From NCBI GenBank assembly GCA_007745835.1, contig CP036424.1, positions 3,893,968 through 3,957,967 on the forward strand: 64,000 bases of DNA, written 5' to 3'. A program made the translations under genes and the position numbers. The stretch is from Planctomycetes bacterium MalM25 (GTDB lineage: Bacteria > Planctomycetota > Planctomycetia > Pirellulales > Lacipirellulaceae). The notes under the pieces are model-generated. The model searched no databases. It had not been told where the DNA came from and worked only from the letters and a program-made list of their open reading frames with translations. This document shows, piece by piece, positions 1 through 64,000 of the stretch (position 1 is the first letter of the stretch; every line of letters begins with the position of its first letter).

Positions 1-6
1 ATCATC

Positions 7-669
7 ATGAACGACCTCCCCATCATCGTCGGCGTCACGGGCGCCAGCGGCGCGGCGTATGCCGTGCGGCTGGTCGACGTGCTGCTCCGCGCGGGGCGGG
101 ACGTGCACCTGTCGATCAGCCCCAGCGGCGCCGCCGTCATCAAGCAAGAGTTGGGAATTGAGATCGACCTCCAAGACTTTGACCCCGACACCCTGAACCC
201 CAACCGAGTCCCCTACCTGCCCGCGCCTCAGCCGTCGGCGGAAGCCGACCGACCGCCCCGCGGAACGCTCCGCCACTTCCACCACGGCGACTTCATGGCC
301 CCCATGGCGAGCGGCTCGTTCCTGTCGGGTGGCATGGCCCTCTGCCCGTGCAGCGGCACCACACTCTCGGCGATCGCCGCCGGCGCCGCGGGCAACCTGA
401 TCCAGCGCGCCGCCGAGGTGCAGCTCAAGGAGCGCCGCCCGCTGGTGCTCGTGCCGCGGGAGACACCCGTCTCGCTAACGCACATCGACAACATGCGGCG
501 GGCGACCGAGGCGGGCGCGGTCGTCCTCCCCGCCGCCCCCGGCTGGTACCACGGGGTCGATTCGCTGGCGGACCTGGTCGACTTCGTCGTCGGGCGGATC
601 TGCGACCAACTCGGCGTGCGGAACGCGCTGATCAACCGCTGGGGCGAAGAGCCACCCGAGAAGGCCTGA
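7..669 (+). CDS. ubiX: UbiX/Pad1-type flavin prenyltransferase
   Basis: Flavin prenyltransferases join dimethylallyl phosphate to FMN to make the prenylated flavin used by UbiD-type decarboxylases. The 220-residue protein opens with the family's nucleotide-binding start (IIVGVTGASGAAYAVRL, residues 6-22). It keeps the Ser/Gly-rich region near residues 103-130 (SGSFLSGGMALCPCSGTTLSAIAAG) and the late RRPLVLVPRETPVS block. Family length is about 190-210; the small excess is a loop near residues 58-85. The next genes are a UbiA prenyltransferase and aminofutalosine synthase, so the likely role is in the futalosine menaquinone route, where the equivalent is called MqnM. The partner UbiD/MqnL is not in the window. 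The stop codon lies inside a palindromic repeat. Confidence 0.93.
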   Translation: MNDLPIIVGVTGASGAAYAVRLVDVLLRAGRDVHLSISPSGAAVIKQELGIEIDLQDFDPDTLNPNRVPYLPAPQPSAEADRPPRGTLRHFHHGDFMAPMASGSFLSGGMALCPCSGTTLSAIAAGAAGNLIQRAAEVQLKERRPLVLVPRETPVSLTHIDNMRRATEAGAVVLPAAPGWYHGVDSLADLVDFVVGRICDQLGVRNALINRWGEEPPEKA

Positions 670-841
670 AAGGCCGCGATATGAAAGCCCAGGGCGCCGC
701 CCTGGGGATCGTGCCCCCATAAAACGCGAGAGCCCTGAAAGGGCGTCACCTTATTAAGCCCTTTCAGGGCTCGACCTCGACACCACCATCCCCATCCCCA
801 GGGCGTTGCCCTGGGCTATCGTCGGCGGGCCCTTCAGGCCC
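664..841. repeat. Nested palindromic intergenic repeat between ubiX and ubiA
   Basis: The space between the two genes is almost entirely a nested inverted repeat. The inner arms are at 729-744 and 758-772 (GAGCCCTGAAAGGGC and its complement). The outer arms, near 664-706 and 795-841, each contain a CCCAGGGC-N-GCCCTGGG palindrome and match each other imperfectly in reverse complement. The left edge contains the ubiX stop codon and the right edge ends about 12 bases before the ubiA ATG. It could fold in RNA as a large hairpin. It looks like a dispersed repeat element; no other copy is present in this window. Confidence 0.75.
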
Positions 842-853
842 GGGCGCTTCGCG

Positions 854-1804
854 ATGCTCCAGACGCTCCGCCACCTCCTGTCGCTCATCCGCTTCAGCCA
901 CACGCTGTTCGCGCTGCCGTTCGCGCTGCTCGCGATGGGAATGGCTGGACGCCGAACCAGCTACGAAACAGAACTTGCTTGGCGTTGCGGCAACGAGATA
1001 TTCGACTGGTACTTTGGTGACATGAGGGCGTTGGCAGGCATCCTGCTCTGCATGGTCTTCGCCCGCTCAGCCGCGATGGCGTTCAACCGCCTCGTCGACC
1101 GCAAGATCGACGCGGCGAACCCCCGCACGGCCGGCCGGCACATCCCGGCCGGGATCCTCAGCGCCGGGCAGGTGACCGCGTTCACGCTGATCACGTCGCT
1201 CGGCTTCGTCGCCAGCACGCTGTTGTTCTGGCCAAACTGGTTGCCGCTCGCGCTCAGCGTGCCGGTCCTGCTGTGGCTGTGCGGCTACAGCTACGCGAAG
1301 CGGTTCACGTCGCTCGCCCACTACTGGCTCGGCGTGGCGCTTGGGCTCTCGCCGGTGGCGGCTTGGATCGCCATCCGGGGCGAGGCGGTCCTCGCCGACC
1401 CGGCGGACCTGCTCCCCGCCGCCGTGCTCGGGGGGGCCGTGCTGGCATGGGTCGGCGGCTTCGACGTCCTCTACGCCTGCCAGGACTACGAGTACGACAA
1501 GTCGATCGGCCTCCACAGCCTGCCGGCGAAGCTCGGCGTCCGCGGCGCGCTGCGCCTCGCCGCGATGAGCCACGCCGTCGCCGTCCTGCTGTTGGCCCTG
1601 CTGCCGCTGGTCTACCCACCCTTCGGCGTGGTCTACTGGACGGGCGTCGCGGCGGTCGCGGCGCTGCTGGTCTACGAGCACTGGCTTGTACGTCCCGACG
1701 ATGACGACTTCAACGTGGACCGCGTGAACGTCGCGTTTTTCAACGTCAACGCCGTGATCAGCCTGGGGCTGTTGGCGGTTGGTGTCGTCGACTTGCTGCT
1801 TTGA
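854..1804 (+). CDS. mqnP: UbiA-family prenyltransferase (MqnP-like)
   Basis: This is an integral membrane enzyme predicted to attach a polyprenyl chain to the aromatic menaquinone precursor. It has about eight hydrophobic helices. The two Asp-rich substrate motifs of the family are present as NRLVDRKID after helix 2 and DYEYDKSIG further on. The ATG at 854 was preferred over an in-frame upstream start because it begins MLQTLRHLLSLIRFSHTLFALPF, the normal family start; this gives 316 residues. An insertion of roughly 15-20 residues (around GRRTSYETELAWRCGNEIF) sits in the loop after the first helix and has visibly lower GC than the flanks. The neighbours ubiX and mqnE support a menaquinone rather than ubiquinone role. 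Confidence 0.9.
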   Translation: MLQTLRHLLSLIRFSHTLFALPFALLAMGMAGRRTSYETELAWRCGNEIFDWYFGDMRALAGILLCMVFARSAAMAFNRLVDRKIDAANPRTAGRHIPAGILSAGQVTAFTLITSLGFVASTLLFWPNWLPLALSVPVLLWLCGYSYAKRFTSLAHYWLGVALGLSPVAAWIAIRGEAVLADPADLLPAAVLGGAVLAWVGGFDVLYACQDYEYDKSIGLHSLPAKLGVRGALRLAAMSHAVAVLLLALLPLVYPPFGVVYWTGVAAVAALLVYEHWLVRPDDDDFNVDRVNVAFFNVNAVISLGLLAVGVVDLLL

Positions 1805-1818
1805 ATCCTTAAGAGTTG

Positions 1819-1886
1819 CACGCAAAGGCGCGAAGGCGCAAAGAAATCAAGACCCTTAATCCTTTGCGCCTTCGCGCCTTTGCGTG
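1819..1886. repeat. 25-base perfect inverted repeat, 18-base loop
   Basis: Arms at 1819-1843 and 1862-1886 are perfect reverse complements. The core is CACGCAAAGGCGCGAAGGCG. The element fills the ubiA-mqnE spacer. A closely related element with inverted order of arms lies at 7619-7688, so this is a dispersed family. In RNA it would form a strong hairpin between the two genes, but no U-tract follows, so a terminator role is not supported. Confidence 0.85.
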
Positions 1887-1912
1887 AGGCCTATTCGGTT
1901 TGAATTGAAGCG

Positions 1913-3058
<1,146 letters not shown>

Positions 3059-3065
3059 GCCGTAA

Positions 3066-3180
3066 CTCCCTCCCCTCGATGGGGAGGGCCGGGGAGGGGT
3101 GAAAAACCCGGGTACCCGCGTCGCCCCCCTCCCCCCGGCCTTCAAGGAGACGCGGCCTCCCCACAAGGGGGAGGGGAACA
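3066..3180. repeat. CCTCCCC/GGGGAGG palindromic repeat, copy 1
   Basis: An intergenic palindrome with CTCCCTCCCC at the left and GGGGAGGGG at the right, centred on GGGTACCCG at about 3109-3117. The copy at 62306-62402 shares the same outer arms, the GGGTACCCG centre, the following TCGCCCCC and the CCACAAGGGGGAGGGG end. Copy 1 carries an extra GC-rich stretch of about 25 bases in its right half. A third, more divergent relative lies at 4738-4836. Confidence 0.75.
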
Positions 3181-3191
3181 CCCTCTCGACG

Positions 3192-3266
3192 GCGAGCCGG
3201 CCACGTCAGTGGTCGGTGGAATCCGGGCACCCGCTTCAACACCGACCACTCACGTGGCCGGCTCGC
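3192..3266. repeat. Inverted repeat, GCGAGCCGGCCACGT arms
   Basis: Arms at 3192-3218 and 3240-3266 are reverse complements apart from one bulged base (GCGAGCCGGCCACGT plus AGTGGTCGGTG). The element sits between the CCTCCCC-type palindrome and the inverted repeat that bounds the SUKH gene, so three different palindromes are stacked in the 286-base space after mqnE. Confidence 0.75.
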
Positions 3267-3295
3267 AGTCTTTCGCTTCGATGGTCTGAAACCGT

Positions 3296-3319
3296 GTAGG
3301 ATGGGTGCTCGCACCCATC
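3296..3319. repeat. Left 24-base inverted repeat of SUKH gene cassette
   Basis: This 24-base sequence (GTAGGATGGGTGCTCGCACC then CATC) is the exact reverse complement of 3730-3753. It contains an internal near-palindrome (GATGGGTGC/GCACCCATC). The pair encloses only the SMI1/KNR4-like gene. Confidence 0.85.
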
Positions 3320-3344
3320 AAGGGCTGACGATCCAAGCCAAACT

Positions 3345-3722
3345 ATGCCGATCTGCACGAAACGAGAGATTGCGCAGCTAGAGCGGCAGTACTCGGTTCA
3401 GTTGCCGGCGATTTACAAGGCGTTTCTCTTGGGCAGCTATCCCGATGTCGAAGCCCGGCTGGTCGGCTCCGACATCGACATGCGCTATCTGCCCGAGATA
3501 CGCAGATGGGCTCAGGAGTTGCTCGTCGAGAACGACGTTGGCCACCAACTCCCTTCGGATAGCTTCGTGTTCCTGATGCACCAGGGATATCAGTTCATGT
3601 ACTTTCCTTGTGACGGCACCGATAACCCTCCCGTCTTCTATTACCTCGAAGGCGATGAAAAGCCGAGGTTGATATTTGAACGGTTCTCCGAATGGATCGC
3701 TTCATTTAGCAGAGGCTCGTAA
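3345..3722 (+). CDS. SMI1/KNR4 (SUKH) family protein, orphan immunity-like
   Basis: The 125-residue protein has the SUKH layout: an N-terminal helix (IAQLERQYSVQLPAIYKAFLL), the central LPSDSFVFLMHQGYQFMYFPC segment, and the late PPVFYYLEGDEKPRLIFERFSEWI. In bacteria this fold is commonly the immunity partner of polymorphic toxins, but it also has other binding roles. No toxin gene is adjacent: mqnE is upstream and an ABC ATPase lies on the other strand downstream. Base composition is lower in GC than the neighbours. Perfect 24-base inverted repeats flank the gene on both sides, which suggests it was acquired as a unit. The start ATG is at 3345. Confidence 0.8.
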   Translation: MPICTKREIAQLERQYSVQLPAIYKAFLLGSYPDVEARLVGSDIDMRYLPEIRRWAQELLVENDVGHQLPSDSFVFLMHQGYQFMYFPCDGTDNPPVFYYLEGDEKPRLIFERFSEWIASFSRGS

Positions 3723-3729
3723 TTCAGAC

Positions 3730-3753
3730 GATGGGTGCGAGCACCCATCCTAC
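3730..3753. repeat. Right 24-base inverted repeat of SUKH gene cassette
   Basis: Exact reverse complement of 3296-3319. It begins seven bases after the SUKH stop codon and ends three bases before the stop of the convergent ABC ATPase gene. Confidence 0.85.
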
Positions 3754-3756
3754 GGA

Positions 3757-4683
3757 TCAAGTCACCAACCCCTTGGTCACCATCATGAACACGTCCTCGA
3801 GCGTCGGCTCGCGGTCGGCGAAGGAGACGAGGCCGACTTTGCCCGCCACGAGTTGATGCAGCAGCCGGGCGACCTCTTTATCGCCGCCGCCGTACTCGAT
3901 CACCACGCCGCGGGTCTCCTCCTGCACGCTGCGCACGAGCGGGTCGCTCCGCACCAGGCTCACGCCCGCCGTCGGGTCGCCGGCGAAGCGGATCTCGAGG
4001 CGGCGGTGCTTCTGGATCTGGCGGTAGACCTTGTCGATCGGGCCGTGCATCAGCAGCTTGCCCCGCTCGATGATGCCGATCGACGTGCAGATGTCGGCCA
4101 GCTCGGTGAGGATGTGGCTGGAGATGAGGATCGTCTTGCCCATCTTGCGGAGCTCCTTGAGCAGCGCCTTCACCTCCAGGCGGGCCCGCGGGTCAAGGCC
4201 GCTCGCGGGCTCGTCGAGGATCAGCACGGGCGGGTCGTGGACGAGGGTCTTCGCGAGGCAGAGCCGCTGCTTCATGCCGCGCGACAGGCCGTTCACGTAG
4301 TCGTCCCGCTTATGAGTCAAATCGAGCAGCTCGAGCACGTCGCCGATGATCGCCTTGCGCTGCGAGCGCGGCACCTCGTAAGCGACCGAGAAGAAGTCGA
4401 GGAACTCCCACACCTTCATGCCGTCGTACACGCCGAACATGTCGGGCATGTAGCCAATCGAACGCCGGACGGCGATCGGGTCGTCGACGACCGAGTGCCC
4501 GTTGACGGTCGCCTCGCCGTGGGTGGCGCGGAGCAGCGTGGCGAGGAAGCGGATCGTGGTGCTCTTGCCGGCGCCGTTGGGGCCGATGAAGCCGAACAGC
4601 TCCCCCTCGCCGATCGAGAGGTCGAGGTTCTCGACCGCCACGAAGTCGCCGTACGATTTTCCGAAGCCGCGGATTTCAATCAT
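3757..4683 (-). CDS. ABC transporter ATP-binding protein
   Basis: A 308-residue cytoplasmic ATPase. Walker A is GPNGAGKST (residues 34-42), the signature motif is LSRGMKQRL, and Walker B is VLILDEPASGLD, followed by the switch region TILISSHIL. The N-terminal MIEIRGFGKSYGDFVAVENL and the C-terminal extension of about 90 residues are typical of ATPases for ABC-2 type exporters or GldA-like systems. No classical permease gene is adjacent. The upstream gene on the same strand (ends 4879) encodes a large lipoprotein-like protein with two late membrane segments and is the probable partner. The 195-base spacer between them is filled by repeats. Confidence 0.9.
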   Translation of the reverse strand: MIEIRGFGKSYGDFVAVENLDLSIGEGELFGFIGPNGAGKSTTIRFLATLLRATHGEATVNGHSVVDDPIAVRRSIGYMPDMFGVYDGMKVWEFLDFFSVAYEVPRSQRKAIIGDVLELLDLTHKRDDYVNGLSRGMKQRLCLAKTLVHDPPVLILDEPASGLDPRARLEVKALLKELRKMGKTILISSHILTELADICTSIGIIERGKLLMHGPIDKVYRQIQKHRRLEIRFAGDPTAGVSLVRSDPLVRSVQEETRGVVIEYGGGDKEVARLLHQLVAGKVGLVSFADREPTLEDVFMMVTKGLVT

Positions 4684-4699
4684 GTCTGTTCTTTATTCT

Positions 4700-4882
4700 T
4701 TCACCACGGAGAGCACAGAGAACACGGAGATGATTTTATTCCCCTCCCTTTCAGGGAGGGGCTAGGGGAGGGTTGCGGTTCGCGAGATCGCACTCCTCGC
4801 CCAGACTCTCTCCCCCAAGGGAGAAGGGCTTTAGAACCGCTTCAAAAAGCTTCTCTGTGGTCTCTGTGCTCTCCGTGGTTAA
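4700..4882. repeat. Nested inverted repeats (ACCACGGAG arms around CCTCCCC palindrome)
   Basis: Outer arms at 4700-4730 (TTCACCACGGAGAGCACAGA...) and 4852-4882 (...CTGTGCTCTCCGTGGTTAA) are imperfect reverse complements. Inside lies a CCCTCCCTTTCAGGGAGGGG palindrome from about 4738 to 4836, related to the repeats at 3066 and 62306. The outer family recurs as an inverted pair around the gene at 26444-27001. The right arm supplies the stop codon (4879-4881) of the upstream minus-strand gene. Confidence 0.78.
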
Positions 4883-7497
4883 TTCTTAGCGATGTCGAGT
4901 GGGTTGTTCGCGTCGGACCGGGGGGCGGGGATCGGGCCGTAGCTCAGGTGGCCGACGATCAGCGTCTGGCCCTTCTGCTGTGAGGCCTCGGGCGTGATCG
5001 TGACGCCGGGCATCAGGCGGTCGGTGAGCGCGATGACGCGGCGTTCGCCCGGCTCGAAGCGGGCCGGGTCGACCGCCAGGCGGACGAGCGCGTCGATCCC
5101 GAAGGCCTCCTCGTCGTCGTCCCGCAGGGCTTGGGCGTCGGCTCGTTCTTTGGCGAAGGGGAGCGGCGGGGCGGCTTCGCCTTCGGGCGTGGCCGTTTCG
5201 TCGACGGGGAAGAAGACGACGTTGGCCGTCGCGCCGGAGGCCATCTCGCCGATCCAGCAGCCCTCCAGGCGGGGCGCCCCCTTCAGGCCGTCGGGACGGC
5301 CGACGACCATCACGTCGCGCAGTGGCCAATTGGTCCGGTTCTCGATCCGCAGCCCGCCCCCCGCGCCGCGGTCGAGCCGGAGCGAGCCGGGCACGCTCGA
5401 GCCGGGCACGCCCTGCGCGGCGAGGTCGAGCATCTCGTCGCTGCGGACGAACTCGGCGGTCGCTGACGAGATGGCGAGGTCCTTGAGCCGCGCCTTCTCA
5501 AGCCGCTCGTAAGCGACCTCCGCGGGGCCGCTGAGCGAGTCGCTTGTGTCGCCGTCCGCGTTGCGGACGAAGGGCATCGCCACGGCGGGCGAGTCGAACT
5601 CCATCTCGTAGATCGACGAGAGCGACGTGTACAGCGCGGTGAACCGGGTGAGCATGCCGCGGGGCGTGTCGGGCTGCAACTCGAGGACGGCGATCTCCGA
5701 ACGCGAGCGGACGAAGCCGATGTCGAGCTGCGCCTGCTGCACCACGGCCCACGCGCCGGCCAGAGCGATGATCGGCGCCGCGACCCAGGCGAGCTCGACG
5801 CGGCGGATCGCGGCGAAGAAGGCCCAGTTGGCGGGCACCAGGAAGAACAGGTACGCAGCCAGGCAACCGACGACGAAACTCGCCCCCGGGACCGACACGC
5901 CCGCCGACTCACGGAGCGTGTCACGCACCGCGCCGGAGACCAGGTTGTAATCACTCACCGCGCCGGCCCCGCCGGGCGTGGCGGGCGGAAGGAGTCGCAG
6001 GAAGCCGGTTGGCCCGGCCGCCGTCGGCACGGCCGGGGGCGGCCGGTTGGGGAAGGCGGGGGTGGTCTGGTCGCCGTACTCGGCGGGCCCGGTCCGCAGG
6101 GCGAGCGCCGTGTCCTTGGCGTGGGTGTCGCGGACGAAGGAACGGAAGCGGGTGTTGTGCAGCGGGCTGAGGTCGAGCGGTTTGTCATCGTCCGCCCAGC
6201 GGACGGCGACCTGCCCCAACGACGTACGTGGCACGAACCGCCGGGGGGGGCGGCGCAGCAGGGCGGCGTTCATGAAGTTCTCGTAGCCGGCCGTCCACGC
6301 GCGGAGGCGGCTGTCCGACACGTCCAGTGCCGAGACGATCACCCGGCCGCGCCCCACGCGCCGCTCTGCGAGCAGCTCCGACCCGCCCGGGAACCGGGTC
6401 ACGCCGTCGGTGAGCACCAGGTCGGCGGCGGTCCACGGATCGCCGGCGGCGAGCGGCTCGCCCCCCTTCCCGACCGACCACTGCGAGGCGAAGGCGACCA
6501 GCTCGCGCTGCGGGACCTCGCGCACGCCGTCGGCGAACGCCGGCAGGTGGGGCGCCAAGAAGCTGCCCCGCAACAGGTCGAGCGAGTCGGCGCCGTTGAC
6601 GAGGATCTGCCCGCCCCAGTTGAGCCAGTCAACGATGGCGTCGCGCTGCGCGGGGCGCAGCACCGCGGGGTCAACGTCGTCCCACAGCAGGTAAGCGACC
6701 GAGGTCCACGCCAACGGGTTGTCGGGAAGCGCGACCTCGCCCGAGGGGTCGTCCGTCGGCACCGCGACGACGCGGTAGTTGAGGCTCGGCTTCATCGAGG
6801 TCGCCGGGAAGGCGTCGAGCTCGATCCGGTCTTCCAGCGGCGCATCGACCGAGCGCAGCGCCTTCAAGAAACCGTACCGCTGCGGCTCCGAGGCGAGCAC
6901 CACAAAGTGGTACTGGTGCGACAGCAACCGCCGGAGGGGCGTCGCGTAGCCCGAGTCCGCCTGCACCGCGCCGGTGCGGCGGTCGCGGACGGTCGACTTC
7001 AGCCGGGGCGAGACGGCGGCCGAGTGGGGGCAGTAAAAGAGCGCGTCGACCGCCTTGATCGACTTGCTGGCGACGACCAGCGGCCGGCGGCTGACGAGCC
7101 GCAGCTCGGCGCCCCGGTCGGTGAGCAGCGGGCCGTTGCGGCCGACGACCTCGTAGCTGATGACGCCGTCGAAGTCCTTCGCGTTTGCCTGGGCGGTCTG
7201 CAACACGGCGTTCCAGTGCCCCGGCTTCACGAAGGCGGACAGAGCCTCCTCGCCGGCGGGCATCATCTTCGCGGGCGGGAGCTGCACCGGCCTGCGGAGG
7301 CGTTCCTCCTCTTCCTTCCGCTTCTCGCGCTCGATCCGCTCGGCCTCCTCCTTGGCGAGGCGGGCCTGCCGTTCGGCGGGCGTCTCGGCCCGGCAGCTGC
7401 AACCGGAGGACTGAACCACGAGCAGGACCGCGAGCAACGCGACGACTAACCCGGCCCAACTACGCCACGTTGCGGGTCGTTGATCGGGACGGGCCAT
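4879..7497 (-). CDS. Large lipoprotein-like protein, probable partner of the ABC ATPase
   Basis: I do not recognise a named family for this 872-residue protein. From the ATG at 7497 it has a hydrophobic signal ending in a possible lipobox (VVQSSGC, Cys33), then a charged Glu/Arg/Lys coiled-coil-like stretch (about residues 40-65). Around residues 265-390 is a region resembling the Rossmann-like amidotransferase/GldG-type fold (DAIVDWLNWGGQILVNGADS). Two hydrophobic helices lie near residues 540-600 (CLAAYLFFLVPANW; APIIALAGAWAVV). Its position directly before an ABC ATPase gene on the same strand suggests an ABC-associated auxiliary or GldG-like role; this is inference. An in-frame TTG at 7509 is an alternative start. 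Confidence 0.6.
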   Translation of the reverse strand: MARPDQRPATWRSWAGLVVALLAVLLVVQSSGCSCRAETPAERQARLAKEEAERIEREKRKEEEERLRRPVQLPPAKMMPAGEEALSAFVKPGHWNAVLQTAQANAKDFDGVISYEVVGRNGPLLTDRGAELRLVSRRPLVVASKSIKAVDALFYCPHSAAVSPRLKSTVRDRRTGAVQADSGYATPLRRLLSHQYHFVVLASEPQRYGFLKALRSVDAPLEDRIELDAFPATSMKPSLNYRVVAVPTDDPSGEVALPDNPLAWTSVAYLLWDDVDPAVLRPAQRDAIVDWLNWGGQILVNGADSLDLLRGSFLAPHLPAFADGVREVPQRELVAFASQWSVGKGGEPLAAGDPWTAADLVLTDGVTRFPGGSELLAERRVGRGRVIVSALDVSDSRLRAWTAGYENFMNAALLRRPPRRFVPRTSLGQVAVRWADDDKPLDLSPLHNTRFRSFVRDTHAKDTALALRTGPAEYGDQTTPAFPNRPPPAVPTAAGPTGFLRLLPPATPGGAGAVSDYNLVSGAVRDTLRESAGVSVPGASFVVGCLAAYLFFLVPANWAFFAAIRRVELAWVAAPIIALAGAWAVVQQAQLDIGFVRSRSEIAVLELQPDTPRGMLTRFTALYTSLSSIYEMEFDSPAVAMPFVRNADGDTSDSLSGPAEVAYERLEKARLKDLAISSATAEFVRSDEMLDLAAQGVPGSSVPGSLRLDRGAGGGLRIENRTNWPLRDVMVVGRPDGLKGAPRLEGCWIGEMASGATANVVFFPVDETATPEGEAAPPLPFAKERADAQALRDDDEEAFGIDALVRLAVDPARFEPGERRVIALTDRLMPGVTITPEASQQKGQTLIVGHLSYGPIPAPRSDANNPLDIAKN

Positions 7498-7618
7498 GCG
7501 GTCGGTCAAAGCGGTTAATCGGGCTCGTTTGGGAGTGCCCTATCATATACCGATTCCTAGTGCGTCTTCCGAGAAATCGCTTCCGCTGTCGTCCGAAGCC
7601 TTTACAAACCGTCCTTCT

Positions 7619-7688
7619 CTTTGCGTCTTCGCGCCTTGGCGTGAGACCGGATGAAGAAGACTTCACGCCAAGGCGCGAAGACGCAAAG
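7619..7688. repeat. 26-base perfect inverted repeat, 18-base loop
   Basis: Arms at 7619-7644 (CTTTGCGTCTTCGCGCCTTG plus GCGTGA) and 7663-7688 are perfect reverse complements. The sequence is a close relative of the element at 1819-1886 but with the arms in the opposite order, so the two are members of one dispersed family. Confidence 0.85.
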
Positions 7689-7784
7689 AAAAGACCGCGA
7701 GGGACCCCTCGGCCTCTCGGCTCAGGCACACGCCAAGGCGGTAACTTCGTAACGCCGTACTATCGCTGTACTATCGCTCAAACA

Positions 7785-7876
7785 CCGAGCCGCGCCCGTC
7801 AGGAAGCGTCCGTACCCTTGTCACTTATCGTGGGTTCAACGGCCCGCTCGGACGCTTCCTGACGGGCGCGGCTCGG
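7785..7876. repeat. 28-base perfect inverted repeat, 36-base loop
   Basis: Arms at 7785-7812 (CCGAGCCGCGCCCGTCAGGA plus AGCGTCCG) and 7849-7876 are perfect reverse complements. No second copy is seen in the window. It lies about 55 bases beyond the stop of the minus-strand permease gene and could act as a hairpin at that transcript's end, though no U-tract is present. Confidence 0.85.
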
Positions 7877-7930
7877 CAATCGAGTCCGTTACGACGCCGA
7901 AGTTTGCCTGGCGCGTGGTCGGAAACGGGC

Positions 7931-9574
7931 TTACCCCAGCTTGCCCCGCGCGGGCAGCAAGCGGATCACCACCCCAGAGATCAACAGAGCGGCGGCCACC
8001 AGCACCAGGCCGATCGCCGCCACGCGGTCTTCGACGCCGTAGTGCAAGAGCGACAACAACCGGACCGACAGGGGCGGCGTGCCGGGCGGGACAACCAGGA
8101 CGGTCGCCGACAGTTCGCCGAGCGACAGCGCGAAGCCGACGCACCACGCCGCCACGAGCGCCGGCAGACAGAGCGGCCCGGTGACCCGGAGCACGCGTCC
8201 GAGCGGGCCCGCGCCGTCGGTGCGGGCCGCGTCGAGCAGGTCGTCGGCGACCCGCGCGGCGGCGGGCCACAGCAGCAGCGCCAGCGCCGGCGTGATGCGG
8301 AGCGTCTGCGCGAGCCATGGCGCGAACCACGTGCCGTACAGCTCACCCAGCCATGCGAGCGGCGAGTCGAGCGGTTGGTTCAACAGGCGGATCACCCACA
8401 CGCCCACCACCGGGCCGGGGATCGCCACCGCGATCGCCAGCAGCACGCAACCGATCGCCCCCAACGCGCCGCCCCGACGCAGCCGCCAAGCGATCGCGCC
8501 GCCGAGGAGCGTCGCGCCAGTCGCGACCGCGCACGCCAGCCGCAGCGACACACCCAACTCGCGGCGGTGTTGCCACGGGGCGGCGGCGACTGTTTGAACG
8601 GCCTTCGCGAGCGACCAGCGGCGCTCGGGCTGCTCGTCGATGATTTCGACGCCCACACCGGCGGTGATGATGAGCGAAGCGATCGGCGCGATCAGCAACA
8701 GCCCCGTGAGCAACCACGTCGCCACGCCGAGCGGCCAAGACTCGCGTCGGCTCAGGCGCCAAGGCTTCGTGTGGGGCGTTTCGACGAGCGGCGCAAGTCG
8801 CAAGGCGAGCACGCCCAACGCCGCCGCAGCGACCAGCCCCAGCGCGCCAACACCGGCCGCCAAGCGGAGTCGTCCACCACCTTCGGCCGGACCGGTCAGT
8901 TGCCCGGCGGCCGCTTGGATGTAAACTTCTTCGGCGAAGGTGCGGACGCCGAGCAGATCGGTCGCGGCGATCTCGGTCGCGGCCAGCACCGCCAACAGGG
9001 CGCCGATCGCCGCCAACGCGGGCGCCGCTTCGCGGAGCGTCACTCGCCACAGCACGCTGAGGGGACCGGCGTCGAGCAGCGCTTGCTCTTCCCTTCGTGA
9101 ATCGACCGCGGCGAGGGCGGCGGTCGCCAGCAGCGCGGCCCAGGGCGCCGCGTAGAGCGCGTGCAACGCGATCGCCCCGGGGTAGCCGATCAGCCAGCCG
9201 CGCGACGGTCCGCTGCCGGCCAACCACTGCGAGAGCCAACCGAGATCGCCCAACGCGGCGAGCCAGCCGGTCGCGACCAGATGCAACGGCAACAGGACCA
9301 AAGCCGAGACGGCCGCCAGCGCCACCCGGCGGCCCGGGGCGCGGCTCTTGGCGACGCCGAGCGCCACAACGAGGCCCAACGCCAAGCCGATCGCCGCCGC
9401 CGGGGCGGCGACCAACAGGCTCGAAGCGAGCAATCCGCCGACGCGGCGACCCGCCAAACCGACCAGAACGGCCAGCAGGACGAACCCAGACCGGGCCGCA
9501 AACCGCCCCCATCCGCTATCCCCCCCCGCCGCGGAGCCGGGGCGGGGCGTCCCTCGTCGCGGGTTTTCTTGCAT
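7931..9574 (-). CDS. Fused two-domain ABC permease, Fe3+/thiamine-type
   Basis: A 547-residue inner-membrane permease with two homologous halves, each with about six helices. Each half has an EAA-type loop for docking the ATPase: EQALLDAGPLSVLWRVTLREAAPALAA in the first and DDLLDAARTDGAGPLGRVLRVTGP in the second. This is the layout of FbpB/SfuB iron(III) and ThiP thiamine permeases. No binding protein or cognate ATPase lies beside it, so the substrate cannot be decided. The ATG at 9574 is chosen over an in-frame TTG at 9601. GC content is very high, and the protein is rich in Ala and Leu. Confidence 0.82.
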   Translation of the reverse strand: MQENPRRGTPRPGSAAGGDSGWGRFAARSGFVLLAVLVGLAGRRVGGLLASSLLVAAPAAAIGLALGLVVALGVAKSRAPGRRVALAAVSALVLLPLHLVATGWLAALGDLGWLSQWLAGSGPSRGWLIGYPGAIALHALYAAPWAALLATAALAAVDSRREEQALLDAGPLSVLWRVTLREAAPALAAIGALLAVLAATEIAATDLLGVRTFAEEVYIQAAAGQLTGPAEGGGRLRLAAGVGALGLVAAAALGVLALRLAPLVETPHTKPWRLSRRESWPLGVATWLLTGLLLIAPIASLIITAGVGVEIIDEQPERRWSLAKAVQTVAAAPWQHRRELGVSLRLACAVATGATLLGGAIAWRLRRGGALGAIGCVLLAIAVAIPGPVVGVWVIRLLNQPLDSPLAWLGELYGTWFAPWLAQTLRITPALALLLWPAAARVADDLLDAARTDGAGPLGRVLRVTGPLCLPALVAAWCVGFALSLGELSATVLVVPPGTPPLSVRLLSLLHYGVEDRVAAIGLVLVAAALLISGVVIRLLPARGKLG

Positions 9575-9979
9575 CGCTGGGCCGGGATCGCTAGGTTGCA
9601 AGTAGGCCGTTTGTGGATTCAGACGCAGGCGGCGCTCATCGAAGACGACTTATCGCGGCGATAACCAGCGTCGGGTTACACGACGCAAGCGACCAGCAAC
9701 ACGACGATCCGAAGCACACGACGGCTCGAGAGACGACGCACGGAGTCGTGGCGTCGGGACCACGTTTGGGCCCCCCTCGCTCTCCGCGATGACTGCGGCT
9801 CTCAGGCCTACAGCATACGGTCCCGGCGGGCCGTGCTCCACGCGGGGCTGTCCGCCGAGATCGAACCCGCAAACGGATACGGAAGAAGAGGCGACTTCCG
9901 TTATCGCTTCCGCTCAAGCGGCTCAGCCCCCCGTGTAAAGGGGCCACGGTCGCGGAGCGCAGCAAGCAGGGTTGTTGCT
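9575..9979. other. 405-base intergenic region, no gene seen
   Basis: This is the shared upstream region of the divergent permease and zinc-ribbon genes. Open frames exist on both strands but lack codon bias, ribosome-binding sites and recognisable protein content. No palindromic repeat, tRNA or clear promoter pair was seen. Confidence 0.5.
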
Positions 9980-10348
9980 ATGGGGATCCGGGTCGAGTGC
10001 CCCCACGGGCACGTCTTCAAGGTCAAAGACAAGTACGCCGGCAAGAAGGGCTTGTGCCCCCGCTGCCCAACCCAGGTGCAGGTGACGGTCCCCGACCTGC
10101 TGCACTCCGAGCAGACCGAGAAGGACTACCGCCGCGCCGTCGCGGAGGAGGTGCGTGCCTCGAACGCCTCGCCGGCCGACCACGCGGCGTCGGTGCTGGA
10201 CGACTCGCTGCCGAGCGACGCCAGCAGCAGCGGCAGCCTGATGGGCTCGTCGGTCATCCGGCACAACGTGAAGTGCAAGTGTGGCCAAGCGGTGCCCATG
10301 TGGTTCGCGAAGTGCCCCAGCTGCGGCAACTTTATGGAGCGACGCTAG
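9980..10348 (+). CDS. Small zinc-ribbon protein
   Basis: A 122-residue protein with an N-terminal Cys/His cluster (CPHGHVFKVKDKYAGKKGLC PRC pattern, residues 6-31) that matches the MJ0042-like zinc finger seen in many planctomycete proteins. A C-terminal four-Cys ribbon follows (CKC near residue 98 and CPSC near the end). The middle is a polar Ala/Ser-rich linker. Function is unknown; zinc binding is inferred from the Cys spacing. The ATG at 9980 is chosen because an in-frame upstream extension reads as non-coding. The HEAT-repeat lipoprotein gene starts 134 bases downstream on the same strand. Confidence 0.75.
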   Translation: MGIRVECPHGHVFKVKDKYAGKKGLCPRCPTQVQVTVPDLLHSEQTEKDYRRAVAEEVRASNASPADHAASVLDDSLPSDASSSGSLMGSSVIRHNVKCKCGQAVPMWFAKCPSCGNFMERR

Positions 10349-10482
10349 CACCCCCGCGCAAATGCCATAGCGGCGGCCCCGAGGGCCTGCTACGGTCCCG
10401 CCGCTTGCCGGACGGCCGCGACGCGTGCGGATGCGCGACGCCCCAGCCGACCGGCGCTCCCCACGGAAGGACGCACGGCGTG

Positions 10483-11181
10483 ATGCGTAAGACGCTCGGC
10501 ATTGGCTTCGCAACTTTTAGCCTCACCGCCCTGCTGGTCGGTTGCCAGGCGGGCGGCCCCCGCATGGGCGGGCTGAACCCGTTCTATCAAGAGGAACGGA
10601 CCACCTTTCAAACGCCGCGCAAGCGGATCCAGGCGATCGAGGCGATCGCCAAACGCTCGACCGGCGAAGACACTCCCGAGCAGCAGAAGATCGTCCGCGA
10701 GCTGGTCGCGACGCTCGCCGCGGAGAACGACCCGCTGATCCGCCAAGCCGCTTTGGAAACCATCGCGGAATTCGACACGTCGCTATCGTCGCAAGCCCTG
10801 CTGGCTGGGCTCTCCGACGCCGATCAGCACGTCCGCACGGCGACCTGCGGCATGCTCGGCAAGCGTTCCGTGCCCGGTTCGGCCGAGGCCCTGTCACAGG
10901 TGGCGCGCAACGACAACGCGTTGGACGTCCGGCTCGCCGCGGCCCAGGCCTTGGGGCGTGTCGGCGCGACCGAGAAGCAGTTGCTGCCGCTGTTGGAGGA
11001 CCCCGACCCGGCGATGCAGCTCGCCGGCGTCGAGGCGATGCGTCGCAAGACGGGCCGCAACCTGGGCGGCGACGTCGCCGCGTACGTCGCGCTGGCCAAG
11101 GGCGAATCCCCCTCCACCGAGCAGGCCGAAGAGCGCACAGCGGTTGCCGGCCGCGCGGTCGATTGGATCCCGTTCTTCTAG
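10483..11181 (+). CDS. HEAT-repeat lipoprotein
   Basis: The 232-residue protein begins with a lipoprotein signal (MRKTLGIGFATFSLTALLVGC, lipobox Cys21). From about residue 50 onward it has helical repeats of the HEAT/PBS type: PLIRQAALETIAEFD, DQHVRTATCGMLGKR, LDVRLAAAQALGRVG and PAMQLAGVEAMRRKTG, roughly 35 residues apart. Such repeats normally serve as a protein-binding scaffold. A GGAAGG ribosome-binding site lies about a dozen bases before the ATG. No specific partner can be named; the secreted protein gene downstream is on the same strand. Confidence 0.82.
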   Translation: MRKTLGIGFATFSLTALLVGCQAGGPRMGGLNPFYQEERTTFQTPRKRIQAIEAIAKRSTGEDTPEQQKIVRELVATLAAENDPLIRQAALETIAEFDTSLSSQALLAGLSDADQHVRTATCGMLGKRSVPGSAEALSQVARNDNALDVRLAAAQALGRVGATEKQLLPLLEDPDPAMQLAGVEAMRRKTGRNLGGDVAAYVALAKGESPSTEQAEERTAVAGRAVDWIPFF

Positions 11182-11400
11182 CGTTGCTGCGCGATCCGGA
11201 ACGACCGGCGCCTTTTAAGCCGGTCGCTATTTCGGGGGACCGCCGTCGGGACCGAATAGTTGGCCCCGGCCGGGACCCGCGCCCGATACCCGTTGCTGGA
11301 AGGCCGTGGTGAGAGTGCGCCCCGGCCGGGCCGCCGTTGTGCAGCCAGACGCGTATCGAGGCGACGGCGGACCCGGGTCCGCAAGGGAAAACGAGGGCCG

Positions 11401-13191
11401 ATGCACAGCGCGAGAGTTGCCGCCCCCGCCGTTCGCACCGCCAGCGCCCGCCTGGGCCGGTGGGTCTGCTTGCCTGCGGTGCTAGCACTGACGGCGCCCG
11501 CCGCCGCCGAGAGCCCGCTCCTCTCGCCGCCGACCGAACGGGTCGAGTCGATGGTGCCGCAGAGCGTCCTCGACTCGCTCGAGGTGCCCCCGCTGCCCGT
11601 CCGCGTGGCGACGCGTCCCACACTCGATTGGCGGCCCGGGCTGACCGAGGCCTCTCAGGGCCTGGGCTCCGAGCCGGCCGCCGAGGCTCCGAAGAAAGAC
11701 GAGCCGGCCACGGCGCCACGGCTCAAACCGGTGGCCGAAGCGCCGCAGCTCATCGCGCCGGGCGCCGAGAAGCCCGAAGAGCCGGCGGCCGCTCCCCCGG
11801 CCGAGAAAGCGCCGGTTGAGAACGAAAAGGCACCCGCTAAGAAAGCGCCGGCCGATGAGGTGATCGTCCCTCCGGCGACCGACAAGCTGCCGCTGCGTGC
11901 GCCACGCAAACTGCCCGAGGCCACGCGAGAACCCGCTCCGGTCGCCAAACCGGCCCCGAAGGCCAAGCCCGCGGCGCCGCCCAAGGCTAAGGCGGAGCCC
12001 GAGGCCAAGCCGAAGCCGGCCCCCGCCGCTGCGAAGCCAACGACCAAGCCGACACCGCCGCCCGAGCCACTGAGCCGCAGCCTGCGGAACCTGCGTTCGC
12101 GCATGCGTACGGTTCTCTCTTTCTACTACCGCAAGCCGCTCAACACGGTTCAGAACGATCCGTGGGAGCTGATGCACAGCATGCTCAGCTACGAGCTGCA
12201 CAGCCGCGTCCGTGACGGTGGGCCACGCAGCCCGTACATGACCGCGGTCGGCCACCTCTGCTTCAACCGCCCCTCGAAGCGGCAGCGGATGATGGTCCTC
12301 GACAACGACGGACGGATCGACACCCAGATCGGCGTCGGCCTGCAAGGGCACAAGGGGCAACTCCTCGCAATGCTCGCGCAGTGCAACGTGAGCCCCGATT
12401 ACCCGGTCCGGGTCGAGGGCAAGGAGTTCACGATCCGCGACCTCATCGAGTCGGAGCAGCGCAGCTGCTACAGCAAGACCGAGCTGACCTTCAAGCTCAT
12501 CGGCCTCGGCCATTATCTCGACTCCGACGCCCGCTGGCTGAGCGAGACGGGCGAGACGTGGGACATGCCACGCCTCATCAAGGAAGAACGCGAGCAGCCG
12601 ATCCGCGGCGCCGCGTGCGGCGGCACCCACCGGCTGGCCGGCCTGAGCCTCGCCTTCCGCCGCCGCGAGGCGCGTGGCGAGCCGCTCGACGGCGAGTACG
12701 CCGAGGCGGCGAAGTTCGTCAGCAAGTACCAGACCTACGCCTACCGCCTGCAGAACTCGGACGGCAGCCTCAGCACCGAGTGGTTTCGCGGCCCGGGCGC
12801 CGAGGAGGACATCGACCGCCGGCTCCGCACGACGGGGCACCTGCTCGAGTGGCTCGTCTACTCGCTGCCCGAGGACCAGCTCCGCTCGTACCGCACCATC
12901 CGCGCGGTGAATTACCTGACGAACCTCTTGGCGGGCAACGCGGATCACGAGTGGCACAACGGCTCGATCGCCCACGCGATCCACGCCCTGGTGCTGTACG
13001 ATAAGCGGGTCTTCCGCCCCCACGACGACCAGGCGGGCCAGATCGCGGGCCAGGTCGATCCGACCACCAACTTGTTCCGCGACTACCCGGTCTACCGGGG
13101 CGTCATGCGGAACAGCCCGCCCGAGTCGGGCGGCCTGTTTGGCATCTTCGGCGGCTCGAGGACGGGCAGCAAATCGTCGCGACGCCGCTGA
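11401..13191 (+). CDS. Large secreted planctomycete-type protein, unknown function
   Basis: The 596-residue protein has a Sec-type signal ending near AAAES (about residues 20-37). A low-complexity region rich in Pro, Ala, Lys and Glu follows (about residues 95-225: repeated AKPAPKAK-like motifs). The C-terminal 340 residues are more conserved in character and mostly helical. They include HSMLSYELHSRV, CYSKTELTFKLIGLGHYLD and a GTHRLAGLSLAF block that resembles alpha/alpha-barrel (terpenoid-cyclase-like) repeats; this resemblance is weak. No catalytic motif was recognised. The ATG at 11401 is chosen for its signal peptide. The Lys/Pro-rich region probably spans or binds the cell envelope. Confidence 0.65.
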   Translation: MHSARVAAPAVRTASARLGRWVCLPAVLALTAPAAAESPLLSPPTERVESMVPQSVLDSLEVPPLPVRVATRPTLDWRPGLTEASQGLGSEPAAEAPKKDEPATAPRLKPVAEAPQLIAPGAEKPEEPAAAPPAEKAPVENEKAPAKKAPADEVIVPPATDKLPLRAPRKLPEATREPAPVAKPAPKAKPAAPPKAKAEPEAKPKPAPAAAKPTTKPTPPPEPLSRSLRNLRSRMRTVLSFYYRKPLNTVQNDPWELMHSMLSYELHSRVRDGGPRSPYMTAVGHLCFNRPSKRQRMMVLDNDGRIDTQIGVGLQGHKGQLLAMLAQCNVSPDYPVRVEGKEFTIRDLIESEQRSCYSKTELTFKLIGLGHYLDSDARWLSETGETWDMPRLIKEEREQPIRGAACGGTHRLAGLSLAFRRREARGEPLDGEYAEAAKFVSKYQTYAYRLQNSDGSLSTEWFRGPGAEEDIDRRLRTTGHLLEWLVYSLPEDQLRSYRTIRAVNYLTNLLAGNADHEWHNGSIAHAIHALVLYDKRVFRPHDDQAGQIAGQVDPTTNLFRDYPVYRGVMRNSPPESGGLFGIFGGSRTGSKSSRRR

Positions 13192-13329
13192 GCGGGGGGC
13201 GTGGCCGGATTGATCGCCGGCATCGCGATCGGGTATCGTTGCGGGATGTGGGAGCAACGGCGTGCCCCGCCCCCTTAGCGCAGGGCCCGCCGGCGACCGA
13301 ACGCCCCGTGTGATCGACCCCTCTGCGCC

Positions 13330-14376
13330 ATGGCCACCACCCCCCGGCGTTTCACCGCCCAGCTCAAAGGCTTCTGCGCCGCCGCCGCGGAGCTGGCCGA
13401 ACAGCACTCGGCGGACGCCGTCCTGTTCCTGGCCGAGCGGCCCGTCGATTGGTCGAAGCTGCAGTCGGCGGTCGGTTCGCGGTCGCTGCTGATCGCCGCC
13501 GACTCGGAGGATCAGCTGGCGGGCGCCCACGACGACGAGAACGGTCCGTCGCTCGAAACGATCCTCCTGGGCATGAACGACGCCCCCGTCTACGAGCGGC
13601 TTACGCAGGCGCTGATCGAAGCGGTCAGCGAGGAGCTGCTCGAAGCGAGCGCCACGGTCGTGACCCTGCACAGCTCGTTCGACCCGGGCGTCATCGACTC
13701 GATCAGCCTGATCCGCCTCGAGGAGCACCTCGGCCGGCTCACGGTGCGGGACCTGCGGCAGATCGAGTCGAAGGTGCCGACCAAGACCCTCAAGCTGGTC
13801 ATCGACCTGGCGGTGGAGATCGGCCGCGAGGGGCGCGAGGGCAAGCCGGTCGGCGCGCTGTTCGTCGTCGGCGACCACCGCAAGACCCTCGATCACTGCA
13901 AGCCGATGGGCTTCGACCCGGTGAAGGGCTACACCACCGCCGAGCGGAGCCTCACCGACAGCAAGGTCCGCGAGGGGGTCAAGGAGATCGCCCAGATGGA
14001 CGGCGCGTTCGTCGTGTCGAACAACGCGACGGTGGTCGCCTCGGCGCAGCACCTGTCGTCGCCCGCGTCGAAGGAGATCACGCTCTCCAAGGGCCTTGGC
14101 GCCCGGCACTGGGCCGCCGCGCAGATCAGCCGCGCGACCGACGCGATCGCCGTGGCGATCAGCAGTTCAGGAGGCACGGTCCGCGTCTTCCAAGGGGGCG
14201 AGGTCGTCTTGCGTGTCGAGCCGCTACGGCGGGCAATGACCTGGCGCGACTTCGAAGCCGAGCACGACGAGAAAGAGACGCCCCCCGCCAAGGCGAAGTC
14301 GTCCAAGGCCAAGAGCGGCAAGTCGAAGTCGACGAAGTCGAGCGGCGGCGACACGTCGGCCGCGAGCGGGATCTGA
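13330..14376 (+). CDS. DacZ-like diadenylate cyclase (DisA_N/DAC domain)
   Basis: Predicted to make the second messenger c-di-AMP from two ATP. The N-terminal half (about residues 27-115) resembles the pyruvate-kinase-C-like domain that precedes the cyclase in archaeal DacZ proteins. The C-terminal half has the DAC fold: VGALFVVGD (174-182), the DGA motif at 224-226 (MDGAFVV), and GARHW at 257-261 in place of the usual RHR. A Ser/Lys-rich tail (about 310-335) is probably disordered. The RHR third position is Trp here; in DacZ-type proteins this position varies, so activity cannot be excluded. No c-di-AMP target gene was recognised nearby. Confidence 0.82.
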   Translation: MATTPRRFTAQLKGFCAAAAELAEQHSADAVLFLAERPVDWSKLQSAVGSRSLLIAADSEDQLAGAHDDENGPSLETILLGMNDAPVYERLTQALIEAVSEELLEASATVVTLHSSFDPGVIDSISLIRLEEHLGRLTVRDLRQIESKVPTKTLKLVIDLAVEIGREGREGKPVGALFVVGDHRKTLDHCKPMGFDPVKGYTTAERSLTDSKVREGVKEIAQMDGAFVVSNNATVVASAQHLSSPASKEITLSKGLGARHWAAAQISRATDAIAVAISSSGGTVRVFQGGEVVLRVEPLRRAMTWRDFEAEHDEKETPPAKAKSSKAKSGKSKSTKSSGGDTSAASGI

Positions 14377-14497
14377 GCCCGTTCGTGTCTATTGGCTCTG
14401 CCAAAAAGCACCTACTCACTTCCACACTGGCAAGGCCGTGTGGCATCCAACGTCTATCGGGATCGGCAGCGCAGGATCCCGCATCAGGGATATCTCT

Positions 14498-14896
14498 ATG
14501 GCGACTGTGAACCCGTATTTTCTACACACGCTACTCGAACCACTTACTGGTCTTGCAGACGATGACAACGCGGTCGAAAAGTACTTCTATCTGGAGTCAA
14601 CTGACGAATCAGGTTTTCGTGACGTTATTCGAGTCTTGATCGTGCCTCACGCCGCATCGCTATCATCAAAGTGCCGTGCTCGCGTACGCCTCGCCTATCA
14701 GTACTACTTATCGGTTGAAGATGCGAACTTCGAGCAAGTATTTGAGTCTGTTCTTCCGCCGTTTGATCCTCCAGATAACCCTCGCGACTTTTTTGTGTGG
14801 ATTTGGGAAGCTTGCTTCCCGGGAGAGGATTATTGGATGAGTAATTGGAAAGAAGCAGTCGTGCATGCTGACATTCATGAGCCGCTCACCGTTTAG
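14498..14896 (+). CDS. Small hypothetical protein
   Basis: A 132-residue protein that I do not recognise. It is acidic and aromatic-rich, with motifs such as DNAVEKYFYLEST and DFFVWIWEACFPGEDYW. It has no signal peptide or membrane segment. Its GC content is clearly lower than that of the flanking DAC and purC genes. Size, composition and isolation resemble orphan immunity or accessory proteins, but nothing in the sequence proves this. The ATG at 14498 is preferred over an in-frame upstream start; the GCATCAGGGATAT stretch ahead offers a weak Shine-Dalgarno. Confidence 0.6.
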   Translation: MATVNPYFLHTLLEPLTGLADDDNAVEKYFYLESTDESGFRDVIRVLIVPHAASLSSKCRARVRLAYQYYLSVEDANFEQVFESVLPPFDPPDNPRDFFVWIWEACFPGEDYWMSNWKEAVVHADIHEPLTV

Positions 14897-14983
14897 TGCT
14901 GGATAGCCGGGATTCGAGAACCGGGACTACCCTACCTTCTGAATACATGCCACACGATCGTGAGAGCATGCCAGTCAACTAAG

Positions 14984-15886
14984 CTATCGCCACGCGAACG
15001 CCTCGCCGGTGAGACGTTCCAAAGCCTCGACGTACTTGTCGCGCGTCTGTTCGACGATCTCCGCGGGCAGCTCGGGCGGCTCGCTTTGGCGGTCCCAGTC
15101 GGACGCCAGCAGCCAGTCACGCACGAACTGCTTGTCGAACGACGCCTGCGGGCCGCCCGGCTCGTACCGGTCGGCGGGCCAGAAGCGGCTGCTGTCGGGC
15201 GTGAGGACCTCGTCGATCAGGATCAACTCACCCTCGGCGGTCTGGCCGAACTCGAACTTCGTGTCGGCGATGATCAGGCCGCTCTCGGCCGCGTGCTCGG
15301 CCCCGGCGGCGTAGAGTTCGAGCGTCAACGCGCGGAGGCGCTCGGCCAACTCGTCGCCCAGGTCGGACGCCATCCGCTCGAACGCAACGTTCTCGTCGTG
15401 GTCGCCGATCTCCGCCTTCGTGGCGGGGGTGAAGATCGGCTCGGGGAGCCGGTCGCTCTCGACGAGCCCCTCCGGCAACGCCACGCCGCAGACGGAACGG
15501 TCGGCTTGGTACTCCTTCCAGCCGGAACCGGAGAGGTAGCCGCGCGCCACGCACTCGAACGGGACGACGCGGGCCTTCTTGCACAGCATCGAGCGGCCGG
15601 TGAGCCACTCGCGGTCGGCGCCCGCGGGGAGGGGCATCCGGTCGATGTCGCAGGTCACCAGGTGGTGCGGGACGCGGCCCGCCCAGCGGTCGAACCAGAA
15701 CCGGCTGACCTGAGTGAGGACCCGCCCCTTGTCTGGGATCGCCGTGGGCAAGATCCAGTCGAAGGCGCTGATCCGGTCGCTGGCGACCAGCAGCAGATAC
15801 TCGCCCAGGTCGTAAACGTCGCGAACCTTGCCGCGGCGGGGCTCGTATTCCGGCAGGGGGCTCTCTTGGGGGGCGGCGCTGGTCAC
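14984..15886 (-). CDS. purC: Phosphoribosylaminoimidazole-succinocarboxamide synthase
   Basis: SAICAR synthetase joins CAIR and aspartate with ATP in de novo purine synthesis. The N-terminus has RRGKVRDVYDLG and LLLVASDRISAFDWILPTAIPDKG, the ATP-binding start of the longer family type. SGSGWKEYQ, the ATKAEIGDHDENV block and LILIDEVLTPDSSRFW follow. From the GTG at 15886 it has 300 residues, the normal length. A longer frame back to a TTG at 15994 adds a segment without family likeness and was not used. The gene stands alone on the minus strand, divergent from the GH10-like gene. GuaB, also in purine metabolism, is encoded elsewhere in the window. Confidence 0.93.
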   Translation of the reverse strand: MTSAAPQESPLPEYEPRRGKVRDVYDLGEYLLLVASDRISAFDWILPTAIPDKGRVLTQVSRFWFDRWAGRVPHHLVTCDIDRMPLPAGADREWLTGRSMLCKKARVVPFECVARGYLSGSGWKEYQADRSVCGVALPEGLVESDRLPEPIFTPATKAEIGDHDENVAFERMASDLGDELAERLRALTLELYAAGAEHAAESGLIIADTKFEFGQTAEGELILIDEVLTPDSSRFWPADRYEPGGPQASFDKQFVRDWLLASDWDRQSEPPELPAEIVEQTRDKYVEALERLTGEAFAWR

Positions 15887-16121
15887 GACGGGCCGGTTCT
15901 CGGCGAGCAGGAATGGGGCGAGGCGGTTGTTACTGTCGTACCGGCTTACTAACTTATTTGCTAGCCAGCACTTGCGGGAAGCCGATGGCTTCAAGAGGCG
16001 CTATCCGTCCCCCCGGAACGAGCCGCGCGACGCTGCCCCACGTAGCCTGAACCCCGTTTCCCAGCGTCCCCCACGCAAGACAGCGCCCCCGACGCCCGCC
16101 CCTGGTCTACGAGTCGCCCCG

Positions 16122-17615
16122 ATGGGCTTGATGCGGTTTGCCTCCCAGAACCCCGCCCTCCTCACGGAAGAGCGGCTGGACCGCGCCTACGTGGCCGGTT
16201 TCGACGAGATCCCCACGCCCGGCCGCGCCCTGATGAGCGGCGACACGCTGGTCGTCGAGCGGGCGGACGACTCCTCGGGCTGCTTCTCGATCCCGTGGCC
16301 GATCGCGGGGCACGGCGATTGGCTGATCGCGACCGCCTCGCTCATGGAGCGTGAACGGGTCTACCACCTCGAGGTCGAGCTGGCCCGCGGATTGGTCTTC
16401 CGCCTGCGCGACCAGCTGGCGGCCTGGCAGATGCTCGGGCTCAAGGTGAGCGACGACGTGCTCACCGGCGTGCGGGACGCGACCCGCGCGTTCAGCCGCG
16501 CAGCCGTCCGTCAAGCGACCGACCGCCAGGGCGCGGCGGCCTCGGCGAGCGAGGCGATCCGCTTGGCCGCCGACACCGCTTGCTTGCTGGTCGATCTCTA
16601 CGCGGAGCAGGCGCTCGCGCTGCGGATGGCGAGCGGGCAGAAGCTGACCACGCTGCTGGGCGTGCGAGTGAACCGCGTGCCGCAAGGCGCCAAGGCCCGC
16701 CGGCTGGCGGAGACGTTCAACCTGATCAACGTGCCGTGCGGCTGGGGAACGATCGAACCGACGGAGGGCAACCGCGTCTGGCACGAGACCGACAAGCCGG
16801 TCGAGTGGGCCCGCGGCGCCGGCCTGCGGGTCTGCCTCGGCCCGCTGCTGGAGTTCGACGACAAGCGGATGCCCGACTGGGCCTACCTGTGGGAGGGGGA
16901 CGTCGAGACGCTCACGTCGCTCATGATCGGCCACGTCCGCGCCACCGTGCAGCGTTACCAGGGCAAGGCGCAGCTGTGGCACGTCGCGTCGAAGATCAAC
17001 CGCGAGAAGGTGCTCGACCTGACGGACGAGCAACGCCTGCAGATCGTCGCCACCGCGGTGCGGACGATCCGCCAGCTCGACCCGCAGACGCCGGTCGTGG
17101 TGGGCGTGGATCAACCGTGGGGCGAGTACCGCGGCGCGCAGGCGAGCGAGCTCTCGCCGATCGATTTCGCCGACGCCCTCGAAAGGGCCGACCTCGGCAT
17201 CGCCGGCTTCGACCTCGAGATGAACATCGGCTACGGCCCCAACGGCACCGAGTTGCGCAACCCGCTGGCGTTCAGCCGGCTGGTCGATCTGTGGAACATC
17301 CGCCTCGACGCGCCGCTCATGCTGTCGCTCGCCTTCCCCGCCAGCGCGGAGGAGGACCCGGGCGCCGACGCCCGGTACGGCGTCGTCGCCGCCAGCGAGG
17401 AGGACGCCCTGCTCACGCCCGAGTTCCAAGCGGAGTGGGCGGCGCGGCGGCTGCCGATGCTGCTGGCGAAGAACGCGGTGCAGGTCGCCGTCTGGTCACA
17501 GATGTCCGACAGCGGCCCCCACCCGCTGCCCAACGCGGGCCTCTACGACGCGGCCAAGAAGGAACGCCCCCTCTTGGGCGTGCTGAGCGATCTGCGCAAG
17601 CGTTTGCTGGCATAG
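16122..17615 (+). CDS. GH10-like TIM-barrel protein
   Basis: The 497-residue protein has an N-terminal beta-rich module (about 1-190) and a C-terminal part resembling glycoside hydrolase family 10 (FNLINVPCGWGTIEPTEGNRVW). The strand-4 region reads QLWHVASKIN where active GH10 xylanases have W-(D/H)-V-V-N-E, so the acid/base Glu appears missing. A later segment, IAGFDLEMNIGYG, sits near the position of the nucleophile strand. There is no obvious signal peptide. It may therefore be a degenerate or altered-specificity member. The ATG at 16122 (MGLMRFASQNP) is chosen; the one nine bases later is equally possible. The gene is divergent from purC. Confidence 0.6.
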   Translation: MGLMRFASQNPALLTEERLDRAYVAGFDEIPTPGRALMSGDTLVVERADDSSGCFSIPWPIAGHGDWLIATASLMERERVYHLEVELARGLVFRLRDQLAAWQMLGLKVSDDVLTGVRDATRAFSRAAVRQATDRQGAAASASEAIRLAADTACLLVDLYAEQALALRMASGQKLTTLLGVRVNRVPQGAKARRLAETFNLINVPCGWGTIEPTEGNRVWHETDKPVEWARGAGLRVCLGPLLEFDDKRMPDWAYLWEGDVETLTSLMIGHVRATVQRYQGKAQLWHVASKINREKVLDLTDEQRLQIVATAVRTIRQLDPQTPVVVGVDQPWGEYRGAQASELSPIDFADALERADLGIAGFDLEMNIGYGPNGTELRNPLAFSRLVDLWNIRLDAPLMLSLAFPASAEEDPGADARYGVVAASEEDALLTPEFQAEWAARRLPMLLAKNAVQVAVWSQMSDSGPHPLPNAGLYDAAKKERPLLGVLSDLRKRLLA

Positions 17616-17874
17616 GCTTGGCCGCTCGGCACCTCCTTATGCTGTTGGGGAGACTCCAGGGGTGGCAGCGACACTTGTCCGCAAGCGGCTCCGCTCTGGA
17701 TGCGACTCGACTCGGACACGTGTCGGTGTTGCTCGCAACAAGAGGCCGACCGTATTGCCTCTTGGGCTGTCGCCCCCGGACAATCGGCCGAGCAAGCTTC
17801 ACTCGATCACCAAGTCCCACGCGGCCGACTGTCCGTGCCACCCGCGGCGCCCGGTCGTCAACAAACAATCGGGC

Positions 17875-18846
17875 CTAGGCTGCAGATCGGCGGCGAAGCA
17901 CCAGCGTGGTGGTCGCCGCCAGCACGGCGAGTCCGACCGAGTTGGGCTCGGGGATCGTCGAAATGAGATCGAAACTACCAAACCCGGAATCGGCGACCCC
18001 GCTCGACAGCCAGTCCGGCAAGTAAGCATCGACCCGCGACGTGTCGCCGGTCACCAAGTCGATGGTGAAGAGGCCGGCTTCGAAGTTGAAGTTATCGACC
18101 AGGCTGCCGACCAGTTCGCCAGTGATGGGATCGAACTTCATGTCGTCGAAGTGCTGAGCCCCGTTGTCCGGCAGAACGACTTCAGGCCCCTTGGTCGCCA
18201 CCATCGTCGATGGATCGAGCGTCCACAAATGCAGCTCGGTGAGGCTGCTCGATGGGATCATGACATACGCGATCCCGGTCGTGGGATCGACCACCAGATT
18301 CTTCGCCTGATCAATCGAGCCGGCGCCCCCGGTGTCAATCACGCCCAGGCTCTCACCCAAACCCGTGAGCGGGTCGATCTTGATGACTTCGCTCTGGGGC
18401 AAGGCGTTAATCGTATAGAGGCTTTGAGAGAACGGGTCGAACGAGAGCCCCCAAACCGACGTGGGGTCGACCGGGAGGGGAGGGTCTTGGCTCAAAAAGG
18501 ACCCCGGCCCGACGTAATCGACCACGCCCGTGTTCGGATCAGTGCGGAGCAGCACCCCACCCACGTTGGTCGTTTGCATCGAGTAAACGAATCCACTCAG
18601 CGGATCGGCCGCCAAACCAACACGGCCGTTCGCTAGGCCTCCGGGGACCGGCACGCCGGGGCTTAGGTTGATCGTAACGACCTGCTCATCCTGGTAATCG
18701 ACTCGGTTCAGCACCGCCGAATCGAAACTGTAGAGCGACGTGCCCGCCGCGGACCAACCGGTCAAGAGAAGGACCGAGCTGAATGCGATTGTGAAACCGA
18801 GCGAACGAGAGGGGTACGGCTCGCAGTCAATGGTGTTGCTGGGCAT
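17875..18846 (-). CDS. PEP-CTERM protein with DUF4394-like repeat strands
   Basis: A 323-residue exported protein. The N-terminal hydrophobic stretch (SLGFTIAFSSVLLLTGWSAAG) acts as signal peptide. The C-terminus is a sorting tail: IPEPNSVGLAVLAATTTLVLRRR. Between them are repeated beta-propeller-like strands with the pattern LSFDPFSQSLYTI, LVVDPTTGIAYVM and MKFDPITGELVGS, each about 45-50 residues apart. This layout implies processing by an exosortase and release or anchoring at the cell surface. No exosortase gene is in the window. Ligand is unknown. It stands alone on the minus strand. Confidence 0.8.
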   Translation of the reverse strand: MPSNTIDCEPYPSRSLGFTIAFSSVLLLTGWSAAGTSLYSFDSAVLNRVDYQDEQVVTINLSPGVPVPGGLANGRVGLAADPLSGFVYSMQTTNVGGVLLRTDPNTGVVDYVGPGSFLSQDPPLPVDPTSVWGLSFDPFSQSLYTINALPQSEVIKIDPLTGLGESLGVIDTGGAGSIDQAKNLVVDPTTGIAYVMIPSSSLTELHLWTLDPSTMVATKGPEVVLPDNGAQHFDDMKFDPITGELVGSLVDNFNFEAGLFTIDLVTGDTSRVDAYLPDWLSSGVADSGFGSFDLISTIPEPNSVGLAVLAATTTLVLRRRSAA

Positions 18847-19078
18847 GCTATTGTCTGTAGGGGCAATCTCGCGGCGGAATTTGACTGGCGATACACACCA
18901 TCCACTTGCACCCTACCCGCGATGGACCGGCCCAGCAAGCAAACAAGCAAGCTCCAGAAAACAGCTTACATAAACGGAAAAGGTTCCTAAGGCACCCCTC
19001 GATGTGGGGACGATTCCGTGCGAGCCCTGCGCTTGCCGTCCCACCGCTTGATTCTTCGCCCTGCGTTGGGGCGGCCGG

Positions 19079-19504
19079 TCACCGCGGCAGTCCCGGCGGG
19101 AACGAGTCGTCCTCGCCGTCGCAGCAGGGGCCGCCCAGCACGGCGTCGCGGGCGGTGAGGTGGTTGTGCAGCCGCGGGCAGTCGGCGTGGGCGAGCACCT
19201 CCTCGGCGATCTCCGGGGGCAGGCCGCACAGCCGCAGCGCGCCGCCCGCTTCGCTGAGCCGGTGGCAGAGCCAGCCGAGCTCGACGCCGAGCCGCGGGTC
19301 GGTCGGTTCGCTCTTATCGAAGTCGAGCACGATCCGGTTGGTGAGCTGCGTCTGCGCCACGCGCCAGAGCCGCTCGGCGAGGCCGCAGCCCATGCCGATC
19401 GTGTCGACGTGCACGAACAGCCAGTTCGGGCCACGCTGGGTCACTTCGCAGCGGCAGCTGGGGGTCAGCTCCGCGTGCAGTCCCTTGTTGATTGCCGTTT
19501 CCAT
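19079..19504 (-). CDS. STAS-domain protein (anti-sigma-factor-antagonist-like)
   Basis: The 141-residue protein resembles the SpoIIAA/RsbV fold: GPNWLFVHVDTIGMGCGLAERLW, then NRIVLDFDKSEPTDPRLGVELGWLCHRLSEAGGALRLCGLPPEIAEEV. The last stretch matches the usual strand-helix that follows the phosphorylatable loop (LDF...S near residue 65). Such proteins switch partner kinases or sigma-factor regulators. No anti-sigma or phosphatase gene is adjacent, so the partner is unknown. The tail is rich in Cys, Asp and Pro and looks disordered. Confidence 0.7.
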   Translation of the reverse strand: METAINKGLHAELTPSCRCEVTQRGPNWLFVHVDTIGMGCGLAERLWRVAQTQLTNRIVLDFDKSEPTDPRLGVELGWLCHRLSEAGGALRLCGLPPEIAEEVLAHADCPRLHNHLTARDAVLGGPCCDGEDDSFPPGLPR

Positions 19505-19763
19505 ACCACACCTCCGCCTAGAGAGCGGTCGCGCGAGACATTCACCACGCGACCTGAGGAGCCGTCACGCCGGCCGGCGTTCGGGCGAGAAAAGCAGGTC
19601 GTTCGGACGGTCGATGACGCCGCGACGGAGGGTGCCAACTCAACAGAAGAGGGGCGGCGGGTCGGCCGCTAGAACCAACTTAACCCCCTTGATATCGCCA
19701 TTCCAAGAGCAGTTTCCGCGGCGTGTTGTCGCGGCGAAAGCTGCAGGAACGGCTGGCACAGGT

Positions 19764-20207
19764 TCAACGACCCGGGCCACCTGATTCCCGCACAAAAATC
19801 TCGGCGTGAGTCTCGAGCGTCCATCGGTTTGACCAACCCGGCTCCTCGATGTGGACCCCGTCCGTCTCAGGGAAGAGGGCCTGGAGCCGATTCAGCATGT
19901 CGAAGTCAGACGCTGTTACCTTGGCCCTATCCAGAGTGATGAAATGCACCTGCTGCTCGCCGAGCAACCAGACCGCCAGCGGCGGGCGCCTCGATTCATA
20001 AGGCGCCGGCAACCCGCCAACAGGGGTGACGGTCACCCCGGTGGGATCGGCCGAAGACCACTTCTCCGCGGTTTCATGTTCCCGAATCCAAACTAACGCC
20101 TCGCGTCGCTGGTGGACCCACCGCATCTGATAACCGAGCCAGAGGCAGAGCAGCGTCACGCAAACGAAGAGCGTGCCGAGGCGGAAGCGGAAACGCTTGG
20201 ATTGCAT
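19764..20207 (-). CDS. Small membrane-anchored hypothetical protein
   Basis: A 147-residue protein with a basic N-terminus (MQSKRFRFRLG) followed by one membrane helix (TLFVCVTLLCLWLGYQM). This start is a very common planctomycete pattern for proteins of unknown function. The remaining 110 residues are soluble and probably outside the membrane, with no recognised motif. The ATG at 20207 was chosen over a longer frame that runs into arginine-rich shadow sequence. The stop of alaS lies on the same strand 24 bases upstream of this ATG, so the two may be co-transcribed. Confidence 0.7.
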   Translation of the reverse strand: MQSKRFRFRLGTLFVCVTLLCLWLGYQMRWVHQRREALVWIREHETAEKWSSADPTGVTVTPVGGLPAPYESRRPPLAVWLLGEQQVHFITLDRAKVTASDFDMLNRLQALFPETDGVHIEEPGWSNRWTLETHAEIFVRESGGPGR

Positions 20208-20230
20208 CGCGTCCTCACCTCGATAGGGTC

Positions 20231-23065
20231 TTACGCCCCCAGCATCTGGGTAATCGTCTCGCGCGCGGTGGCGATCGCTTCGGGGAGTTTCGCCGGCTCC
20301 TTGCCCCCCGCTTGGGCCATGTCGGGGCGGCCGCCGCCGCCGCCGCCGACCGCCTTGGCGACCGGGCCGATCCACTTGCCGGCGCTCACGCCCCGCTCTT
20401 GCAGGTCCTTCGTGATGCCCGCGACCAGCGTCACCTTGCTGTCGCCGTCCGACGAGGCGAGCAGCACCGCGGCCGACTCGGTCTTCTGCCGCACCGCGTC
20501 GATCAGCTGGCGCATGAGCGGCGGGGCGACGCCGGGCGTCTCGGCGACGAGGATGGTCACGCCATCGACCGTCTCGGCCTTCTCAAGCAGCGTATCGGCG
20601 TCGAGCGGGCCGGCGGCGTCGCGTTGCTTGACCTGCGCTTCGAGCTTCTCGATCTCCGCCATCAGTGATTCACAGCGCGAGGCGACTTCGGCCGGCGCGA
20701 CCGAGAGTTGCTTCGCCGCTTCGGACAAGGCGGCGCGGCGCTCGGCGTAGCTCGTCAGCTTGTCGCCGCGGACCTTCACGCCCGGCGAGGTGAGGTCGCT
20801 CCCGCCGGCGATCTTCTTCTTGAGCGCCCGCTGCCGCGCGAGCAGCCGGCCGACCGCCTCGGGGACGGTCTCCTCGTTCACGCCGAGCGTCTCCGCGACG
20901 GCGGCGAGGGTCGCCTCGGTCTGCTGGCGGTTCTCCTCGGCCCGTTCGCCCGTGAGCGCGGTGATCCGCCGCGTGCCGGCGGAGACGCCCTCTTCGCTGA
21001 GCAACTCGAACACGCCGACTTGATCGGTATTCGTCAGGTGGGTGCCGCCACACAGCTCGCGGCTCATGGCGGCGCCGTCGGCCAATGGCCCCATCGAGAC
21101 CATCCGCACGGGGTCGGGGTACTTCTCGCCGAACAGCATCATGGCGCCCTGCTGGCGGGCGTCGGCGAGGGGGAGCGTCTCGCACTTCACGGCGCCCGCG
21201 GCGGCGATGCACGCCTCGACGTCGTCTGTGATGACCGCCAGCTGCTCCGGCTCGACCGGCGCGAGGTTCGTGAAGTCGAACCGGAGCCAGTCGGCGTCGA
21301 CCTTCGACCCCTGCTGCTGCGCGTGCGCGCCGAGCGTGCGGTGCAGTGCCCAGTGCAGCAGGTGCGTCGCCGAGTGCGCGCGGCGGATCGCGTCGCGGCG
21401 CTTCTCGTTCACGAGCGCGAGGCAGTCGTCACCCGAGTTGAGCGTCCCCTTGAGCAAGACCCCCTTGTGGACGAACAGCGAGCCGTCCTTCTGCGTGTCG
21501 GTGATCGAGAAGACGAAGCCCTCGCCCGTGAGCGTGCCGGTGTCGCCCACCTGGCCGCCGCTCTCGCCATAGAAGGGGGTGCTATCGAGGACGATCAGCG
21601 CCTTGTCCCCCTCGGCGAGCGCGTCGGCGATCTGCTGGTCTTCGCCCTCGCCGGTCACGACGCCGACGATTTTCACGGTCGCTTCGGGCGTGTCGTAGCC
21701 GAGGAACTCGGTCGCGTCGAGCGCTTGCTTGAGCGAGTCGATCGGACCCTTCGCGCCCATCACGGTGTGCGTGAGCTTGCCCGACTGCTCGCCGTGCTTG
21801 TCCATCGCCTTCTGGTAGCTGTCCCAGTCGAAGGCGAGCTGCTGGTCGGCGGCGAGGGACTCGAACAGCTCGGGCGGCACGCCGTAGGTCTGGTAGAGGT
21901 CGGCGGCGACGGCGCCGTCGACCGCCTTCTGGTTCTTCGCACGCATCTCGTCGAAGACCTTGCCGATCCGCTCGAGGCCGCCGTCGATCGTGCCGAAGAA
22001 GTTGGCCTCTTCCTTCTGGATGACGCTGGCGACGCGCTCGGTCGTCTCGGCCAGGTCGGGGTAAGCCGCCTTCATCAGCTCGGCGACCGTCGGCACGAGC
22101 TGGTGCAGGAAGGGATCCCGCACGCCCAACTGATGGCCGTCGAGCACCGCACGGCGGAGCAGGCGTTTGACGACGTACTTCTCTTTCTGCGGGCCGGGGT
22201 AGACGTTCTCGTGCACCGCAAACGTGCAGGCGCGCACGTGGTCGGTGATCCGCCGCAGCCGGCGGCCGTTGTCCGACTCGTACTCGTACTTCACGCCGCA
22301 GACCTCGGCCGACGCTTCGACGAGCGGCAGGAGCGAGTCGATGTGGTAGTTGGTTGGCACGCCCTGCAGGACGGCGGCCGTCCGCTCCAGGCCCATACCG
22401 GTGTCGATGTTCTTGCTCGGCAGCGGCTGGAGGTTGTTCGGCGGGTCGCCAACGCGGTTGAACTGCGTAAAGACGAGGTTCCAAATCTCCAACGGCTCGG
22501 CGAAGCCCCCATCAGCGAGCGGCGCGACGTAGTAGATCTCGCTGCACGGTCCGCACACGCCGTCGGGCCCCTGGCTGGGGGCGCTGGCGGGCCAGAAGTT
22601 CTCGTCCTCCTCCTCGAAGCTGATCCGAGCGGTCGGCACGCCGATCTCGTTGTGCCAGATGTCGGCCGCCTCTTTATCGTCCTTGTAGACGGTCACCGTG
22701 AGCTGCGAGCCGGGCAGGCCGAGCCAGCGCTCGTCGGTGAGGAACTCCCACGCCCAGTGGATCGCGTCCCGCTTGAAGTAGTCGCCGAAGCTGAAGTTGC
22801 CCAGCATCTCGAAGAACGTGTGGTGCCGAGGCGTGCGGCCGACGTTGTCGATGTCGCCCGTGCGGAGGCACTTCTGGCAGCTCGTGGCGCGGGTGTAGTC
22901 GAGCTTCACCTTGCCCAGGAAGTGGTCCTTGAACTGGTTCATGCCCGCGGGCGTGAACAGGACGGAGGGGTCCCAGGTCGGCACGAGCACGTCGCTCGCG
23001 ACGCGCGTGTGGCCCTTCTCTTCGAAGAAGGCGAGGTACTTTTCGCGGAGCTCGTCGGTTTTCAT
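20231..23065 (-). CDS. alaS: Alanyl-tRNA synthetase
   Basis: Charges tRNA-Ala. The 944-residue protein has the class II catalytic start (LREKYLAFFEEKGHTRVASDVLVP...LFTPAGMNQFKDHFLG), the RTPRHHTFFEMLGNFSFGDYFK motif, and EIWNLVFTQFNR. The editing domain zinc site is present as HSATHLLHWALH (H...H) and CGGTHLTNT. The C-terminal DHHA1-type domain ends in a glycine-rich GGGGGGRPDMAQAGG. The ATG at 23065 (MKTDELREKY) matches the family start and gives typical length; the frame upstream is open but not family-like. Confidence 0.96.
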   Translation of the reverse strand: MKTDELREKYLAFFEEKGHTRVASDVLVPTWDPSVLFTPAGMNQFKDHFLGKVKLDYTRATSCQKCLRTGDIDNVGRTPRHHTFFEMLGNFSFGDYFKRDAIHWAWEFLTDERWLGLPGSQLTVTVYKDDKEAADIWHNEIGVPTARISFEEEDENFWPASAPSQGPDGVCGPCSEIYYVAPLADGGFAEPLEIWNLVFTQFNRVGDPPNNLQPLPSKNIDTGMGLERTAAVLQGVPTNYHIDSLLPLVEASAEVCGVKYEYESDNGRRLRRITDHVRACTFAVHENVYPGPQKEKYVVKRLLRRAVLDGHQLGVRDPFLHQLVPTVAELMKAAYPDLAETTERVASVIQKEEANFFGTIDGGLERIGKVFDEMRAKNQKAVDGAVAADLYQTYGVPPELFESLAADQQLAFDWDSYQKAMDKHGEQSGKLTHTVMGAKGPIDSLKQALDATEFLGYDTPEATVKIVGVVTGEGEDQQIADALAEGDKALIVLDSTPFYGESGGQVGDTGTLTGEGFVFSITDTQKDGSLFVHKGVLLKGTLNSGDDCLALVNEKRRDAIRRAHSATHLLHWALHRTLGAHAQQQGSKVDADWLRFDFTNLAPVEPEQLAVITDDVEACIAAAGAVKCETLPLADARQQGAMMLFGEKYPDPVRMVSMGPLADGAAMSRELCGGTHLTNTDQVGVFELLSEEGVSAGTRRITALTGERAEENRQQTEATLAAVAETLGVNEETVPEAVGRLLARQRALKKKIAGGSDLTSPGVKVRGDKLTSYAERRAALSEAAKQLSVAPAEVASRCESLMAEIEKLEAQVKQRDAAGPLDADTLLEKAETVDGVTILVAETPGVAPPLMRQLIDAVRQKTESAAVLLASSDGDSKVTLVAGITKDLQERGVSAGKWIGPVAKAVGGGGGGRPDMAQAGGKEPAKLPEAIATARETITQMLGA

Positions 23066-23190
23066 AGCGGCAGCGGGCGTTCGGCGGACAATGAGCCGGG
23101 TCGTCACGACCACGGCAGTCCGACGATTCTACCGCTCCCGCGTCCGGCCCGAAATGCCGCCCCAGCGGGCCGCTCAGGCCCGTTTGCCGC

Positions 23191-23859
23191 TCAGGCCCGT
23201 GGGCACCGCCCAGCCGCCACCGACAGGGCGCTCAGCACCAAGAGCGACATCGTCGTCGGCTCGGGAACCAAACGCATAACGCCGCCGGAGATCGAGGCGC
23301 CGGCGATTTGAAACGGTTGCCCGCCGGCGTTGCCGGAATAGTCCCAAGACCCCTCGGCGTCTTCCGAGAGCGTCACCTGGGCGATGAAGTAGTCTTCTCC
23401 AGAATCAATCACCACTCCGGTCGAGGGCGCCCACGCGATGTCCCAGGCGCCATCAACGAAATCGTCTCTGATGATAAGAACCTCATCGAATGTGGAATCG
23501 CCGGGCCATGGGGACCAAGGAGGATCAAATGGACTAGGCACTGGCTCGCCGATACCAACGAAGCTGTCGCAGGCCATTGAGGGGAACAGATTCACCGAAG
23601 CGAGTAGCGGAACCCGGTTATCGTTAATCGCATCCTGATAAATCGCCCCTGAATCCAACGCAACCTGTAGCTCCTGTCCAAATAGCTGACCTTCGAAGTC
23701 AATCCGCAGTTGATTGACAACGAAGCCATCCAGATGCGGGCACGGCGCACTGGTGATCGACAGATCGGTGATCTGCCCCCGGGCGGCCGTCGGCTGACCG
23801 AGCAGACCCGCGACGCACAGCAGGAAGAATCCGAACCGCCAGCAAGACCGCGTTCCCAT
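23191..23859 (-). CDS. PEP-CTERM protein
   Basis: A 222-residue exported protein. It starts with a signal peptide (GTRSCWRFGFFLLCVAGLLG) and ends with VPEPTTMSLLVLSALSVAAGR, a PEP-CTERM-type tail with a short basic end. The central part is beta-rich with no catalytic motif (LRIDFEGQLFGQELQVALDSG; VIDSGEDYFIAQVTLSEDAEG). It resembles other planctomycete proteins of this class that have unknown extracellular roles. The ATG at 23859 gives the best signal peptide; an in-frame start twelve codons upstream exists. Confidence 0.75.
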   Translation of the reverse strand: MGTRSCWRFGFFLLCVAGLLGQPTAARGQITDLSITSAPCPHLDGFVVNQLRIDFEGQLFGQELQVALDSGAIYQDAINDNRVPLLASVNLFPSMACDSFVGIGEPVPSPFDPPWSPWPGDSTFDEVLIIRDDFVDGAWDIAWAPSTGVVIDSGEDYFIAQVTLSEDAEGSWDYSGNAGGQPFQIAGASISGGVMRLVPEPTTMSLLVLSALSVAAGRCPRA

Positions 23860-24098
23860 GACTGCCCCCTCGGAAGAGTGTCGGTTTTCAGTCACTTTCT
23901 ACTGCGGCTCACGGCCCCGTGCAATGAAAAAGCCGGAGACCGTGCCGGCGCGAAAAACTTGCGATTCGTAGGGCTCCCAGGCATACTGAAAGGCACACGC
24001 CTCCTCCCCCGTTGGGCTCCGCCTCGTGAAATAGACGGCCGTCTCGCGACCTCCTTGTACGCCGCCGCTTTTCACGAATCTGTTTGCCGGAGCCCCCC

Positions 24099-24935
24099 GT
24101 GCGTTTCTGTCTACTCGTCCTGCTGCTTGCCTGCGCACCCGCCGACGCTTGCGTCTATTGCGAGGCGTTCGGGCACGCTCTTTGCGCCGCATCGGACGAG
24201 CCGCGGGAGCCGTTCGCGCGGTTCTCGCTCTCCGGGAGCCAGTGGTCCCAGCCGGGCGGGGACGGTTCGCCCGTCACGATCACGTACAGCTACAACAACT
24301 TCCTCGACGGCGGGCTGAAGGACCCGGACGGGGTCACCGTGCCGGCCGACTACCTGCGGCTGGTTACGAAAGAGGCGTTCGGCCTGTGGGCTTCGGTCGC
24401 GCCGCTGCACTTCGTCGAGGTCGACGATGTCGGCACGCCCGTCTTCACGAGCAACACCTCTGCCTACAACAGCTACCCGGCCGACAGCTTCGGGCAGATC
24501 CGATTGAACCATCGGTTCATCAACGGGACCGACGCCCAGAACGGCATGCCCACCACCAAGGCGCTCGCCTACTTCCCGCGGGGCGGGGGCAACCTGCCGG
24601 GTGACATCCACTTCGACAACGGCGACCCTTGGGCCATTGTCGGCACCCCCAGCGAGCCCGACGTGCTGGGCATCCTGACGCACGAGATCGGCCACGCCAT
24701 CGGCATCGGCCACTCGACCCTACCGGGGACCGTGATGAACCCCGCCGCCCTCCGCCGGATGGGCCCCGGCACGGGCCTCTTGCTGCCCGACGACATCGCC
24801 GCCGTGCAGGCGATCTACGGCGCCGGCGTGGGGAGCGTCACGACGCTCGTGCCCGAGCCGGGCGCCCTGGCCGCTCTGGGCGGCGCCTTGCTAGCGGCCC
24901 TCGGCTGCTTGCCCGCCCGGCAACAGGCGGGTTAG
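24099..24935 (+). CDS. Matrixin-type zinc metalloprotease with PEP-CTERM tail
   Basis: A secreted 278-residue protein. The zinc site HEIGHAIGIGH spans residues 195-205 (His195, Glu196, His199, His205), the HExxHxxGxxH pattern of metzincins. A following turn (GTVMNP) supplies the Met-turn of matrixins. The N-terminal signal is MRFCLLVLLLACAPADA and the C-terminus is a sorting tail (VPEPGALAALGGALLAALG), though its basic end is weak (ARQQAG). The GTG at 24099 has a GGAG site six bases upstream. It is likely a surface peptidase; the substrate is unknown. The PhoPQ-related gene follows 53 bases later. Confidence 0.85.
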   Translation: MRFCLLVLLLACAPADACVYCEAFGHALCAASDEPREPFARFSLSGSQWSQPGGDGSPVTITYSYNNFLDGGLKDPDGVTVPADYLRLVTKEAFGLWASVAPLHFVEVDDVGTPVFTSNTSAYNSYPADSFGQIRLNHRFINGTDAQNGMPTTKALAYFPRGGGNLPGDIHFDNGDPWAIVGTPSEPDVLGILTHEIGHAIGIGHSTLPGTVMNPAALRRMGPGTGLLLPDDIAAVQAIYGAGVGSVTTLVPEPGALAALGGALLAALGCLPARQQAG

Positions 24936-24988
24936 GCTCGCGGGGCCGGCAGCCGCCCCCTCCGTGATCGACCGCAAGGACGCCCCCG

Positions 24989-26392
24989 ATGCTAACGCCC
25001 CTCCGCGCCGCGTTGCTGCTCACCCTGACGCCTGTGTGCCATGCGCAAGTCGGGCTCATCGATGTCGGGGCAACCCAGGTCGCGACCACGCCGCTCGATG
25101 AGTACGTCGCGAAAGAAGATCCCTCGTTCCGCTGGGAAGTGGTGGGGCGCGTCGAGAAGCCGACGCACGAAGAACTCTTCATCGACTTCACCTCGCAGAC
25201 GTGGCGCACCAAGAAAGAGGTGAGCCGGTCCGAGTGGCGGCACCGGATGACGATCGTCGTTCCCACCGGCGTCGAGGCCGAGACCGCCCTGCTCTTCATC
25301 ACGGGCGGCACCCATCTGGCGAAGCCCGAACTCAACGCGGGCGGGCGGTTCGTCCAAGCGGCGATCGCCACCCGGTCGGTCGTCGCCACGCTCTATCAGG
25401 TTCCGAACCAACCGATCCAGGTCCTCGATAGCGACCAGCCCGAACGGGGCCGCTTCGAGGACGACCTGCTCGCCGCCAGTTGGAAACGGTTCATGGCGAC
25501 CGAGGACCCGACCTGGATCGCCCAACTGCCGATGGCCAAGTCGGCGGTCGCGGCGATGGACGTCGTGCAGCAGGCGCTCGCCGAGGAGGAGGGCGCGCCC
25601 GCAATCAAACGATTCACGGTCGCCGGCGCCTCGAAGCGGGGCTGGACGACCTGGCTCGCCGCGGCGGTCGACGACCGCGTGGCGGCGATCGCACCGATCG
25701 TGATCGACGTGCTCAACATCGAGCCCTCGATGAAGCACCACTTCGCGTCGTACGGCGCGTGGTCGCGGGCGCTGCAGGATTACGAGCGGCAGGGGCTGGC
25801 GGACAGCCTCTCGTCACCCCGGTCGGCGGCGATCCGGGCGATCGTCGACCCGTACGTGTACCGCGAGCGGCTCACGCTGCCCAAGTGCCTGATCAACGCG
25901 TCGGGCGACGAGTTCTTCCTGCCCGACTCGTCGCGGTTCTACTTCGATGACCTGGTCGGCGAGAAGCACCTCTCCTACACGCCCAACACGGGGCACAGCC
26001 TGAAGGGGAGCAACGCGCTCGACACGCTGATCGCGTTCCACGCGTCGGTCGCGCACGGCCTGCCCCGCCCGATGCTGACCTGGGACCCGGTCGCTGAGGG
26101 CCAGACGGGCGTCGCCGTGCGGTGCTCGACCCGGCCGGTGAAGGCGGTCCTCTGGCGGGCCGTGAACCCCGATGCCCGCGACTTCCGCCACCCGGTCATC
26201 GGCGACGCCTTCAAGCCAACGCCCCTGGAGCCCGAGGCGATCGGCTCCTACTTCGCCCCGCTCGAAGCGCCCGAGAAGGGCTACGCGGCGGCCTTCGTGC
26301 GGTTCACGTTCGACCTCGGCGCCGCGAAGCCGTTCCGCATCTCGACGCCGGTCTGGGTGACGCCCGACGTGGAGCCGTTCGCGGAGAAGTAA
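24989..26392 (+). CDS. PhoPQ-activated pathogenicity-related family hydrolase
   Basis: The 467-residue protein matches the PqaA/PhoPQ_related alpha/beta-hydrolase family. It has a signal peptide ([20 protein letters not shown]). The nucleophile elbow is GASKRGW with Ser215. The later KCLINASGDEFFLPDSSRFY provides an acidic residue and YTPNTGHSLKGS a His, completing a likely Ser-Asp-His triad. Such proteins are common in planctomycetes; the natural substrate is not known. The left inverted-repeat arm (26395-26431) follows its stop codon directly. Confidence 0.85.
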   Translation: MLTPLRAALLLTLTPVCHAQVGLIDVGATQVATTPLDEYVAKEDPSFRWEVVGRVEKPTHEELFIDFTSQTWRTKKEVSRSEWRHRMTIVVPTGVEAETALLFITGGTHLAKPELNAGGRFVQAAIATRSVVATLYQVPNQPIQVLDSDQPERGRFEDDLLAASWKRFMATEDPTWIAQLPMAKSAVAAMDVVQQALAEEEGAPAIKRFTVAGASKRGWTTWLAAAVDDRVAAIAPIVIDVLNIEPSMKHHFASYGAWSRALQDYERQGLADSLSSPRSAAIRAIVDPYVYRERLTLPKCLINASGDEFFLPDSSRFYFDDLVGEKHLSYTPNTGHSLKGSNALDTLIAFHASVAHGLPRPMLTWDPVAEGQTGVAVRCSTRPVKAVLWRAVNPDARDFRHPVIGDAFKPTPLEPEAIGSYFAPLEAPEKGYAAAFVRFTFDLGAAKPFRISTPVWVTPDVEPFAEK

Positions 26393-26394
26393 GG

Positions 26395-26431
26395 ATTCAC
26401 CACGGAGGGCACAGAGAGCACGGAGGAAGAG
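26395..26431. repeat. Left arm of inverted repeat, ACCACGGAG family
   Basis: Begins ATTCACCACGGAGGGCACAG. It matches the reverse complement of 27014-27051 perfectly over about 18 bases (TTCACCACGGAGGGCACA) and approximately beyond. The same family occurs at 4700-4882. It lies directly after the stop of the PhoPQ-related gene and ends just before the ribosome-binding site of the enclosed gene. Confidence 0.82.
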
Positions 26432-26443
26432 AAGGGAATACAG

Positions 26444-27001
26444 ATGAACGCGAATCATGCCGATGGTAACGGATCAGAAAAACGAGAGTCGCTATGGGAG
26501 AAGTTCACGAAGGCTCTCCTCGTCGCGATCTTTCTGCCGCTGCTGCTCATCTTGCTGCCAATTGTCTTGCTGATCGGCTTGCTCCAATTTATCTGGGGAG
26601 TCCTGCTAGTCACCGCGATCAGGATCTGCTGGGCGCCACATCGTAAAGACACCTTGGTCGTTTACTCAAATAGCCCCCACTGGCAGCATTACTTTGAGTC
26701 AGTTGCGATCCCATCTATCGGAGAGCGCTGCTTCGTTATCAACTGGTCCGAGCGTAAATCCTGGCCGACGGTCGACCTGCGTGTCATTGGGTTTCGATGG
26801 TTTTCCCGTGGTTACGAGTTCAATCCGATCGTTATCGTCTTCAAACCCTTTCGTTGGCCGCGTCGATTCCGGTTCTATAAAGCCATGCGTGACGCAAAGC
26901 ACAACAACTACACGACTGTGAGAAAGGTAGCAGCCGATCTCTCCGCTTGCCTGGAACAAGAAGTCCCTCCTCCATTGGTCCATCCGCAAGAATCCGCTTA
27001 G
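26444..27001 (+). CDS. Small membrane protein inside inverted repeats
   Basis: A 185-residue protein I do not recognise. It has two adjacent hydrophobic helices near residues 22-60 (KALLVAIFLPLLLILLPIVLLIGL; LLQFIWGVLLVTAIRI). A basic, aromatic-rich cytoplasmic part follows (VIGFRWFSRGYEF; FKPFRWPRRFRFYK). A GAAGGGA site precedes the ATG. Its GC content is well below that of recQ and the PhoPQ-related gene. The gene is enclosed by inverted arms at 26395-26431 and 27014-27051. This suggests insertion as a unit, but no transposase is present. Confidence 0.65.
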   Translation: MNANHADGNGSEKRESLWEKFTKALLVAIFLPLLLILLPIVLLIGLLQFIWGVLLVTAIRICWAPHRKDTLVVYSNSPHWQHYFESVAIPSIGERCFVINWSERKSWPTVDLRVIGFRWFSRGYEFNPIVIVFKPFRWPRRFRFYKAMRDAKHNNYTTVRKVAADLSACLEQEVPPPLVHPQESA

Positions 27002-27013
27002 TACGCTTTTCAT

Positions 27014-27051
27014 TCTTCCCCTTGCTCTCCCTGTGCCCTCCGTGGTGAACC
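27014..27051. repeat. Right arm of inverted repeat, overlapping recQ start
   Basis: Reverse-complement partner of 26395-26431 (ends CCCTGTGCCCTCCGTGGTGA AC). All candidate recQ start codons (GTG at 27033, 27042 and 27045) fall inside this arm, so the repeat supplies the first codons of recQ. Confidence 0.82.
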
Positions 27052-29261
27052 CTTCCACCGACGACGCCCTGCGTGACGTGCTCCAGCAGTACTGGGGTTA
27101 CGAGGACTTCCGCCCGCTGCAACGCGAGGCGATGCGGGCCGTCATGGCGGGGCGGGACTCGGTCGTCGTGCTGCCCACGGGCGGGGGCAAGTCGCTCTGC
27201 TTCCAGGCGCCCGCCGTGGCGATGGAGGGGATGGCGCTGGTCGTCTCGCCGCTGATCGCGCTGATGAAGGACCAGGTCGACACGCTCCGCAACTGCGGCG
27301 TGCCGGCCGCCTACCTCAACAGCACGCTCTCCGCCGACGAGCGCCGCGAAGTCACGCAGCAGGTGCAGGCGGGCGAGCTGAAGCTGCTGTACGTCGCGCC
27401 CGAGCGTCTGCTGCTCGACGGCACGCTCACGCTGCTCGCCAACGCGAACGTGTCGCTCGCCGCGATCGACGAGGCGCACTGCATCAGCAGCTGGGGCCAC
27501 GACTTCCGCCCCGAGTACCGCGGCCTGGCGCGGCTCAAGGAGGTCTTCCCGAAGATCGGCGTCCACGCCTACACGGCGACCGCCACCCCCGAGGTGCGGG
27601 ACGACATCGCGGGGCAGCTCGGCCTGGCCGACGCGGAGAGGCTGGTCGGCTCGTTCGATCGCCCCAACCTGACCTACCGCGTCCGCCCCGCGAGCGGCAA
27701 GCTCGGGCAGATCGTCGAATTGACGAAACGCCACCCGGGCGAGTCGGGCATCGTCTACGCGATCAGCCGCAAGGAGGTCGAGAAGACGGCCGCCGCGCTG
27801 GTCGAGCTCGGCGTGAAGGCGGCGCCGTACCACGCGGGGCTCGACGACACGCGCCGGCAGCGCACCCAAGAAGATTTCCTCAACGACCGGACCGAGGTGA
27901 TCGTCGCCACCGTGGCGTTCGGTATGGGCATCGACAAGCCGGACGTCCGATTCGTGATCCACGCGGGTATGCCGAAGTCGCTCGAAGCGTACCAGCAAGA
28001 GTCGGGCCGCGCGGGCCGCGACGGCTTGCCCGCCGAGTGCCTGCTGCTGTACAGCCGCGGCGACGCGATGACCTGGAAGCGGATCATCGAATCGCCCGGC
28101 GAAGCGGAGGCCTCGCCCGAGTCGGTCGAAGCCGCGCTCCGCGCGCTCGACGGCGTGAGCGGCTACGCGTCGGGGGTCACGTGCCGGCACGCGGCGCTCG
28201 TCGAGCACTTCGGGCAGTCGCTCGAAGAGGCCAATTGCGGCGCGTGCGATGTCTGCCTGGGCGAGCTCGACCTGGTCGACGACCCGCTGATCCTCGCACA
28301 GAAGATCGTGTCGTGCGTGGCGCGGCTCGAGCAGCGCTTCGGCGCCGACTACACGTGCAAGGTCCTCGCGGGCTCGGGCGAAGAGCGCATCCTCGCCGCG
28401 GGGCACGACGGCCTGAGCACCTACGGCTTGCTCAAGCAAAACAAATCAAGCGACATCCGCGGCTGGGTCGAGCAGCTCGTCGGCCAGGGCTACCTGACCA
28501 AGGCGGGCGAGTACGGCGTGCTGCACATCACCCAGCCCGGCCTCGCGCTGCTCAAAGGCGAGGGCGAACCCAAACTCCTGAAAGCGGCCGGCAGATCGCG
28601 TGGCTCCTCAGCCGGCGGCGGCAGCCGCCGCGACGCCGAGAGCTGGGAGGGCGTCGACCGCACGCTCTTCGAGACGCTCCGCGCGCTGCGCAGCGAGATC
28701 GCCGCGGAGATCTCGAAGCCGGCGTACATCGTGTTCGGCGACGCCTCGCTGCGGGACATGGCCCGCCGCCGCCCCTCGACGCTCGAAGCCTTCTCCACGG
28801 TGAGCGGGGTCGGTCAGAAGAAGCTCCGCGAGTACGGCGACGCCTTCCTCGACGCGATCCGCGGCTACTGCTCCGAGAGCGGTGTCGCGATGGACCTCGA
28901 GGACGACGCGCCCCGCGCGGCCGCGTCCCGCCCCGCGAGGAGCGCGTCGACCTCGCCACGCACCGCGTCGCTCGCCGCGTTCCCGCTGTTCCGCGAGGGG
29001 CTGTCGATCGAGGAGGTCGCTTCCAAACTGGACCGCGCCCGCTCGACGACCCTCGGCTACCTGAGCGACTTCCTGAAGCAGGAGGCCGTCACCGACCCGA
29101 CCCCCTGGGTCGAGCGGGCGGTCGCGTCGCAGATCGAGGACGCCATCGAGGAGGTCGGCCTGGTCGGGCTGAAGCCGATCCACGAGCAGCTCGGCGGCGA
29201 GGTCGACTACGACGCGATCCGGATCGTCGCCACTTGCGTGGCGAATCGGGAGCGGGCGTGA
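27033..29261 (+). CDS. recQ: ATP-dependent DNA helicase RecQ
   Basis: A 3'-5' helicase for repair and recombination. Motifs in order: the RecQ-type motif 0 (YWGYEDFRPLQREAM, residues 20-34), Walker A LPTGGGKSL (47-55), DEAHCISSWGHDFRPEY, motif III TATATP, and the second RecA domain with AFGMGIDKPDVRFVIH and QESGRAGRDG. The Zn-binding Cys set (CRHAALVEHFG...CGACDVCLG), a winged-helix, an HRDC domain near residues 545-620, and a C-terminal helix-turn-helix (SIEEVASKLDRARSTTLGYL) follow. Length 742 is long for RecQ because of that tail. Start is uncertain among GTG codons at 27033, 27042 and 27045. Confidence 0.93.
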   Translation: MPSVVNPSTDDALRDVLQQYWGYEDFRPLQREAMRAVMAGRDSVVVLPTGGGKSLCFQAPAVAMEGMALVVSPLIALMKDQVDTLRNCGVPAAYLNSTLSADERREVTQQVQAGELKLLYVAPERLLLDGTLTLLANANVSLAAIDEAHCISSWGHDFRPEYRGLARLKEVFPKIGVHAYTATATPEVRDDIAGQLGLADAERLVGSFDRPNLTYRVRPASGKLGQIVELTKRHPGESGIVYAISRKEVEKTAAALVELGVKAAPYHAGLDDTRRQRTQEDFLNDRTEVIVATVAFGMGIDKPDVRFVIHAGMPKSLEAYQQESGRAGRDGLPAECLLLYSRGDAMTWKRIIESPGEAEASPESVEAALRALDGVSGYASGVTCRHAALVEHFGQSLEEANCGACDVCLGELDLVDDPLILAQKIVSCVARLEQRFGADYTCKVLAGSGEERILAAGHDGLSTYGLLKQNKSSDIRGWVEQLVGQGYLTKAGEYGVLHITQPGLALLKGEGEPKLLKAAGRSRGSSAGGGSRRDAESWEGVDRTLFETLRALRSEIAAEISKPAYIVFGDASLRDMARRRPSTLEAFSTVSGVGQKKLREYGDAFLDAIRGYCSESGVAMDLEDDAPRAAASRPARSASTSPRTASLAAFPLFREGLSIEEVASKLDRARSTTLGYLSDFLKQEAVTDPTPWVERAVASQIEDAIEEVGLVGLKPIHEQLGGEVDYDAIRIVATCVANRERA

Positions 29262-29332
29262 CATTAGTTTGGCGGGGACTATGCTGGTCCCCTGCAACCG
29301 GTCATCACGCCATTCTCCGAGCCTCGCTCCCT

Positions 29333-30205
29333 ATGCTCCGCCCGCTCCTCGCTCTGCTCGCCTGCGGCCTCCTTTCGCCTCTCACTTTGGGCGAAGAGGT
29401 GAGCGGACCTTTTTTCGCCGAGGGGCATGATCCTCTCCCCGAGGGCAAACGGTGGACGCCCGTCGCAGCGATGTCGGACGAGTTCGACGGCGACGAGATC
29501 GACCACGACAAGTGGCAGTCCGAGCCGATCGGCAACGGCTGGGGCTGGATCGGCCGCCCGCCGGGGCTGTTCCGCTCCGAGAACGTGCGGGTCGCCGACG
29601 GCAAGATGAACGTCACGGTGAGCCCGCTCCCCGAGCCGCAGACCATCCGCGGCGAGGAGTACCGCTACCAGGGCGCGATCGTCCGCTCGCACGCAGCTGG
29701 CAAGCCGGGCATGTACTTCGAGACCCGCATGAAGGCGAACGCCACGGCGATGTCGTCGACCTTCTGGCTGATGACCAAGGGCCACGGCGCGCAGCGCCAA
29801 GAGCTCGACATCCAGGAGTGCGTCGGCGCCACCAGCGAGCTGACCGACAAGTGGGCGCGCAAATGGAACCAGATCTTCCACTCGAACCTGATCCTCACCG
29901 GCCGCAGCGTCCCGGAGAAGGTGCAGATCCAGAAGCAGCTCACCCCGCCCACGCCCAACCACGAGCGGTTCTACGTCTACGCCGGCTGGTGGAAGTCGCC
30001 GCACGAGGTTCAGTTCTTCTTCGACGGCGAGTACGCCTACTCGCTCAAGCCGACCGTCGACTGGGACCTGCCCAAGTATCTCCAGATGGCGATCGAGACC
30101 TACGACTGGAACCCGGTCCCCGAAGGGGGCGAGCTGATCGCCACCGGCACGTGGGAGCAGCGCACCACCCAGTACGACTGGATCCGGGTGTGGGAACTGG
30201 AGTAA
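29333..30205 (+). CDS. GH16 family glycoside hydrolase (beta-agarase/laminarinase type)
   Basis: The 290-residue secreted enzyme has a signal peptide (MLRPLLALLACGLLSPLTLG). The GH16 catalytic motif E-x-D-x-x-E is ELDIQE, with Glu157, Asp159 and Glu162. DEFDGDEIDHDKW near residue 49 and the TRMKANATAMSSTFWLM strand are typical of the agarase/porphyranase-like branch of GH16, which degrades sulfated or marine galactans. The exact polysaccharide cannot be fixed. The ATG at 29333 is chosen for its signal peptide. The DUF1080 gene follows after 27 bases, a common pairing in planctomycete glycan loci. Confidence 0.87.
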   Translation: MLRPLLALLACGLLSPLTLGEEVSGPFFAEGHDPLPEGKRWTPVAAMSDEFDGDEIDHDKWQSEPIGNGWGWIGRPPGLFRSENVRVADGKMNVTVSPLPEPQTIRGEEYRYQGAIVRSHAAGKPGMYFETRMKANATAMSSTFWLMTKGHGAQRQELDIQECVGATSELTDKWARKWNQIFHSNLILTGRSVPEKVQIQKQLTPPTPNHERFYVYAGWWKSPHEVQFFFDGEYAYSLKPTVDWDLPKYLQMAIETYDWNPVPEGGELIATGTWEQRTTQYDWIRVWELE

Positions 30206-30232
30206 GCGACGGCTCACCCGAGGTCTTCCCCG

Positions 30233-31222
30233 ATGCTCACGAAACCGTGCGTGCTAATCGCCACGCTCACGCTGCTTGGCGTTTCTTCCATTTGCGAGGC
30301 GGCGCCCGCCCGCTTGATGGGGGATTGGTCGATCGCGGTTGAATCGGGCCTGCCCGCCTGGTTGCGAGTGACCGAGGAAGAGGGTCAAACGCGGGTCCGC
30401 TTTCGTCTGTACGTCGGCCCGGAGGGCCCCTACGACGCGACCGAGTTGGACGACGGGCGGCTCCGCTTCCAACCCAAGATGCCCCGCGGCGTCGCGGGCG
30501 CGGACGCCGACACGACAACCGTCGAGGTCGGACTCGCGGACGGCCAACTCACGGGCGTTCTGACCCACACGCGTAAGGGCCAACCCGACGAACGGGTTCG
30601 CCTCACCGGCAAGCGCATCCCGCCGATGCCCGCCACGCCCCCCGACTTGGCCCGGGTGAAGTTCGGACGCCCGATCCGCTTGTTCAACGGCGAGGACCTC
30701 AGCGGCTGGCGGCCGCACGAGGCGGACAAGATCAACGGCTGGAGCGCCGAGGGGGGCGTCCTGGTCAACGAGACGCCGAAGACCGACTTCAGCGCGACCG
30801 GCGCCTACGCCAACCTGCGGACCGAGGCCGAGTTCAAGGACTTCTGGCTGCACCTGGAGTTCTACGTGGAAGCCAAACGCAACAGCGGCGTCTACCTGCG
30901 CGGCCTCTACGAAGCGCAAGTGGTCGACCGCGACAGCCCCATGCAGGGGCGGATCGGCGTCGGGTCGATCTTCGGCCAGATCGCCCCCTCACAGAACGCC
31001 GGCCGACCGGGCGGCGAGTGGCAGGCGTACGACCTGACGCTCGTCGACCGCCACGTCACGGTCGAGCTGAACGGCGTGCGGGTCATCGATAACGAGCCAG
31101 TAAGCAAACCGACGCCCGGCGCCATCCACACCGACCCGATGGCCCCCGGGCCGATCTACTTGCAGGGCGACCACACCGCGGTGAAGTACCGCAATCTGTA
31201 CCTCGCCCCCGTGATCGACTAG
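30233..31222 (+). CDS. DUF1080 (3-keto-disaccharide hydrolase-like) protein
   Basis: A 329-residue secreted protein. It has a signal peptide (TKPCVLIATLTLLGVSSICEA), a first domain of about 110 residues with a beta-sandwich look (WSIAVESGLPAWLRVTEEEG), and a C-terminal DUF1080 domain beginning IRLFNGEDLSGWRPHE and containing FKDFWLHLEFYVEAKRNSGVYLRG. The end is PIYLQGDHTAVKYRNLYL. Members of this family cleave 3-keto sugars or bind carbohydrates. Its GH16 neighbour just upstream supports a role in polysaccharide use. Confidence 0.87.
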   Translation: MLTKPCVLIATLTLLGVSSICEAAPARLMGDWSIAVESGLPAWLRVTEEEGQTRVRFRLYVGPEGPYDATELDDGRLRFQPKMPRGVAGADADTTTVEVGLADGQLTGVLTHTRKGQPDERVRLTGKRIPPMPATPPDLARVKFGRPIRLFNGEDLSGWRPHEADKINGWSAEGGVLVNETPKTDFSATGAYANLRTEAEFKDFWLHLEFYVEAKRNSGVYLRGLYEAQVVDRDSPMQGRIGVGSIFGQIAPSQNAGRPGGEWQAYDLTLVDRHVTVELNGVRVIDNEPVSKPTPGAIHTDPMAPGPIYLQGDHTAVKYRNLYLAPVID

Positions 31223-31276
31223 GCGCCTCGCCAGCGGCCACGGACGGCCGCAATCGGCTTTTCCGGTTTTCTTTCG

Positions 31277-31339
31277 GCCGGCGCGTGCGCGCGCCGGCTC
31301 CCCGGCGTTTGACCCTGTAGAGCCGGCGACGACGCCGGC
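31277..31339. repeat. Two GCCGGCG palindromes after the DUF1080 gene
   Basis: A palindrome of GCCGGCGCG-TGC-GCGCGCCGGC lies at 31277-31298 and a second, GCCGGCG-ACGA-CGCCGGC, at 31322-31339. They fill most of the space before the next gene and could form RNA hairpins, but neither is followed by a U-tract. Confidence 0.65.
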
Positions 31340-31427
31340 CTAACGGCGCCCTTAAAGGTAATCAGCAAGACGTTGCTGAGCCCGACAAAGAAAAAAACCA
31401 ACTCGCCTCGAATCCAGGAAAGTTCTC

Positions 31428-32189
31428 GTGAAGACCACCGCCTCGCTGCTCGCCACCGCCGCCCTGTTCTCGATCGCCGGCGGCGCCTCGGCCGCCACTT
31501 TCATCACGTTCAACAACCGCGCCGACTTCCTCGACGCCCTCGACGCAACGCTCATCGACGACAACCTCAACCGCTACAACAACGACATCGACTTCGAGAA
31601 CACCACGGTCAACACCGTCTCGCCCGGCAACCCGCTGCTCGGCTTCGACGTGAGCCACTCCGGCGATGAGATCACCACGCAGTTCGTTAACGGCACCCTC
31701 ACCAACATGGCGAACACCGGGAACCCGACCCCCGACCTCCAGTTCCTCCTCGACCTGGCGGGCGTCCCCGGGGCCTTTGGCTCCAACAGCAATCAGGCCG
31801 ACACCGGCACGATCACGGTCCAGACCGCCGGCGTGAACGCCTTCGGCTTCGACGCGTTCGGCTTCAACGACCAAGGGCAGTCGTTTCTCGTCGACCCCGG
31901 CACGCTCGGGAACGAGATGGGCGTGATCACCAAGGTCCTCGACTCGGCCGGCAACATGCAGGACTTCACGATCCAAGCGAGCGACGCCTTCTTCGGCGTG
32001 ATCACCACGGCGCCGGGCGCCACGATCGAAGACATCGTCTTCTCGGCGACCACCACCTACGCCAACTCCGGCACGGAGTTCATCGCGATGGACAACTTCA
32101 TCGGCGGCTCGTCGAGTGTCCCCGAACCGGCCACCGCGATGATGCTCGCCCTGGCGGGCGTCGGCGTGCTGGTGCGTCGCCAAGCTTGA
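31428..32189 (+). CDS. PEP-CTERM protein
   Basis: A 253-residue exported protein. The GTG at 31428 has a CCAGGAAAG site upstream. The signal peptide is TASLLATAALFSIAGGASA; the C-terminal tail is VPEPATAMMLALAGVGVLVRR. The middle is rich in Thr, Asn, Asp and Gly, with FITFNNRADFLDALDATLID at the start and a FGFDAFGFNDQG strand, a pattern found in planctomycete proteins with NPCBM-like or concanavalin-like beta folds. No catalytic residues were recognised. A terminator-like hairpin follows, and a second PEP-CTERM gene lies immediately downstream. Confidence 0.82.
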   Translation: MKTTASLLATAALFSIAGGASAATFITFNNRADFLDALDATLIDDNLNRYNNDIDFENTTVNTVSPGNPLLGFDVSHSGDEITTQFVNGTLTNMANTGNPTPDLQFLLDLAGVPGAFGSNSNQADTGTITVQTAGVNAFGFDAFGFNDQGQSFLVDPGTLGNEMGVITKVLDSAGNMQDFTIQASDAFFGVITTAPGATIEDIVFSATTTYANSGTEFIAMDNFIGGSSSVPEPATAMMLALAGVGVLVRRQA

Positions 32190-32216
32190 GCAACCCCGGA
32201 TCTCCACCAACGGCGG

Positions 32217-32250
32217 AGCCGCCGCGTCCTAACGGGCGCGGCGGCTTTTT
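32217..32250 (+). terminator. Rho-independent terminator
   Basis: Perfect 10-base stem AGCCGCCGCG / CGCGGCGGCT around a 10-base loop, followed by TTTTC. It sits 27 bases after the stop codon of the PEP-CTERM gene 31428-32189. Confidence 0.85.
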
Positions 32251-32431
32251 CTATTGGGCCTGCGGCAAGCCCTCCCGGGGAGTCCCCACGGATCGAGTAT
32301 CCCCCGGAATCGTCTCCCGGATTGTTGATCGGCAGCGGGCCTGGGCTATGATCTCGCTCAGTGCCCCCCGCTCCGGGGCCTAGCGAAACTCGTCCACAGT
32401 TCACGATCTGCTGACTCGGGAGGAACCGCTA

Positions 32432-33139
32432 ATGATCCGGCAACGACTCTTTCTTGCAGCCGCCCTCGCAGGCTGCGGCGTCGCCTCGGCGACGACGACT
32501 TCGGCCGTCGATGATTTCTCGAACACGGTCAACACGGCGACCTCCGAGTGGTCTTACCGCTGGTCCCCCGACACGGTCCGCGACGGCGACTACCAGCTGT
32601 TCACCATGAACAGCGACCCCACCACGGTCTGGGTTCCTTCGACCCCGTTCTGGAACAACGGGTCGTCGTTCCCCGGGGTTGGGGTCAACACGTCGGGCTC
32701 GCCGATCAACGTGTCGCCCCCGTTCATCCCCTTCTCGTGGCCGACCGACACGATCTGGATGCACCCGCCCTCCGGCGGCTTCTCCGTGGTCACGTGGACC
32801 AGCCCCGTGACGGGCGACATCGACATCGAGTTTGAGTTCGACGACATGGACCCGAACGGCAACTCGCTCTCCACCGGCATCCGTTGGTACGTCGACGTGG
32901 GCGACATCGCCGGCACGCTGGCCAACGGCTCGTTCGTCGACGGCGCGGGCATCGCGCCGATCGCCATCGACGACATCGCCGTGAACGCGGGCGACCAACT
33001 CCACTTCATCGTCGACCCGTTCGGCGACATCGGCTTCGACTCCACGGCGTTCCGCGCGACCGTTTCGTACGTGCCCGAGCCGAGCGCCGCGATGCTTCTC
33101 GCCCTGGCGTGCGTCGGCGCGCTGAGTCGTCGCCGCTAG
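32432..33139 (+). CDS. PEP-CTERM protein
   Basis: A 235-residue exported protein with a clear GGGAGGAACC ribosome-binding site before the ATG. The signal region is RLFLAAALAGCGVASA and the tail is VPEPSAAMLLALACVGALSRR. The central domain is beta-rich and acidic (ITWTSP...GDIDIEFEFDDMDP) with a Trp/Pro-rich first half. No enzyme motif was seen. It follows another PEP-CTERM gene in the same direction and is itself followed by a terminator-like hairpin. Confidence 0.82.
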   Translation: MIRQRLFLAAALAGCGVASATTTSAVDDFSNTVNTATSEWSYRWSPDTVRDGDYQLFTMNSDPTTVWVPSTPFWNNGSSFPGVGVNTSGSPINVSPPFIPFSWPTDTIWMHPPSGGFSVVTWTSPVTGDIDIEFEFDDMDPNGNSLSTGIRWYVDVGDIAGTLANGSFVDGAGIAPIAIDDIAVNAGDQLHFIVDPFGDIGFDSTAFRATVSYVPEPSAAMLLALACVGALSRRR

Positions 33140-33171
33140 AACCTCGTGCCTGAACAACGACAGAAGCCGGC

Positions 33172-33199
33172 GCGTTCCTCGGAGCGCGGCGGCTTTCTG
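33172..33199 (+). terminator. Terminator-like hairpin
   Basis: GAAGCCGGCGCG pairs imperfectly with CGCGGCGGCTTTC around a short loop, shortly after the stop of the PEP-CTERM gene and before the convergent thioredoxin-like gene. The stem has mismatches and the T-run is short. Confidence 0.5.
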
Positions 33200-33220
33200 C
33201 GTTCTTGGAGCGGTCGCGGA

Positions 33221-33727
33221 TCAGTCGTTGTCGGCGTCGAGAAAATCGACGAAGGCCGCTTGGGTCATCCCGCCGACGTGGTATCGCATCACCTCGCCCT
33301 GAGGGCTCTCGACGAGCGTGATCGGGGTCGTGCCGATCTTGTACGCGCTCACCAAGTCGGCCTCTTCGGGGTCGGCCACGTCGACCATCACGGGGACGAA
33401 CTCAGCGTTGACCCGGGTCGCGACCTGCTCGTCCGCCCACACGTTACGCTTCATGATCCGGCAGGGGACGCACCACTCGCCCGTGAAGTAGATCAGCACC
33501 GGCTTGCCCGACTCGGCCGCCTGCTGCCGAGCCGCCGCGTGGTTCTCCGCCCACGCGACGTCGTTCGACGGGGCGTAGTAGCAGTACCAAGCGGCATAGA
33601 GCGACACGACCAGCGTCACCCGCCAGAACCATCGCCACAGCCAGAGGCCCCAGCCCGGCTGGGCTGGCGACTCGAAGGATTCGGAGGCGGGCGATTCGGT
33701 CGTGGTCGAGTCCATGCGGGTGGCCAT
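33221..33727 (-). CDS. Membrane-anchored thioredoxin-like protein
   Basis: A 168-residue protein with a single N-terminal membrane helix (WRVTLVVSLYAAWYC) and a thioredoxin-fold domain containing EWCVPCRIMKRNVW, with redox Cys pair W-C-x-x-C. The cis-Pro region is KIGTTPITLVES. Its location outside the membrane suggests a thiol oxidoreductase acting on exported proteins or cytochrome c cysteines, which is inference. The ATG at 33727 was chosen; a longer frame to 33766 is open. The gene is convergent with the PEP-CTERM gene. Confidence 0.85.
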   Translation of the reverse strand: MATRMDSTTTESPASESFESPAQPGWGLWLWRWFWRVTLVVSLYAAWYCYYAPSNDVAWAENHAAARQQAAESGKPVLIYFTGEWCVPCRIMKRNVWADEQVATRVNAEFVPVMVDVADPEEADLVSAYKIGTTPITLVESPQGEVMRYHVGGMTQAAFVDFLDADND

Positions 33728-34212
33728 TGAGGTAGCGGAACAGGCGACGAGAGGGTTATTCGCCACGCCGAGGCGTCTCTTGCCCTACGACCGGGGGTAT
33801 TCTAGGTCGCTTCGCAGGCGGGCACGCCGCCCAACCGAGGCGATTTCCTACCTGGGATCCACCGCTAGAATGCAGAGCACGATGAAGCCGAACGGCTCTT
33901 CGTGACGACGCGAAAGGGCAGCGGTATCGGGCCACCGACGCAACTTTGGCGACCTGCCGTCAGAGGTAAATGTGGGTCACTCCTTATGCAGTTAGCGGCC
34001 ATCACCGAGCCCTTATGGAGCCCAGCCTCGTGGCCCCCAGTGCCTATCAGGTGCAGAGGGCGAGTCCATCGCGGCGTCTGCCGCTAATGGATTGACTTCC
34101 TTTCGGGGGGGAACTAATTTCGGGCTTTCCTCTGCGGCCACCCGTACCGCAGCTCATCACTCGAGCTCTATGTTGGTAACCCTGAACGACACTCTTGAAA
34201 GGACCCGATCTC
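33728..34212. other. 485-base intergenic region, no gene seen
   Basis: No frame here shows planctomycete-like codon use, a ribosome-binding site or a recognised product, and GC is lower than average. The divergent thioredoxin-like and VWA-domain genes should both have promoters here, but no clear box was identified. No repeat family of the window has a copy here. Confidence 0.5.
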
Positions 34213-34998
34213 GTGAAGAATTGTTTCTCTGTGCTGGCCTGCTGCCTCTCCCTGGGCTTGCTCGCTGCTCCTGTTGCCCAGGCGGGCAGCCTCGACCCAC
34301 CGATTGATATTGTCCTTACCTTGGATGCCTCGGCCTCGGTTGACCCGACTGAGTTCGATCAACTCAGGACGGCAGTCAGCAGCGTCATCTCGTTCGTCGA
34401 CAGCGATTTGAATCTCGGCAACGGCCCTCAGAACTCCAGGATCGGATTGGTGTCCTATGCTAACGACGCCAAACTTAGTATTCCTTTGACGGGTGACTTA
34501 CGGACTCTTCAAGCAGGAACGAATGGCCTTAGTGGCACCATGGGCACAACCAACACGGAAGATGCGATCCGAAAAGCTAGCCAGGAGCTACTTTCGAAGA
34601 AGCGGGCTCCCGACGCTGTTTCGTGGATGGTCCTGATCACCGACGGAGACCCCAACGACTTCCAAGCAGCTGTCGATGCAGCGGCACAGGTTAGGAATCT
34701 GTTTCCTCCTATTGACGCCCTATCCGTCATCCAGGTCGGCTCGCTCATCCAAGACGATCTGACCCAACTGGCCGGCCCCACCAATCCCGGAACGCTGATC
34801 AACTACACCCCAGGCGGTTCGTTTCCCATCAACCCGCTAGAACAGGGTGTCGTTCTGGCGATCTCCGATTACTCGCAGCTTGAGGGCGCCGCGCTTCAGC
34901 TCTTCGGTTTTGTGCCGCCAGTTCCTGAGCCCTCAGCCGCTGTGCTGCTGCTGGCCGGCCTCGGCGGATTCGCCGTTCGTAGGAAGCGAAACAGCTGA
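34213..34998 (+). CDS. VWA-domain protein with PEP-CTERM tail
   Basis: A 261-residue exported protein. The GTG at 34213 has a GAAAGGACC site and yields the signal MKNCFSVLACCLSLGLLAAPVAQA. The von Willebrand A domain has the MIDAS DxSxS as DASAS near residue 38, a TNTEDA threonine motif and the ITDGDPND aspartate, so metal-ion binding is intact. The sorting tail is VPEPSAAVLLLAGLGGFAVRR. It likely mediates adhesion or protein contact at the cell surface. GC content is lower than that of the neighbours, which hints at acquisition. A terminator follows. Confidence 0.87.
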   Translation: MKNCFSVLACCLSLGLLAAPVAQAGSLDPPIDIVLTLDASASVDPTEFDQLRTAVSSVISFVDSDLNLGNGPQNSRIGLVSYANDAKLSIPLTGDLRTLQAGTNGLSGTMGTTNTEDAIRKASQELLSKKRAPDAVSWMVLITDGDPNDFQAAVDAAAQVRNLFPPIDALSVIQVGSLIQDDLTQLAGPTNPGTLINYTPGGSFPINPLEQGVVLAISDYSQLEGAALQLFGFVPPVPEPSAAVLLLAGLGGFAVRRKRNS

Positions 34999-35026
34999 AG
35001 TTCGCCAACGAGAATAGAACCGCTCG

Positions 35027-35070
35027 AAGACAGGCGGGGTCGCTACGGTGAGCCCCGCCTGTCTTGTTTA
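35027..35070 (+). terminator. Rho-independent terminator
   Basis: Stem AAGACAGGCGGGG / CCCCGCCTGTCTT with a loop of about a dozen bases, followed by GTTTA. It lies 28 bases after the VWA/PEP-CTERM gene stop. Confidence 0.75.
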
Positions 35071-35283
35071 TGAAGTCATTGTCGCAGTTGCTTAAATGCA
35101 AATGAGGCGTCGTCATTTGCACTGAGCGGGCGGCTGCTATCTCACGTCGGTCTGGCTCACTTCCGAAGTTAGCCGAGCAGGCGACTCCGCCTCGGCGTGA
35201 AACTTCGACGCCGATTTCGGACCCTCAACGGATGCGTACGGTGGCGTCATCCTGAGCTTGGCACGATGGCAGCAAACACCCCC

Positions 35284-37143
35284 TCACTTCGCCCCCGCGA
35301 TCGTGAGGTTCTTGTCGTGCTCGATCGTCATCGTGTAGGCGATCTTCGCCTCGCCGCCGGCGGGGGTCTCGGCGTCCCAACGGAGCAGGCCCTCCTCGGC
35401 GTCGTCCGACTCGGTCGGCTCGGGATTCGACTCGACGAGCGACACCTTGATCGCCTTGCCGTCGGACTTCGGCAGCCGATCGAGCACGCGGACCTCGGCC
35501 GCCTCGCCCGCGAAGTTCTCCACGACCAGCTCGTAATCGAAGCTCGCGATCCGGTTGCCCCCCTGGATGCGATCCGACTTGTCGACCAGCTCGCGCGACG
35601 CGCGGAGCGACTCGTCGATCCCCAGGCCGACCGTGAACGACTCACCGATCGCCACCGTCGGCGCCGAGCCGCGGCCGACGAAGCGATCGCCCAGGAACGT
35701 CGCCGCCGGGCCGGCGAGCAGCACGAAGGCGCTGTCGTTGGTCAGCTTCGCTTCGCGGTAGACGTAGCTCGTCAGCACCGGCGTGGCGACACGGTACCGC
35801 TCCGCCCGCAGCGGCAGGGCGGCGATCTGGATCAGCTGCTTGTCGCTCCGGCTGGGCAGCGAGGTCGCGTTCGGCAAACGATAGACGACGCTCATCCCCT
35901 CGGTGTCGGCGGGTGAGGCGCCCTTCGCCTCCTTCGATAATTCGCCGCGTGAAACGAAGTCGAGGATCTGCAGTTGGTCGGCGATGCGGTTCAACCCGCT
36001 GTCGTTATCGCTGTCGCCAATTGCGCCGTCCGCTTCGCCGTAGTAGGCGCCGAAGCCTCCCCCACCGCCTAAGCCACCCCCTCCGCCGCCGATCCCACCG
36101 CGCGGACGCCCCCTCCTGCCCGCGGCGAACAACTCCTCGGACATCTCGGCCGGCGCGTTCACGCCGAAGTTGCCCCGGTTCGACGCGAGCTGCCGCTGCT
36201 GGCGGCTGAGCTCCATCTTACTCTGACGGCCCGACGAAGACGCCGGCTTCGGCGCGGTGAGGCGGATCGCGAGCGGTTCGAGCTTCGGCGCCGCGGCGAC
36301 CAGCGACGGCGTGGCGGTCGAGAGCGTCATCGCGACCTCGGTCCAGTCCTCGCCGCTCATCTGCGTGACCGACGCGTTGTACTCGACCGTGACCTCGTCG
36401 TCCTCTTCCGAGGCGCGCACGTTGTAAGAGGGAGACCACGTCGCGCCGGCGACCAGGTAGTTGAGCCGCACGGCCCCCTCGCCCGCGCCCTTGCTGAGGA
36501 AGACGACCGCCTCGCGCCGCGAGCGCTGCCGGCCGGCGGTGAGCGTTTGCAGCTCGCGTTGCAGGAGCGACTGCCGCTTCTTCACGTCCTCCAGCTCGAC
36601 CGCCACGTCGAGTTCGCGATCGGCCACCTCGCTCCGCTTGGTGAAGACGAGCTCCGTGAGCTCGCTGAGGGTCTCCGCGTTCAGGACGCCGTGCTCCAGC
36701 TCCTCCTTGGCGCCATCGGTCGTGAAGCCCCCGAGGTTGTCGAGGTAGTTGGTCCGTTGCTTGAGGAGCTGTTGCTCACGGGTCAGAGCGCGCTGCACGC
36801 GGGCCAGCTCGAGGATCTGCGCTTCGAGCTGCTGGATCTCTTCGCGCGGCGCCTCGTCGGTCGGGCGGACCCGGGCGCGGACGCTGCGGACCTCGACCCC
36901 GTCGCCCGGCTCGGCGTAGAGGCTGCCGGGCAACAGGCGTTCGGGCAGGTCGGTGACGATCACCTCAACCAAGCCCTCGCCGGCGGGCAGTTCGACCTCG
37001 CGGGTCACCAGCGCCTGGCCCTGGAACACGGTCACGGCGACGACGCGGCCGGCGTCGTTCACCTCTTCATCCGCCACCGCCGGCGCCGCCATCGCCATCA
37101 TCGCCGCGATCACCAACCAGCCCGCCAAGATCGACCGGGACAT
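35284..37143 (-). CDS. DUF4139 / mucoidy-inhibitor MuiA-like protein
   Basis: A 619-residue exported protein with a signal (GWLVIAAMMAMAAPAVA). The N-terminal DUF4140-like part (VFQGQALVTREVELPAGEG) is followed by a coiled coil of about residues 100-210 and a DUF4139 domain (LNYLVAGATWSPSYNVRASE; later VYREAKLTNDSAFVLLAGPAATFLGDRFVG). A Gly-rich loop (about residues 345-365) interrupts the domain. Some members were described as mucoidy inhibitor A in other bacteria; the molecular role is unknown. The gene is divergent from guaB. Confidence 0.82.
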   Translation of the reverse strand: MSRSILAGWLVIAAMMAMAAPAVADEEVNDAGRVVAVTVFQGQALVTREVELPAGEGLVEVIVTDLPERLLPGSLYAEPGDGVEVRSVRARVRPTDEAPREEIQQLEAQILELARVQRALTREQQLLKQRTNYLDNLGGFTTDGAKEELEHGVLNAETLSELTELVFTKRSEVADRELDVAVELEDVKKRQSLLQRELQTLTAGRQRSRREAVVFLSKGAGEGAVRLNYLVAGATWSPSYNVRASEEDDEVTVEYNASVTQMSGEDWTEVAMTLSTATPSLVAAAPKLEPLAIRLTAPKPASSSGRQSKMELSRQQRQLASNRGNFGVNAPAEMSEELFAAGRRGRPRGGIGGGGGGLGGGGGFGAYYGEADGAIGDSDNDSGLNRIADQLQILDFVSRGELSKEAKGASPADTEGMSVVYRLPNATSLPSRSDKQLIQIAALPLRAERYRVATPVLTSYVYREAKLTNDSAFVLLAGPAATFLGDRFVGRGSAPTVAIGESFTVGLGIDESLRASRELVDKSDRIQGGNRIASFDYELVVENFAGEAAEVRVLDRLPKSDGKAIKVSLVESNPEPTESDDAEEGLLRWDAETPAGGEAKIAYTMTIEHDKNLTIAGAK

Positions 37144-37472
37144 CGCTCTGCCTCTTCTGTTCGGGGGTGCGAAAAGAGCCTCAGGGGGAAAAGCCCCTTC
37201 ATCTTAGTGCGTTGCGGGGCCCCGAAGGTTCCACGATTCGGTGAAAGCGGGAGGTTTTGGCGAGCCGGGCAAGACGCCGAACAAGGGGTGATTCTTGGCC
37301 AGGTGCGCCGACCCGAATTGTTTGTGCCGGGGTCGCTAGAACCCGTGGTTGGGGCCCGAAACGGGTGGCTCGCTTCCAACAATTCGCTCCGCCCGGGGCG
37401 ATTCGGAGGCTTGCTAGCGGGCGGGTAAAGCGGAGAATGGATTGGCTCCAGTCCCAGACCACAGGAGCCACG

Positions 37473-38984
37473 ATGTCCGCCGCCGATCGCCTGCCCGCCA
37501 CCCTGGCCGAGAAGATCGCCGCCGAGGGCCTGACCTTCGACGACGTGCTGGTGCAGCCCCGCTACAGCGGGATCATGCCCTCCGAGGTGGATGTCTCCAC
37601 CCGGCTGACCAAGCGGATCCCGCTGGGCGTGCCGATGCTCAGCTCGCCGATGGACACGGTCACCGAGCACCGCATGGCGATCGGCCTGGCCCAGGTGGGC
37701 GGGCTGGGGGTGATCCACAAGAACCTGTCGGTCGAGCAGCAGTCCGCCGAGGTCGAGAAGGTCAAGCGCTCGGCCAACGGCATCATCTCCGACCCGGTGA
37801 CCCTCCCGCCGGAGGCCTCGGTCGCCGAGGCCCGCGAAGCGATGACGCAGAGCCGGGTGTCGGGCGTGCCGATCACCGATGCTAGCGGCAAGCTCGTGGG
37901 GATCCTGACCCGGCGGGACCTGCGTTTTCTTGACCAGACGGACGTGCCCATCGGCGAGGTGATGACCCGGGAACCGCTGGTCACGGCGACGGGGACCGTG
38001 ACGCTTACGGAAGCTGAAACGATCCTGATGGAGAAAAAGGTCGAGAAGCTTCTGCTGGTTGACGAAGATTACAGACTGACCGGCCTGATCACGATCAAAG
38101 ACATCGACATGATGCGTCGCTTCCCACAAGCGGCGAAAGACGATCGTGGCAGGCTGCGTGCTGGCGCCGCCGTCGGCGTGCACGACTACGAGCGGGCCGA
38201 AGCGCTGATCGCCAAGGAGGTCGACTTCCTGGTGGTGGACAGCGCCCACGGCCACTCGCGGAACGTCATCGAAACCGTCAAGGAACTCAAAACACGCTGG
38301 GACATCGACGTCGTCGCGGGCAACGTGGCGACCGCCGAGGGAGCGCGGGACTTGATCGAAGCGGGCGCCGACGCCGTGAAGGTGGGCATCGGGCCGGGCT
38401 CGATCTGCACGACGCGCGTCATCTCGGGCATCGGCGTCCCGCAGATCACGGCGATCTCCGCCGCGGCCGAGGCCGCCAAGGGGACCGGCGCCACGATCAT
38501 CGCGGACGGAGGCATCCGCTTCTCGGGAGACATCACCAAAGCGATCGCCGCGGGGGCCGACCTCGTGATGATCGGGGGCCTGCTCGCGGGCCTCGACGAG
38601 TCCCCCGGCGAACGGATCCTCTACCAAGGCAGAACGTACAAGAGCTACCGCGGGATGGGTTCGCTCGGGGCCATGGTGAAGGGCTCCAGCGAACGCTACC
38701 GCCAAGCGGACGCGGACAACTCAGCGGGCAAGCTCGTCCCCGAGGGGGTCGAGGGGCGGGTTCCCTACAAGGGGGAGCTCCACCCGTTCGTCTACCAGCT
38801 GGTGGGCGGATTGCGAGCCGGCATGGGTTACTGCGGAACACGGACCATCGACGAGCTGCGCACGGACGCGCGGTTCATCCGGGTCAGCCCGGCAACGGTT
38901 AGGGAGAACCACCCGCATGACATCGCCATCACGCAGGAATCGCCAAACTACACAACCGAGCACCTCGCCGGGGAACCGGGCTGA
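37473..38984 (+). CDS. guaB: Inosine-5'-monophosphate dehydrogenase
   Basis: Oxidises IMP to XMP with NAD, the first step of GMP synthesis. The 503-residue protein has the TIM-barrel start ([21 protein letters not shown]), two CBS domains (about residues 95-215), the NAD/IMP loop DSAHGHS, the catalytic loop [13 protein letters not shown] with its Cys, and the flap region [13 protein letters not shown]. The downstream [13 protein letters not shown] end is typical. The ATG at 37473 has an AGGAG site. The last 68 bases overlap the start of the next gene in another frame, so the two genes are translationally close. Confidence 0.96.
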
Positions 38985-40137
38985 GGCCGCCGCCGTGTAC
39001 CGCGCGGTCGATCGGGCGACCACCAATCGACCCACGCCGCAGCCCCTCTGGCTGCCCGCCGGGTGGCTCGCCGTCGTGTTGCTGCTGAGCGCCGCCGCGC
39101 CGAGCTTCGGAGGCGACGGGTGGCGTGCCCGGGGGACGAAGCCCTCGCAGACGCCCCCGACGAGCGTACAGAGATCGGATCGCTTTGTTTGGGGAACCAA
39201 GCAACCGCGATCGAACGCCAAGCCGCGAGCCGCGGTCCGACAGGTCGCCTACGAGGACGACATCGCCGGGCCCGCGCTCCGCACCGCGGGGCGCATCCAC
39301 CACGACCGCTTCGTGGACGGCGAGTACCGCGTCGCGCAGCAGGACGCCGGCAACGCGTTCGGCGACTCGCTGCGGGACTCCTTCGAGCAGCCGTTCGGGG
39401 TCGATGACAACCGGCCCTCCGCGGACACGTACAACCGCGACGCCGACCGCGCGGATCAGCTGTTCGACGACATGCCCGCGGACGAGCCCTCGTACGACTC
39501 CCAACCGACCGAGCCGACGGCCGACTCGTTGTTCGACGAGGAGCCCGCGCCGACCGCCGAGTCGATCCAGCCCCGCGAATACGAGTACGACGACGAGCTG
39601 GCCGACGACCTCGCGGCGCCGTTCACCGATTCCGCCCCGACTCGCACGCTGACCAACCGCGACGAGCACATGAAGGACTGCTCCGAGGAGCTGGCCGCGC
39701 TCAAGGCGAGCAAGCTCGACTCGATCGACCTGCACATCGGCGTCAAGGGCGACGAGGGGGACGACTACCCGTTCAACTGCTCGCTCGACGACGGCTCGGT
39801 CTTCACCCCCCGCAGCTGGTGCGAGATCACCTACATGTGGAAGGCCTCGGGCCTCTGCCACAAGCCGCTCTACTTCGAGGACGTGCAGCTCGAGCGGTAC
39901 GGCCACTCGTGGGGCCCGATCGTCCAACCGATTATCTCCGGCGCCCACTTCTTCGGGACCCTGCCGGTCCTGCCCTACAAGATGGGCCTGAAGACACCCA
40001 ACGAGTGCGTTTACACGCTCGGCTACTACCGGCCCGGCGACTGCGCCCCGTACCTGATCGATCCGATCCCGTTCACCTGGCGGGCCGCCCTCTTCGAAGC
40101 GGGCGGCGTCGTGGGTGCGGCGGCGGTGCTGCCGTGA
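38917..40137 (+). CDS. Hypothetical exported planctomycete-type protein
   Basis: A 406-residue protein of unknown function. After a polar 45-residue N-terminus a single hydrophobic segment ([21 protein letters not shown]) looks like a signal or anchor. An acidic, Asp/Glu-rich low-complexity region follows (about 165-245). The Cys-containing C-terminal domain includes [32 protein letters not shown] and [20 protein letters not shown]. An AGGGAGA site lies 11-16 bases before the ATG. The 68-base overlap with guaB is unusual; a later start near residue 60 would remove it but also the signal. A terminator follows. Confidence 0.72.
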
Positions 40138-40173
40138 GGCTAGGGGTTCGCCCCCCGAGTGATTACCATCGAA

Positions 40174-40218
40174 CGAAGCGGACGGACGGGTCTCATCCCC
40201 GCCCGTCCGCTTCGTTTT
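40174..40218 (+). terminator. Rho-independent terminator
   Basis: Stem CGAAGCGGACGG / CCGTCCGCTTCG, loop of about 17 bases, followed by TTTTC. It lies shortly after the hypothetical exported protein gene. Confidence 0.8.
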
Positions 40219-40246
40219 CATCCCGCCACAAGCTCCCCGCGTTGCT

Positions 40247-40699
40247 TTGCACGTCCGCTCGATCACGCACGGCTCCGACGAATATCGCCTCGCCTGCGAC
40301 CTGCGTCACCGGTTCCTCCGCGTGCCGCTCGGCTTAGTACTGACCGCGAAGGACGTCGCGCGTGAGGAGTTCCAGTACCACTACGGGCTGTTCGAGGGCG
40401 ACCCCGGGGACGAGGGCGCCCTCCTTGGCAGCGTGAGCGGCAAACCGGACCCGGACGACACGATCACGGTGCGGATCCGTCAGATGGTGGTCGACGACGC
40501 CCACCGCGGCCGTGGCTGTGGCCGCGCCCTGTTGACCGGGGCCGAACGGCTTCTCGCCGAGCGCGGCTTCCGCCGTTCGATCCTCTACGCCCGCGAAGAG
40601 GCGGCGCCGTTCTACGAGCGCTGCGGGTACGTCGACACGAACGAGAACGCCGTGCTGATCGGCCTGCCGCACCGACGGATGCGGAAGGACCTGGCTTAG
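40247..40699 (+). CDS. GNAT-family N-acetyltransferase
   Basis: A 150-residue enzyme with the GNAT acetyl-CoA core: VRIRQMVVDDAHRGRGCGRALLTGAERLL contains the V-x-x-x-x-R-G-x-G-x-G/A pyrophosphate loop, and the EAAPFYERCGYV segment is the usual motif B helix and strand. The acceptor is unknown, although the length and the RGFRRSILYAREEAAPFYER end resemble the ElaA-like subgroup. The start is a TTG at 40247; no better ATG/GTG exists nearby. Confidence 0.85.
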   Translation: MHVRSITHGSDEYRLACDLRHRFLRVPLGLVLTAKDVAREEFQYHYGLFEGDPGDEGALLGSVSGKPDPDDTITVRIRQMVVDDAHRGRGCGRALLTGAERLLAERGFRRSILYAREEAAPFYERCGYVDTNENAVLIGLPHRRMRKDLA

Positions 40700-40709
40700 C
40701 GGGGCCGTC

Positions 40710-41159
40710 TCACGCTTCGGCCGGCGGGGCGTCCTCCGGCGGCTTGCCGCGGGTCAACCCGAGCGCAATCAGGCCCAGAAGGCAGCAACCGGCGCCGCCC
40801 CAGCGGAGCGCCGTGGCGATCTGAGCGGGGTGGCGTTGGGCAGCGCGGAGGGGCTCTTTGGCCTCCTTGAGTCGCGCGCGCGACCGGATGAGCGCCGTCG
40901 GCTCGGGCATGTCGGGCTGCCCCAAGCCGGCGCGGCGGTTCCGCTCCAGGACGTACGCCCTGTAGAGCTTGTCAAAGTGGTCTTGCGTCTCAGCCGCCGC
41001 CTGACGATCGTCGCTCGCCCAGAACCAGCGTGGCTTCAGCTGCGACTCGGCAACCGGTGAGCAAGCAATCACGAGGGCGCCCCCCACGATGAGAAGCCAC
41101 GAAAAGAGCCGCCCAACCCCGGAGGCTTGAGCGGCTCTTGTTGCTTCCTGTCGTTCCAC
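40710..41159 (-). CDS. Small membrane protein, hypothetical
   Basis: A 149-residue protein with two membrane helices (LFSWLLIVGGALVIACSP near residue 20; AGCCLLGLIALGLT near residue 120) and a polar, Arg/Ala-rich helix between them. I do not recognise it. It starts with GTG, ten bases after the stop of the DUF1559 gene on the same strand, so the two are likely co-transcribed. Confidence 0.65.
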   Translation of the reverse strand: MERQEATRAAQASGVGRLFSWLLIVGGALVIACSPVAESQLKPRWFWASDDRQAAAETQDHFDKLYRAYVLERNRRAGLGQPDMPEPTALIRSRARLKEAKEPLRAAQRHPAQIATALRWGGAGCCLLGLIALGLTRGKPPEDAPPAEA

Positions 41160-41164
41160 GCGGA

Positions 41165-42322
41165 TCAGTTGGCTAGGAACCCATCAATGAGCGGTTGCCC
41201 GTCGTCGATGCTGATCAGACGTGAGTAGAGGTACGCGTCGATATCATCGTTCAGGAAATCGACGCTGCCGTCACAGCGGGCGGCGTTCACCCCGCCCGGG
41301 TGCAGGCTGCGAGGAGCGGCGTAGCCGCTCTCCGAGGTGCCCGTACAAGGCATCCCTTCGGTCTCAGCCCCGTCGGGCTCGGGGCAGTTGCGGATCCAAT
41401 CCCAACCGACACGGTTGTCTCCCGCCTGATTCGGCGTGTTCACACTCGCTGGGTCGTTGCTCTGCAAACGCGGTGTGTAGGCTTCGGTGAGTCGTTTAGT
41501 GATGTCTCCGTTGCACGCGAAAGTCTGATTGGAGTTGGGGCTATTCGGGTCCTGCCGATGCATATCGGCAGCGAGCAACGAGGCGCCAGCCAACGCCAGC
41601 GCCCAGGCGCCACGCACGTCCTCCGGGTTCTCGCGTGTGCGGACTTCGGCGATCAGGAGCGTGTTGTTCAGGCCGTCGGAGATCTTCCCCAAACGCCGAG
41701 GCTTCTCCCCGATGGCGCCGCGAAACCAACGCAGGCACTCAATGTGAACCGGGGAGGCAAAAGCGGCTTGGTTGCCCTTCGCGAAAGGCCGACCGTTATT
41801 CGAGCTGACCGACCCGAACCCGCCACCGCCACCTGTCTGGAAAAAGCGTTCCCCGGCGTCGTCGCTGGCGCAGAGGAGAACCGCGATCGTCGAGTTCTGG
41901 GGATTGATCTCGTTCCCCGATTCATCCAACTGGTCGTCGATCGGCCGAGTCGGGTCAATCTGATCCGCAACCGCCTGCTCCTCCATGTACGGGAGCGTCG
42001 GGATGACCCAGCTGCGCATGGCTCCAGGCCCCTTCGCTGCGGTGGCTACCGGACGGCTTGGGAACAGGTCCTGCCCACTCTCTGGAAAGGGTGAGAAGAA
42101 GGGCAGCCCGCCAATAGCCGACTCGTAGTTCAGCATCGCCAGGGCGGTCTGCTTCACGGCGTTTTTGCAAGCCGTCCGCCGAGCCGCCTCGCGGGCCGCT
42201 TGGACCGCCGGCAGGAGCAAGGCGACCAGGATGCCGATGATGGCGATCACGACCAGCAACTCGACCAGCGTAAAACCGATCCGATTGCGATCGCGGTTAC
42301 CCGCGAGATTGACGATCCGCAT
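41165..42322 (-). CDS. DUF1559 prepilin-like protein
   Basis: A 385-residue exported protein with a type IV pilin-like start ([35 protein letters not shown], cleavage after Gly16). The DUF1559 domain follows, with the signature [20 protein letters not shown] near the C-terminus and SLHPGGVN. This very large planctomycete family is thought to form pilus-like surface fibres. No prepilin peptidase is near. The small membrane protein gene follows it on the same strand. Confidence 0.93.
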
Positions 42323-42823
42323 TCAAAGCCTCGTAGTGCTGTAATCAGGTTGGCCTACGGAGCCGCCTCCAGAGGAGGCAGACGCCGAGGGTTGGCGCTG
42401 GGTCGCCCCGCCTAGACGACCGAAGCCGCCGGCGAACCTCGCACGGTAATATATGCCGACGCCATCGGAATGACTTGTCTGACGCATAAAGGAACTAGCC
42501 CACAGCCTAGCGAGTGCCCGTGAGACAACGCACGCCATTGTGCGCAGGCGTATCGCGCGGCCACGTAGCTGATTACCGCAAGGGACAACAGCTCGTATCC
42601 GCGCACAACCGCCCTGCCTGTGCGCACGGCGAGTTGACGTTGCTGCGCCGGATGGCTACGGTCAAATTCGGTTGGAGAGGAAGGCACAAGCAAGCACAGG
42701 CGCAGATAACGATTCGCAGCCCACCGCCACTCACTTACGTGGTGCGCAACCGATTCGCAGTGCTTACAGACGGACCACCCACGTGGCCGCATTCTAGATA
42801 CCACCTCCTGGAGCCAACCCAAA
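42323..42823. other. 501-base intergenic region, no gene seen
   Basis: The gap lies between the divergent DUF1559 gene and a PEP-CTERM gene. A minus-strand open frame covers part of it but reads as an Arg/Ala-rich shadow. The TCCTGGAG before 42824 is a ribosome-binding site. No palindromic repeat or promoter pair was clear. Confidence 0.5.
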
Positions 42824-44185
42824 ATGCGTCTCACGTTCGTTCGCCCCTGCGCGATGCTGCTCGCCCTGGCTGCCCTGCCCACGGTCCTCCACGCTCAGAC
42901 CGTACTGTTCAGCGACGCCTTCGATAGCGAGGTCGTCGGCACCCCGGCGTCCGGTCAATTCACCCCCGGCCCGGTCGGCTCGACCGGCTGGAACTTCGTC
43001 CTCGACGAGCCGAATCAGGGGGACGTCCGTTACGGCTACGACTACTCCGCGATCAATATCCCCGAGGCCCCGAACTCTCAACCGGGCGATGAAGAGACCT
43101 TGGGAGTGGCCCTCCGCACGAACGCCTCCGCCGGCGCCGTTGATCAATCGGGCATCTACTACGACGACGCCTCGTTCACCGGCAGCTACACCGTCGAAGT
43201 CGATATGTGGCTCAACTGGGCCAACGACGAAGAGCAAATCGGCACCACCGAGCACGCGGGACTCTTCGTCGGTAAAGACACGGTCGCGAACCCGGCGAAC
43301 CCCGATTTCCCGGCTTCGACCGGGGCCGGAGCGATTTACAGCAGCGATGGTGACTGCACCAACTGCGACCACATCCTCCTGAAGAACTCCGCTGAGTTGG
43401 ACACGTTCAGCGGGCAGTACTCGGTCACCGATTTCGGCTTCGGCAACCAGCAAGGCTTCGATAACACCGACGCGAACACCGACCCGATGAACGGCGATCT
43501 CCTCGATCTGCCCGCGGTGTTACCGGCATTTACGATCCCCGGATCGACCGAAACGCAGGCCGCCGGCACGGTTGGCTACCGCTGGGTCACGCTCAAGGCG
43601 GAGGTGGATACCAACGCCCTGGGCGCAGGCGAAGGCTCCGAGCTTGGCGCCACGACGTTCAGTCTCACCGAAGCGATCACCGGCAACAGCTACGTGCTCG
43701 GCACGGTCGACAACAGCGTCCTGGACAACCGCGACGACGACGGCAACGAGATCGAGTGCGAACCGGGGTCCGAAGATATCTGCACCGACGAGGCGCCGGT
43801 CGATATGTCGGGCCGTGTCTCGCTGACGATCATCGATTTCTTCACGAGCGTCGCGAGCGATCTCAGCCTGGCCACGGTGGTGTTTGACAACCTGGTCGTC
43901 ACCGAGGTCGAACAGTCGATCCTCGCAGGCGATTTCGATGGCAACGGGTCCGTCGGAGATGGCGACCTGACCCTACTGCTCAGCAACTGGGGCTCAGCGG
44001 TGCCGCCCGTTCCCGCCGGATGGACCGGCGACCAGCCGACCGCCCCCGGCGTCGGGGACGACGAGCTGACCGCCCTGCTGAACAACTGGGGCGTCTCGGC
44101 ATCCGCCGTCGCCGTTCCCGAACCGTCCACCGCCCTGTTGGCCTGCTTGGCCGTGGCGGCGTTGACGGCCCGGCGCCGCGTCTGA
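42824..44185 (+). CDS. PEP-CTERM protein with dockerin-like repeats
   Basis: A 453-residue exported protein. The signal is CAMLLALAALPTVLHA. The large N-terminal part (about 22-360) is beta-rich and shares a layout with the next gene (VLFSDAFDS..., a Y-x-Y-DY strand, later FDNLVV). Near the C-terminus are two dockerin-like calcium loops: DFDGNGSVGDGDLTLLLSNWG and, after a Pro-rich spacer, GVGDDELTALLNNWG. The tail is VPEPSTALLACLAVAALTARRR. Dockerin-like modules bind cohesins or calcium; no cohesin was seen. Confidence 0.85.
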   Translation: MRLTFVRPCAMLLALAALPTVLHAQTVLFSDAFDSEVVGTPASGQFTPGPVGSTGWNFVLDEPNQGDVRYGYDYSAINIPEAPNSQPGDEETLGVALRTNASAGAVDQSGIYYDDASFTGSYTVEVDMWLNWANDEEQIGTTEHAGLFVGKDTVANPANPDFPASTGAGAIYSSDGDCTNCDHILLKNSAELDTFSGQYSVTDFGFGNQQGFDNTDANTDPMNGDLLDLPAVLPAFTIPGSTETQAAGTVGYRWVTLKAEVDTNALGAGEGSELGATTFSLTEAITGNSYVLGTVDNSVLDNRDDDGNEIECEPGSEDICTDEAPVDMSGRVSLTIIDFFTSVASDLSLATVVFDNLVVTEVEQSILAGDFDGNGSVGDGDLTLLLSNWGSAVPPVPAGWTGDQPTAPGVGDDELTALLNNWGVSASAVAVPEPSTALLACLAVAALTARRRV

Positions 44186-44200
44186 CAACCGAATCCAACG

Positions 44201-44233
44201 CACGCCGCCGCCCGGGCACGGGGCGGCGGCGTG
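44201..44233 (+). terminator. GC-rich hairpin, possible terminator
   Basis: CACGCCGCCGCCC pairs with GGGCGGCGGCGTG around a short loop, just after the PEP-CTERM stop at 44185. No T-run follows, so termination would need another factor. Confidence 0.5.
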
Positions 44234-44351
44234 AAACTGGCTGCGTGCCAGGCGAGGGTGGTTGGTTCGCCTCCGCGCTGCGATTCCTGTTCCTGTTCCT
44301 GGGTAGGCGACACCCGTTCGCTCCCAACCCCATCACCTATGGATTGTTCTC

Positions 44352-45353
44352 ATGAAGTGGACCCTGACCTCCGCGCTGCTCGCAGCGCTAGCCACGGGCG
44401 CCCCCACCCTGGCCCAAGTAACTTTTTCCGAAGACTTCGATGACGGAGCCGCTTCGACCCGTTGGAGTGCCCCGATCGTCGACGCCGAGAACGGCGCCTT
44501 CGACGGCACGGTCGATTACGCATTCGACTACAGCACGGTCGGCATCCCGGCAGCTCCCGGAGGCGCCACCACGACGGGCGTGCTCTTCGAGGTTAACCGG
44601 ACCGACAACGGTGGAGACCAGGGCGAATCGGTCGCGATCCTGCCCGAGATCGCTGCGGGGGATCTTCCCGCTGGTTCGTTCCGTGTCTCTTATGACGCTT
44701 ACTTCGTGGTCGAAACCACGAATGGCGGTTCCACTGAATTCGGTCTGCTCGGCGTGCATACCGCCGCTCCGAATGCGCCCGCCGATCAAGGACTGAACGA
44801 CGACGTGCCATTCGACTTGGGCGTCAGCAACGGCAACGGCCTCGCCTGGAAAGTCAGCGGCGACGGTGGAGCCTTCAACGATTTCCACCGTTTCGAGGAC
44901 GCGGGCAACGCCGACGCTGGCAGCCAAACCGGACTCGGCGGCTTCGACGCACTCGTCGAAGGCACCATCCCCGGCCTCACCGGACCGATCGGCGACGGGC
45001 CTCAAGGGACGTGGGTCAAGCTCGCCATCGAGCGTGTCGGCGTCAATGTCTCGGTCTCGATTAACGGCTACGTCTTCGACACGATTCAAGACCTATCCGG
45101 AGACTACACCGATGGCACGATCCTGGTCGGCTACAGCGACCCGTTCAACTCGGTCGGTGTAACCACTTACGAGGTCGGCCCCGACCCGACCCCCCTCGAC
45201 GACTCGGACGGCCCGTTCGGCGACGCCATCCCCGGGTACGCCCACTTCCTGGTGGTCGACAACGTGGTGATCGAGTCGATCATCCCCGAGCCGACCTCGG
45301 CCGTGCTCGGCTTCCTGGCTCTGGCCGGTCTCGCCGTGCAGCGTCGTCGCTGA
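44352..45353 (+). CDS. PEP-CTERM protein, paralogue of the preceding gene
   Basis: A 333-residue exported protein. The signal is TSALLAALATGAPTLAQ. The N-terminal strands (FSEDFDDGAASTRWSAPIVD, YAFDYSTVGIP, VLFEVNRTDN) align in layout with those of the upstream PEP-CTERM protein, so the pair probably arose by duplication. It lacks the dockerin-like loops. The tail is IPEPTSAVLGFLALAGLAVQRR. The fold looks like a concanavalin-like lectin domain, with HFLVVDNVVIES as last strand. A terminator follows. Confidence 0.85.
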   Translation: MKWTLTSALLAALATGAPTLAQVTFSEDFDDGAASTRWSAPIVDAENGAFDGTVDYAFDYSTVGIPAAPGGATTTGVLFEVNRTDNGGDQGESVAILPEIAAGDLPAGSFRVSYDAYFVVETTNGGSTEFGLLGVHTAAPNAPADQGLNDDVPFDLGVSNGNGLAWKVSGDGGAFNDFHRFEDAGNADAGSQTGLGGFDALVEGTIPGLTGPIGDGPQGTWVKLAIERVGVNVSVSINGYVFDTIQDLSGDYTDGTILVGYSDPFNSVGVTTYEVGPDPTPLDDSDGPFGDAIPGYAHFLVVDNVVIESIIPEPTSAVLGFLALAGLAVQRRR

Positions 45354-45380
45354 GCGACAGCGCTTAGTCAACTAACGAAC

Positions 45381-45423
45381 GAAGCCGGCAGTGGGGACTC
45401 CCACCGCCGGCTTCGCTTTTTTA
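45381..45423 (+). terminator. Rho-independent terminator
   Basis: Stem GAAGCCGGC-GTGGG / CCCAC-GCCGGCTTC around GACT, then a run of T (GCTTTTTT). It lies 27 bases after the PEP-CTERM stop and could also serve the convergent gene ending at 45448. Confidence 0.88.
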
Positions 45424-45447
45424 TTGGTTGCGTCTCGGGTGGCCGTC

Positions 45448-46164
45448 TCAGATCGAGCCGTCCATGCCGAGCCGCATCTTCAGCTCCTCGAACTGTTCGA
45501 CGTAACGGTCGGTCGTCGAGTGAACGTGCTCCGCCTCGGTGATGAAGCGGAGGCTCTCGTCGCAGTCGACGTGGTGGTCGATCAGAACGTTCTCGTACGG
45601 CGAGAGGTCGCTGCCGTAGACGATCAGCAGCTTGTGCTCGTCGAGCTGCACTTCTTGCGGGGTGCGGGGGTTTAAGACCGCGACGCCGGTGCAGCCGTCG
45701 TTGGCGAGCAGGTCCTCGAAGTCCCACAGGATCGACTGCAGGATCGGCATGTCGATGTGCTCGCGGTACAGGTCGGTGTGACCCCCGCCCGAATGCCCGT
45801 GGCTGGTCTCGAGCACGACATCGACCGTCGGGCCGAGCGGCTCGAGCAGCTCCATGAAGGTGTCGAGCAGTTGGTCCTTGGTCGCCGCGGCCATGAGGAC
45901 GGGCACGTCGCTCCGCGACTCCTCGTCGCGGTAGACGTCGTGGCGGAAGCCCTGACGCGGCACGACCTCGAGGCCGTAGCTCGGGCGGACGGCGTTGGTC
46001 AGCTCGAAGTCGCCGTAGCGCGAGACGCCGAGGTGCGCCTCGAGCTCGCTCTCGCTGATCGCTTCGAAGCTGCTCGCCAGCGCCGTCGAGGTTTCGGCGT
46101 AGTCCGACGAGGGCGCCTGCTGCTCATCGAAGGCGTCGTTGAAGAAGCTCTTGAGGAATCCCAT
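45448..46164 (-). CDS. Conserved hypothetical protein
   Basis: A 238-residue cytoplasmic-looking protein I do not recognise as a named family. The ATG at 46164 gives MGFLKSFFNDAFDEQ. The body has acidic segments with strand-like pieces (VDVVLETSHGHSGGGHTDLYREHIDMP; TGVAVLNPRTPQEVQLDEHKLLIVYG). An HSGGGH cluster could bind metal, but that is only a pattern. No signal peptide or membrane helix. The gene stands alone between the PEP-CTERM pair and the cobalamin adenosyltransferase gene. Confidence 0.65.
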   Translation of the reverse strand: MGFLKSFFNDAFDEQQAPSSDYAETSTALASSFEAISESELEAHLGVSRYGDFELTNAVRPSYGLEVVPRQGFRHDVYRDEESRSDVPVLMAAATKDQLLDTFMELLEPLGPTVDVVLETSHGHSGGGHTDLYREHIDMPILQSILWDFEDLLANDGCTGVAVLNPRTPQEVQLDEHKLLIVYGSDLSPYENVLIDHHVDCDESLRFITEAEHVHSTTDRYVEQFEELKMRLGMDGSI

Positions 46165-46528
46165 GGGGGTCGCTCGGTTTGCGTTGTGGGTCGCTTGTCG
46201 GTTCGTGAAACGGCCCGGCTTCAGCGGGGGCGGCGAGGCGTCACGCAACGTGGCCTCTCTCCCCGGCGGGCAAACAACCCTAGGTCACCCCCGGTCGGCG
46301 CCAGAAAACGCTCATAAGCACCAACGGATCGGTCCCGGCTCGTGGCCGCACAACCGGCAAGATCGGCCCGCCCCCCTCGCGAACCGACTCGCTTGATGCG
46401 GCGGGTCAACACGCGTTGCCCGATCGCCGCAGCCGGGAGCGGGCTGGGCGGTCTCCTCGGGGGTGACTACGCTGCCGCAGCAGGAAGGACCGCCTGCCAC
46501 CAACCGTCCTCCAGTCCTGGCGCGTTCC
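46165..46528. other. 364-base intergenic region, no gene seen
   Basis: The divergent conserved hypothetical and adenosyltransferase genes share this gap. The open frames seen here are short and shadow-like. I looked for a cobalamin riboswitch because of the downstream gene and saw no B12-box-like conserved core. No palindromic repeat was found. Confidence 0.5.
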
Positions 46529-47104
46529 ATGAAGATCTACACCAAGACCGGCGACGCGGGCCAAACGGGCCTGTTTGGCGGGGGACGCGTCTCGAAAGAC
46601 CACGCCCGCATCACCGCCTACGGCACGCTCGACGAGCTGAACGCCGCGATCGGCTTGGCCCGCGCCGAGGCGGGTCGTACCGACTGGTCGGATGAGGCCG
46701 CCCGCGACCGGATCGACGCCATCCTGAGCGAGGCGCAGAACCGGCTGTTCGACCTGGGCGCCGAGCTGGCCACGCCCGACCCGGAGACCCGCTCGCTGGC
46801 GGTGTTGGACGAGCGGCACGTGGCCGCCCTGGAGGAGGCGATCGACCACCACGAGGCGTCGCTCCCGGCGCTCCGCAACTTCATCCTGCCCGGGGGCGCG
46901 GCGGTGGCGGCCCAGCTGCACCTGGCCCGCTGCGTCTGCCGGCGTGCCGAGCGTGGCCTGGTGACGCTGGCCGGCCAGGAGCCGATCCGGGAGCTGCCGC
47001 TGGTCTATGTGAACCGGCTGAGCGACCTGCTCTTCGTGCTGGCCCGGGCCGCCAATCAGGCCGCCGGCGGGGGAGATACTCCTTGGGAGAAGGCTTCCGG
47101 ATAG
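46529..47104 (+). CDS. Cob(I)alamin adenosyltransferase, PduO type
   Basis: Transfers adenosyl from ATP to cob(I)alamin to form coenzyme B12. The 191-residue protein has the PduO start (KIYTKTGDAGQTGLFGGGRVSKDHARI) with its ATP loop, AYGTLDELNAAIGLARAEA, and the helix with ILPGGAAVAAQLHLARCVCRRAERGL. The ATG at 46529 matches the family start; an upstream extension is not family-like. No B12-dependent enzyme is adjacent. The PII gene follows on the same strand. Confidence 0.93.
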   Translation: MKIYTKTGDAGQTGLFGGGRVSKDHARITAYGTLDELNAAIGLARAEAGRTDWSDEAARDRIDAILSEAQNRLFDLGAELATPDPETRSLAVLDERHVAALEEAIDHHEASLPALRNFILPGGAAVAAQLHLARCVCRRAERGLVTLAGQEPIRELPLVYVNRLSDLLFVLARAANQAAGGGDTPWEKASG

Positions 47105-47572
<468 letters not shown>

Positions 47573-47660
47573 GATCCCCCCACGGGATCGCTCGTCACGC
47601 GACGCGGCCACCCTTCGACGCCGCGGCGGGCACGCCCTGCCGACGCGCCGATTCCTTTGA

Positions 47661-50387
47661 TTGAGCAGGCTAGTTTTGTCCTCGCGGCGCCCTGGCGACG
47701 ACTCGGCGGAGCCCGGTAGCGACACCAACCTCGGGGTCGGCCTGCCCGAACACCTGGAGCGGGCCAAGAGCGCGCTCCTCGAAGCCCGCGAAGAGGTCCG
47801 CGGGGCGCACCAGCGGGGCCTGCCCGCCGTCAGGGTCTGCGCCCGCCTGACCTCGGCCGCCGACGCCGCGGTCGGCACGCTCTGGCGAGCCGCGATCGCC
47901 GACCTGCCGGCCGACGAGGCGAAACGACTCGAGGCGGGTTGCGTGCTGGTCGCCCACGGCGGCTACGGACGCCGCCAGCTCGCGCCGCACTCCGACATCG
48001 ACCTGATGATCCTGCACACCAGTGCGGCGAGCTCGGTCGCCGAGGACCTGTCGCGGCGGTTCACCTCGGAGATGTTCGACATCGGCCTGGAGCTGGGGCA
48101 CAGCCTCCGCTCGATCGACGACGCCCTGCAACTGGCCCCGTCCGACCCGGTGATCGCCACGTCGCTGCTGGAATCGCGGCACGTGATCGGCTCGCAGGCG
48201 ACCTACGAGCGGTTCATCACCGCGTTCCGCTCCAACACCCAGCGACGCGGCGTGCGGGCGAGCGAGGAGTTCGTCGAGGCCCGCCGGCAAGAACGCCAGA
48301 AGTACGGCGAGACGGTCTACCTGCTGGAGCCCAACCTCAAACGCTCGCGGGGCGGCCTCCGCGACATCCACCTGCTGCGTTGGCTCTGGTACGTTCAGCT
48401 GGGGATCAGCGACCTCGACCGGGTCCACGCCGCGGGCGCCCTGTCGCGGTACGACCACCACCGGCTGATCTCCGCGCGCGACTTCCTGTTGCGGACCCGC
48501 AACGAGCTGCACTTCGGCTCGCCCCGCGCGGGCGACGCGCTCTACCGGCACGAGCAGCTGCGGCTCGCCGAGGCGCTCGGCTACCACGGCACGGAGGGCC
48601 TGCGTCCGGTCGAGCAGTTCATGCGTGACTACTTCCGCCACGCCGGCTTCGTCTGGTTCCTCACGAGCCGCGTCTCGGAGCTGACCACGCGCCGGCGGAC
48701 CGTGGCCAAGGCGATCGAGCCGATCCTCAGCCGCTCGGTCGCCAACGACTACCGCATCGGGTTCTCCGAGATCACCGCGACCGAGGCGGGCCGCAAGAAG
48801 CTGGGCCGCGAGACGGGGGAGGTGCTCCACCTGCTCACGTTGGCTCGCGACCACGACAAGCGGATCGCCCAGGACACCTGGTACGCCGTCTACCGCACGG
48901 CCCCCGACCTGCCCGAGGAGCTCATGCCCGAGGCGGCCGAGCAGTTCCTCACGCTCCTCGCCCAACCGAAGGGCCTCGGCCAGCTGCTGCGTCGGGCGCA
49001 CCACCTCCGCGTGTTGGAGCGTGTCGTGCCCGCGTTCCGCGGCGTGCGTTGCCTGTTGCAATTCAACCAGTACCACAAGTTCACGGTCGACGAACACAGC
49101 CTCCGCGCCGTCGATCTGGCGACCCGCTTCGCCGACCGCCAGGACCACTTGGGCGCCGCGTACCGCTCGGTCGAAGACCTCGGGCTGCTGCACCTCGCCC
49201 TGCTGTTGCACGACACGGGCAAGGCGCTCGAGGGGGATCACAGCGTCACCGGCGAGCAGCTGGCGATCGAAACGGCCCGGCGCCTCGGACTCAACGCCGA
49301 GCGGACCCAGCGGCTCGCGACGCTTGTCCGCCGCCACCTGAGCATGTCGCACCTCGCCTTCCGCCGGGACACGCACGACCCGGCGCTGCTGGGCGACTTC
49401 GCGAAGCAGATCGGCGACGCCGAGACGATGACCATGCTGTTCGTCCTGACCTGCGCCGACATGGCGGCGGTCGGCCCCGGCGTGCTGAACGACTGGAAGA
49501 TCAGCGTGCTCGCCGACCTGCACCAACGCGCCATCGACCGCCTGGAACACCGCGCGCTCCGCGTCGAGGACCGGCGTGACGCGGTGCGGATGTCGGTCTG
49601 GCAGACGCTCAAGCCGGACGAGCGCGACCGCTCAGAGTTCAAAGAGCTGTTCGAGGCGTTGCCCGAGCCCTTCCTCACGTCGCGGTCGCCCACGGCCCTG
49701 GCGAGCTCGTTACGCCGGCTGGTCCGTGTCGCCTCGGGCGAAACGCCCCCGCCGGAGAGCCCGGCCCGCCAGGGGGTCGACGCGTGGGGCGGCTACCAGA
49801 GCGACGACTCGACCCTCGAGATGGTCGCCGCGGTCGCCGACGGCGGCGGGCGCGGCGTCTTCGCCAGCATGGCGGGAGCCCTCTCCAGCAAGGGGCTCCG
49901 CATCCTGACGGCCGAGACCGCGATCCTCCCCCACGGCGTCCTGCTGCTACGCTTCACCGCCGAGGACCCGAACCCCGCCCTCAACGCCGCCGAGGCGAAC
50001 CGCCGCGTTCGCGGCATCGCGACGGCGTTGATCCATGCGGTCGACAACCACGAACCGCCGAAGCTGCCCAAGGTCTGGGGCGCCGACCGGGTCGAAGAGG
50101 CCGCCGCGCTCTCCGGCATGCCGAACGAGGTGCGGCTCGACAGGGAGCTCTCCGATGAGTGCGCGATCATCGAGGTCTTCACGATCGACCAGGCGGGCCT
50201 GCTGTACGACCTGGCCCGCACGCTGCACGAGGTCGGCCTGGTGATCCGCTTCGCGAAGATCGCTACGTCGCTCGACCAGGTGGTCGATGTCTTCTACGTG
50301 ACCAACCGCGACGGCGCTAAACCGACCGACGACGAGCTGCTCGGCGAGGTCAGCCGCCGGCTGATGGCGGTGATTGAGCGAGACTGA
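47661..50387 (+). CDS. glnD: [Protein-PII] uridylyltransferase / uridylyl-removing enzyme
   Basis: A 908-residue bifunctional enzyme that adds UMP to PII and removes it in response to glutamine. The nucleotidyltransferase motif is GGYGRRQLAPHSDIDLMI (Asp112 and Asp114). The GlnE-like helical region follows, then an HD domain (LLLHDTGKALEGDHSVTGEQLA). Two ACT domains make up the C-terminus (from about residue 715; and DECAIIEVFTIDQAGLLYDLARTL). The TTG at 47661 is the only usable early start and is uncertain. The last 38 bases of coding sequence are duplicated at 51132-51171 on the far side of the K+ channel gene. Confidence 0.93.
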   Translation: MSRLVLSSRRPGDDSAEPGSDTNLGVGLPEHLERAKSALLEAREEVRGAHQRGLPAVRVCARLTSAADAAVGTLWRAAIADLPADEAKRLEAGCVLVAHGGYGRRQLAPHSDIDLMILHTSAASSVAEDLSRRFTSEMFDIGLELGHSLRSIDDALQLAPSDPVIATSLLESRHVIGSQATYERFITAFRSNTQRRGVRASEEFVEARRQERQKYGETVYLLEPNLKRSRGGLRDIHLLRWLWYVQLGISDLDRVHAAGALSRYDHHRLISARDFLLRTRNELHFGSPRAGDALYRHEQLRLAEALGYHGTEGLRPVEQFMRDYFRHAGFVWFLTSRVSELTTRRRTVAKAIEPILSRSVANDYRIGFSEITATEAGRKKLGRETGEVLHLLTLARDHDKRIAQDTWYAVYRTAPDLPEELMPEAAEQFLTLLAQPKGLGQLLRRAHHLRVLERVVPAFRGVRCLLQFNQYHKFTVDEHSLRAVDLATRFADRQDHLGAAYRSVEDLGLLHLALLLHDTGKALEGDHSVTGEQLAIETARRLGLNAERTQRLATLVRRHLSMSHLAFRRDTHDPALLGDFAKQIGDAETMTMLFVLTCADMAAVGPGVLNDWKISVLADLHQRAIDRLEHRALRVEDRRDAVRMSVWQTLKPDERDRSEFKELFEALPEPFLTSRSPTALASSLRRLVRVASGETPPPESPARQGVDAWGGYQSDDSTLEMVAAVADGGGRGVFASMAGALSSKGLRILTAETAILPHGVLLLRFTAEDPNPALNAAEANRRVRGIATALIHAVDNHEPPKLPKVWGADRVEEAAALSGMPNEVRLDRELSDECAIIEVFTIDQAGLLYDLARTLHEVGLVIRFAKIATSLDQVVDVFYVTNRDGAKPTDDELLGEVSRRLMAVIERD

Positions 50388-50389
50388 GG
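50350..50389. repeat. 40-base direct repeat, left copy (glnD 3' end)
   Basis: Bases 50350-50389, which include the glnD stop codon, recur at 51132-51171 with 39 of 40 identical (A at 50381 versus G at 51163). The two copies are 782 bases apart and enclose the K+ channel gene. Confidence 0.9.
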
Positions 50390-50394
50390 GGCCA

Positions 50395-51120
50395 ATGTCG
50401 ATCACCAAGCTTCGCTCAATCATCGAGTCAACCGACACGCCCGCTGGCAGGGCGTTCGACGCCACGGTTCAGCTGCTGATCGTCATCTCCATGGTCGCAT
50501 TCGCCATCGAGACGCTCCCCAACCTCAGCGCTACGACGCGATGCTTGCTCCGCGTCATCGAGCTGGGCTCTCTCGTCCTCTTCACGGCCGAATACTTGCT
50601 ACGCCTGCTCCTCGCGGAGAAGCCGCTGCGGTACGCGACCTCGTTCTTCGGCGTCGTTGATCTGCTGGCGATCGCCCCGATGATGCTCGGGGCGTTCGAC
50701 GCGCGGACCGTGCGGGCACTGCGATTGCTGCGGCTACTCCGCCTGCTGAAGCTGGTCCGCTACAGCGCCGCAGTGCGGCGGCTCCACCTCGCCCTCAAGA
50801 TCGCCTGGGAAGAGCTGATCCTCTTTTCAGTCATCAGCGGCATCTTGCTCTTTATCGCCGCGGCGGGGATCTACCAGTTCGAGCACGAGGCCCAACCCGA
50901 GGCGTTCGCCTCGATCTTCCACGCTCTGTGGTGGGCCATGGTGACACTCACGACCGTCGGTTACGGGGACGTTTACCCCATCACCGTTGGCGGTCGCGCC
51001 TTCACTTTCTTGGTGTTGGTTGTCGGTCTCGGGGTCGTAGCGGCTCCGACAGCAATGGTCGCCAGCGCTTTGACGCAAGCGAGGCAGATCGAATCGGCAC
51101 GCGAAGAAGATCGCGAATAA
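50395..51120 (+). CDS. Voltage-gated-type potassium channel
   Basis: A 241-residue inner-membrane channel with six helices and a pore loop. S4 has Arg/Lys every third residue (RALRLLRLLRLLKLVRY). The selectivity filter is TVGYGD in the P-loop WWAMVTLTTVGYGDVYP. S1, S2, S3, S5 and S6 are recognisable in order. The length is that of compact prokaryotic Kv channels without a regulatory domain. The ATG at 50395 is six bases after the left 40-base repeat. GC content is lower than that of glnD. The flanking direct repeats suggest it was inserted after glnD. Confidence 0.93.
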   Translation: MSITKLRSIIESTDTPAGRAFDATVQLLIVISMVAFAIETLPNLSATTRCLLRVIELGSLVLFTAEYLLRLLLAEKPLRYATSFFGVVDLLAIAPMMLGAFDARTVRALRLLRLLRLLKLVRYSAAVRRLHLALKIAWEELILFSVISGILLFIAAAGIYQFEHEAQPEAFASIFHALWWAMVTLTTVGYGDVYPITVGGRAFTFLVLVVGLGVVAAPTAMVASALTQARQIESAREEDRE

Positions 51121-51131
51121 CAAACTCTATT

Positions 51132-51171
51132 TCAGCCGCCGGCTGATGGCGGTGATTGAGCGGGACTGAGG
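51132..51171. repeat. 40-base direct repeat, right copy
   Basis: Copy of 50350-50389 with one mismatch. It starts 11 bases after the K+ channel stop and, read on the minus strand, encodes the last 12 residues and the stop codon of the converging gene. Confidence 0.9.
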
Positions 51172-52376
51172 TCGGGGTCGCGGGTCAAGTCGTAGCTGAA
51201 CGCTCCGAGCAGCGTGCCGTACGGGACCTCGTGGCACGCGGCGCAGCTCTTACCCGCCCGCAGGGCGCCCACCATGCCAACATGACGTTTGCCCCCCTCG
51301 GCGCCCTCCTCAATAACGAGGTCCTCCTGGCCACGGAGACGCTCCAGGGCGGCGGATTCAAACGAATTCGGCCCACGCGTCGGGACCCCGTCGAGCGCTT
51401 CCATGTTGGGCAACTCATCCAAGACATAGACCGTCGGATCGTCGTGCTTGAGCAGGCCGATCAGTTCCAAACGCCGCAGCGTCCAACGCCCGCCCGAATC
51501 GCTGTTTCTCTTCCATTCGTCGTAAGGCACGTCGCCCAAGCCGTGGCCCAAAAAACCGGCGACGCGTTCCGGCGCCTTATCGAGGTAGCCCAAACGCTCT
51601 TGATCCAAGAACTCCTCCTGGGTGGTCCGGTGGATCTCCTCCGCCGTCGAGCTGTCGGCCCGGGACGCGAGCCGCAATGGCAGGCGGATCGGCTCGCTCA
51701 CCAGATCTTCCAAGGAGTAGTCAAGCCGACGCTCGGTCACCGGGCCCATCCGCGCGAAGCCAAACCCGGGACTACGAGCGAACCGTTTGTAGGAGTCGCT
51801 GTGGATCCGTTCGAGCTGAGACGAATAACCACGCCAGGGCGATCGATCCTCGTCGAGCGAAGTCAGGGCCTCTTCTTGCCCTTGGGTCAACGACACGGGG
51901 TTGAGGATCGCCTGGGGCGGCTCCGGCAGCCGATCGCGGATCGACACGATCGGGTGAGCTCGACGCATGGCTTCGACGCGCTGATCGGACTCGACCGCGT
52001 AGCGGAACGTCGGGATGTAGGCGAGGAACATCACCGCGGCGCAGGCGAGCAGCCGGCCGCGGGGTCGTTCCTTCCAGGGCGTCGAGCCGACGCAGATCAA
52101 GAAGGTCCCGATCGACTGCAAGAAGAGCGCGGACGAGAAGAACGGGACCGAGAGGAAAAAAACGAGCAGGCAGGGAACGAAGGCGATCGCCCCGCGCCGT
52201 TTGGCAATCACCACCCCCGCCGCCGCCAGCAAGAGCAGCGACACGACGGCGCACACCGTGTAGTTGGCCCCAAGCCAACTGACCGGCCCCGCCACACCGG
52301 CCAGAACGCCGGTCGCCAGCAAGAGATCAAGAAGAGTAAACCGCCACCGGGGAGCACGATCGGGTGAATCGTCCAC
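51132..52376 (-). CDS. Membrane protein with a single CxxCH heme motif
   Basis: A 414-residue protein of unknown function. Four hydrophobic helices occupy the first 140 residues (DLLLATGVLAGVAGPVSWLG; CAVVSLLLLAAAGVVIA; AFVPCLLVFFLSVPFF; LLACAAVMFLAYIPTF). A soluble part follows and ends with a covalent heme motif, GKSCAACHEVPYGTLLGAFSYDL. The last residues (LSPAQSPPSAGG) come from the 40-base direct repeat. An AGGAGA site lies 8 bases before the GTG at 52376. The C-terminal part is probably periplasmic because heme is attached there. Confidence 0.7.
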   Translation of the reverse strand: MDDSPDRAPRWRFTLLDLLLATGVLAGVAGPVSWLGANYTVCAVVSLLLLAAAGVVIAKRRGAIAFVPCLLVFFLSVPFFSSALFLQSIGTFLICVGSTPWKERPRGRLLACAAVMFLAYIPTFRYAVESDQRVEAMRRAHPIVSIRDRLPEPPQAILNPVSLTQGQEEALTSLDEDRSPWRGYSSQLERIHSDSYKRFARSPGFGFARMGPVTERRLDYSLEDLVSEPIRLPLRLASRADSSTAEEIHRTTQEEFLDQERLGYLDKAPERVAGFLGHGLGDVPYDEWKRNSDSGGRWTLRRLELIGLLKHDDPTVYVLDELPNMEALDGVPTRGPNSFESAALERLRGQEDLVIEEGAEGGKRHVGMVGALRAGKSCAACHEVPYGTLLGAFSYDLTRDPDLSPAQSPPSAGG

Positions 52377-52532
52377 GTCGCTTCTCCTTGTTCAGAAGCC
52401 CTTCCCCGGCGTGTTCATTATTTGCCGTCGCGGATATTCGGTCAAACTCGCCCGATGGCGGCGGGGCGATCCAAGAACTAAACTGGAGGGCTACCCCCTC
52501 CCGCCCGCCGCTGCCTACCCCCTCCCGCTTCC

Positions 52533-53672
52533 ATGCTCCGTTACTGGACCGCCGGCGAATCACACGGTCAGACGCTCCTCGCGCTGGTCGATGGCTTCCC
52601 CGCCGGCGTGACGCTCGACACGTCGGGCATCGACGCCGACCTCAAGCTCCGCCAGGGGGGCTACGGCCGCGGCGGACGCCAGCGGATCGAGACCGACAAG
52701 GTGCAGATCCGCACGGGCGTCTGGCAGAACACGTCGCTCGGCTCGCCGATCGCCCTGGAGGTGGTCAACAAGGACTACAAGCTGGAGCGGCTGGAGGACC
52801 TGCCCCGCCCCCGCCCCGGCCACGCCGACCTGACCGGCAGCGTGAAGCACCTGGGGGGAATCCGCCCGATCCTCGAGCGCTCGTCCGCCCGCGAGACGGC
52901 CGTCCGCGTCGCCGCCGGCGGTCTGGCGAAGCTGCTGCTCAAAGAGTTCGGCATCGAGACGATCGGCTACGTCGTCGAGCTGGGCGGCGAACGGATCGAG
53001 CCCGTAGAAGGCACGATCGAGGAGCTCCGCGAGATCCGCTCCAAGAGCGAGATCTACGCCCTCAACCCCGAGCGGGACGAGGCGATCAAGGAGCTGATCA
53101 AGAAGACCGGCAAGGCGGGCGACACGCTAGGCGGCGTGCTCGAAGTGCGTGTCGACGGCCTGCCGATCGGCCTGGGGACCCACGCGCAGTGGGACCGCAA
53201 GCTCGACGGCCGACTCGCCCAAGCGGTGATGGCGGTGCAGGCGATCAAGGGGGTCGAAATCGGCCTCGGGTTCGAGGCGGCCCGCCGGCCCGGCTCGCAG
53301 GTGCACGACCCGATCCACTTCGACGAGTCCGAGAGAGAGACCGCGAACCTCGGCTTCACCCGCCCCACGAACAACGCGGGCGGGATCGAGGGGGGCATGA
53401 CGAACGGCCAGTCGCTGATCGTCCGCGCCGCGAAGAAGCCGATCAGCACGCTCGCGAAGCCGCTGGCAAGCGTGAACCTCCAGACAAAAGAGGAAGACGT
53501 GGCGAGCTACGAACGCTCGGATGTCTGCGCTGTGCCCGCGGCGGGCATTATCGTCGAGGCGGTAGTCGCCTTCGAGATCGCCGCCGCCCTGGTCGATAAG
53601 TTCGGTAGCGACAGCCTCGCCGAGATGAAGGCCCGCTACGACCTGTTCCTCCAGATGGCCCGAGAGAAATAG
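52533..53672 (+). CDS. aroC: Chorismate synthase
   Basis: Last step of the shikimate pathway: 5-enolpyruvylshikimate 3-phosphate to chorismate, using reduced FMN. The 379-residue protein begins MLRYWTAGESHGQTLLALVDGFPAG (FMN-binding start). It has RQGGYGRGGRQRIETDKV, RPGHADLTGSVKHL, ARETAVRVAAGGLAK and the FTRPTNNAGGIEGGMTNGQ motif. Chorismate feeds the futalosine pathway seen at the left end of the window. The AsmA-like gene follows after 33 bases. Confidence 0.96.
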   Translation: MLRYWTAGESHGQTLLALVDGFPAGVTLDTSGIDADLKLRQGGYGRGGRQRIETDKVQIRTGVWQNTSLGSPIALEVVNKDYKLERLEDLPRPRPGHADLTGSVKHLGGIRPILERSSARETAVRVAAGGLAKLLLKEFGIETIGYVVELGGERIEPVEGTIEELREIRSKSEIYALNPERDEAIKELIKKTGKAGDTLGGVLEVRVDGLPIGLGTHAQWDRKLDGRLAQAVMAVQAIKGVEIGLGFEAARRPGSQVHDPIHFDESERETANLGFTRPTNNAGGIEGGMTNGQSLIVRAAKKPISTLAKPLASVNLQTKEEDVASYERSDVCAVPAAGIIVEAVVAFEIAAALVDKFGSDSLAEMKARYDLFLQMAREK

Positions 53673-53705
53673 CGGGATCGCGGATTGGCGATCCCCAGTC
53701 CGCGG

Positions 53706-54920
53706 ATGCTACTCGAGAAAACGCAACGACGACTCTGCCGCCTGCTCTTTGTGTTGGGCTGCGTGCTTCCGACGCTAGCGGTCGCCGGAATGACCGTCGG
53801 GCGGGTCCGCCCCGGCTTCGCGGCCGACCTGCTGGCAGCCGCCGGCGAACGGCTCGGCGTCGAGGTCGCCTGCGACCGGCTCACCACGCCCCGCCCCGGC
53901 GTCTACGCGCTGGAGGGCGTGCGGCTGCTCACCCCGTCGACCGGGGACGAGCTCGCTCACGGCGACCGGCTCCGCCTCGAACGGCGCGACGGCGTCTGGC
54001 GTTTCTCCGGCGGAACGGTGCGGCTCTCACCCCGACTCGCCGAAGCCCGCTGGCTCCGCCGGCTGCTCGCCTCCGACACGCTCGCCCACGGCGAGCTATC
54101 GCAGCTGCGGCTCAGCGAGGGCGATCCCTTGCAGGGGGTCGTGCTGCGACTCAGCCATACCGAAGCGAACGGCCGGCGTTTGCAGATCAACTCGGAAGAT
54201 GGTTGGAAATTCGACGCGACCGACGACGCGGGCGTGACGCGGGTCGCCGTCGAAACGTCCGCCGCGGGCCTCGCCAGCGAGTGGCTCGCCGCCACGCCCC
54301 TGCGTTGGGCGGCTGGCGAGGGGGCTCGCTTCGCGGGGCGGGTCACCGTGGAGAGTCGGGAATCGAACTCCCCGTCACTCGGCACGGCCGAGGGACGGCT
54401 CGTCATGGGATCGCTCGCCTCGCCGCAACTCAACGCCGCCTCGGGCGAAGTTCGCCTCGACTCGCTGCGGTGGACCGGCGAACGGATCGACCACCTGGCC
54501 GGCCGACTCGACCTGCGCAACGGCAGCGTGAACGGCCGGGTCGTGTGGGGAGCCTGCCAGTGGCTCGCCACCCCGCCCCGCGACCGCTTGCAGAAGCTCT
54601 GGGCCGATCCGGCGGCACGGAACGGGATCCCGTTCTCCCAGCTCGCTTGCGAGATCGAACTCGGCCCCGCGGGCGTGGCGCTCGCCGCCGGGTGCGGCGA
54701 GATCGACGGGCGTCTCCGCCCGGGCGCCGTGGCGCACGCGGTCCTGGAGCACGAGGGCGAGGCCCTGCTGCTCGAGCCGGTGCAACGCCCCCTGCCCCCC
54801 CAACGCCTCGTGCAGGCGTGGTTCCCCGATCACCGCGCCGAGCTGCCGGCCGAGCACGCGGCGATCGAGTTGATGCGCGCGTTGCCGGCGCCGAGCGAGC
54901 GGCAAGAGGCCGGACGCTAG
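53706..54920 (+). CDS. AsmA-like exported protein, hypothetical
   Basis: A 404-residue protein with an N-terminal membrane anchor (RRLCRLLFVLGCVLPTLAVAGMTVG). The rest is almost entirely short beta strands (GVYALEGVRLLTPSTGDELAHGDRLRLERR; HLAGRLDLRNGSVNGRVVWG), a pattern like the AsmA/DUF748 group of periplasmic proteins. No catalytic motif was seen, and the assignment rests on overall shape only. The ATG at 53706 is used rather than an in-frame TTG at 53685. Confidence 0.55.
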   Translation: MLLEKTQRRLCRLLFVLGCVLPTLAVAGMTVGRVRPGFAADLLAAAGERLGVEVACDRLTTPRPGVYALEGVRLLTPSTGDELAHGDRLRLERRDGVWRFSGGTVRLSPRLAEARWLRRLLASDTLAHGELSQLRLSEGDPLQGVVLRLSHTEANGRRLQINSEDGWKFDATDDAGVTRVAVETSAAGLASEWLAATPLRWAAGEGARFAGRVTVESRESNSPSLGTAEGRLVMGSLASPQLNAASGEVRLDSLRWTGERIDHLAGRLDLRNGSVNGRVVWGACQWLATPPRDRLQKLWADPAARNGIPFSQLACEIELGPAGVALAAGCGEIDGRLRPGAVAHAVLEHEGEALLLEPVQRPLPPQRLVQAWFPDHRAELPAEHAAIELMRALPAPSERQEAGR

Positions 54921-55016
54921 CACCACCCCCCGTTTATCTTGCTGGCGCCCGCCCGGGGATGCTACAAGACGCAATCGGAAAGCTCTTTCTCCCGATTGCA
55001 CCCCCACTGCGCGCCG

Positions 55017-56279
55017 ATGGCCCCGCCCGGCAATCCGCTGCTCTTCTACGTCGGGGCGGTGCTGTGCGCGTATGTCGCCGGGCAGGCGATCAAGGGAGCG
55101 GCGGGCGTCTGGTGGCGCCGCCAGGAACAGCGGCGCCGCAACGACCGCGACGCCGAGGCCTTCCGCCAAGAAGCGGCCACGGCCGCCGAGTCGGCCCGCG
55201 CACGGCTCTCGCGCCAGCTCGCCTGGGAGGGACGGCGCGAGCTGGTCGTGTCCGCGGTGGTCGACGAATCGCCCGACGTGAAGTCGCTGTACCTCATCGA
55301 CCCCGAGAGCCGCCCCCTGCCCCGCTTCCTGCCCGGCCAGTACCTCACGCTCGCGTTGCCCGCCGGACCGGGCGGCGAGGAGGTCGTGCGGTGCTACTCG
55401 CTCTCCGACCGCCCACACCCGGAGTACTACCGCCTCTCGATTCGCCGCCAAGACGCGCCGTCCGACACGCCCGAAGCCCCCCCGGGAGTCGCGAGCCACT
55501 GGCTGCACCGCCACGCGAAGAAGGGCCTGCGGCTCGCCTGCGAAGCGCCGCGTGGCGCCTTCTTCTACAACCCGGGCGAGCCCCGCCCCGCGGTGCTGAT
55601 CGGCGCCGGCGTCGGCGTGACGCCGCTGGTCGCGATGCTCGAAGCGGCCGACCATGAGCAGCTCCGCACGGCGACCCACGCGGTGTTCGGCTTCCGTGAC
55701 GGCGCCGCGCACCTGTTCGCCGACCGTGTTCGCGAGATCGCCGCGGCGAACCCTCTGATTACGACGCTCTTCGCCTACTCGTCCCCGGGCGACGAGGACC
55801 AGGCGGGCACGCACTACGACACGGCGGGACGGGTCACGCTCGAAACGCTCCGCGCCGCGTTGCCCTCGAGCAACTTCGACTTCTTCCTCTGCGGCCCGCC
55901 CCAGATGATGCAAGCGCTCGTGCCGGAGCTGCTCGACTGGGGCGTGCCCGAAGAGGCGATCCACTTCGAAGCCTTTGGGCCGGCGAGCGTGTCGCTCGGC
56001 GGCACCGCGGCGGACAAGGCGATCGGTTCGCCCGTCCGCTTTGCCCCGAACGAGGACCCGCACGTCTGGGACGGCGAGTGCTCCTCGTTGCTCGAGATGG
56101 CCGAGGCGATCGGCGTCCCGCTCGCTTCGGGCTGTCGGGCGGGCAACTGCGGCGCCTGCCGCGTGCGGGTTGTCGAGGGCAAGACGATCAACGTCCGCTC
56201 CCCCGGCACGCTGACTGAGGACGACGAATGCCTCGCCTGCATCAGCCTGCCCGACGGGCCGGTCACGATCGAAACCTAA
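55017..56279 (+). CDS. Membrane-anchored flavin/2Fe-2S oxidoreductase
   Basis: A 420-residue reductase with, in order, an N-terminal helix (LLFYVGAVLCAYVAGQAIKGAAG), an FAD-binding domain with the RCYSLSD motif, an NAD(P)-binding domain (LIGAGVGVTPLVAML; DFFLCGPPQMM), and a C-terminal plant-type 2Fe-2S ferredoxin (CRAGNCGAC, then CLAC). This layout is shared with CDP-glucoseen reductases and the reductase parts of Rieske and diiron oxygenase systems. Here it leads a cluster of cytochrome and Fe-S genes, so it probably supplies electrons from NAD(P)H at the membrane. The ATG at 55017 follows the AsmA-like gene by 96 bases. Confidence 0.87.
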   Translation: MAPPGNPLLFYVGAVLCAYVAGQAIKGAAGVWWRRQEQRRRNDRDAEAFRQEAATAAESARARLSRQLAWEGRRELVVSAVVDESPDVKSLYLIDPESRPLPRFLPGQYLTLALPAGPGGEEVVRCYSLSDRPHPEYYRLSIRRQDAPSDTPEAPPGVASHWLHRHAKKGLRLACEAPRGAFFYNPGEPRPAVLIGAGVGVTPLVAMLEAADHEQLRTATHAVFGFRDGAAHLFADRVREIAAANPLITTLFAYSSPGDEDQAGTHYDTAGRVTLETLRAALPSSNFDFFLCGPPQMMQALVPELLDWGVPEEAIHFEAFGPASVSLGGTAADKAIGSPVRFAPNEDPHVWDGECSSLLEMAEAIGVPLASGCRAGNCGACRVRVVEGKTINVRSPGTLTEDDECLACISLPDGPVTIET

Positions 56280-56312
56280 CCGACTGCACTGCCGGCTCGA
56301 AGCCGGCCCGGG

Positions 56313-57317
56313 ATGGATCCCTTGGCGAAATCACTCACCAGAACGACCGCCCTCGCCCTCGCCTGGTGCGCTGCGTGCGCCGGCGCGCAGCCGCCGGGCG
56401 GTGACGACCTCGATCCGGCGAAGGTGCTCGGCTCCGACGCCTGCAAGAAGTGCCACGCGCCGGAGATCGCGCAGTGGGAGCGCACGCCCCACGCGATGAC
56501 GATCGACACGCTGCACCGCAAGCCCGAGGCGAAGGCGATCGCCGACCGGCTCGGGCTGCGGAGCGTCAAACGCAACGACACCTGCGTCCGCTGCCACTAC
56601 ACGCCGAAGCTGGTGCGGGGGCGTCCGCGGATCGACTCGGGCGTGTCGTGCGAATCGTGCCACGGGGCGTCGCAGGACTGGGTCGAGCTGCACGCGGAGT
56701 ACGGCCCGGGGGTCACCCGCGAAACCGAGGCGCCCGACGCCCGACAACGCCGGCGGCTGGCGAGCATCGCGGCGGGGATGAACAACCCGTCGAACCTCTA
56801 CCTGATCGCTCGGCAGTGCCTCGACTGCCACACGACCCCCGATGAGAAGCTTGTCGACGTGGGGGGCCACTCGGCCGGCAGCCGCGACTTCGAGCTGGTC
56901 TCGTGGTCGCAGGGCATGGTGCGGCACAACTTCGTGCGGGGGAATGGCGCCAACGCGCCCAGCGCCCTGCCACGGGTGCGCGTGATGCACGTCGTGGGCG
57001 TGATGACCGACCTGGAGTACAGTCTCCGCGCCGTCGCCAAGGCGACGACCGGCGGCGTGTTCGCCAAGGCGGCCGCCCAACGCGCCGCCGCCCGCAAACA
57101 GACCCTCTGGGCTCTGCAACGCCGCCTCGACGACCCGCTCGTCCAGCCGGCGCTCGACGCGGTCGCGACGCTCGAGCTGAAGCTCGGCAACGGCGACGCC
57201 GTCAACGCGGCGGCCGACGCCATCGCCGACGCCGCTTACGCCTTCGCCGAGCGCGCCGCGGGCGAGCGGCTCGCCGCGATCGACGACCTCCTGCCGAATC
57301 CGACCCAGTACAAGTAG
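56313..57317 (+). CDS. Tetraheme cytochrome c (c554-like)
   Basis: A 334-residue exported cytochrome. A signal region (RTTALALAWCAACAGA) is followed by four CxxCH motifs: CKKCH (44-48), CVRCH (91-95), CESCH (113-117) and CLDCH (169-173). The SDACKKCHAPEIAQWERTPHA start is typical of the cytochrome c554/multiheme family. A helical C-terminal part of about 100 residues carries no further heme motif. It lies 33 bases after the flavin reductase gene and 12 bases before the Fe-S/cNMP gene, so co-transcription is likely. It probably carries electrons in the periplasm. Confidence 0.88.
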   Translation: MDPLAKSLTRTTALALAWCAACAGAQPPGGDDLDPAKVLGSDACKKCHAPEIAQWERTPHAMTIDTLHRKPEAKAIADRLGLRSVKRNDTCVRCHYTPKLVRGRPRIDSGVSCESCHGASQDWVELHAEYGPGVTRETEAPDARQRRRLASIAAGMNNPSNLYLIARQCLDCHTTPDEKLVDVGGHSAGSRDFELVSWSQGMVRHNFVRGNGANAPSALPRVRVMHVVGVMTDLEYSLRAVAKATTGGVFAKAAAQRAAARKQTLWALQRRLDDPLVQPALDAVATLELKLGNGDAVNAAADAIADAAYAFAERAAGERLAAIDDLLPNPTQYK

Positions 57318-57329
57318 CCAGGCATCCCG

Positions 57330-59021
57330 ATGCTCGAAGTCGCCCGGCCGCGCCCGCAGCGGTGGGACAAACCGCTCGACCCCGACATGACCGATCGCAC
57401 GGTCGATCGGCTGCTGCGCGTCCCCCCGTTCGCGTCGATGGACCCGGAGGCGTTCCCGCGGGCGACGCCGCTGGGTGGTTTGCTGCGGAACGACACCCGG
57501 GTGACGCAGCACGAGCCGGGCGAGCTGATCGTCCGCGAGGGGGACTACGGTTCCAGCGCCCTGCTGGTCCTCGACGGCCAGGTGCGGATCACCCTCGAGA
57601 GCCTCCCCCCCGAGACGCTCGGCCGTCCGCCCGAACCACGCGGGGCGAAGCTGATGCGTGCGGTCGCGCGGCTGTTCGGGCAATCTCGCGTCCCTGAGCT
57701 CCGCTCGCGCGACGCCGTCAGCGCAACGCCCACTCGCGCCGACGAGGGCGTCTTCCTGCAAGACATCCCGGGCGTGCTCGACGAGGCGGCGACAGCGATC
57801 CTCGGAGCCGGCGAGCTGTTCGGTGAGCAGGCCGCCATCACCCGCGCGCCGCACACGGCGACCGTGTTCGCCGAGACCGCCTGCGTGCTACTGGAGATCC
57901 GCTGGCAAGGACTCCGCGACCTCATGCAGCACACGCCCGCGTTGCGTGAGCACATCGACCAACTCTATCGCCAGAACCACCTGCAGCGTCACCTGCGGCA
58001 CACACCGCTGCTGGCGAAGCTCGACGACGCGGCGCTCGAACGGGTCGCCGAAGCGGTCCGGTTCGGGTCGTTCGGGTCGTTCGACTGGTCCGACTCAGCC
58101 CGCGACGACGCGCAGGTCGACGCGTTGGAGCGTTTGCAGCGCGAGCCGCTCGTTCTCGAGCAGGGCAAACCGGTCGAGGCGGTGATGCTCATCCGCAAGG
58201 GGTTCGGACGCATGACCAGCCGGCTCGGCGAGGCGGACCGCACGATCGCCTACCTGGGCAAGGGCCGCGCCCTGGGCGCCGAGGAACTGGTCGTCGCCGC
58301 CGAGCGGGGCGAGCCGCCGGTCTGGCGCCGCTCGATCCGAGCGGTCGGCTGCCTCGACACACTGCTCATCCCGCCGGAGACCTTCTTCCGAGAGGTCGCG
58401 CCAACGCTCACCGAGCCGCAGAAGCAGCGTTGGCGCGAACGCGCCGCGCAGCAGGACGCCACCCACCAACCCCCGCCCGGCGCCGCGCCGGCCCGGACGC
58501 TCGACTTCCTGGTCGATCAGCGGCTCGTGAACGGCTCGCAGTCGATGGTGATCGATCTGGACCGCTGCACGCGTTGCGACGACTGCGTCCGCGCTTGCGC
58601 CGCGACGCACGACGGCAACCCGCGGTTCATCCGCGAGGGTCAGACCCTCGACCAGGCGCAGTTCGCCGAGGCGTGCATGCACTGTGTCGACCCGGTCTGC
58701 ATGATCGGCTGCCCGACGGGCGCGATCCACCGTGACGAGGAGACCGGCGTCGTCCGCATCAACGACGGCACCTGCGTCGGCTGCTCGACCTGCGCGAACA
58801 GCTGTCCCTACCAAGCGATCCAGATGGTCGAGGTCCGCGAGTCGGGCGGGGCGATCGTCTTCGACGAGGCGACCGGCCAGCCGCTGCTCCGCGCCACCAA
58901 GTGCGACCTCTGCCACGACCAACCGACCGGCCCGGCGTGCCAGCACGCCTGCCCGCACGACGCCCTGGTGCGGCTCGACCTGACCGACTCATCGGCCATC
59001 GCCGCCTGGAGCCAGCATTAA
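57330..59021 (+). CDS. Cyclic-nucleotide-binding-like / four-cluster 4Fe-4S ferredoxin fusion
   Basis: A 563-residue cytoplasmic protein. The first two thirds hold two CRP/cNMP-like jelly rolls. The first has VREGDYGSSALLVLDGQVRIT and GELFGEQAAITRAPHTATVFAE, with an insertion of about 60 residues between strands; the second has EQGKPVEAVMLIRKGFGRMTS and GRALGAEELV. The C-terminal third is a NrfC/DmsB-like ferredoxin (CTRCDDCVRACAATHDGN; CMHCVDPVCMIGCPTGAIH; CVGCSTCANSCPYQAIQM; CDLCHDQPTGPACQHACPH), enough Cys for four 4Fe-4S clusters. There is no twin-arginine signal, so it should stay cytoplasmic. Its stop overlaps or abuts the next gene. Confidence 0.88.
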   Translation: MLEVARPRPQRWDKPLDPDMTDRTVDRLLRVPPFASMDPEAFPRATPLGGLLRNDTRVTQHEPGELIVREGDYGSSALLVLDGQVRITLESLPPETLGRPPEPRGAKLMRAVARLFGQSRVPELRSRDAVSATPTRADEGVFLQDIPGVLDEAATAILGAGELFGEQAAITRAPHTATVFAETACVLLEIRWQGLRDLMQHTPALREHIDQLYRQNHLQRHLRHTPLLAKLDDAALERVAEAVRFGSFGSFDWSDSARDDAQVDALERLQREPLVLEQGKPVEAVMLIRKGFGRMTSRLGEADRTIAYLGKGRALGAEELVVAAERGEPPVWRRSIRAVGCLDTLLIPPETFFREVAPTLTEPQKQRWRERAAQQDATHQPPPGAAPARTLDFLVDQRLVNGSQSMVIDLDRCTRCDDCVRACAATHDGNPRFIREGQTLDQAQFAEACMHCVDPVCMIGCPTGAIHRDEETGVVRINDGTCVGCSTCANSCPYQAIQMVEVRESGGAIVFDEATGQPLLRATKCDLCHDQPTGPACQHACPHDALVRLDLTDSSAIAAWSQH

Positions 59022-59076
59022 CCGCCGCACCCAAGTCCGCCGCCGCTACCGCAACGCCGCGCTCGCCGCCGGCGCG

Positions 59077-59850
59077 GTGATCGTGTGCGTGCTGTTCGCG
59101 CAGCGGCTCGACGCGACCCTCGCCCGCAGCGCCTACGGGACCGGCTACACGCTGTACGCCGCGGTGCTCGCCCTCGCCGCGTACCACTTCCGCAAGAAGC
59201 TCCCCGGGCTGCCCCTAGGGACCAGCCGGGGTTGGTTGCAGGCGCACCTCGTGATCGCGATCGCCTCGGCGGTGTTGTTCTATCTGCACCTCGGCGGGCG
59301 GTGGCCCAACGGCGGGGTCGAGTCGGTCCTCGCCGCGCTGTACCTGGCGACCTTCGGCAGCGGCGTGCTCGGCTTCTACCTGACACGCACCCTCCCGAAG
59401 CAGCTCGCGCGCACGAGCGAGCAGTTCATCTACGAGCGCATCCCGCGGCTCCGCACGCGCGTGCAGCAAGAGGCCCGCGCCACGGTGCTCGACGCGGTCC
59501 ACGCGACCGGGGCGCTCACGCTGGCCGACTTCTACGCCGACCGCCTGCACGGCTTCCTCGGCAGACCCCGCGCCTTGCGATACACCCTGTGGCCGACGAC
59601 CCGCGCGCGGAGCCGGTTGTTCAGCGAACTCACCGGCATCGACCGCTTCCTCACCGAGCCCGAACGCAACGCGTCCGACCGGCTCTTCAAGCTGATCCGC
59701 CGCAAGGACGACATCGACTTCCACGCCGCCAGGCAGGGTGTTTTGAAGGCGTGGCTGTTCGGGCACCTGGCGCTCACGTGGGGCCTGCTACTGCTCGGCC
59801 TGGGGCACGCGGTGCTGGCGCTCGCCTTCCGTGGGGGGCCGACGCCATGA
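59077..59850 (+). CDS. Membrane protein with cytochrome b-like histidine pairs
   Basis: At least 257 residues with about four to five membrane helices. Two helices carry His residues exactly 14 apart: AHLVIAIASAVLFYLHLG and GHLALTWGLLLLGLGHAV, the bis-heme pattern of quinone-reacting cytochromes b. A soluble loop of about 120 residues lies between them. The start is unclear. The GTG at 59077 cuts into the first helix. The frame is open back to 58984 without ATG/GTG/TTG, and an ATT at 59017 overlapping the upstream TAA would add a basic N-terminus (NRRTQVRRRYRN) and full helix. The stop overlaps the next gene's start (ATGA). Confidence 0.72.
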   Translation: MIVCVLFAQRLDATLARSAYGTGYTLYAAVLALAAYHFRKKLPGLPLGTSRGWLQAHLVIAIASAVLFYLHLGGRWPNGGVESVLAALYLATFGSGVLGFYLTRTLPKQLARTSEQFIYERIPRLRTRVQQEARATVLDAVHATGALTLADFYADRLHGFLGRPRALRYTLWPTTRARSRLFSELTGIDRFLTEPERNASDRLFKLIRRKDDIDFHAARQGVLKAWLFGHLALTWGLLLLGLGHAVLALAFRGGPTP

Positions 59851-61823
59851 GCCACACGCCCGGCGACTACGATCGCCCCAACCTGAAGTGGACCTGCGGA
59901 CTCACCGACGAGGCCGACCCCTGCTCGGTCGGACCGACCTGCCAAGGCCGCTGCCCGAAGCTGGGCGAGTGCGTCCCGCAGCGCGACGGCGACCGCTGGG
60001 GCTGCAACCGCAGCCCCAACCGGGGCGGACCCTGCCCCGACGGCCCGGGCCCCGACGGCCGCTGCTGCCTCACCCGCAGCTGCATACCCCGGCGCTCGCT
60101 CCGCTCAATCCGAGGGCGCTGGATCACCGGGGCGGCGATCTTCACGGTCGGCGCGTTGCTCATGCTGTTCGGCTCGGGCCGGCGCAATGAGCTGATCGTG
60201 CCCGGCGGCCTCACCACGCACCACGCCCAGGTGATCGCCCGCGGCGAGTGGTCGAACCGCTGCGCCGCGTGCCACCCCGGCGCAAACGACCAGCTCGGCT
60301 CGTGGGTCGGGACCGCCCTGCTCGGCGAGTCGCACGACGGGGCGACGCAATCCGATCTCTGCCTCAACTGCCACCGCGACCTGGCGACGCCCTCCGCCGC
60401 CCCGCTGCTGGCGCACGGGCTCCCTACTGAGGCGTTGCCGAAGCGACATCGCGCCACGGCACAGGCGGCGACGGCCTCGCTGGTCTTGTTCGCGGCGCCC
60501 GGCTCGCCCGCCCACGGCGGGCACGCCTCGGACCCGCTCGCCTGCGCCGCTTGCCACCAAGAGCACCACGGCGCCGGGCACGACCTGGCCGCCCTCACCG
60601 ACGCCCGCTGCCAGGCGTGCCACGTGGAGCGTTACGACAGCTTCGCCGAGGACCACCCCGACTTCGGCGTCTGGCCGACGACGCGACGGACGCGGATCCG
60701 CTTCAACCACGCTTCGCACCAGGGGACGCACTACACCAAGGCGAACCGCGATTTCGATTGCCGCGTCTGCCATCAAGTCGATTCGACCGGCGACCTGACG
60801 GCCCGGCCCGACTATCAACAAGCGTGCGCCGAGTGCCACGACGCCGACCTCGTCCGCAGCTTTGGCGAGGGGCTCCCCTTCCTGGCGTTGCCGACGATCG
60901 ATCGCGAAGCGCTCGCCGACGCCGCGCCAGCCGCTTGGCCCGAAGGGGCGCTCGGCGACTTCGACGGCGACCTGCCGGCGTTCACCAAGCTGCTGCTCGC
61001 CGCCGACCCGGCCGCCAGCGCGGCGATGGAGCGACTGGGGCACGATTTCTCGTTCTTCGATCTCGACGCCGGCGAGCCGGCGGACGTCGCCGCCTCCGCA
61101 GCGCTGACCGACGCCCTGGTCCGCCTGCTCGATGAGGTGCAAGAGGAGGGCCACGGCGCCATCGCCGGGCGGCTGAGTACCCTAACTGGCCAAGCAGACG
61201 GCGCGGCGACTGCCGACCTCGTCGCGCGGCTGCCGGTCGAGCTGATCGACCGCATCCAGGCCACCTGGCTGGGCGATCAGGCGCCGCCCGAACCATTCGA
61301 CGCGATCGAGGACCGCACCGCCGGCGGCGGCTGGCAGGTCGAGGACGACCGCCTGCAACTCACCTACCGCCCCACAGGACACGACGACCCGTTCCTCCGC
61401 GCCTGGCTCGACGCGATCGCCGCCCTGCCGCCGGAGCGGGCCGCGCTACGCGACGCCTGCCTCGCCGAGTTCAAACGCCCCGGCGCCCCGGGCGGCTGCC
61501 TCGAGTGCCACAGCGTCGAGCAATCCGGCGACCGGCTCACGATCAACTGGCGGGGCCGCGACCGGCTGAACGAGCCGCGCGGCTTCACGAAGTTCTCGCA
61601 CCGCCCCCACCTGATCCAGCCCGAGCTAGCGACCTGCACCCACTGCCACCAGCTCGACCCGGCGGCCGAGTCGGTGGTGAACTACACGGGTGCCGACCCC
61701 CACCGCTTCACGAGCGAGTTCGTCACGCTCTCAAAGGCAGCCTGCATCGAATGCCACCGCCCCCACGCCGCGGGGGATCGGTGCACGCAGTGCCATAATT
61801 ATCATGTGAGCCCGGTTAGATAG
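59847..61823 (+). CDS. Decaheme cytochrome c with N-terminal Cys-rich domain
   Basis: A 658-residue protein. Residues 1-80 form a Cys-rich cytoplasmic-side domain (11 Cys, including C17, C26, C32, C36 and C42), then one membrane helix (WITGAAIFTVGALLMLFG, 92-109). The rest is periplasmic with ten CxxCH motifs: CAACH (139-143), CLNCH, CAACH, CQACH, CRVCH, CAECH, CLECH, CTHCH, CIECH and CTQCH. Six lie in the first third and four in the last 140 residues, separated by a helical region of about 200 residues with no heme. The ATG overlaps the previous stop (ATGA), indicating translational coupling. Confidence 0.88.
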   Translation: MSHTPGDYDRPNLKWTCGLTDEADPCSVGPTCQGRCPKLGECVPQRDGDRWGCNRSPNRGGPCPDGPGPDGRCCLTRSCIPRRSLRSIRGRWITGAAIFTVGALLMLFGSGRRNELIVPGGLTTHHAQVIARGEWSNRCAACHPGANDQLGSWVGTALLGESHDGATQSDLCLNCHRDLATPSAAPLLAHGLPTEALPKRHRATAQAATASLVLFAAPGSPAHGGHASDPLACAACHQEHHGAGHDLAALTDARCQACHVERYDSFAEDHPDFGVWPTTRRTRIRFNHASHQGTHYTKANRDFDCRVCHQVDSTGDLTARPDYQQACAECHDADLVRSFGEGLPFLALPTIDREALADAAPAAWPEGALGDFDGDLPAFTKLLLAADPAASAAMERLGHDFSFFDLDAGEPADVAASAALTDALVRLLDEVQEEGHGAIAGRLSTLTGQADGAATADLVARLPVELIDRIQATWLGDQAPPEPFDAIEDRTAGGGWQVEDDRLQLTYRPTGHDDPFLRAWLDAIAALPPERAALRDACLAEFKRPGAPGGCLECHSVEQSGDRLTINWRGRDRLNEPRGFTKFSHRPHLIQPELATCTHCHQLDPAAESVVNYTGADPHRFTSEFVTLSKAACIECHRPHAAGDRCTQCHNYHVSPVR

Positions 61824-61835
61824 TCCTCAGCACCA

Positions 61836-62273
61836 TCAGGGCCAGTACGGCTCAACCTCATCCATCTCGTAGGTTTGCCCAACCTTATCTGCATACGGCC
61901 CGATAACAAGCGCACCAGAGCACACTGGACTCGGGAAGTCTGTCTCATAGAGCAACATAGAATTAGACAGCAACAATCCAAGCCCCGGCCAGTACTCGGA
62001 GACAAGCACCTCATTAATAGTCGCACCAGAGCACTGTAGCAGGTACTTCTCACCACAGAGCGTTGCTTCACTGCTCACGGAATCAACTGCGATGATCGGC
62101 TCCCTTGAATCGTAGTACGCGCTCGAGAGTGAGAATGCCACGCCGCTTTCAATCACAACGTAAGTCGTGCATCCGCCAAACCCATCTGGTTCGGTTTCCC
62201 AAGGCGTTCGATAGATGCCGGCGATCTGCTGGCCAACGATGTCATCGCGGAGTAGTTGGCTTTCTGTAGGCAT
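61836..62273 (-). CDS. Small hypothetical protein
   Basis: A 145-residue acidic, soluble protein that I do not recognise. It is strand-rich (CTTYVVIESGVAFSLSSAYYDSREPIIAVDSV; EATLCGEKYLLQCSGATINEVLVSEYWPGLGLLL). GC content is far lower than that of the cytochrome cluster it converges with, whose last stop is 12 bases away. Size and composition resemble orphan immunity-type proteins such as the SUKH gene at 3345, but no toxin is present and this is a guess. The next gene on the same strand lies behind a CCTCCCC-type repeat. Confidence 0.6.
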   Translation of the reverse strand: MPTESQLLRDDIVGQQIAGIYRTPWETEPDGFGGCTTYVVIESGVAFSLSSAYYDSREPIIAVDSVSSEATLCGEKYLLQCSGATINEVLVSEYWPGLGLLLSNSMLLYETDFPSPVCSGALVIGPYADKVGQTYEMDEVEPYWP

Positions 62274-62305
62274 GCCGCATCACAACCTATTCAGGTGTTG
62301 CCATA

Positions 62306-62402
62306 TCCCCTCCCCTTGATGGGGAGGGTTAGGGAGGGGTGGTGAAGCCGGGTACCCGATTCGCCCCCTCCCCTAGCCCCTCCCCACAAGGGGGAGGGGG
62401 AC
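62306..62402. repeat. CCTCCCC/GGGGAGG palindromic repeat, copy 2
   Basis: Homologous to the element at 3066-3180: same CTCCCCTTGATGGGGAGGG left part, the GGGTACCCG centre (about 62350-62358), TCGCCCCC, and the CCACAAGGGGGAGGGG right end. It fills the space between two minus-strand genes, close to the stop of the outer-membrane-type protein. Confidence 0.8.
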
Positions 62403-62408
62403 ACGCGC

Positions 62409-64000
62409 TCAGAACTTCCAACGGTACTCAACCCGCGCCCCGTGCACATCGTCCGAGTTATCCAGCAGGCCGATCATCGCGTCGGCGCGGATCAGGTGGG
62501 CGGTCGTTAGGGCCTTCTGCCAACGCACGCCGACGCCGACCTGGTCGCCCGCCGTGTTGCGGTCGGCGAGGGCGCCGCGGGCCTTCAGCACGGCGGTCTC
62601 GACGATCAGCTGCTGGTTGAACTCGGGCGACAGCAGCTCGACGCCGATCGCGGCGCCGTACGTGTCGTGCCCGGTCGCGTCGAGCGTCGGGTAGCCGGTC
62701 AGCTGATCGCTCTGGAAGAGGATCCCCGTGTTGAACAGCACCCCGCCGAAGGCGCCCGCCCGCATCAGCGGCTGCGGCTTGTCGAAGCCGGCGAAGACGT
62801 TGATGTACGGCAGCACGTTGTACGGGTTGTTCGTCAGGAAGGTGTTCTCGATCAGGAGGAGCGCGCCGTCGGCCGTCTGCTCCGCGGCGCCGGTCTCCTG
62901 CCCCGCGTTGAGGATCAAGCGGACCGAGTTCGACACCAGATTGGCGTACCGCCGCGTGTAACTGGCGCCCAAGTTGTGGTAGCTGCGTCCGCCCCCCTCC
63001 TGGTCGTCGACGAAGCCGTACCCGATCTCGAAGTACCCGCCACGCGACTCGATGAACGTGGTGGCGCCGATCACGGCGGCGTCGTCCTCGTCGAAGCCGA
63101 AGGCGTCGCTGCTGATCCGATCGACGCCTCCGAACAGGGTGACGTCGAAGTTCGACCAGTCGAGCAGCGGGCTGTTCTGCGCGGGCAACGTCACCGCGGC
63201 GCCGACGATCGCGTCGAGCGACCAGACGCCGTTCTGGAACAAGAGCGGGATGAGGCCGGCCGTGAACGGCAAGTCGAACGGGGCGTAGGTGTGCTCGAAA
63301 CCGCCGAGCATCGCCCCGAAGTCGCCCTCGAAGAAGAGCGTGTCGGTCTCCGCCTGGAAGAAGTCGAGCTCCTCGATGAACTCGCCATCGGCCACCCGCA
63401 TGAACCGTGCGTCCTTCTGGAACGGGCCCAGGAAGGCGTGGATCCGCTCGGTCGAGGTGATCTGGTAGTCGAGCTCCAGGTTCAGCCGGTGGGCGAGCAC
63501 CGTCTGCGAGTCGTTAGCCAGGTCGTTGTGCGCCAGGCCGACGCGGTAGTCGCCGTACACGTAGAAGCGGTGGAAGCTCAGGTTCGTCGGCCCGAACTCC
63601 TCGCCACCGATCGGCGTGGGGCCGGGGCCGTAGAACGGGGCGCCCCACTCGATGAGCGGCCTCTGGGTCTTGATCTCCGACTTGCCCTGGTAGGTCATCA
63701 GCTCGCCGCACGGCTCGTACGGCGCGAAGAAGGCGTCCGCGCTGAAGTCGCCGGTGCCGCACGGCGTCGCGCAGGCGCGCGGGTCGTGGCAGACCGGGTG
63801 GTGCTCGATCTCGGGGAGCTTCGGCTCCTCGTCCTTCTTCTTGCCCTTCGCCTTCTTGTCGTCTTTCGCCGCCGGTTCCGGGCAGGCGTACGCCTCGACG
63901 GGCAGCTCGGGGCTCTCCAGTGGCGGCGGCGCGAACAGACCGAATCGCCCCACGACCGGCTGCCCCGGCGAGCCGACGCCGCACGTCATGGCAACCCGCA
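62409..64000 (-). CDS. Outer-membrane beta-barrel-type protein, partial at window edge
   Basis: At least 526 residues. The frame is still open at position 64000, so the true start and signal peptide probably lie outside the window; the ATG at 63989 is only the first internal one. After a Lys/Glu-rich linker (DDKKAKGKKKDEE) the body is a run of amphipathic strands: LSFHRFYVYGDYRVGLAHND, NLELDYQITSTERIHAFLG, YFEIGYGFVDDQEG, SYTRRYANLVSNSVRLIL, ending ARVEYRWKF with a terminal Phe, as is common for outer-membrane barrels. The Cys residues near the N-terminal linker (CHDPRACATPC) are unusual. No transport substrate can be named. Confidence 0.7.
   Translation of the reverse strand, partial: RVAMTCGVGSPGQPVVGRFGLFAPPPLESPELPVEAYACPEPAAKDDKKAKGKKKDEEPKLPEIEHHPVCHDPRACATPCGTGDFSADAFFAPYEPCGELMTYQGKSEIKTQRPLIEWGAPFYGPGPTPIGGEEFGPTNLSFHRFYVYGDYRVGLAHNDLANDSQTVLAHRLNLELDYQITSTERIHAFLGPFQKDARFMRVADGEFIEELDFFQAETDTLFFEGDFGAMLGGFEHTYAPFDLPFTAGLIPLLFQNGVWSLDAIVGAAVTLPAQNSPLLDWSNFDVTLFGGVDRISSDAFGFDEDDAAVIGATTFIESRGGYFEIGYGFVDDQEGGGRSYHNLGASYTRRYANLVSNSVRLILNAGQETGAAEQTADGALLLIENTFLTNNPYNVLPYINVFAGFDKPQPLMRAGAFGGVLFNTGILFQSDQLTGYPTLDATGHDTYGAAIGVELLSPEFNQQLIVETAVLKARGALADRNTAGDQVGVGVRWQKALTTAHLIRADAMIGLLDNSDDVHGARVEYRWKF

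Follow-up and report, generated by a model that had tools for sequence, protein, structure and literature searches.

Gene organization and conservation of the locus

The analysed window, a stretch of 64,000 nucleotides from Planctomycetes bacterium MalM25 (GCA_007745835.1, CP036424.1, positions 3,893,968-3,957,967, forward strand), contains five co-directional, tightly packed genes, here called g1 to g5 (Table 1). Beyond g5, the genes for an outer-membrane β-barrel and a pentaheme cytochrome lie on the other strand, convergent with g1-g5. An earlier reading made from the sequence alone had placed the five genes at 55017-61823 with spacings of 33, 12, about 0 and -4 bases, and had considered them probably one operon. 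All five were confirmed in place, and the spacings were measured as 33 (g1-g2), 12 (g2-g3), about -5 (g3-g4) and -4 (g4-g5). In a simple consensus scan, no promoter-like site was found at the five-gene locus and none of the four terminator-like sites (3.2 +/- 1.9 expected by chance) lay between genes, which agrees with a single operon being probable.

Table 1. Coordinates of the five genes and of the adjacent barrel and pentaheme cytochrome genes (window positions unless stated otherwise)
Feature	Position	Strand	Predicted product
g1	55017..56279	+	Predicted NAD(P)H:flavin reductase (FAD_binding_6, NAD_binding_1, C-terminal 2Fe-2S), membrane-anchored
g2	56313..57317	+	Exported tetraheme cytochrome c, c554 type; four CXXCH
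g3	57330..59021	+	Cyclic-nucleotide-binding (cNMP) domains fused to four-cluster ferredoxin; 16 invariant Cys
g4	59017..59850	+	Predicted diheme cytochrome b of the inner membrane; two WX3HX13H, one SGXXG
g5	59847..61823	+	Decaheme cytochrome c; ten CXXCH; Cys-rich N-terminal part, one membrane helix
Barrel	62409..64000, running on to 64235 beyond the window (L184:8377-10203)	-	Outer-membrane beta-barrel (putative PCC4 porin)
Pentaheme cytochrome gene	Genome 3958214-3961201 (L184:10215-13202), outside the window; start uncertain	-	

The g4 gene likely starts with a non-standard ATT codon that overlaps the g3 stop codon, an arrangement also present in two congeners. The first standard start codon, GTG at 59077, would truncate the first helix of the structural model of g4.

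We inspected related loci for conservation of the gene order, a check that the sequence-only reading had proposed. The five-gene order was kept in 11/11 family relatives having a full-length g3 match, and g1-g5 stood together in the relatives having them rather than being scattered. Across several phyla, the order g3-g4-g5 was kept in 68 of the 69 loci with room to test, and the same held for 23/23 strong stretches from a single class, which is probably Alphaproteobacteria; three of these stretches were already counted among the 80 fetched ones. All seven genes occurred together in 23 of the 80 fetched stretches, and g1-g5 plus the barrel were present in a Mariprofundus locus (L163). Among Planctomycetota genomes, a pentaheme gene scoring at least 400 bits was found in 31/34 g5-positive but only 8/260 g5-negative genomes. 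The view that g1-g5, the barrel and the pentaheme cytochrome are mere neighbours without one shared function can point to the opposite strand of the last two genes here and to their large distance from g5 in some other genomes; the pentaheme gene of G180 and G135, for example, each a single-contig genome, is far from g5. This view is nevertheless highly improbable and is already disfavoured by the counts, as the order is conserved across phyla and co-occurrence is strong even when the genes are unlinked.

Cofactor motifs of the encoded proteins

Profile alignments of the single members, another check suggested by the sequence-only reading, revealed strong conservation of the cofactor cysteines and histidines of g1-g5. 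The g1 protein matched PF00970, PF00175 and PF00111, and its FAD motif, NAD motif and four 2Fe-2S cysteines were kept in 20-21 of 21 aligned rows. Since positive charges follow its single N-terminal membrane helix, the enzyme part is presumably cytoplasmic. The g3 protein matched PF00027 (74.1 bits) and PF13247 (42.9 bits, cut-off 26.2), and its 16 cysteines were invariant in 28/28 rows. In two distant relatives (L327, L335), a pyridine-nucleotide flavoprotein, cNMP and 4Fe-4S domains are fused in one chain.

The g2 protein matched PF13435 with 60.6 bits and cytochrome c554 (PDB 1bvb) with an E value of 1.5e-6. Four CXXCH motifs were present in 27/27 homologues, and four histidines outside these motifs were invariant in 28/28 rows. 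For g5, which matched PF22113 with 39.7 bits, ten CXXCH motifs were found in 30 of 31 homologues, the remaining one being truncated by a contig end, and ten histidines outside the motifs were invariant in 28/28 rows of an alignment made without L094, L096, L097 and L100. The ten hemes of g5 and the four of g2 are thus each backed by an equal number of further invariant histidines, which argues for a role of both proteins in an electron conduit. A membrane helix at about residues 92-112 of g5, with a Cys-rich segment N-terminal to it, would place the Cys-rich part in the cytoplasm and the ten-heme part in the periplasm. The g5 profile aligned over about 200 residues with chain A of 6r2q (E 4e-10), which we take to be MtrA; in the match table this chain is labelled cystathionine beta-synthase. 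The entry 6r2q is named in the MtrCAB paper. Assignments to DmsE or OmcA were rejected, with scores far below the cut-offs.

The g4 protein matched no Pfam or NCBIfam family at E 0.1. It contains the motifs W73-H77-H91, SGVLG (115-119) and W246-H250-H264, and thereby two histidine pairs, each spaced by 14 residues. H91, H250 and H264 were invariant in 29/29 rows and H77 in 28/29 rows of a first alignment, and all four were invariant in 46/46 rows of a larger one; in the comparison set, 95 of 100 rows (distinct: 92/97) had all four. The AlphaFold model is helical (pLDDT 95.1) and gave no Foldseek match at E 0.001 among the families listed there. Pairwise comparison yielded Z 9.4 with SpNOX (rmsd 5.0 over 138) and Z 9.2 with cytochrome b561 (rmsd 3.2 over 135), values that can reflect a common helical arrangement, since they lie below the level of about 13 under which helical bundles call for caution. 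In four planctomycete loci where g1 and g3 were not detected (L091, L096, L097 and L227, the last on a 4.5-kb contig), g4 lacks the cytoplasm-side H77 and keeps H91 and H264. A further locus, L148, keeps H77 and has an in-frame stop in g4. A general rule that loss of the cytoplasmic module entails loss of the cytoplasm-side b heme is contradicted by L319, L323 and L331 of the class that is probably Alphaproteobacteria, in which no g3 was found and all four histidines are retained; we therefore hold the link only as a planctomycete observation.

Proposed direction of electron flow and probable cyclic-nucleotide binding

The barrel model comprises about 18 strands (residues 138-526) and has its best structural matches in MOMP and substrate-specific OprD/Occ porins, with Z 27.0 and an rmsd of 2.8 A over 319 residues for OpdQ. 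The pentaheme profile scored 880 bits in the window genome, and the protein has five ordinary CXXCH motifs and several further conserved histidines. The best solved relative of the profile is 5ze8, called cytochrome c552 (E 5e-15). Together with the resemblance of g2 to cytochrome c554, these matches would fit a periplasmic reductase, in which the pentaheme protein acts as a catalytic oxidoreductase on a small molecule (nitrite, hydroxylamine or an oxyanion) admitted by the OprD-like porin, while g1-g5 do no more than supply the electrons. We consider this rather improbable, as the 5ze8 match spans only about 200 of 649 profile positions and no open heme site is evident in the pentaheme protein, given its five ordinary CXXCH motifs and the several further conserved histidines.

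We cautiously favour the reading that the locus encodes a PCC4-type trans-envelope conduit that is fed by NAD(P)H, probably runs outward and probably has its electron entry modulated by the cNMP domains of g3. The cofactor motifs are directly apparent at the sequence level, as are the conservation of the gene set and its association with the barrel and the pentaheme cytochrome. The confident g4 model, the barrel model, the fused chains of L327 and L335 and the lack of H77 in the four planctomycete loci also speak for this reading. The proposal of the sequence-only reading that a transmembrane conduit connects NAD(P)H (or quinol) with hemes outside the cytoplasm was supported, and so was its statement that the five genes include no Mo, copper or siroheme reductase. 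In such a conduit, the FAD of g1 would accept two electrons from NAD(P)H, and the 2Fe-2S cluster of g1 would release them one at a time to g3 with its four 4Fe-4S clusters, from which they would reach the cytoplasm-side b heme of g4 (H77/H250). From there, they would cross to the periplasm-side b heme (H91/H264) and on to g5 with its ten bis-His hemes; g2 might serve as a relay or branch, and the pentaheme protein with the barrel would form the terminal part in the outer membrane. An outward direction is likely because the membrane potential favours flow from the inner to the outer side and no ion-pumping subunit is encoded. Against this reading stand the OprD-like barrel with its about 18 strands, the three loci without a detected g3 that keep all four g4 histidines (L319, L323, L331), the opposite direction proposed by He et al. 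(2017) and the lack of a pentaheme gene of 400 bits in 11 of the 38 searched genomes with the core (a Mariprofundus MAG and ten others, all but one of them from Verrucomicrobiota lineages).

Alternatively, the conduit might run inward, with the barrel and the pentaheme protein taking electrons from an extracellular donor such as Fe(II) or Mn(II) and g4 handing them over either to the quinone pool or, through energy-driven reversal, to NAD(P)+. This appears unlikely to us: in the quinone version g1 and g3 have no clear role, the NAD(P)+ version would run against both the redox potential and the membrane potential, and many carriers are presumably heterotrophic planctomycetes, which likewise counts against it. 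In its favour, He et al. (2017; PMC5566968) drew inward flow, opposite to the direction that we favour, and the first PCC4 carriers to be found were Fe(II)-oxidising Zetaproteobacteria and a Hyphomicrobium that came from a pyrite-oxidising enrichment.

If the outward conduit exists, an NAD(P)H-fed connection from the inner to the outer membrane is shared by a large group of bacteria, most of them uncultured, that includes planctomycetes, verrucomicrobia and alphaproteobacteria. As several carriers are named strains, the conduit can be tested in culture; they include Botrimarina hoheduenensis, Lacipirellula limnantheis, Adhaeretor mobilis, Bythopirellula polymerisocia and Ferruginivarius sediminum.

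The ligand cassette of the cNMP domains was intact in 93 of 98 distinct homologues of g3, with its glutamate in 101/101 and its arginine in 96/101 rows. In most family members, these domains are likely to detect a cyclic nucleotide and to modulate the entry of electrons, and a built-in sensor of this kind suggests a switchable wire. In 27 distinct planctomycete loci, a divergently oriented gene for a class III cyclase adjoins the operon. All 27 rows with the cyclase have the cassette arginine, and so do 69 of the 74 rows without it (three genomes enter this count twice), so the general association is not strong. In the window species, E166 of the cassette is present and the arginine is replaced by H175; two congeners have lost the cassette arginine too, and the divergent cyclase is absent in all three. 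This joint loss within a genus is suggestive and possibly reflects one event, and owing to the lost arginine the conduit of the window species may be ungated. Tentatively, PCC4 might be a signal-gated wire in which g3, through its cNMP domains, binds the cyclic nucleotide made by a dedicated cyclase encoded nearby and so switches trans-envelope electron flow, with FHA domains on the cytochrome and flavin subunit of distant relatives as further cytoplasmic switches and with cyclase and binding site lost in the window lineage. Direct second-messenger gating of a respiratory wire would be a new control of extracellular electron transfer, and the part of the open-access literature that was searched yielded no report of PCC4 being gated by a cNMP.

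Comparison with PCC4 and other known systems

The sequence-only reading knew of no named complex matching the five genes. This changes once the adjacent barrel and pentaheme genes are included, as gene content and motifs then appear to match PCC4 subgroup II, compared here by its description in He et al. (2017; PMC5566968). The match is to a named complex, though to one predicted from genomes rather than characterised: subgroup II was proposed from genomes, with Planctomycetes already listed, and extracellular electron transfer by PCC4 is itself a proposal in that text. The description comprises a porin and periplasmic cytochromes with 4, 5 and 10 heme sites, corresponding to the barrel, which is convergent here instead of co-directional, and to g2, the pentaheme protein and g5 with 4, 5 and 10 CXXCH motifs and a presumed periplasmic location. 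The inner-membrane protein (IMP) of subgroup II is described as a five-helix protein whose helices 3 and 5 carry WX3HX13H and whose helix 4 carries SGXXG; g4 has both WX3HX13H motifs, SGVLG and a helical model. Directly upstream of the IMP gene the description places an Fe-S gene of pfam13247, and upstream of the tetraheme gene a redox gene; their counterparts are g3 (PF13247), which overlaps g4 on its upstream side, and g1, 33 bases upstream of g2. The locus thus appears to be a new member of PCC4. Relative to the main text of He et al. (2017), which does not mention cNMP or cyclic, the cNMP domains on the Fe-S protein, the neighbouring cyclase and the predicted NAD(P)H entry are new.

Among other candidates, the complexes with NrfD (Hmc, Qrc, alternative complex III) were rejected, as g4 has no NrfD match and instead four conserved histidines. 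The verrucomicrobial porin-MHC system differs by a periplasmic cytochrome with eight heme sites (PMC5615132, as far as accessible). NADPH oxidase, ferric reductase and cytochrome b561 hold two b hemes between HX13H pairs and pass electrons outward from NAD(P)H. At E 0.1, g4 did not match the NADPH oxidase/ferric reductase family PF01794, and in contrast to these enzymes the present locus encodes its flavin and Fe-S parts as separate proteins. ExtHIJKL of Geobacter sulfurreducens likewise combines an outer-membrane barrel with a pentaheme cytochrome; unlike the present locus, no cytoplasmic module is described for this cluster in the available text (PMC6148476). The pentaheme protein was not assigned to ExtKL, since NF040886 gave 15.5 and 35.9 bits with a cut-off of 250, and this model had no match among the window genome's own proteins. 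MtrCAB, PioAB and MtoAB also join a multiheme wire to an outer-membrane barrel and may work like the locus described here. The MtrB barrel has 26 strands according to the MtrCAB paper, whereas the barrel here, with about 18 strands and its OprD-type likeness, differs from an MtrAB-type 26-strand sheath around a decaheme cytochrome. Unlike in these systems, the decaheme cytochrome of the present locus is predicted to have an inner-membrane anchor and to receive its electrons from a cytoplasmic flavin/Fe-S module.

Gene content and packing of the locus

All five open frames lie where the sequence-only reading had placed them, with spacings of 33, 12, about -5 and -4 bases. That reading proposed one operon and named separate promoters or terminators between the genes as evidence against it; none were seen at the junctions. 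A consensus scan of 54700-62500 returned no promoter-like sites and four terminator-like sites (3.2 ± 1.9 in shuffled sequences), none of the latter between genes. No tRNA (whole window searched) and no Rfam family (50000-64000 searched) interrupts the locus, and the genome is a single contig of 4.72 Mb. The start of g4 is apparently an ATT at 59017 that overlaps the g3 stop (CATTAA), and it is identical in two congeners (L064, L065); judged by this identity, ATT appears to be a conserved rare start codon.

Genes of the cluster and its surroundings (window positions)
Gene	Positions	Orientation	Product	Pfam or other matches
frame of 414 aa	51132-52376	-	single C-terminal CXXCH	Tll0287-like, below cut-off
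g1	55017-56279	+	flavin/2Fe-2S reductase	FAD_binding_6, NAD_binding_1, Fer2
g2	56313-57317	+	tetraheme cytochrome c	Cytochrome_C554
g3	57330-59021	+	cNMP and ferredoxin protein	cNMP_binding, 4Fe-4S families
g4	59017-59850	+	inner-membrane protein, predicted diheme cytochrome b	no family in Pfam scan
g5	59847-61823	+	decaheme cytochrome c	MtrC/MtrF-like, Cytochrome_C7, related heme families
barrel	62409-64235, beyond window end	convergent to g5	outer-membrane barrel	
pentaheme	beyond barrel, outside window	convergent to g5	pentaheme cytochrome	

Conservation of the cluster and its wider limits

Full-length g3 matches were found in 12 of 29 genomes by protein search, counting the window's own genome. 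The five-gene order, which we checked among relatives, was kept with its strand in all 11 relatives with full-length g3, all of the same family. The six remaining family members searched gave only partial g3 matches, and their assemblies all consist of 130 to 700 contigs. Among the Planctomycetota genomes sampled, 34 of 294 had g5 matches, and g3-g4-g5 were ordered in 16 of 20 stretches taken from 19 such genomes (exceptions L091, L094, L096 and L097). A wider contig scan, from which the best 80 loci were taken, reached Planctomycetota, Verrucomicrobiota lineages, Alphaproteobacteria, Nitrospinae, Mariprofundus, SAR324, Poribacteria, Chloroflexi and others by title; many of these loci are MAGs, so that single placements may reflect binning errors. 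In this set, g1 was present in 59 loci, g2 in 68, g4 in 76 and g5 in 73, and g3-g4-g5 were ordered in 68 of the 69 loci with room. In the class of genome G340, probably Alphaproteobacteria as its locus is titled Kiloniellales, the g4 profile matched 66 of 385 genomes, 25 of them above 220 bits. The 23 stretches taken from 22 of these 25 genomes all carried g3, g4 and g5, and 19 a pentaheme gene; three of the 23 stretches are also among the best 80 loci.

Neighbour clustering revealed two further families beside the core, the pentaheme cytochrome and the outer-membrane barrel, which the sequence-only reading had overlooked. All seven genes lay inside the fetched stretch in 23 of the best 80 loci, and some loci (e.g., L117, L121, L130, L166, L182) have them as pentaheme-barrel-g1-g2-g3-g4-g5 on a single strand. 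A pentaheme gene of at least 400 bits, a cut chosen after the scores were seen, occurred in 31 of 34 g5-positive versus 8 of 260 g5-negative Planctomycetota genomes; these counts include related genomes, so that the p-value computed from them is too small. Whole-genome search of 38 genomes from the best 80 loci found the gene in 27; the 11 without it comprised nine whose titles place them in Verrucomicrobiota lineages (two of them by a genus name that belongs there), one unnamed bacterium and the Mariprofundus MAG, in whose locus the barrel sits at a contig edge. Other verrucomicrobial loci carry the gene (e.g., L126, L147, L166). In its structural model the barrel shows about 18 strands, and the closest folds are those of MOMP and the OprD/Occ porins, with Z near 27.

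In the verrucomicrobial loci L145, L157 and L154, which have the core in genomes without a pentaheme gene of 400 bits, a protein of 962-1336 aa with ten CXXCH is encoded close by; LVIVD repeats, scanned for in L145 and L154, were detected in the former and fell below cut-off in the latter. Acidic DDLLGG- or DLL-type repeats occur in different subunits of the same system, at pentaheme N-termini (L117, L126, L173, L182) and in g5 (L089, L103), after the signal peptide or inside linkers.

Cofactor sites, proposed electron path and possible gating

Ten CXXCH motifs were present in 30 of 31 g5 members, the remaining one being truncated by a contig end, and a 28-row alignment (four partial or divergent rows excluded) contained exactly ten further invariant His. 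In g2, four CXXCH (27/27) are accompanied by four more invariant His across 28 rows. By motif count, these are the numbers expected of all-bis-His electron-transfer hemes. The 16 Cys of g3 are invariant (28 rows). H77, H91, H250 and H264 of g4 were invariant in 46/46 sequences, forming two WX3HX13H motifs, and its structure was confidently predicted as all-helical (pLDDT 95.1); by the positive-inside rule, H77/H250 would face the cytoplasm and H91/H264 the periplasm.

On the basis of cofactors and topology, electrons would pass from NAD(P)H via FAD and 2Fe-2S (g1) and four 4Fe-4S clusters (g3) to the inner-face and then the outer-face heme b of g4 and the ten hemes of g5; the tetraheme (g2) and then the pentaheme/barrel might follow, in an order that is a guess. 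Entry from the cytoplasm is supported by the distant relatives L327 and L335, in which a pyridine-nucleotide flavoprotein is fused to cNMP and 4Fe-4S domains in one chain of 805-810 aa, its gene adjoining a diheme-b-like protein (an inner-membrane protein of the same type) and a decaheme. It is also supported by four planctomycete loci without detected g1 and g3, whose g4 lacks H77 and keeps H91 and H264. Against this second argument, L319, L323 and L331 of the G340 class retain all four g4 His, yet g3 was not found there. We favour outward flow, which would run down both redox and membrane potential with no pump subunit encoded, a choice based on established bioenergetics.

The g3 cassette, a neighbouring cyclase and FHA domains in distant variants point to a putative signal gating of electron entry. 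In the first cNMP domain, the ligand-site Glu is present in 101/101 rows and the Arg in 96/101 (93 of 98 distinct sequences, three genomes being included twice). This Arg is mostly followed by Thr or Ser, residues associated with cGMP in protein kinase G. Where gene calls detected a cyclase, it adjoins the operon's first gene divergently in 28 loci (27 distinct), all planctomycete, and the three neighbouring cyclases scanned all have a Guanylate_cyc domain. The window species and its congeners G001 and G002 have His in place of the Arg (H175 in the window protein, which keeps the Glu as E166), and their whole genomes gave no match to this cyclase at E 0.001; a third congener, G003, has both Arg and cyclase. 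The joint loss may be a single event. FHA domains occur on the g5-like protein of L222 and L224 and, in L222, also on the g1-like flavin subunit and as a protein of their own; L327 narrowly misses the FHA cut-off, and L319 shows only a relative of the domain, below cut-off. L220, L222 and L224 represent a distant conduit variant having cytochromes with up to 17 CXXCH and pentaheme-barrel genes nearby.

Comparison with a named conduit type

He et al. (2017; PMC5566968) describe the predicted porin-cytochrome conduit PCC4 as a porin plus three periplasmic cytochromes, which have 4, 5 and 10 heme sites, and an inner-membrane protein with five helices, SGXXG and two WX3HX13H motifs. Its subgroup II has a pfam13247 gene upstream of the latter and hosts among Zeta-, Gamma- and Alphaproteobacteria and Planctomycetes, and the electron flow proposed there starts at an extracellular donor and ends in the quinone pool (PMC5566968). 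Among the literature matches listed, we found no experimental work on PCC4. Signal gating of a PCC4-type conduit is a new, testable idea. The initial view that no named complex matches was not supported: with barrel and pentaheme added, the set fits PCC4. The gene set is real and widely conserved, and it is a member of this named type, which is predicted from genomes. Every subgroup II feature that could be compared with the published description is present at the window locus (He et al., 2017; PMC5566968).
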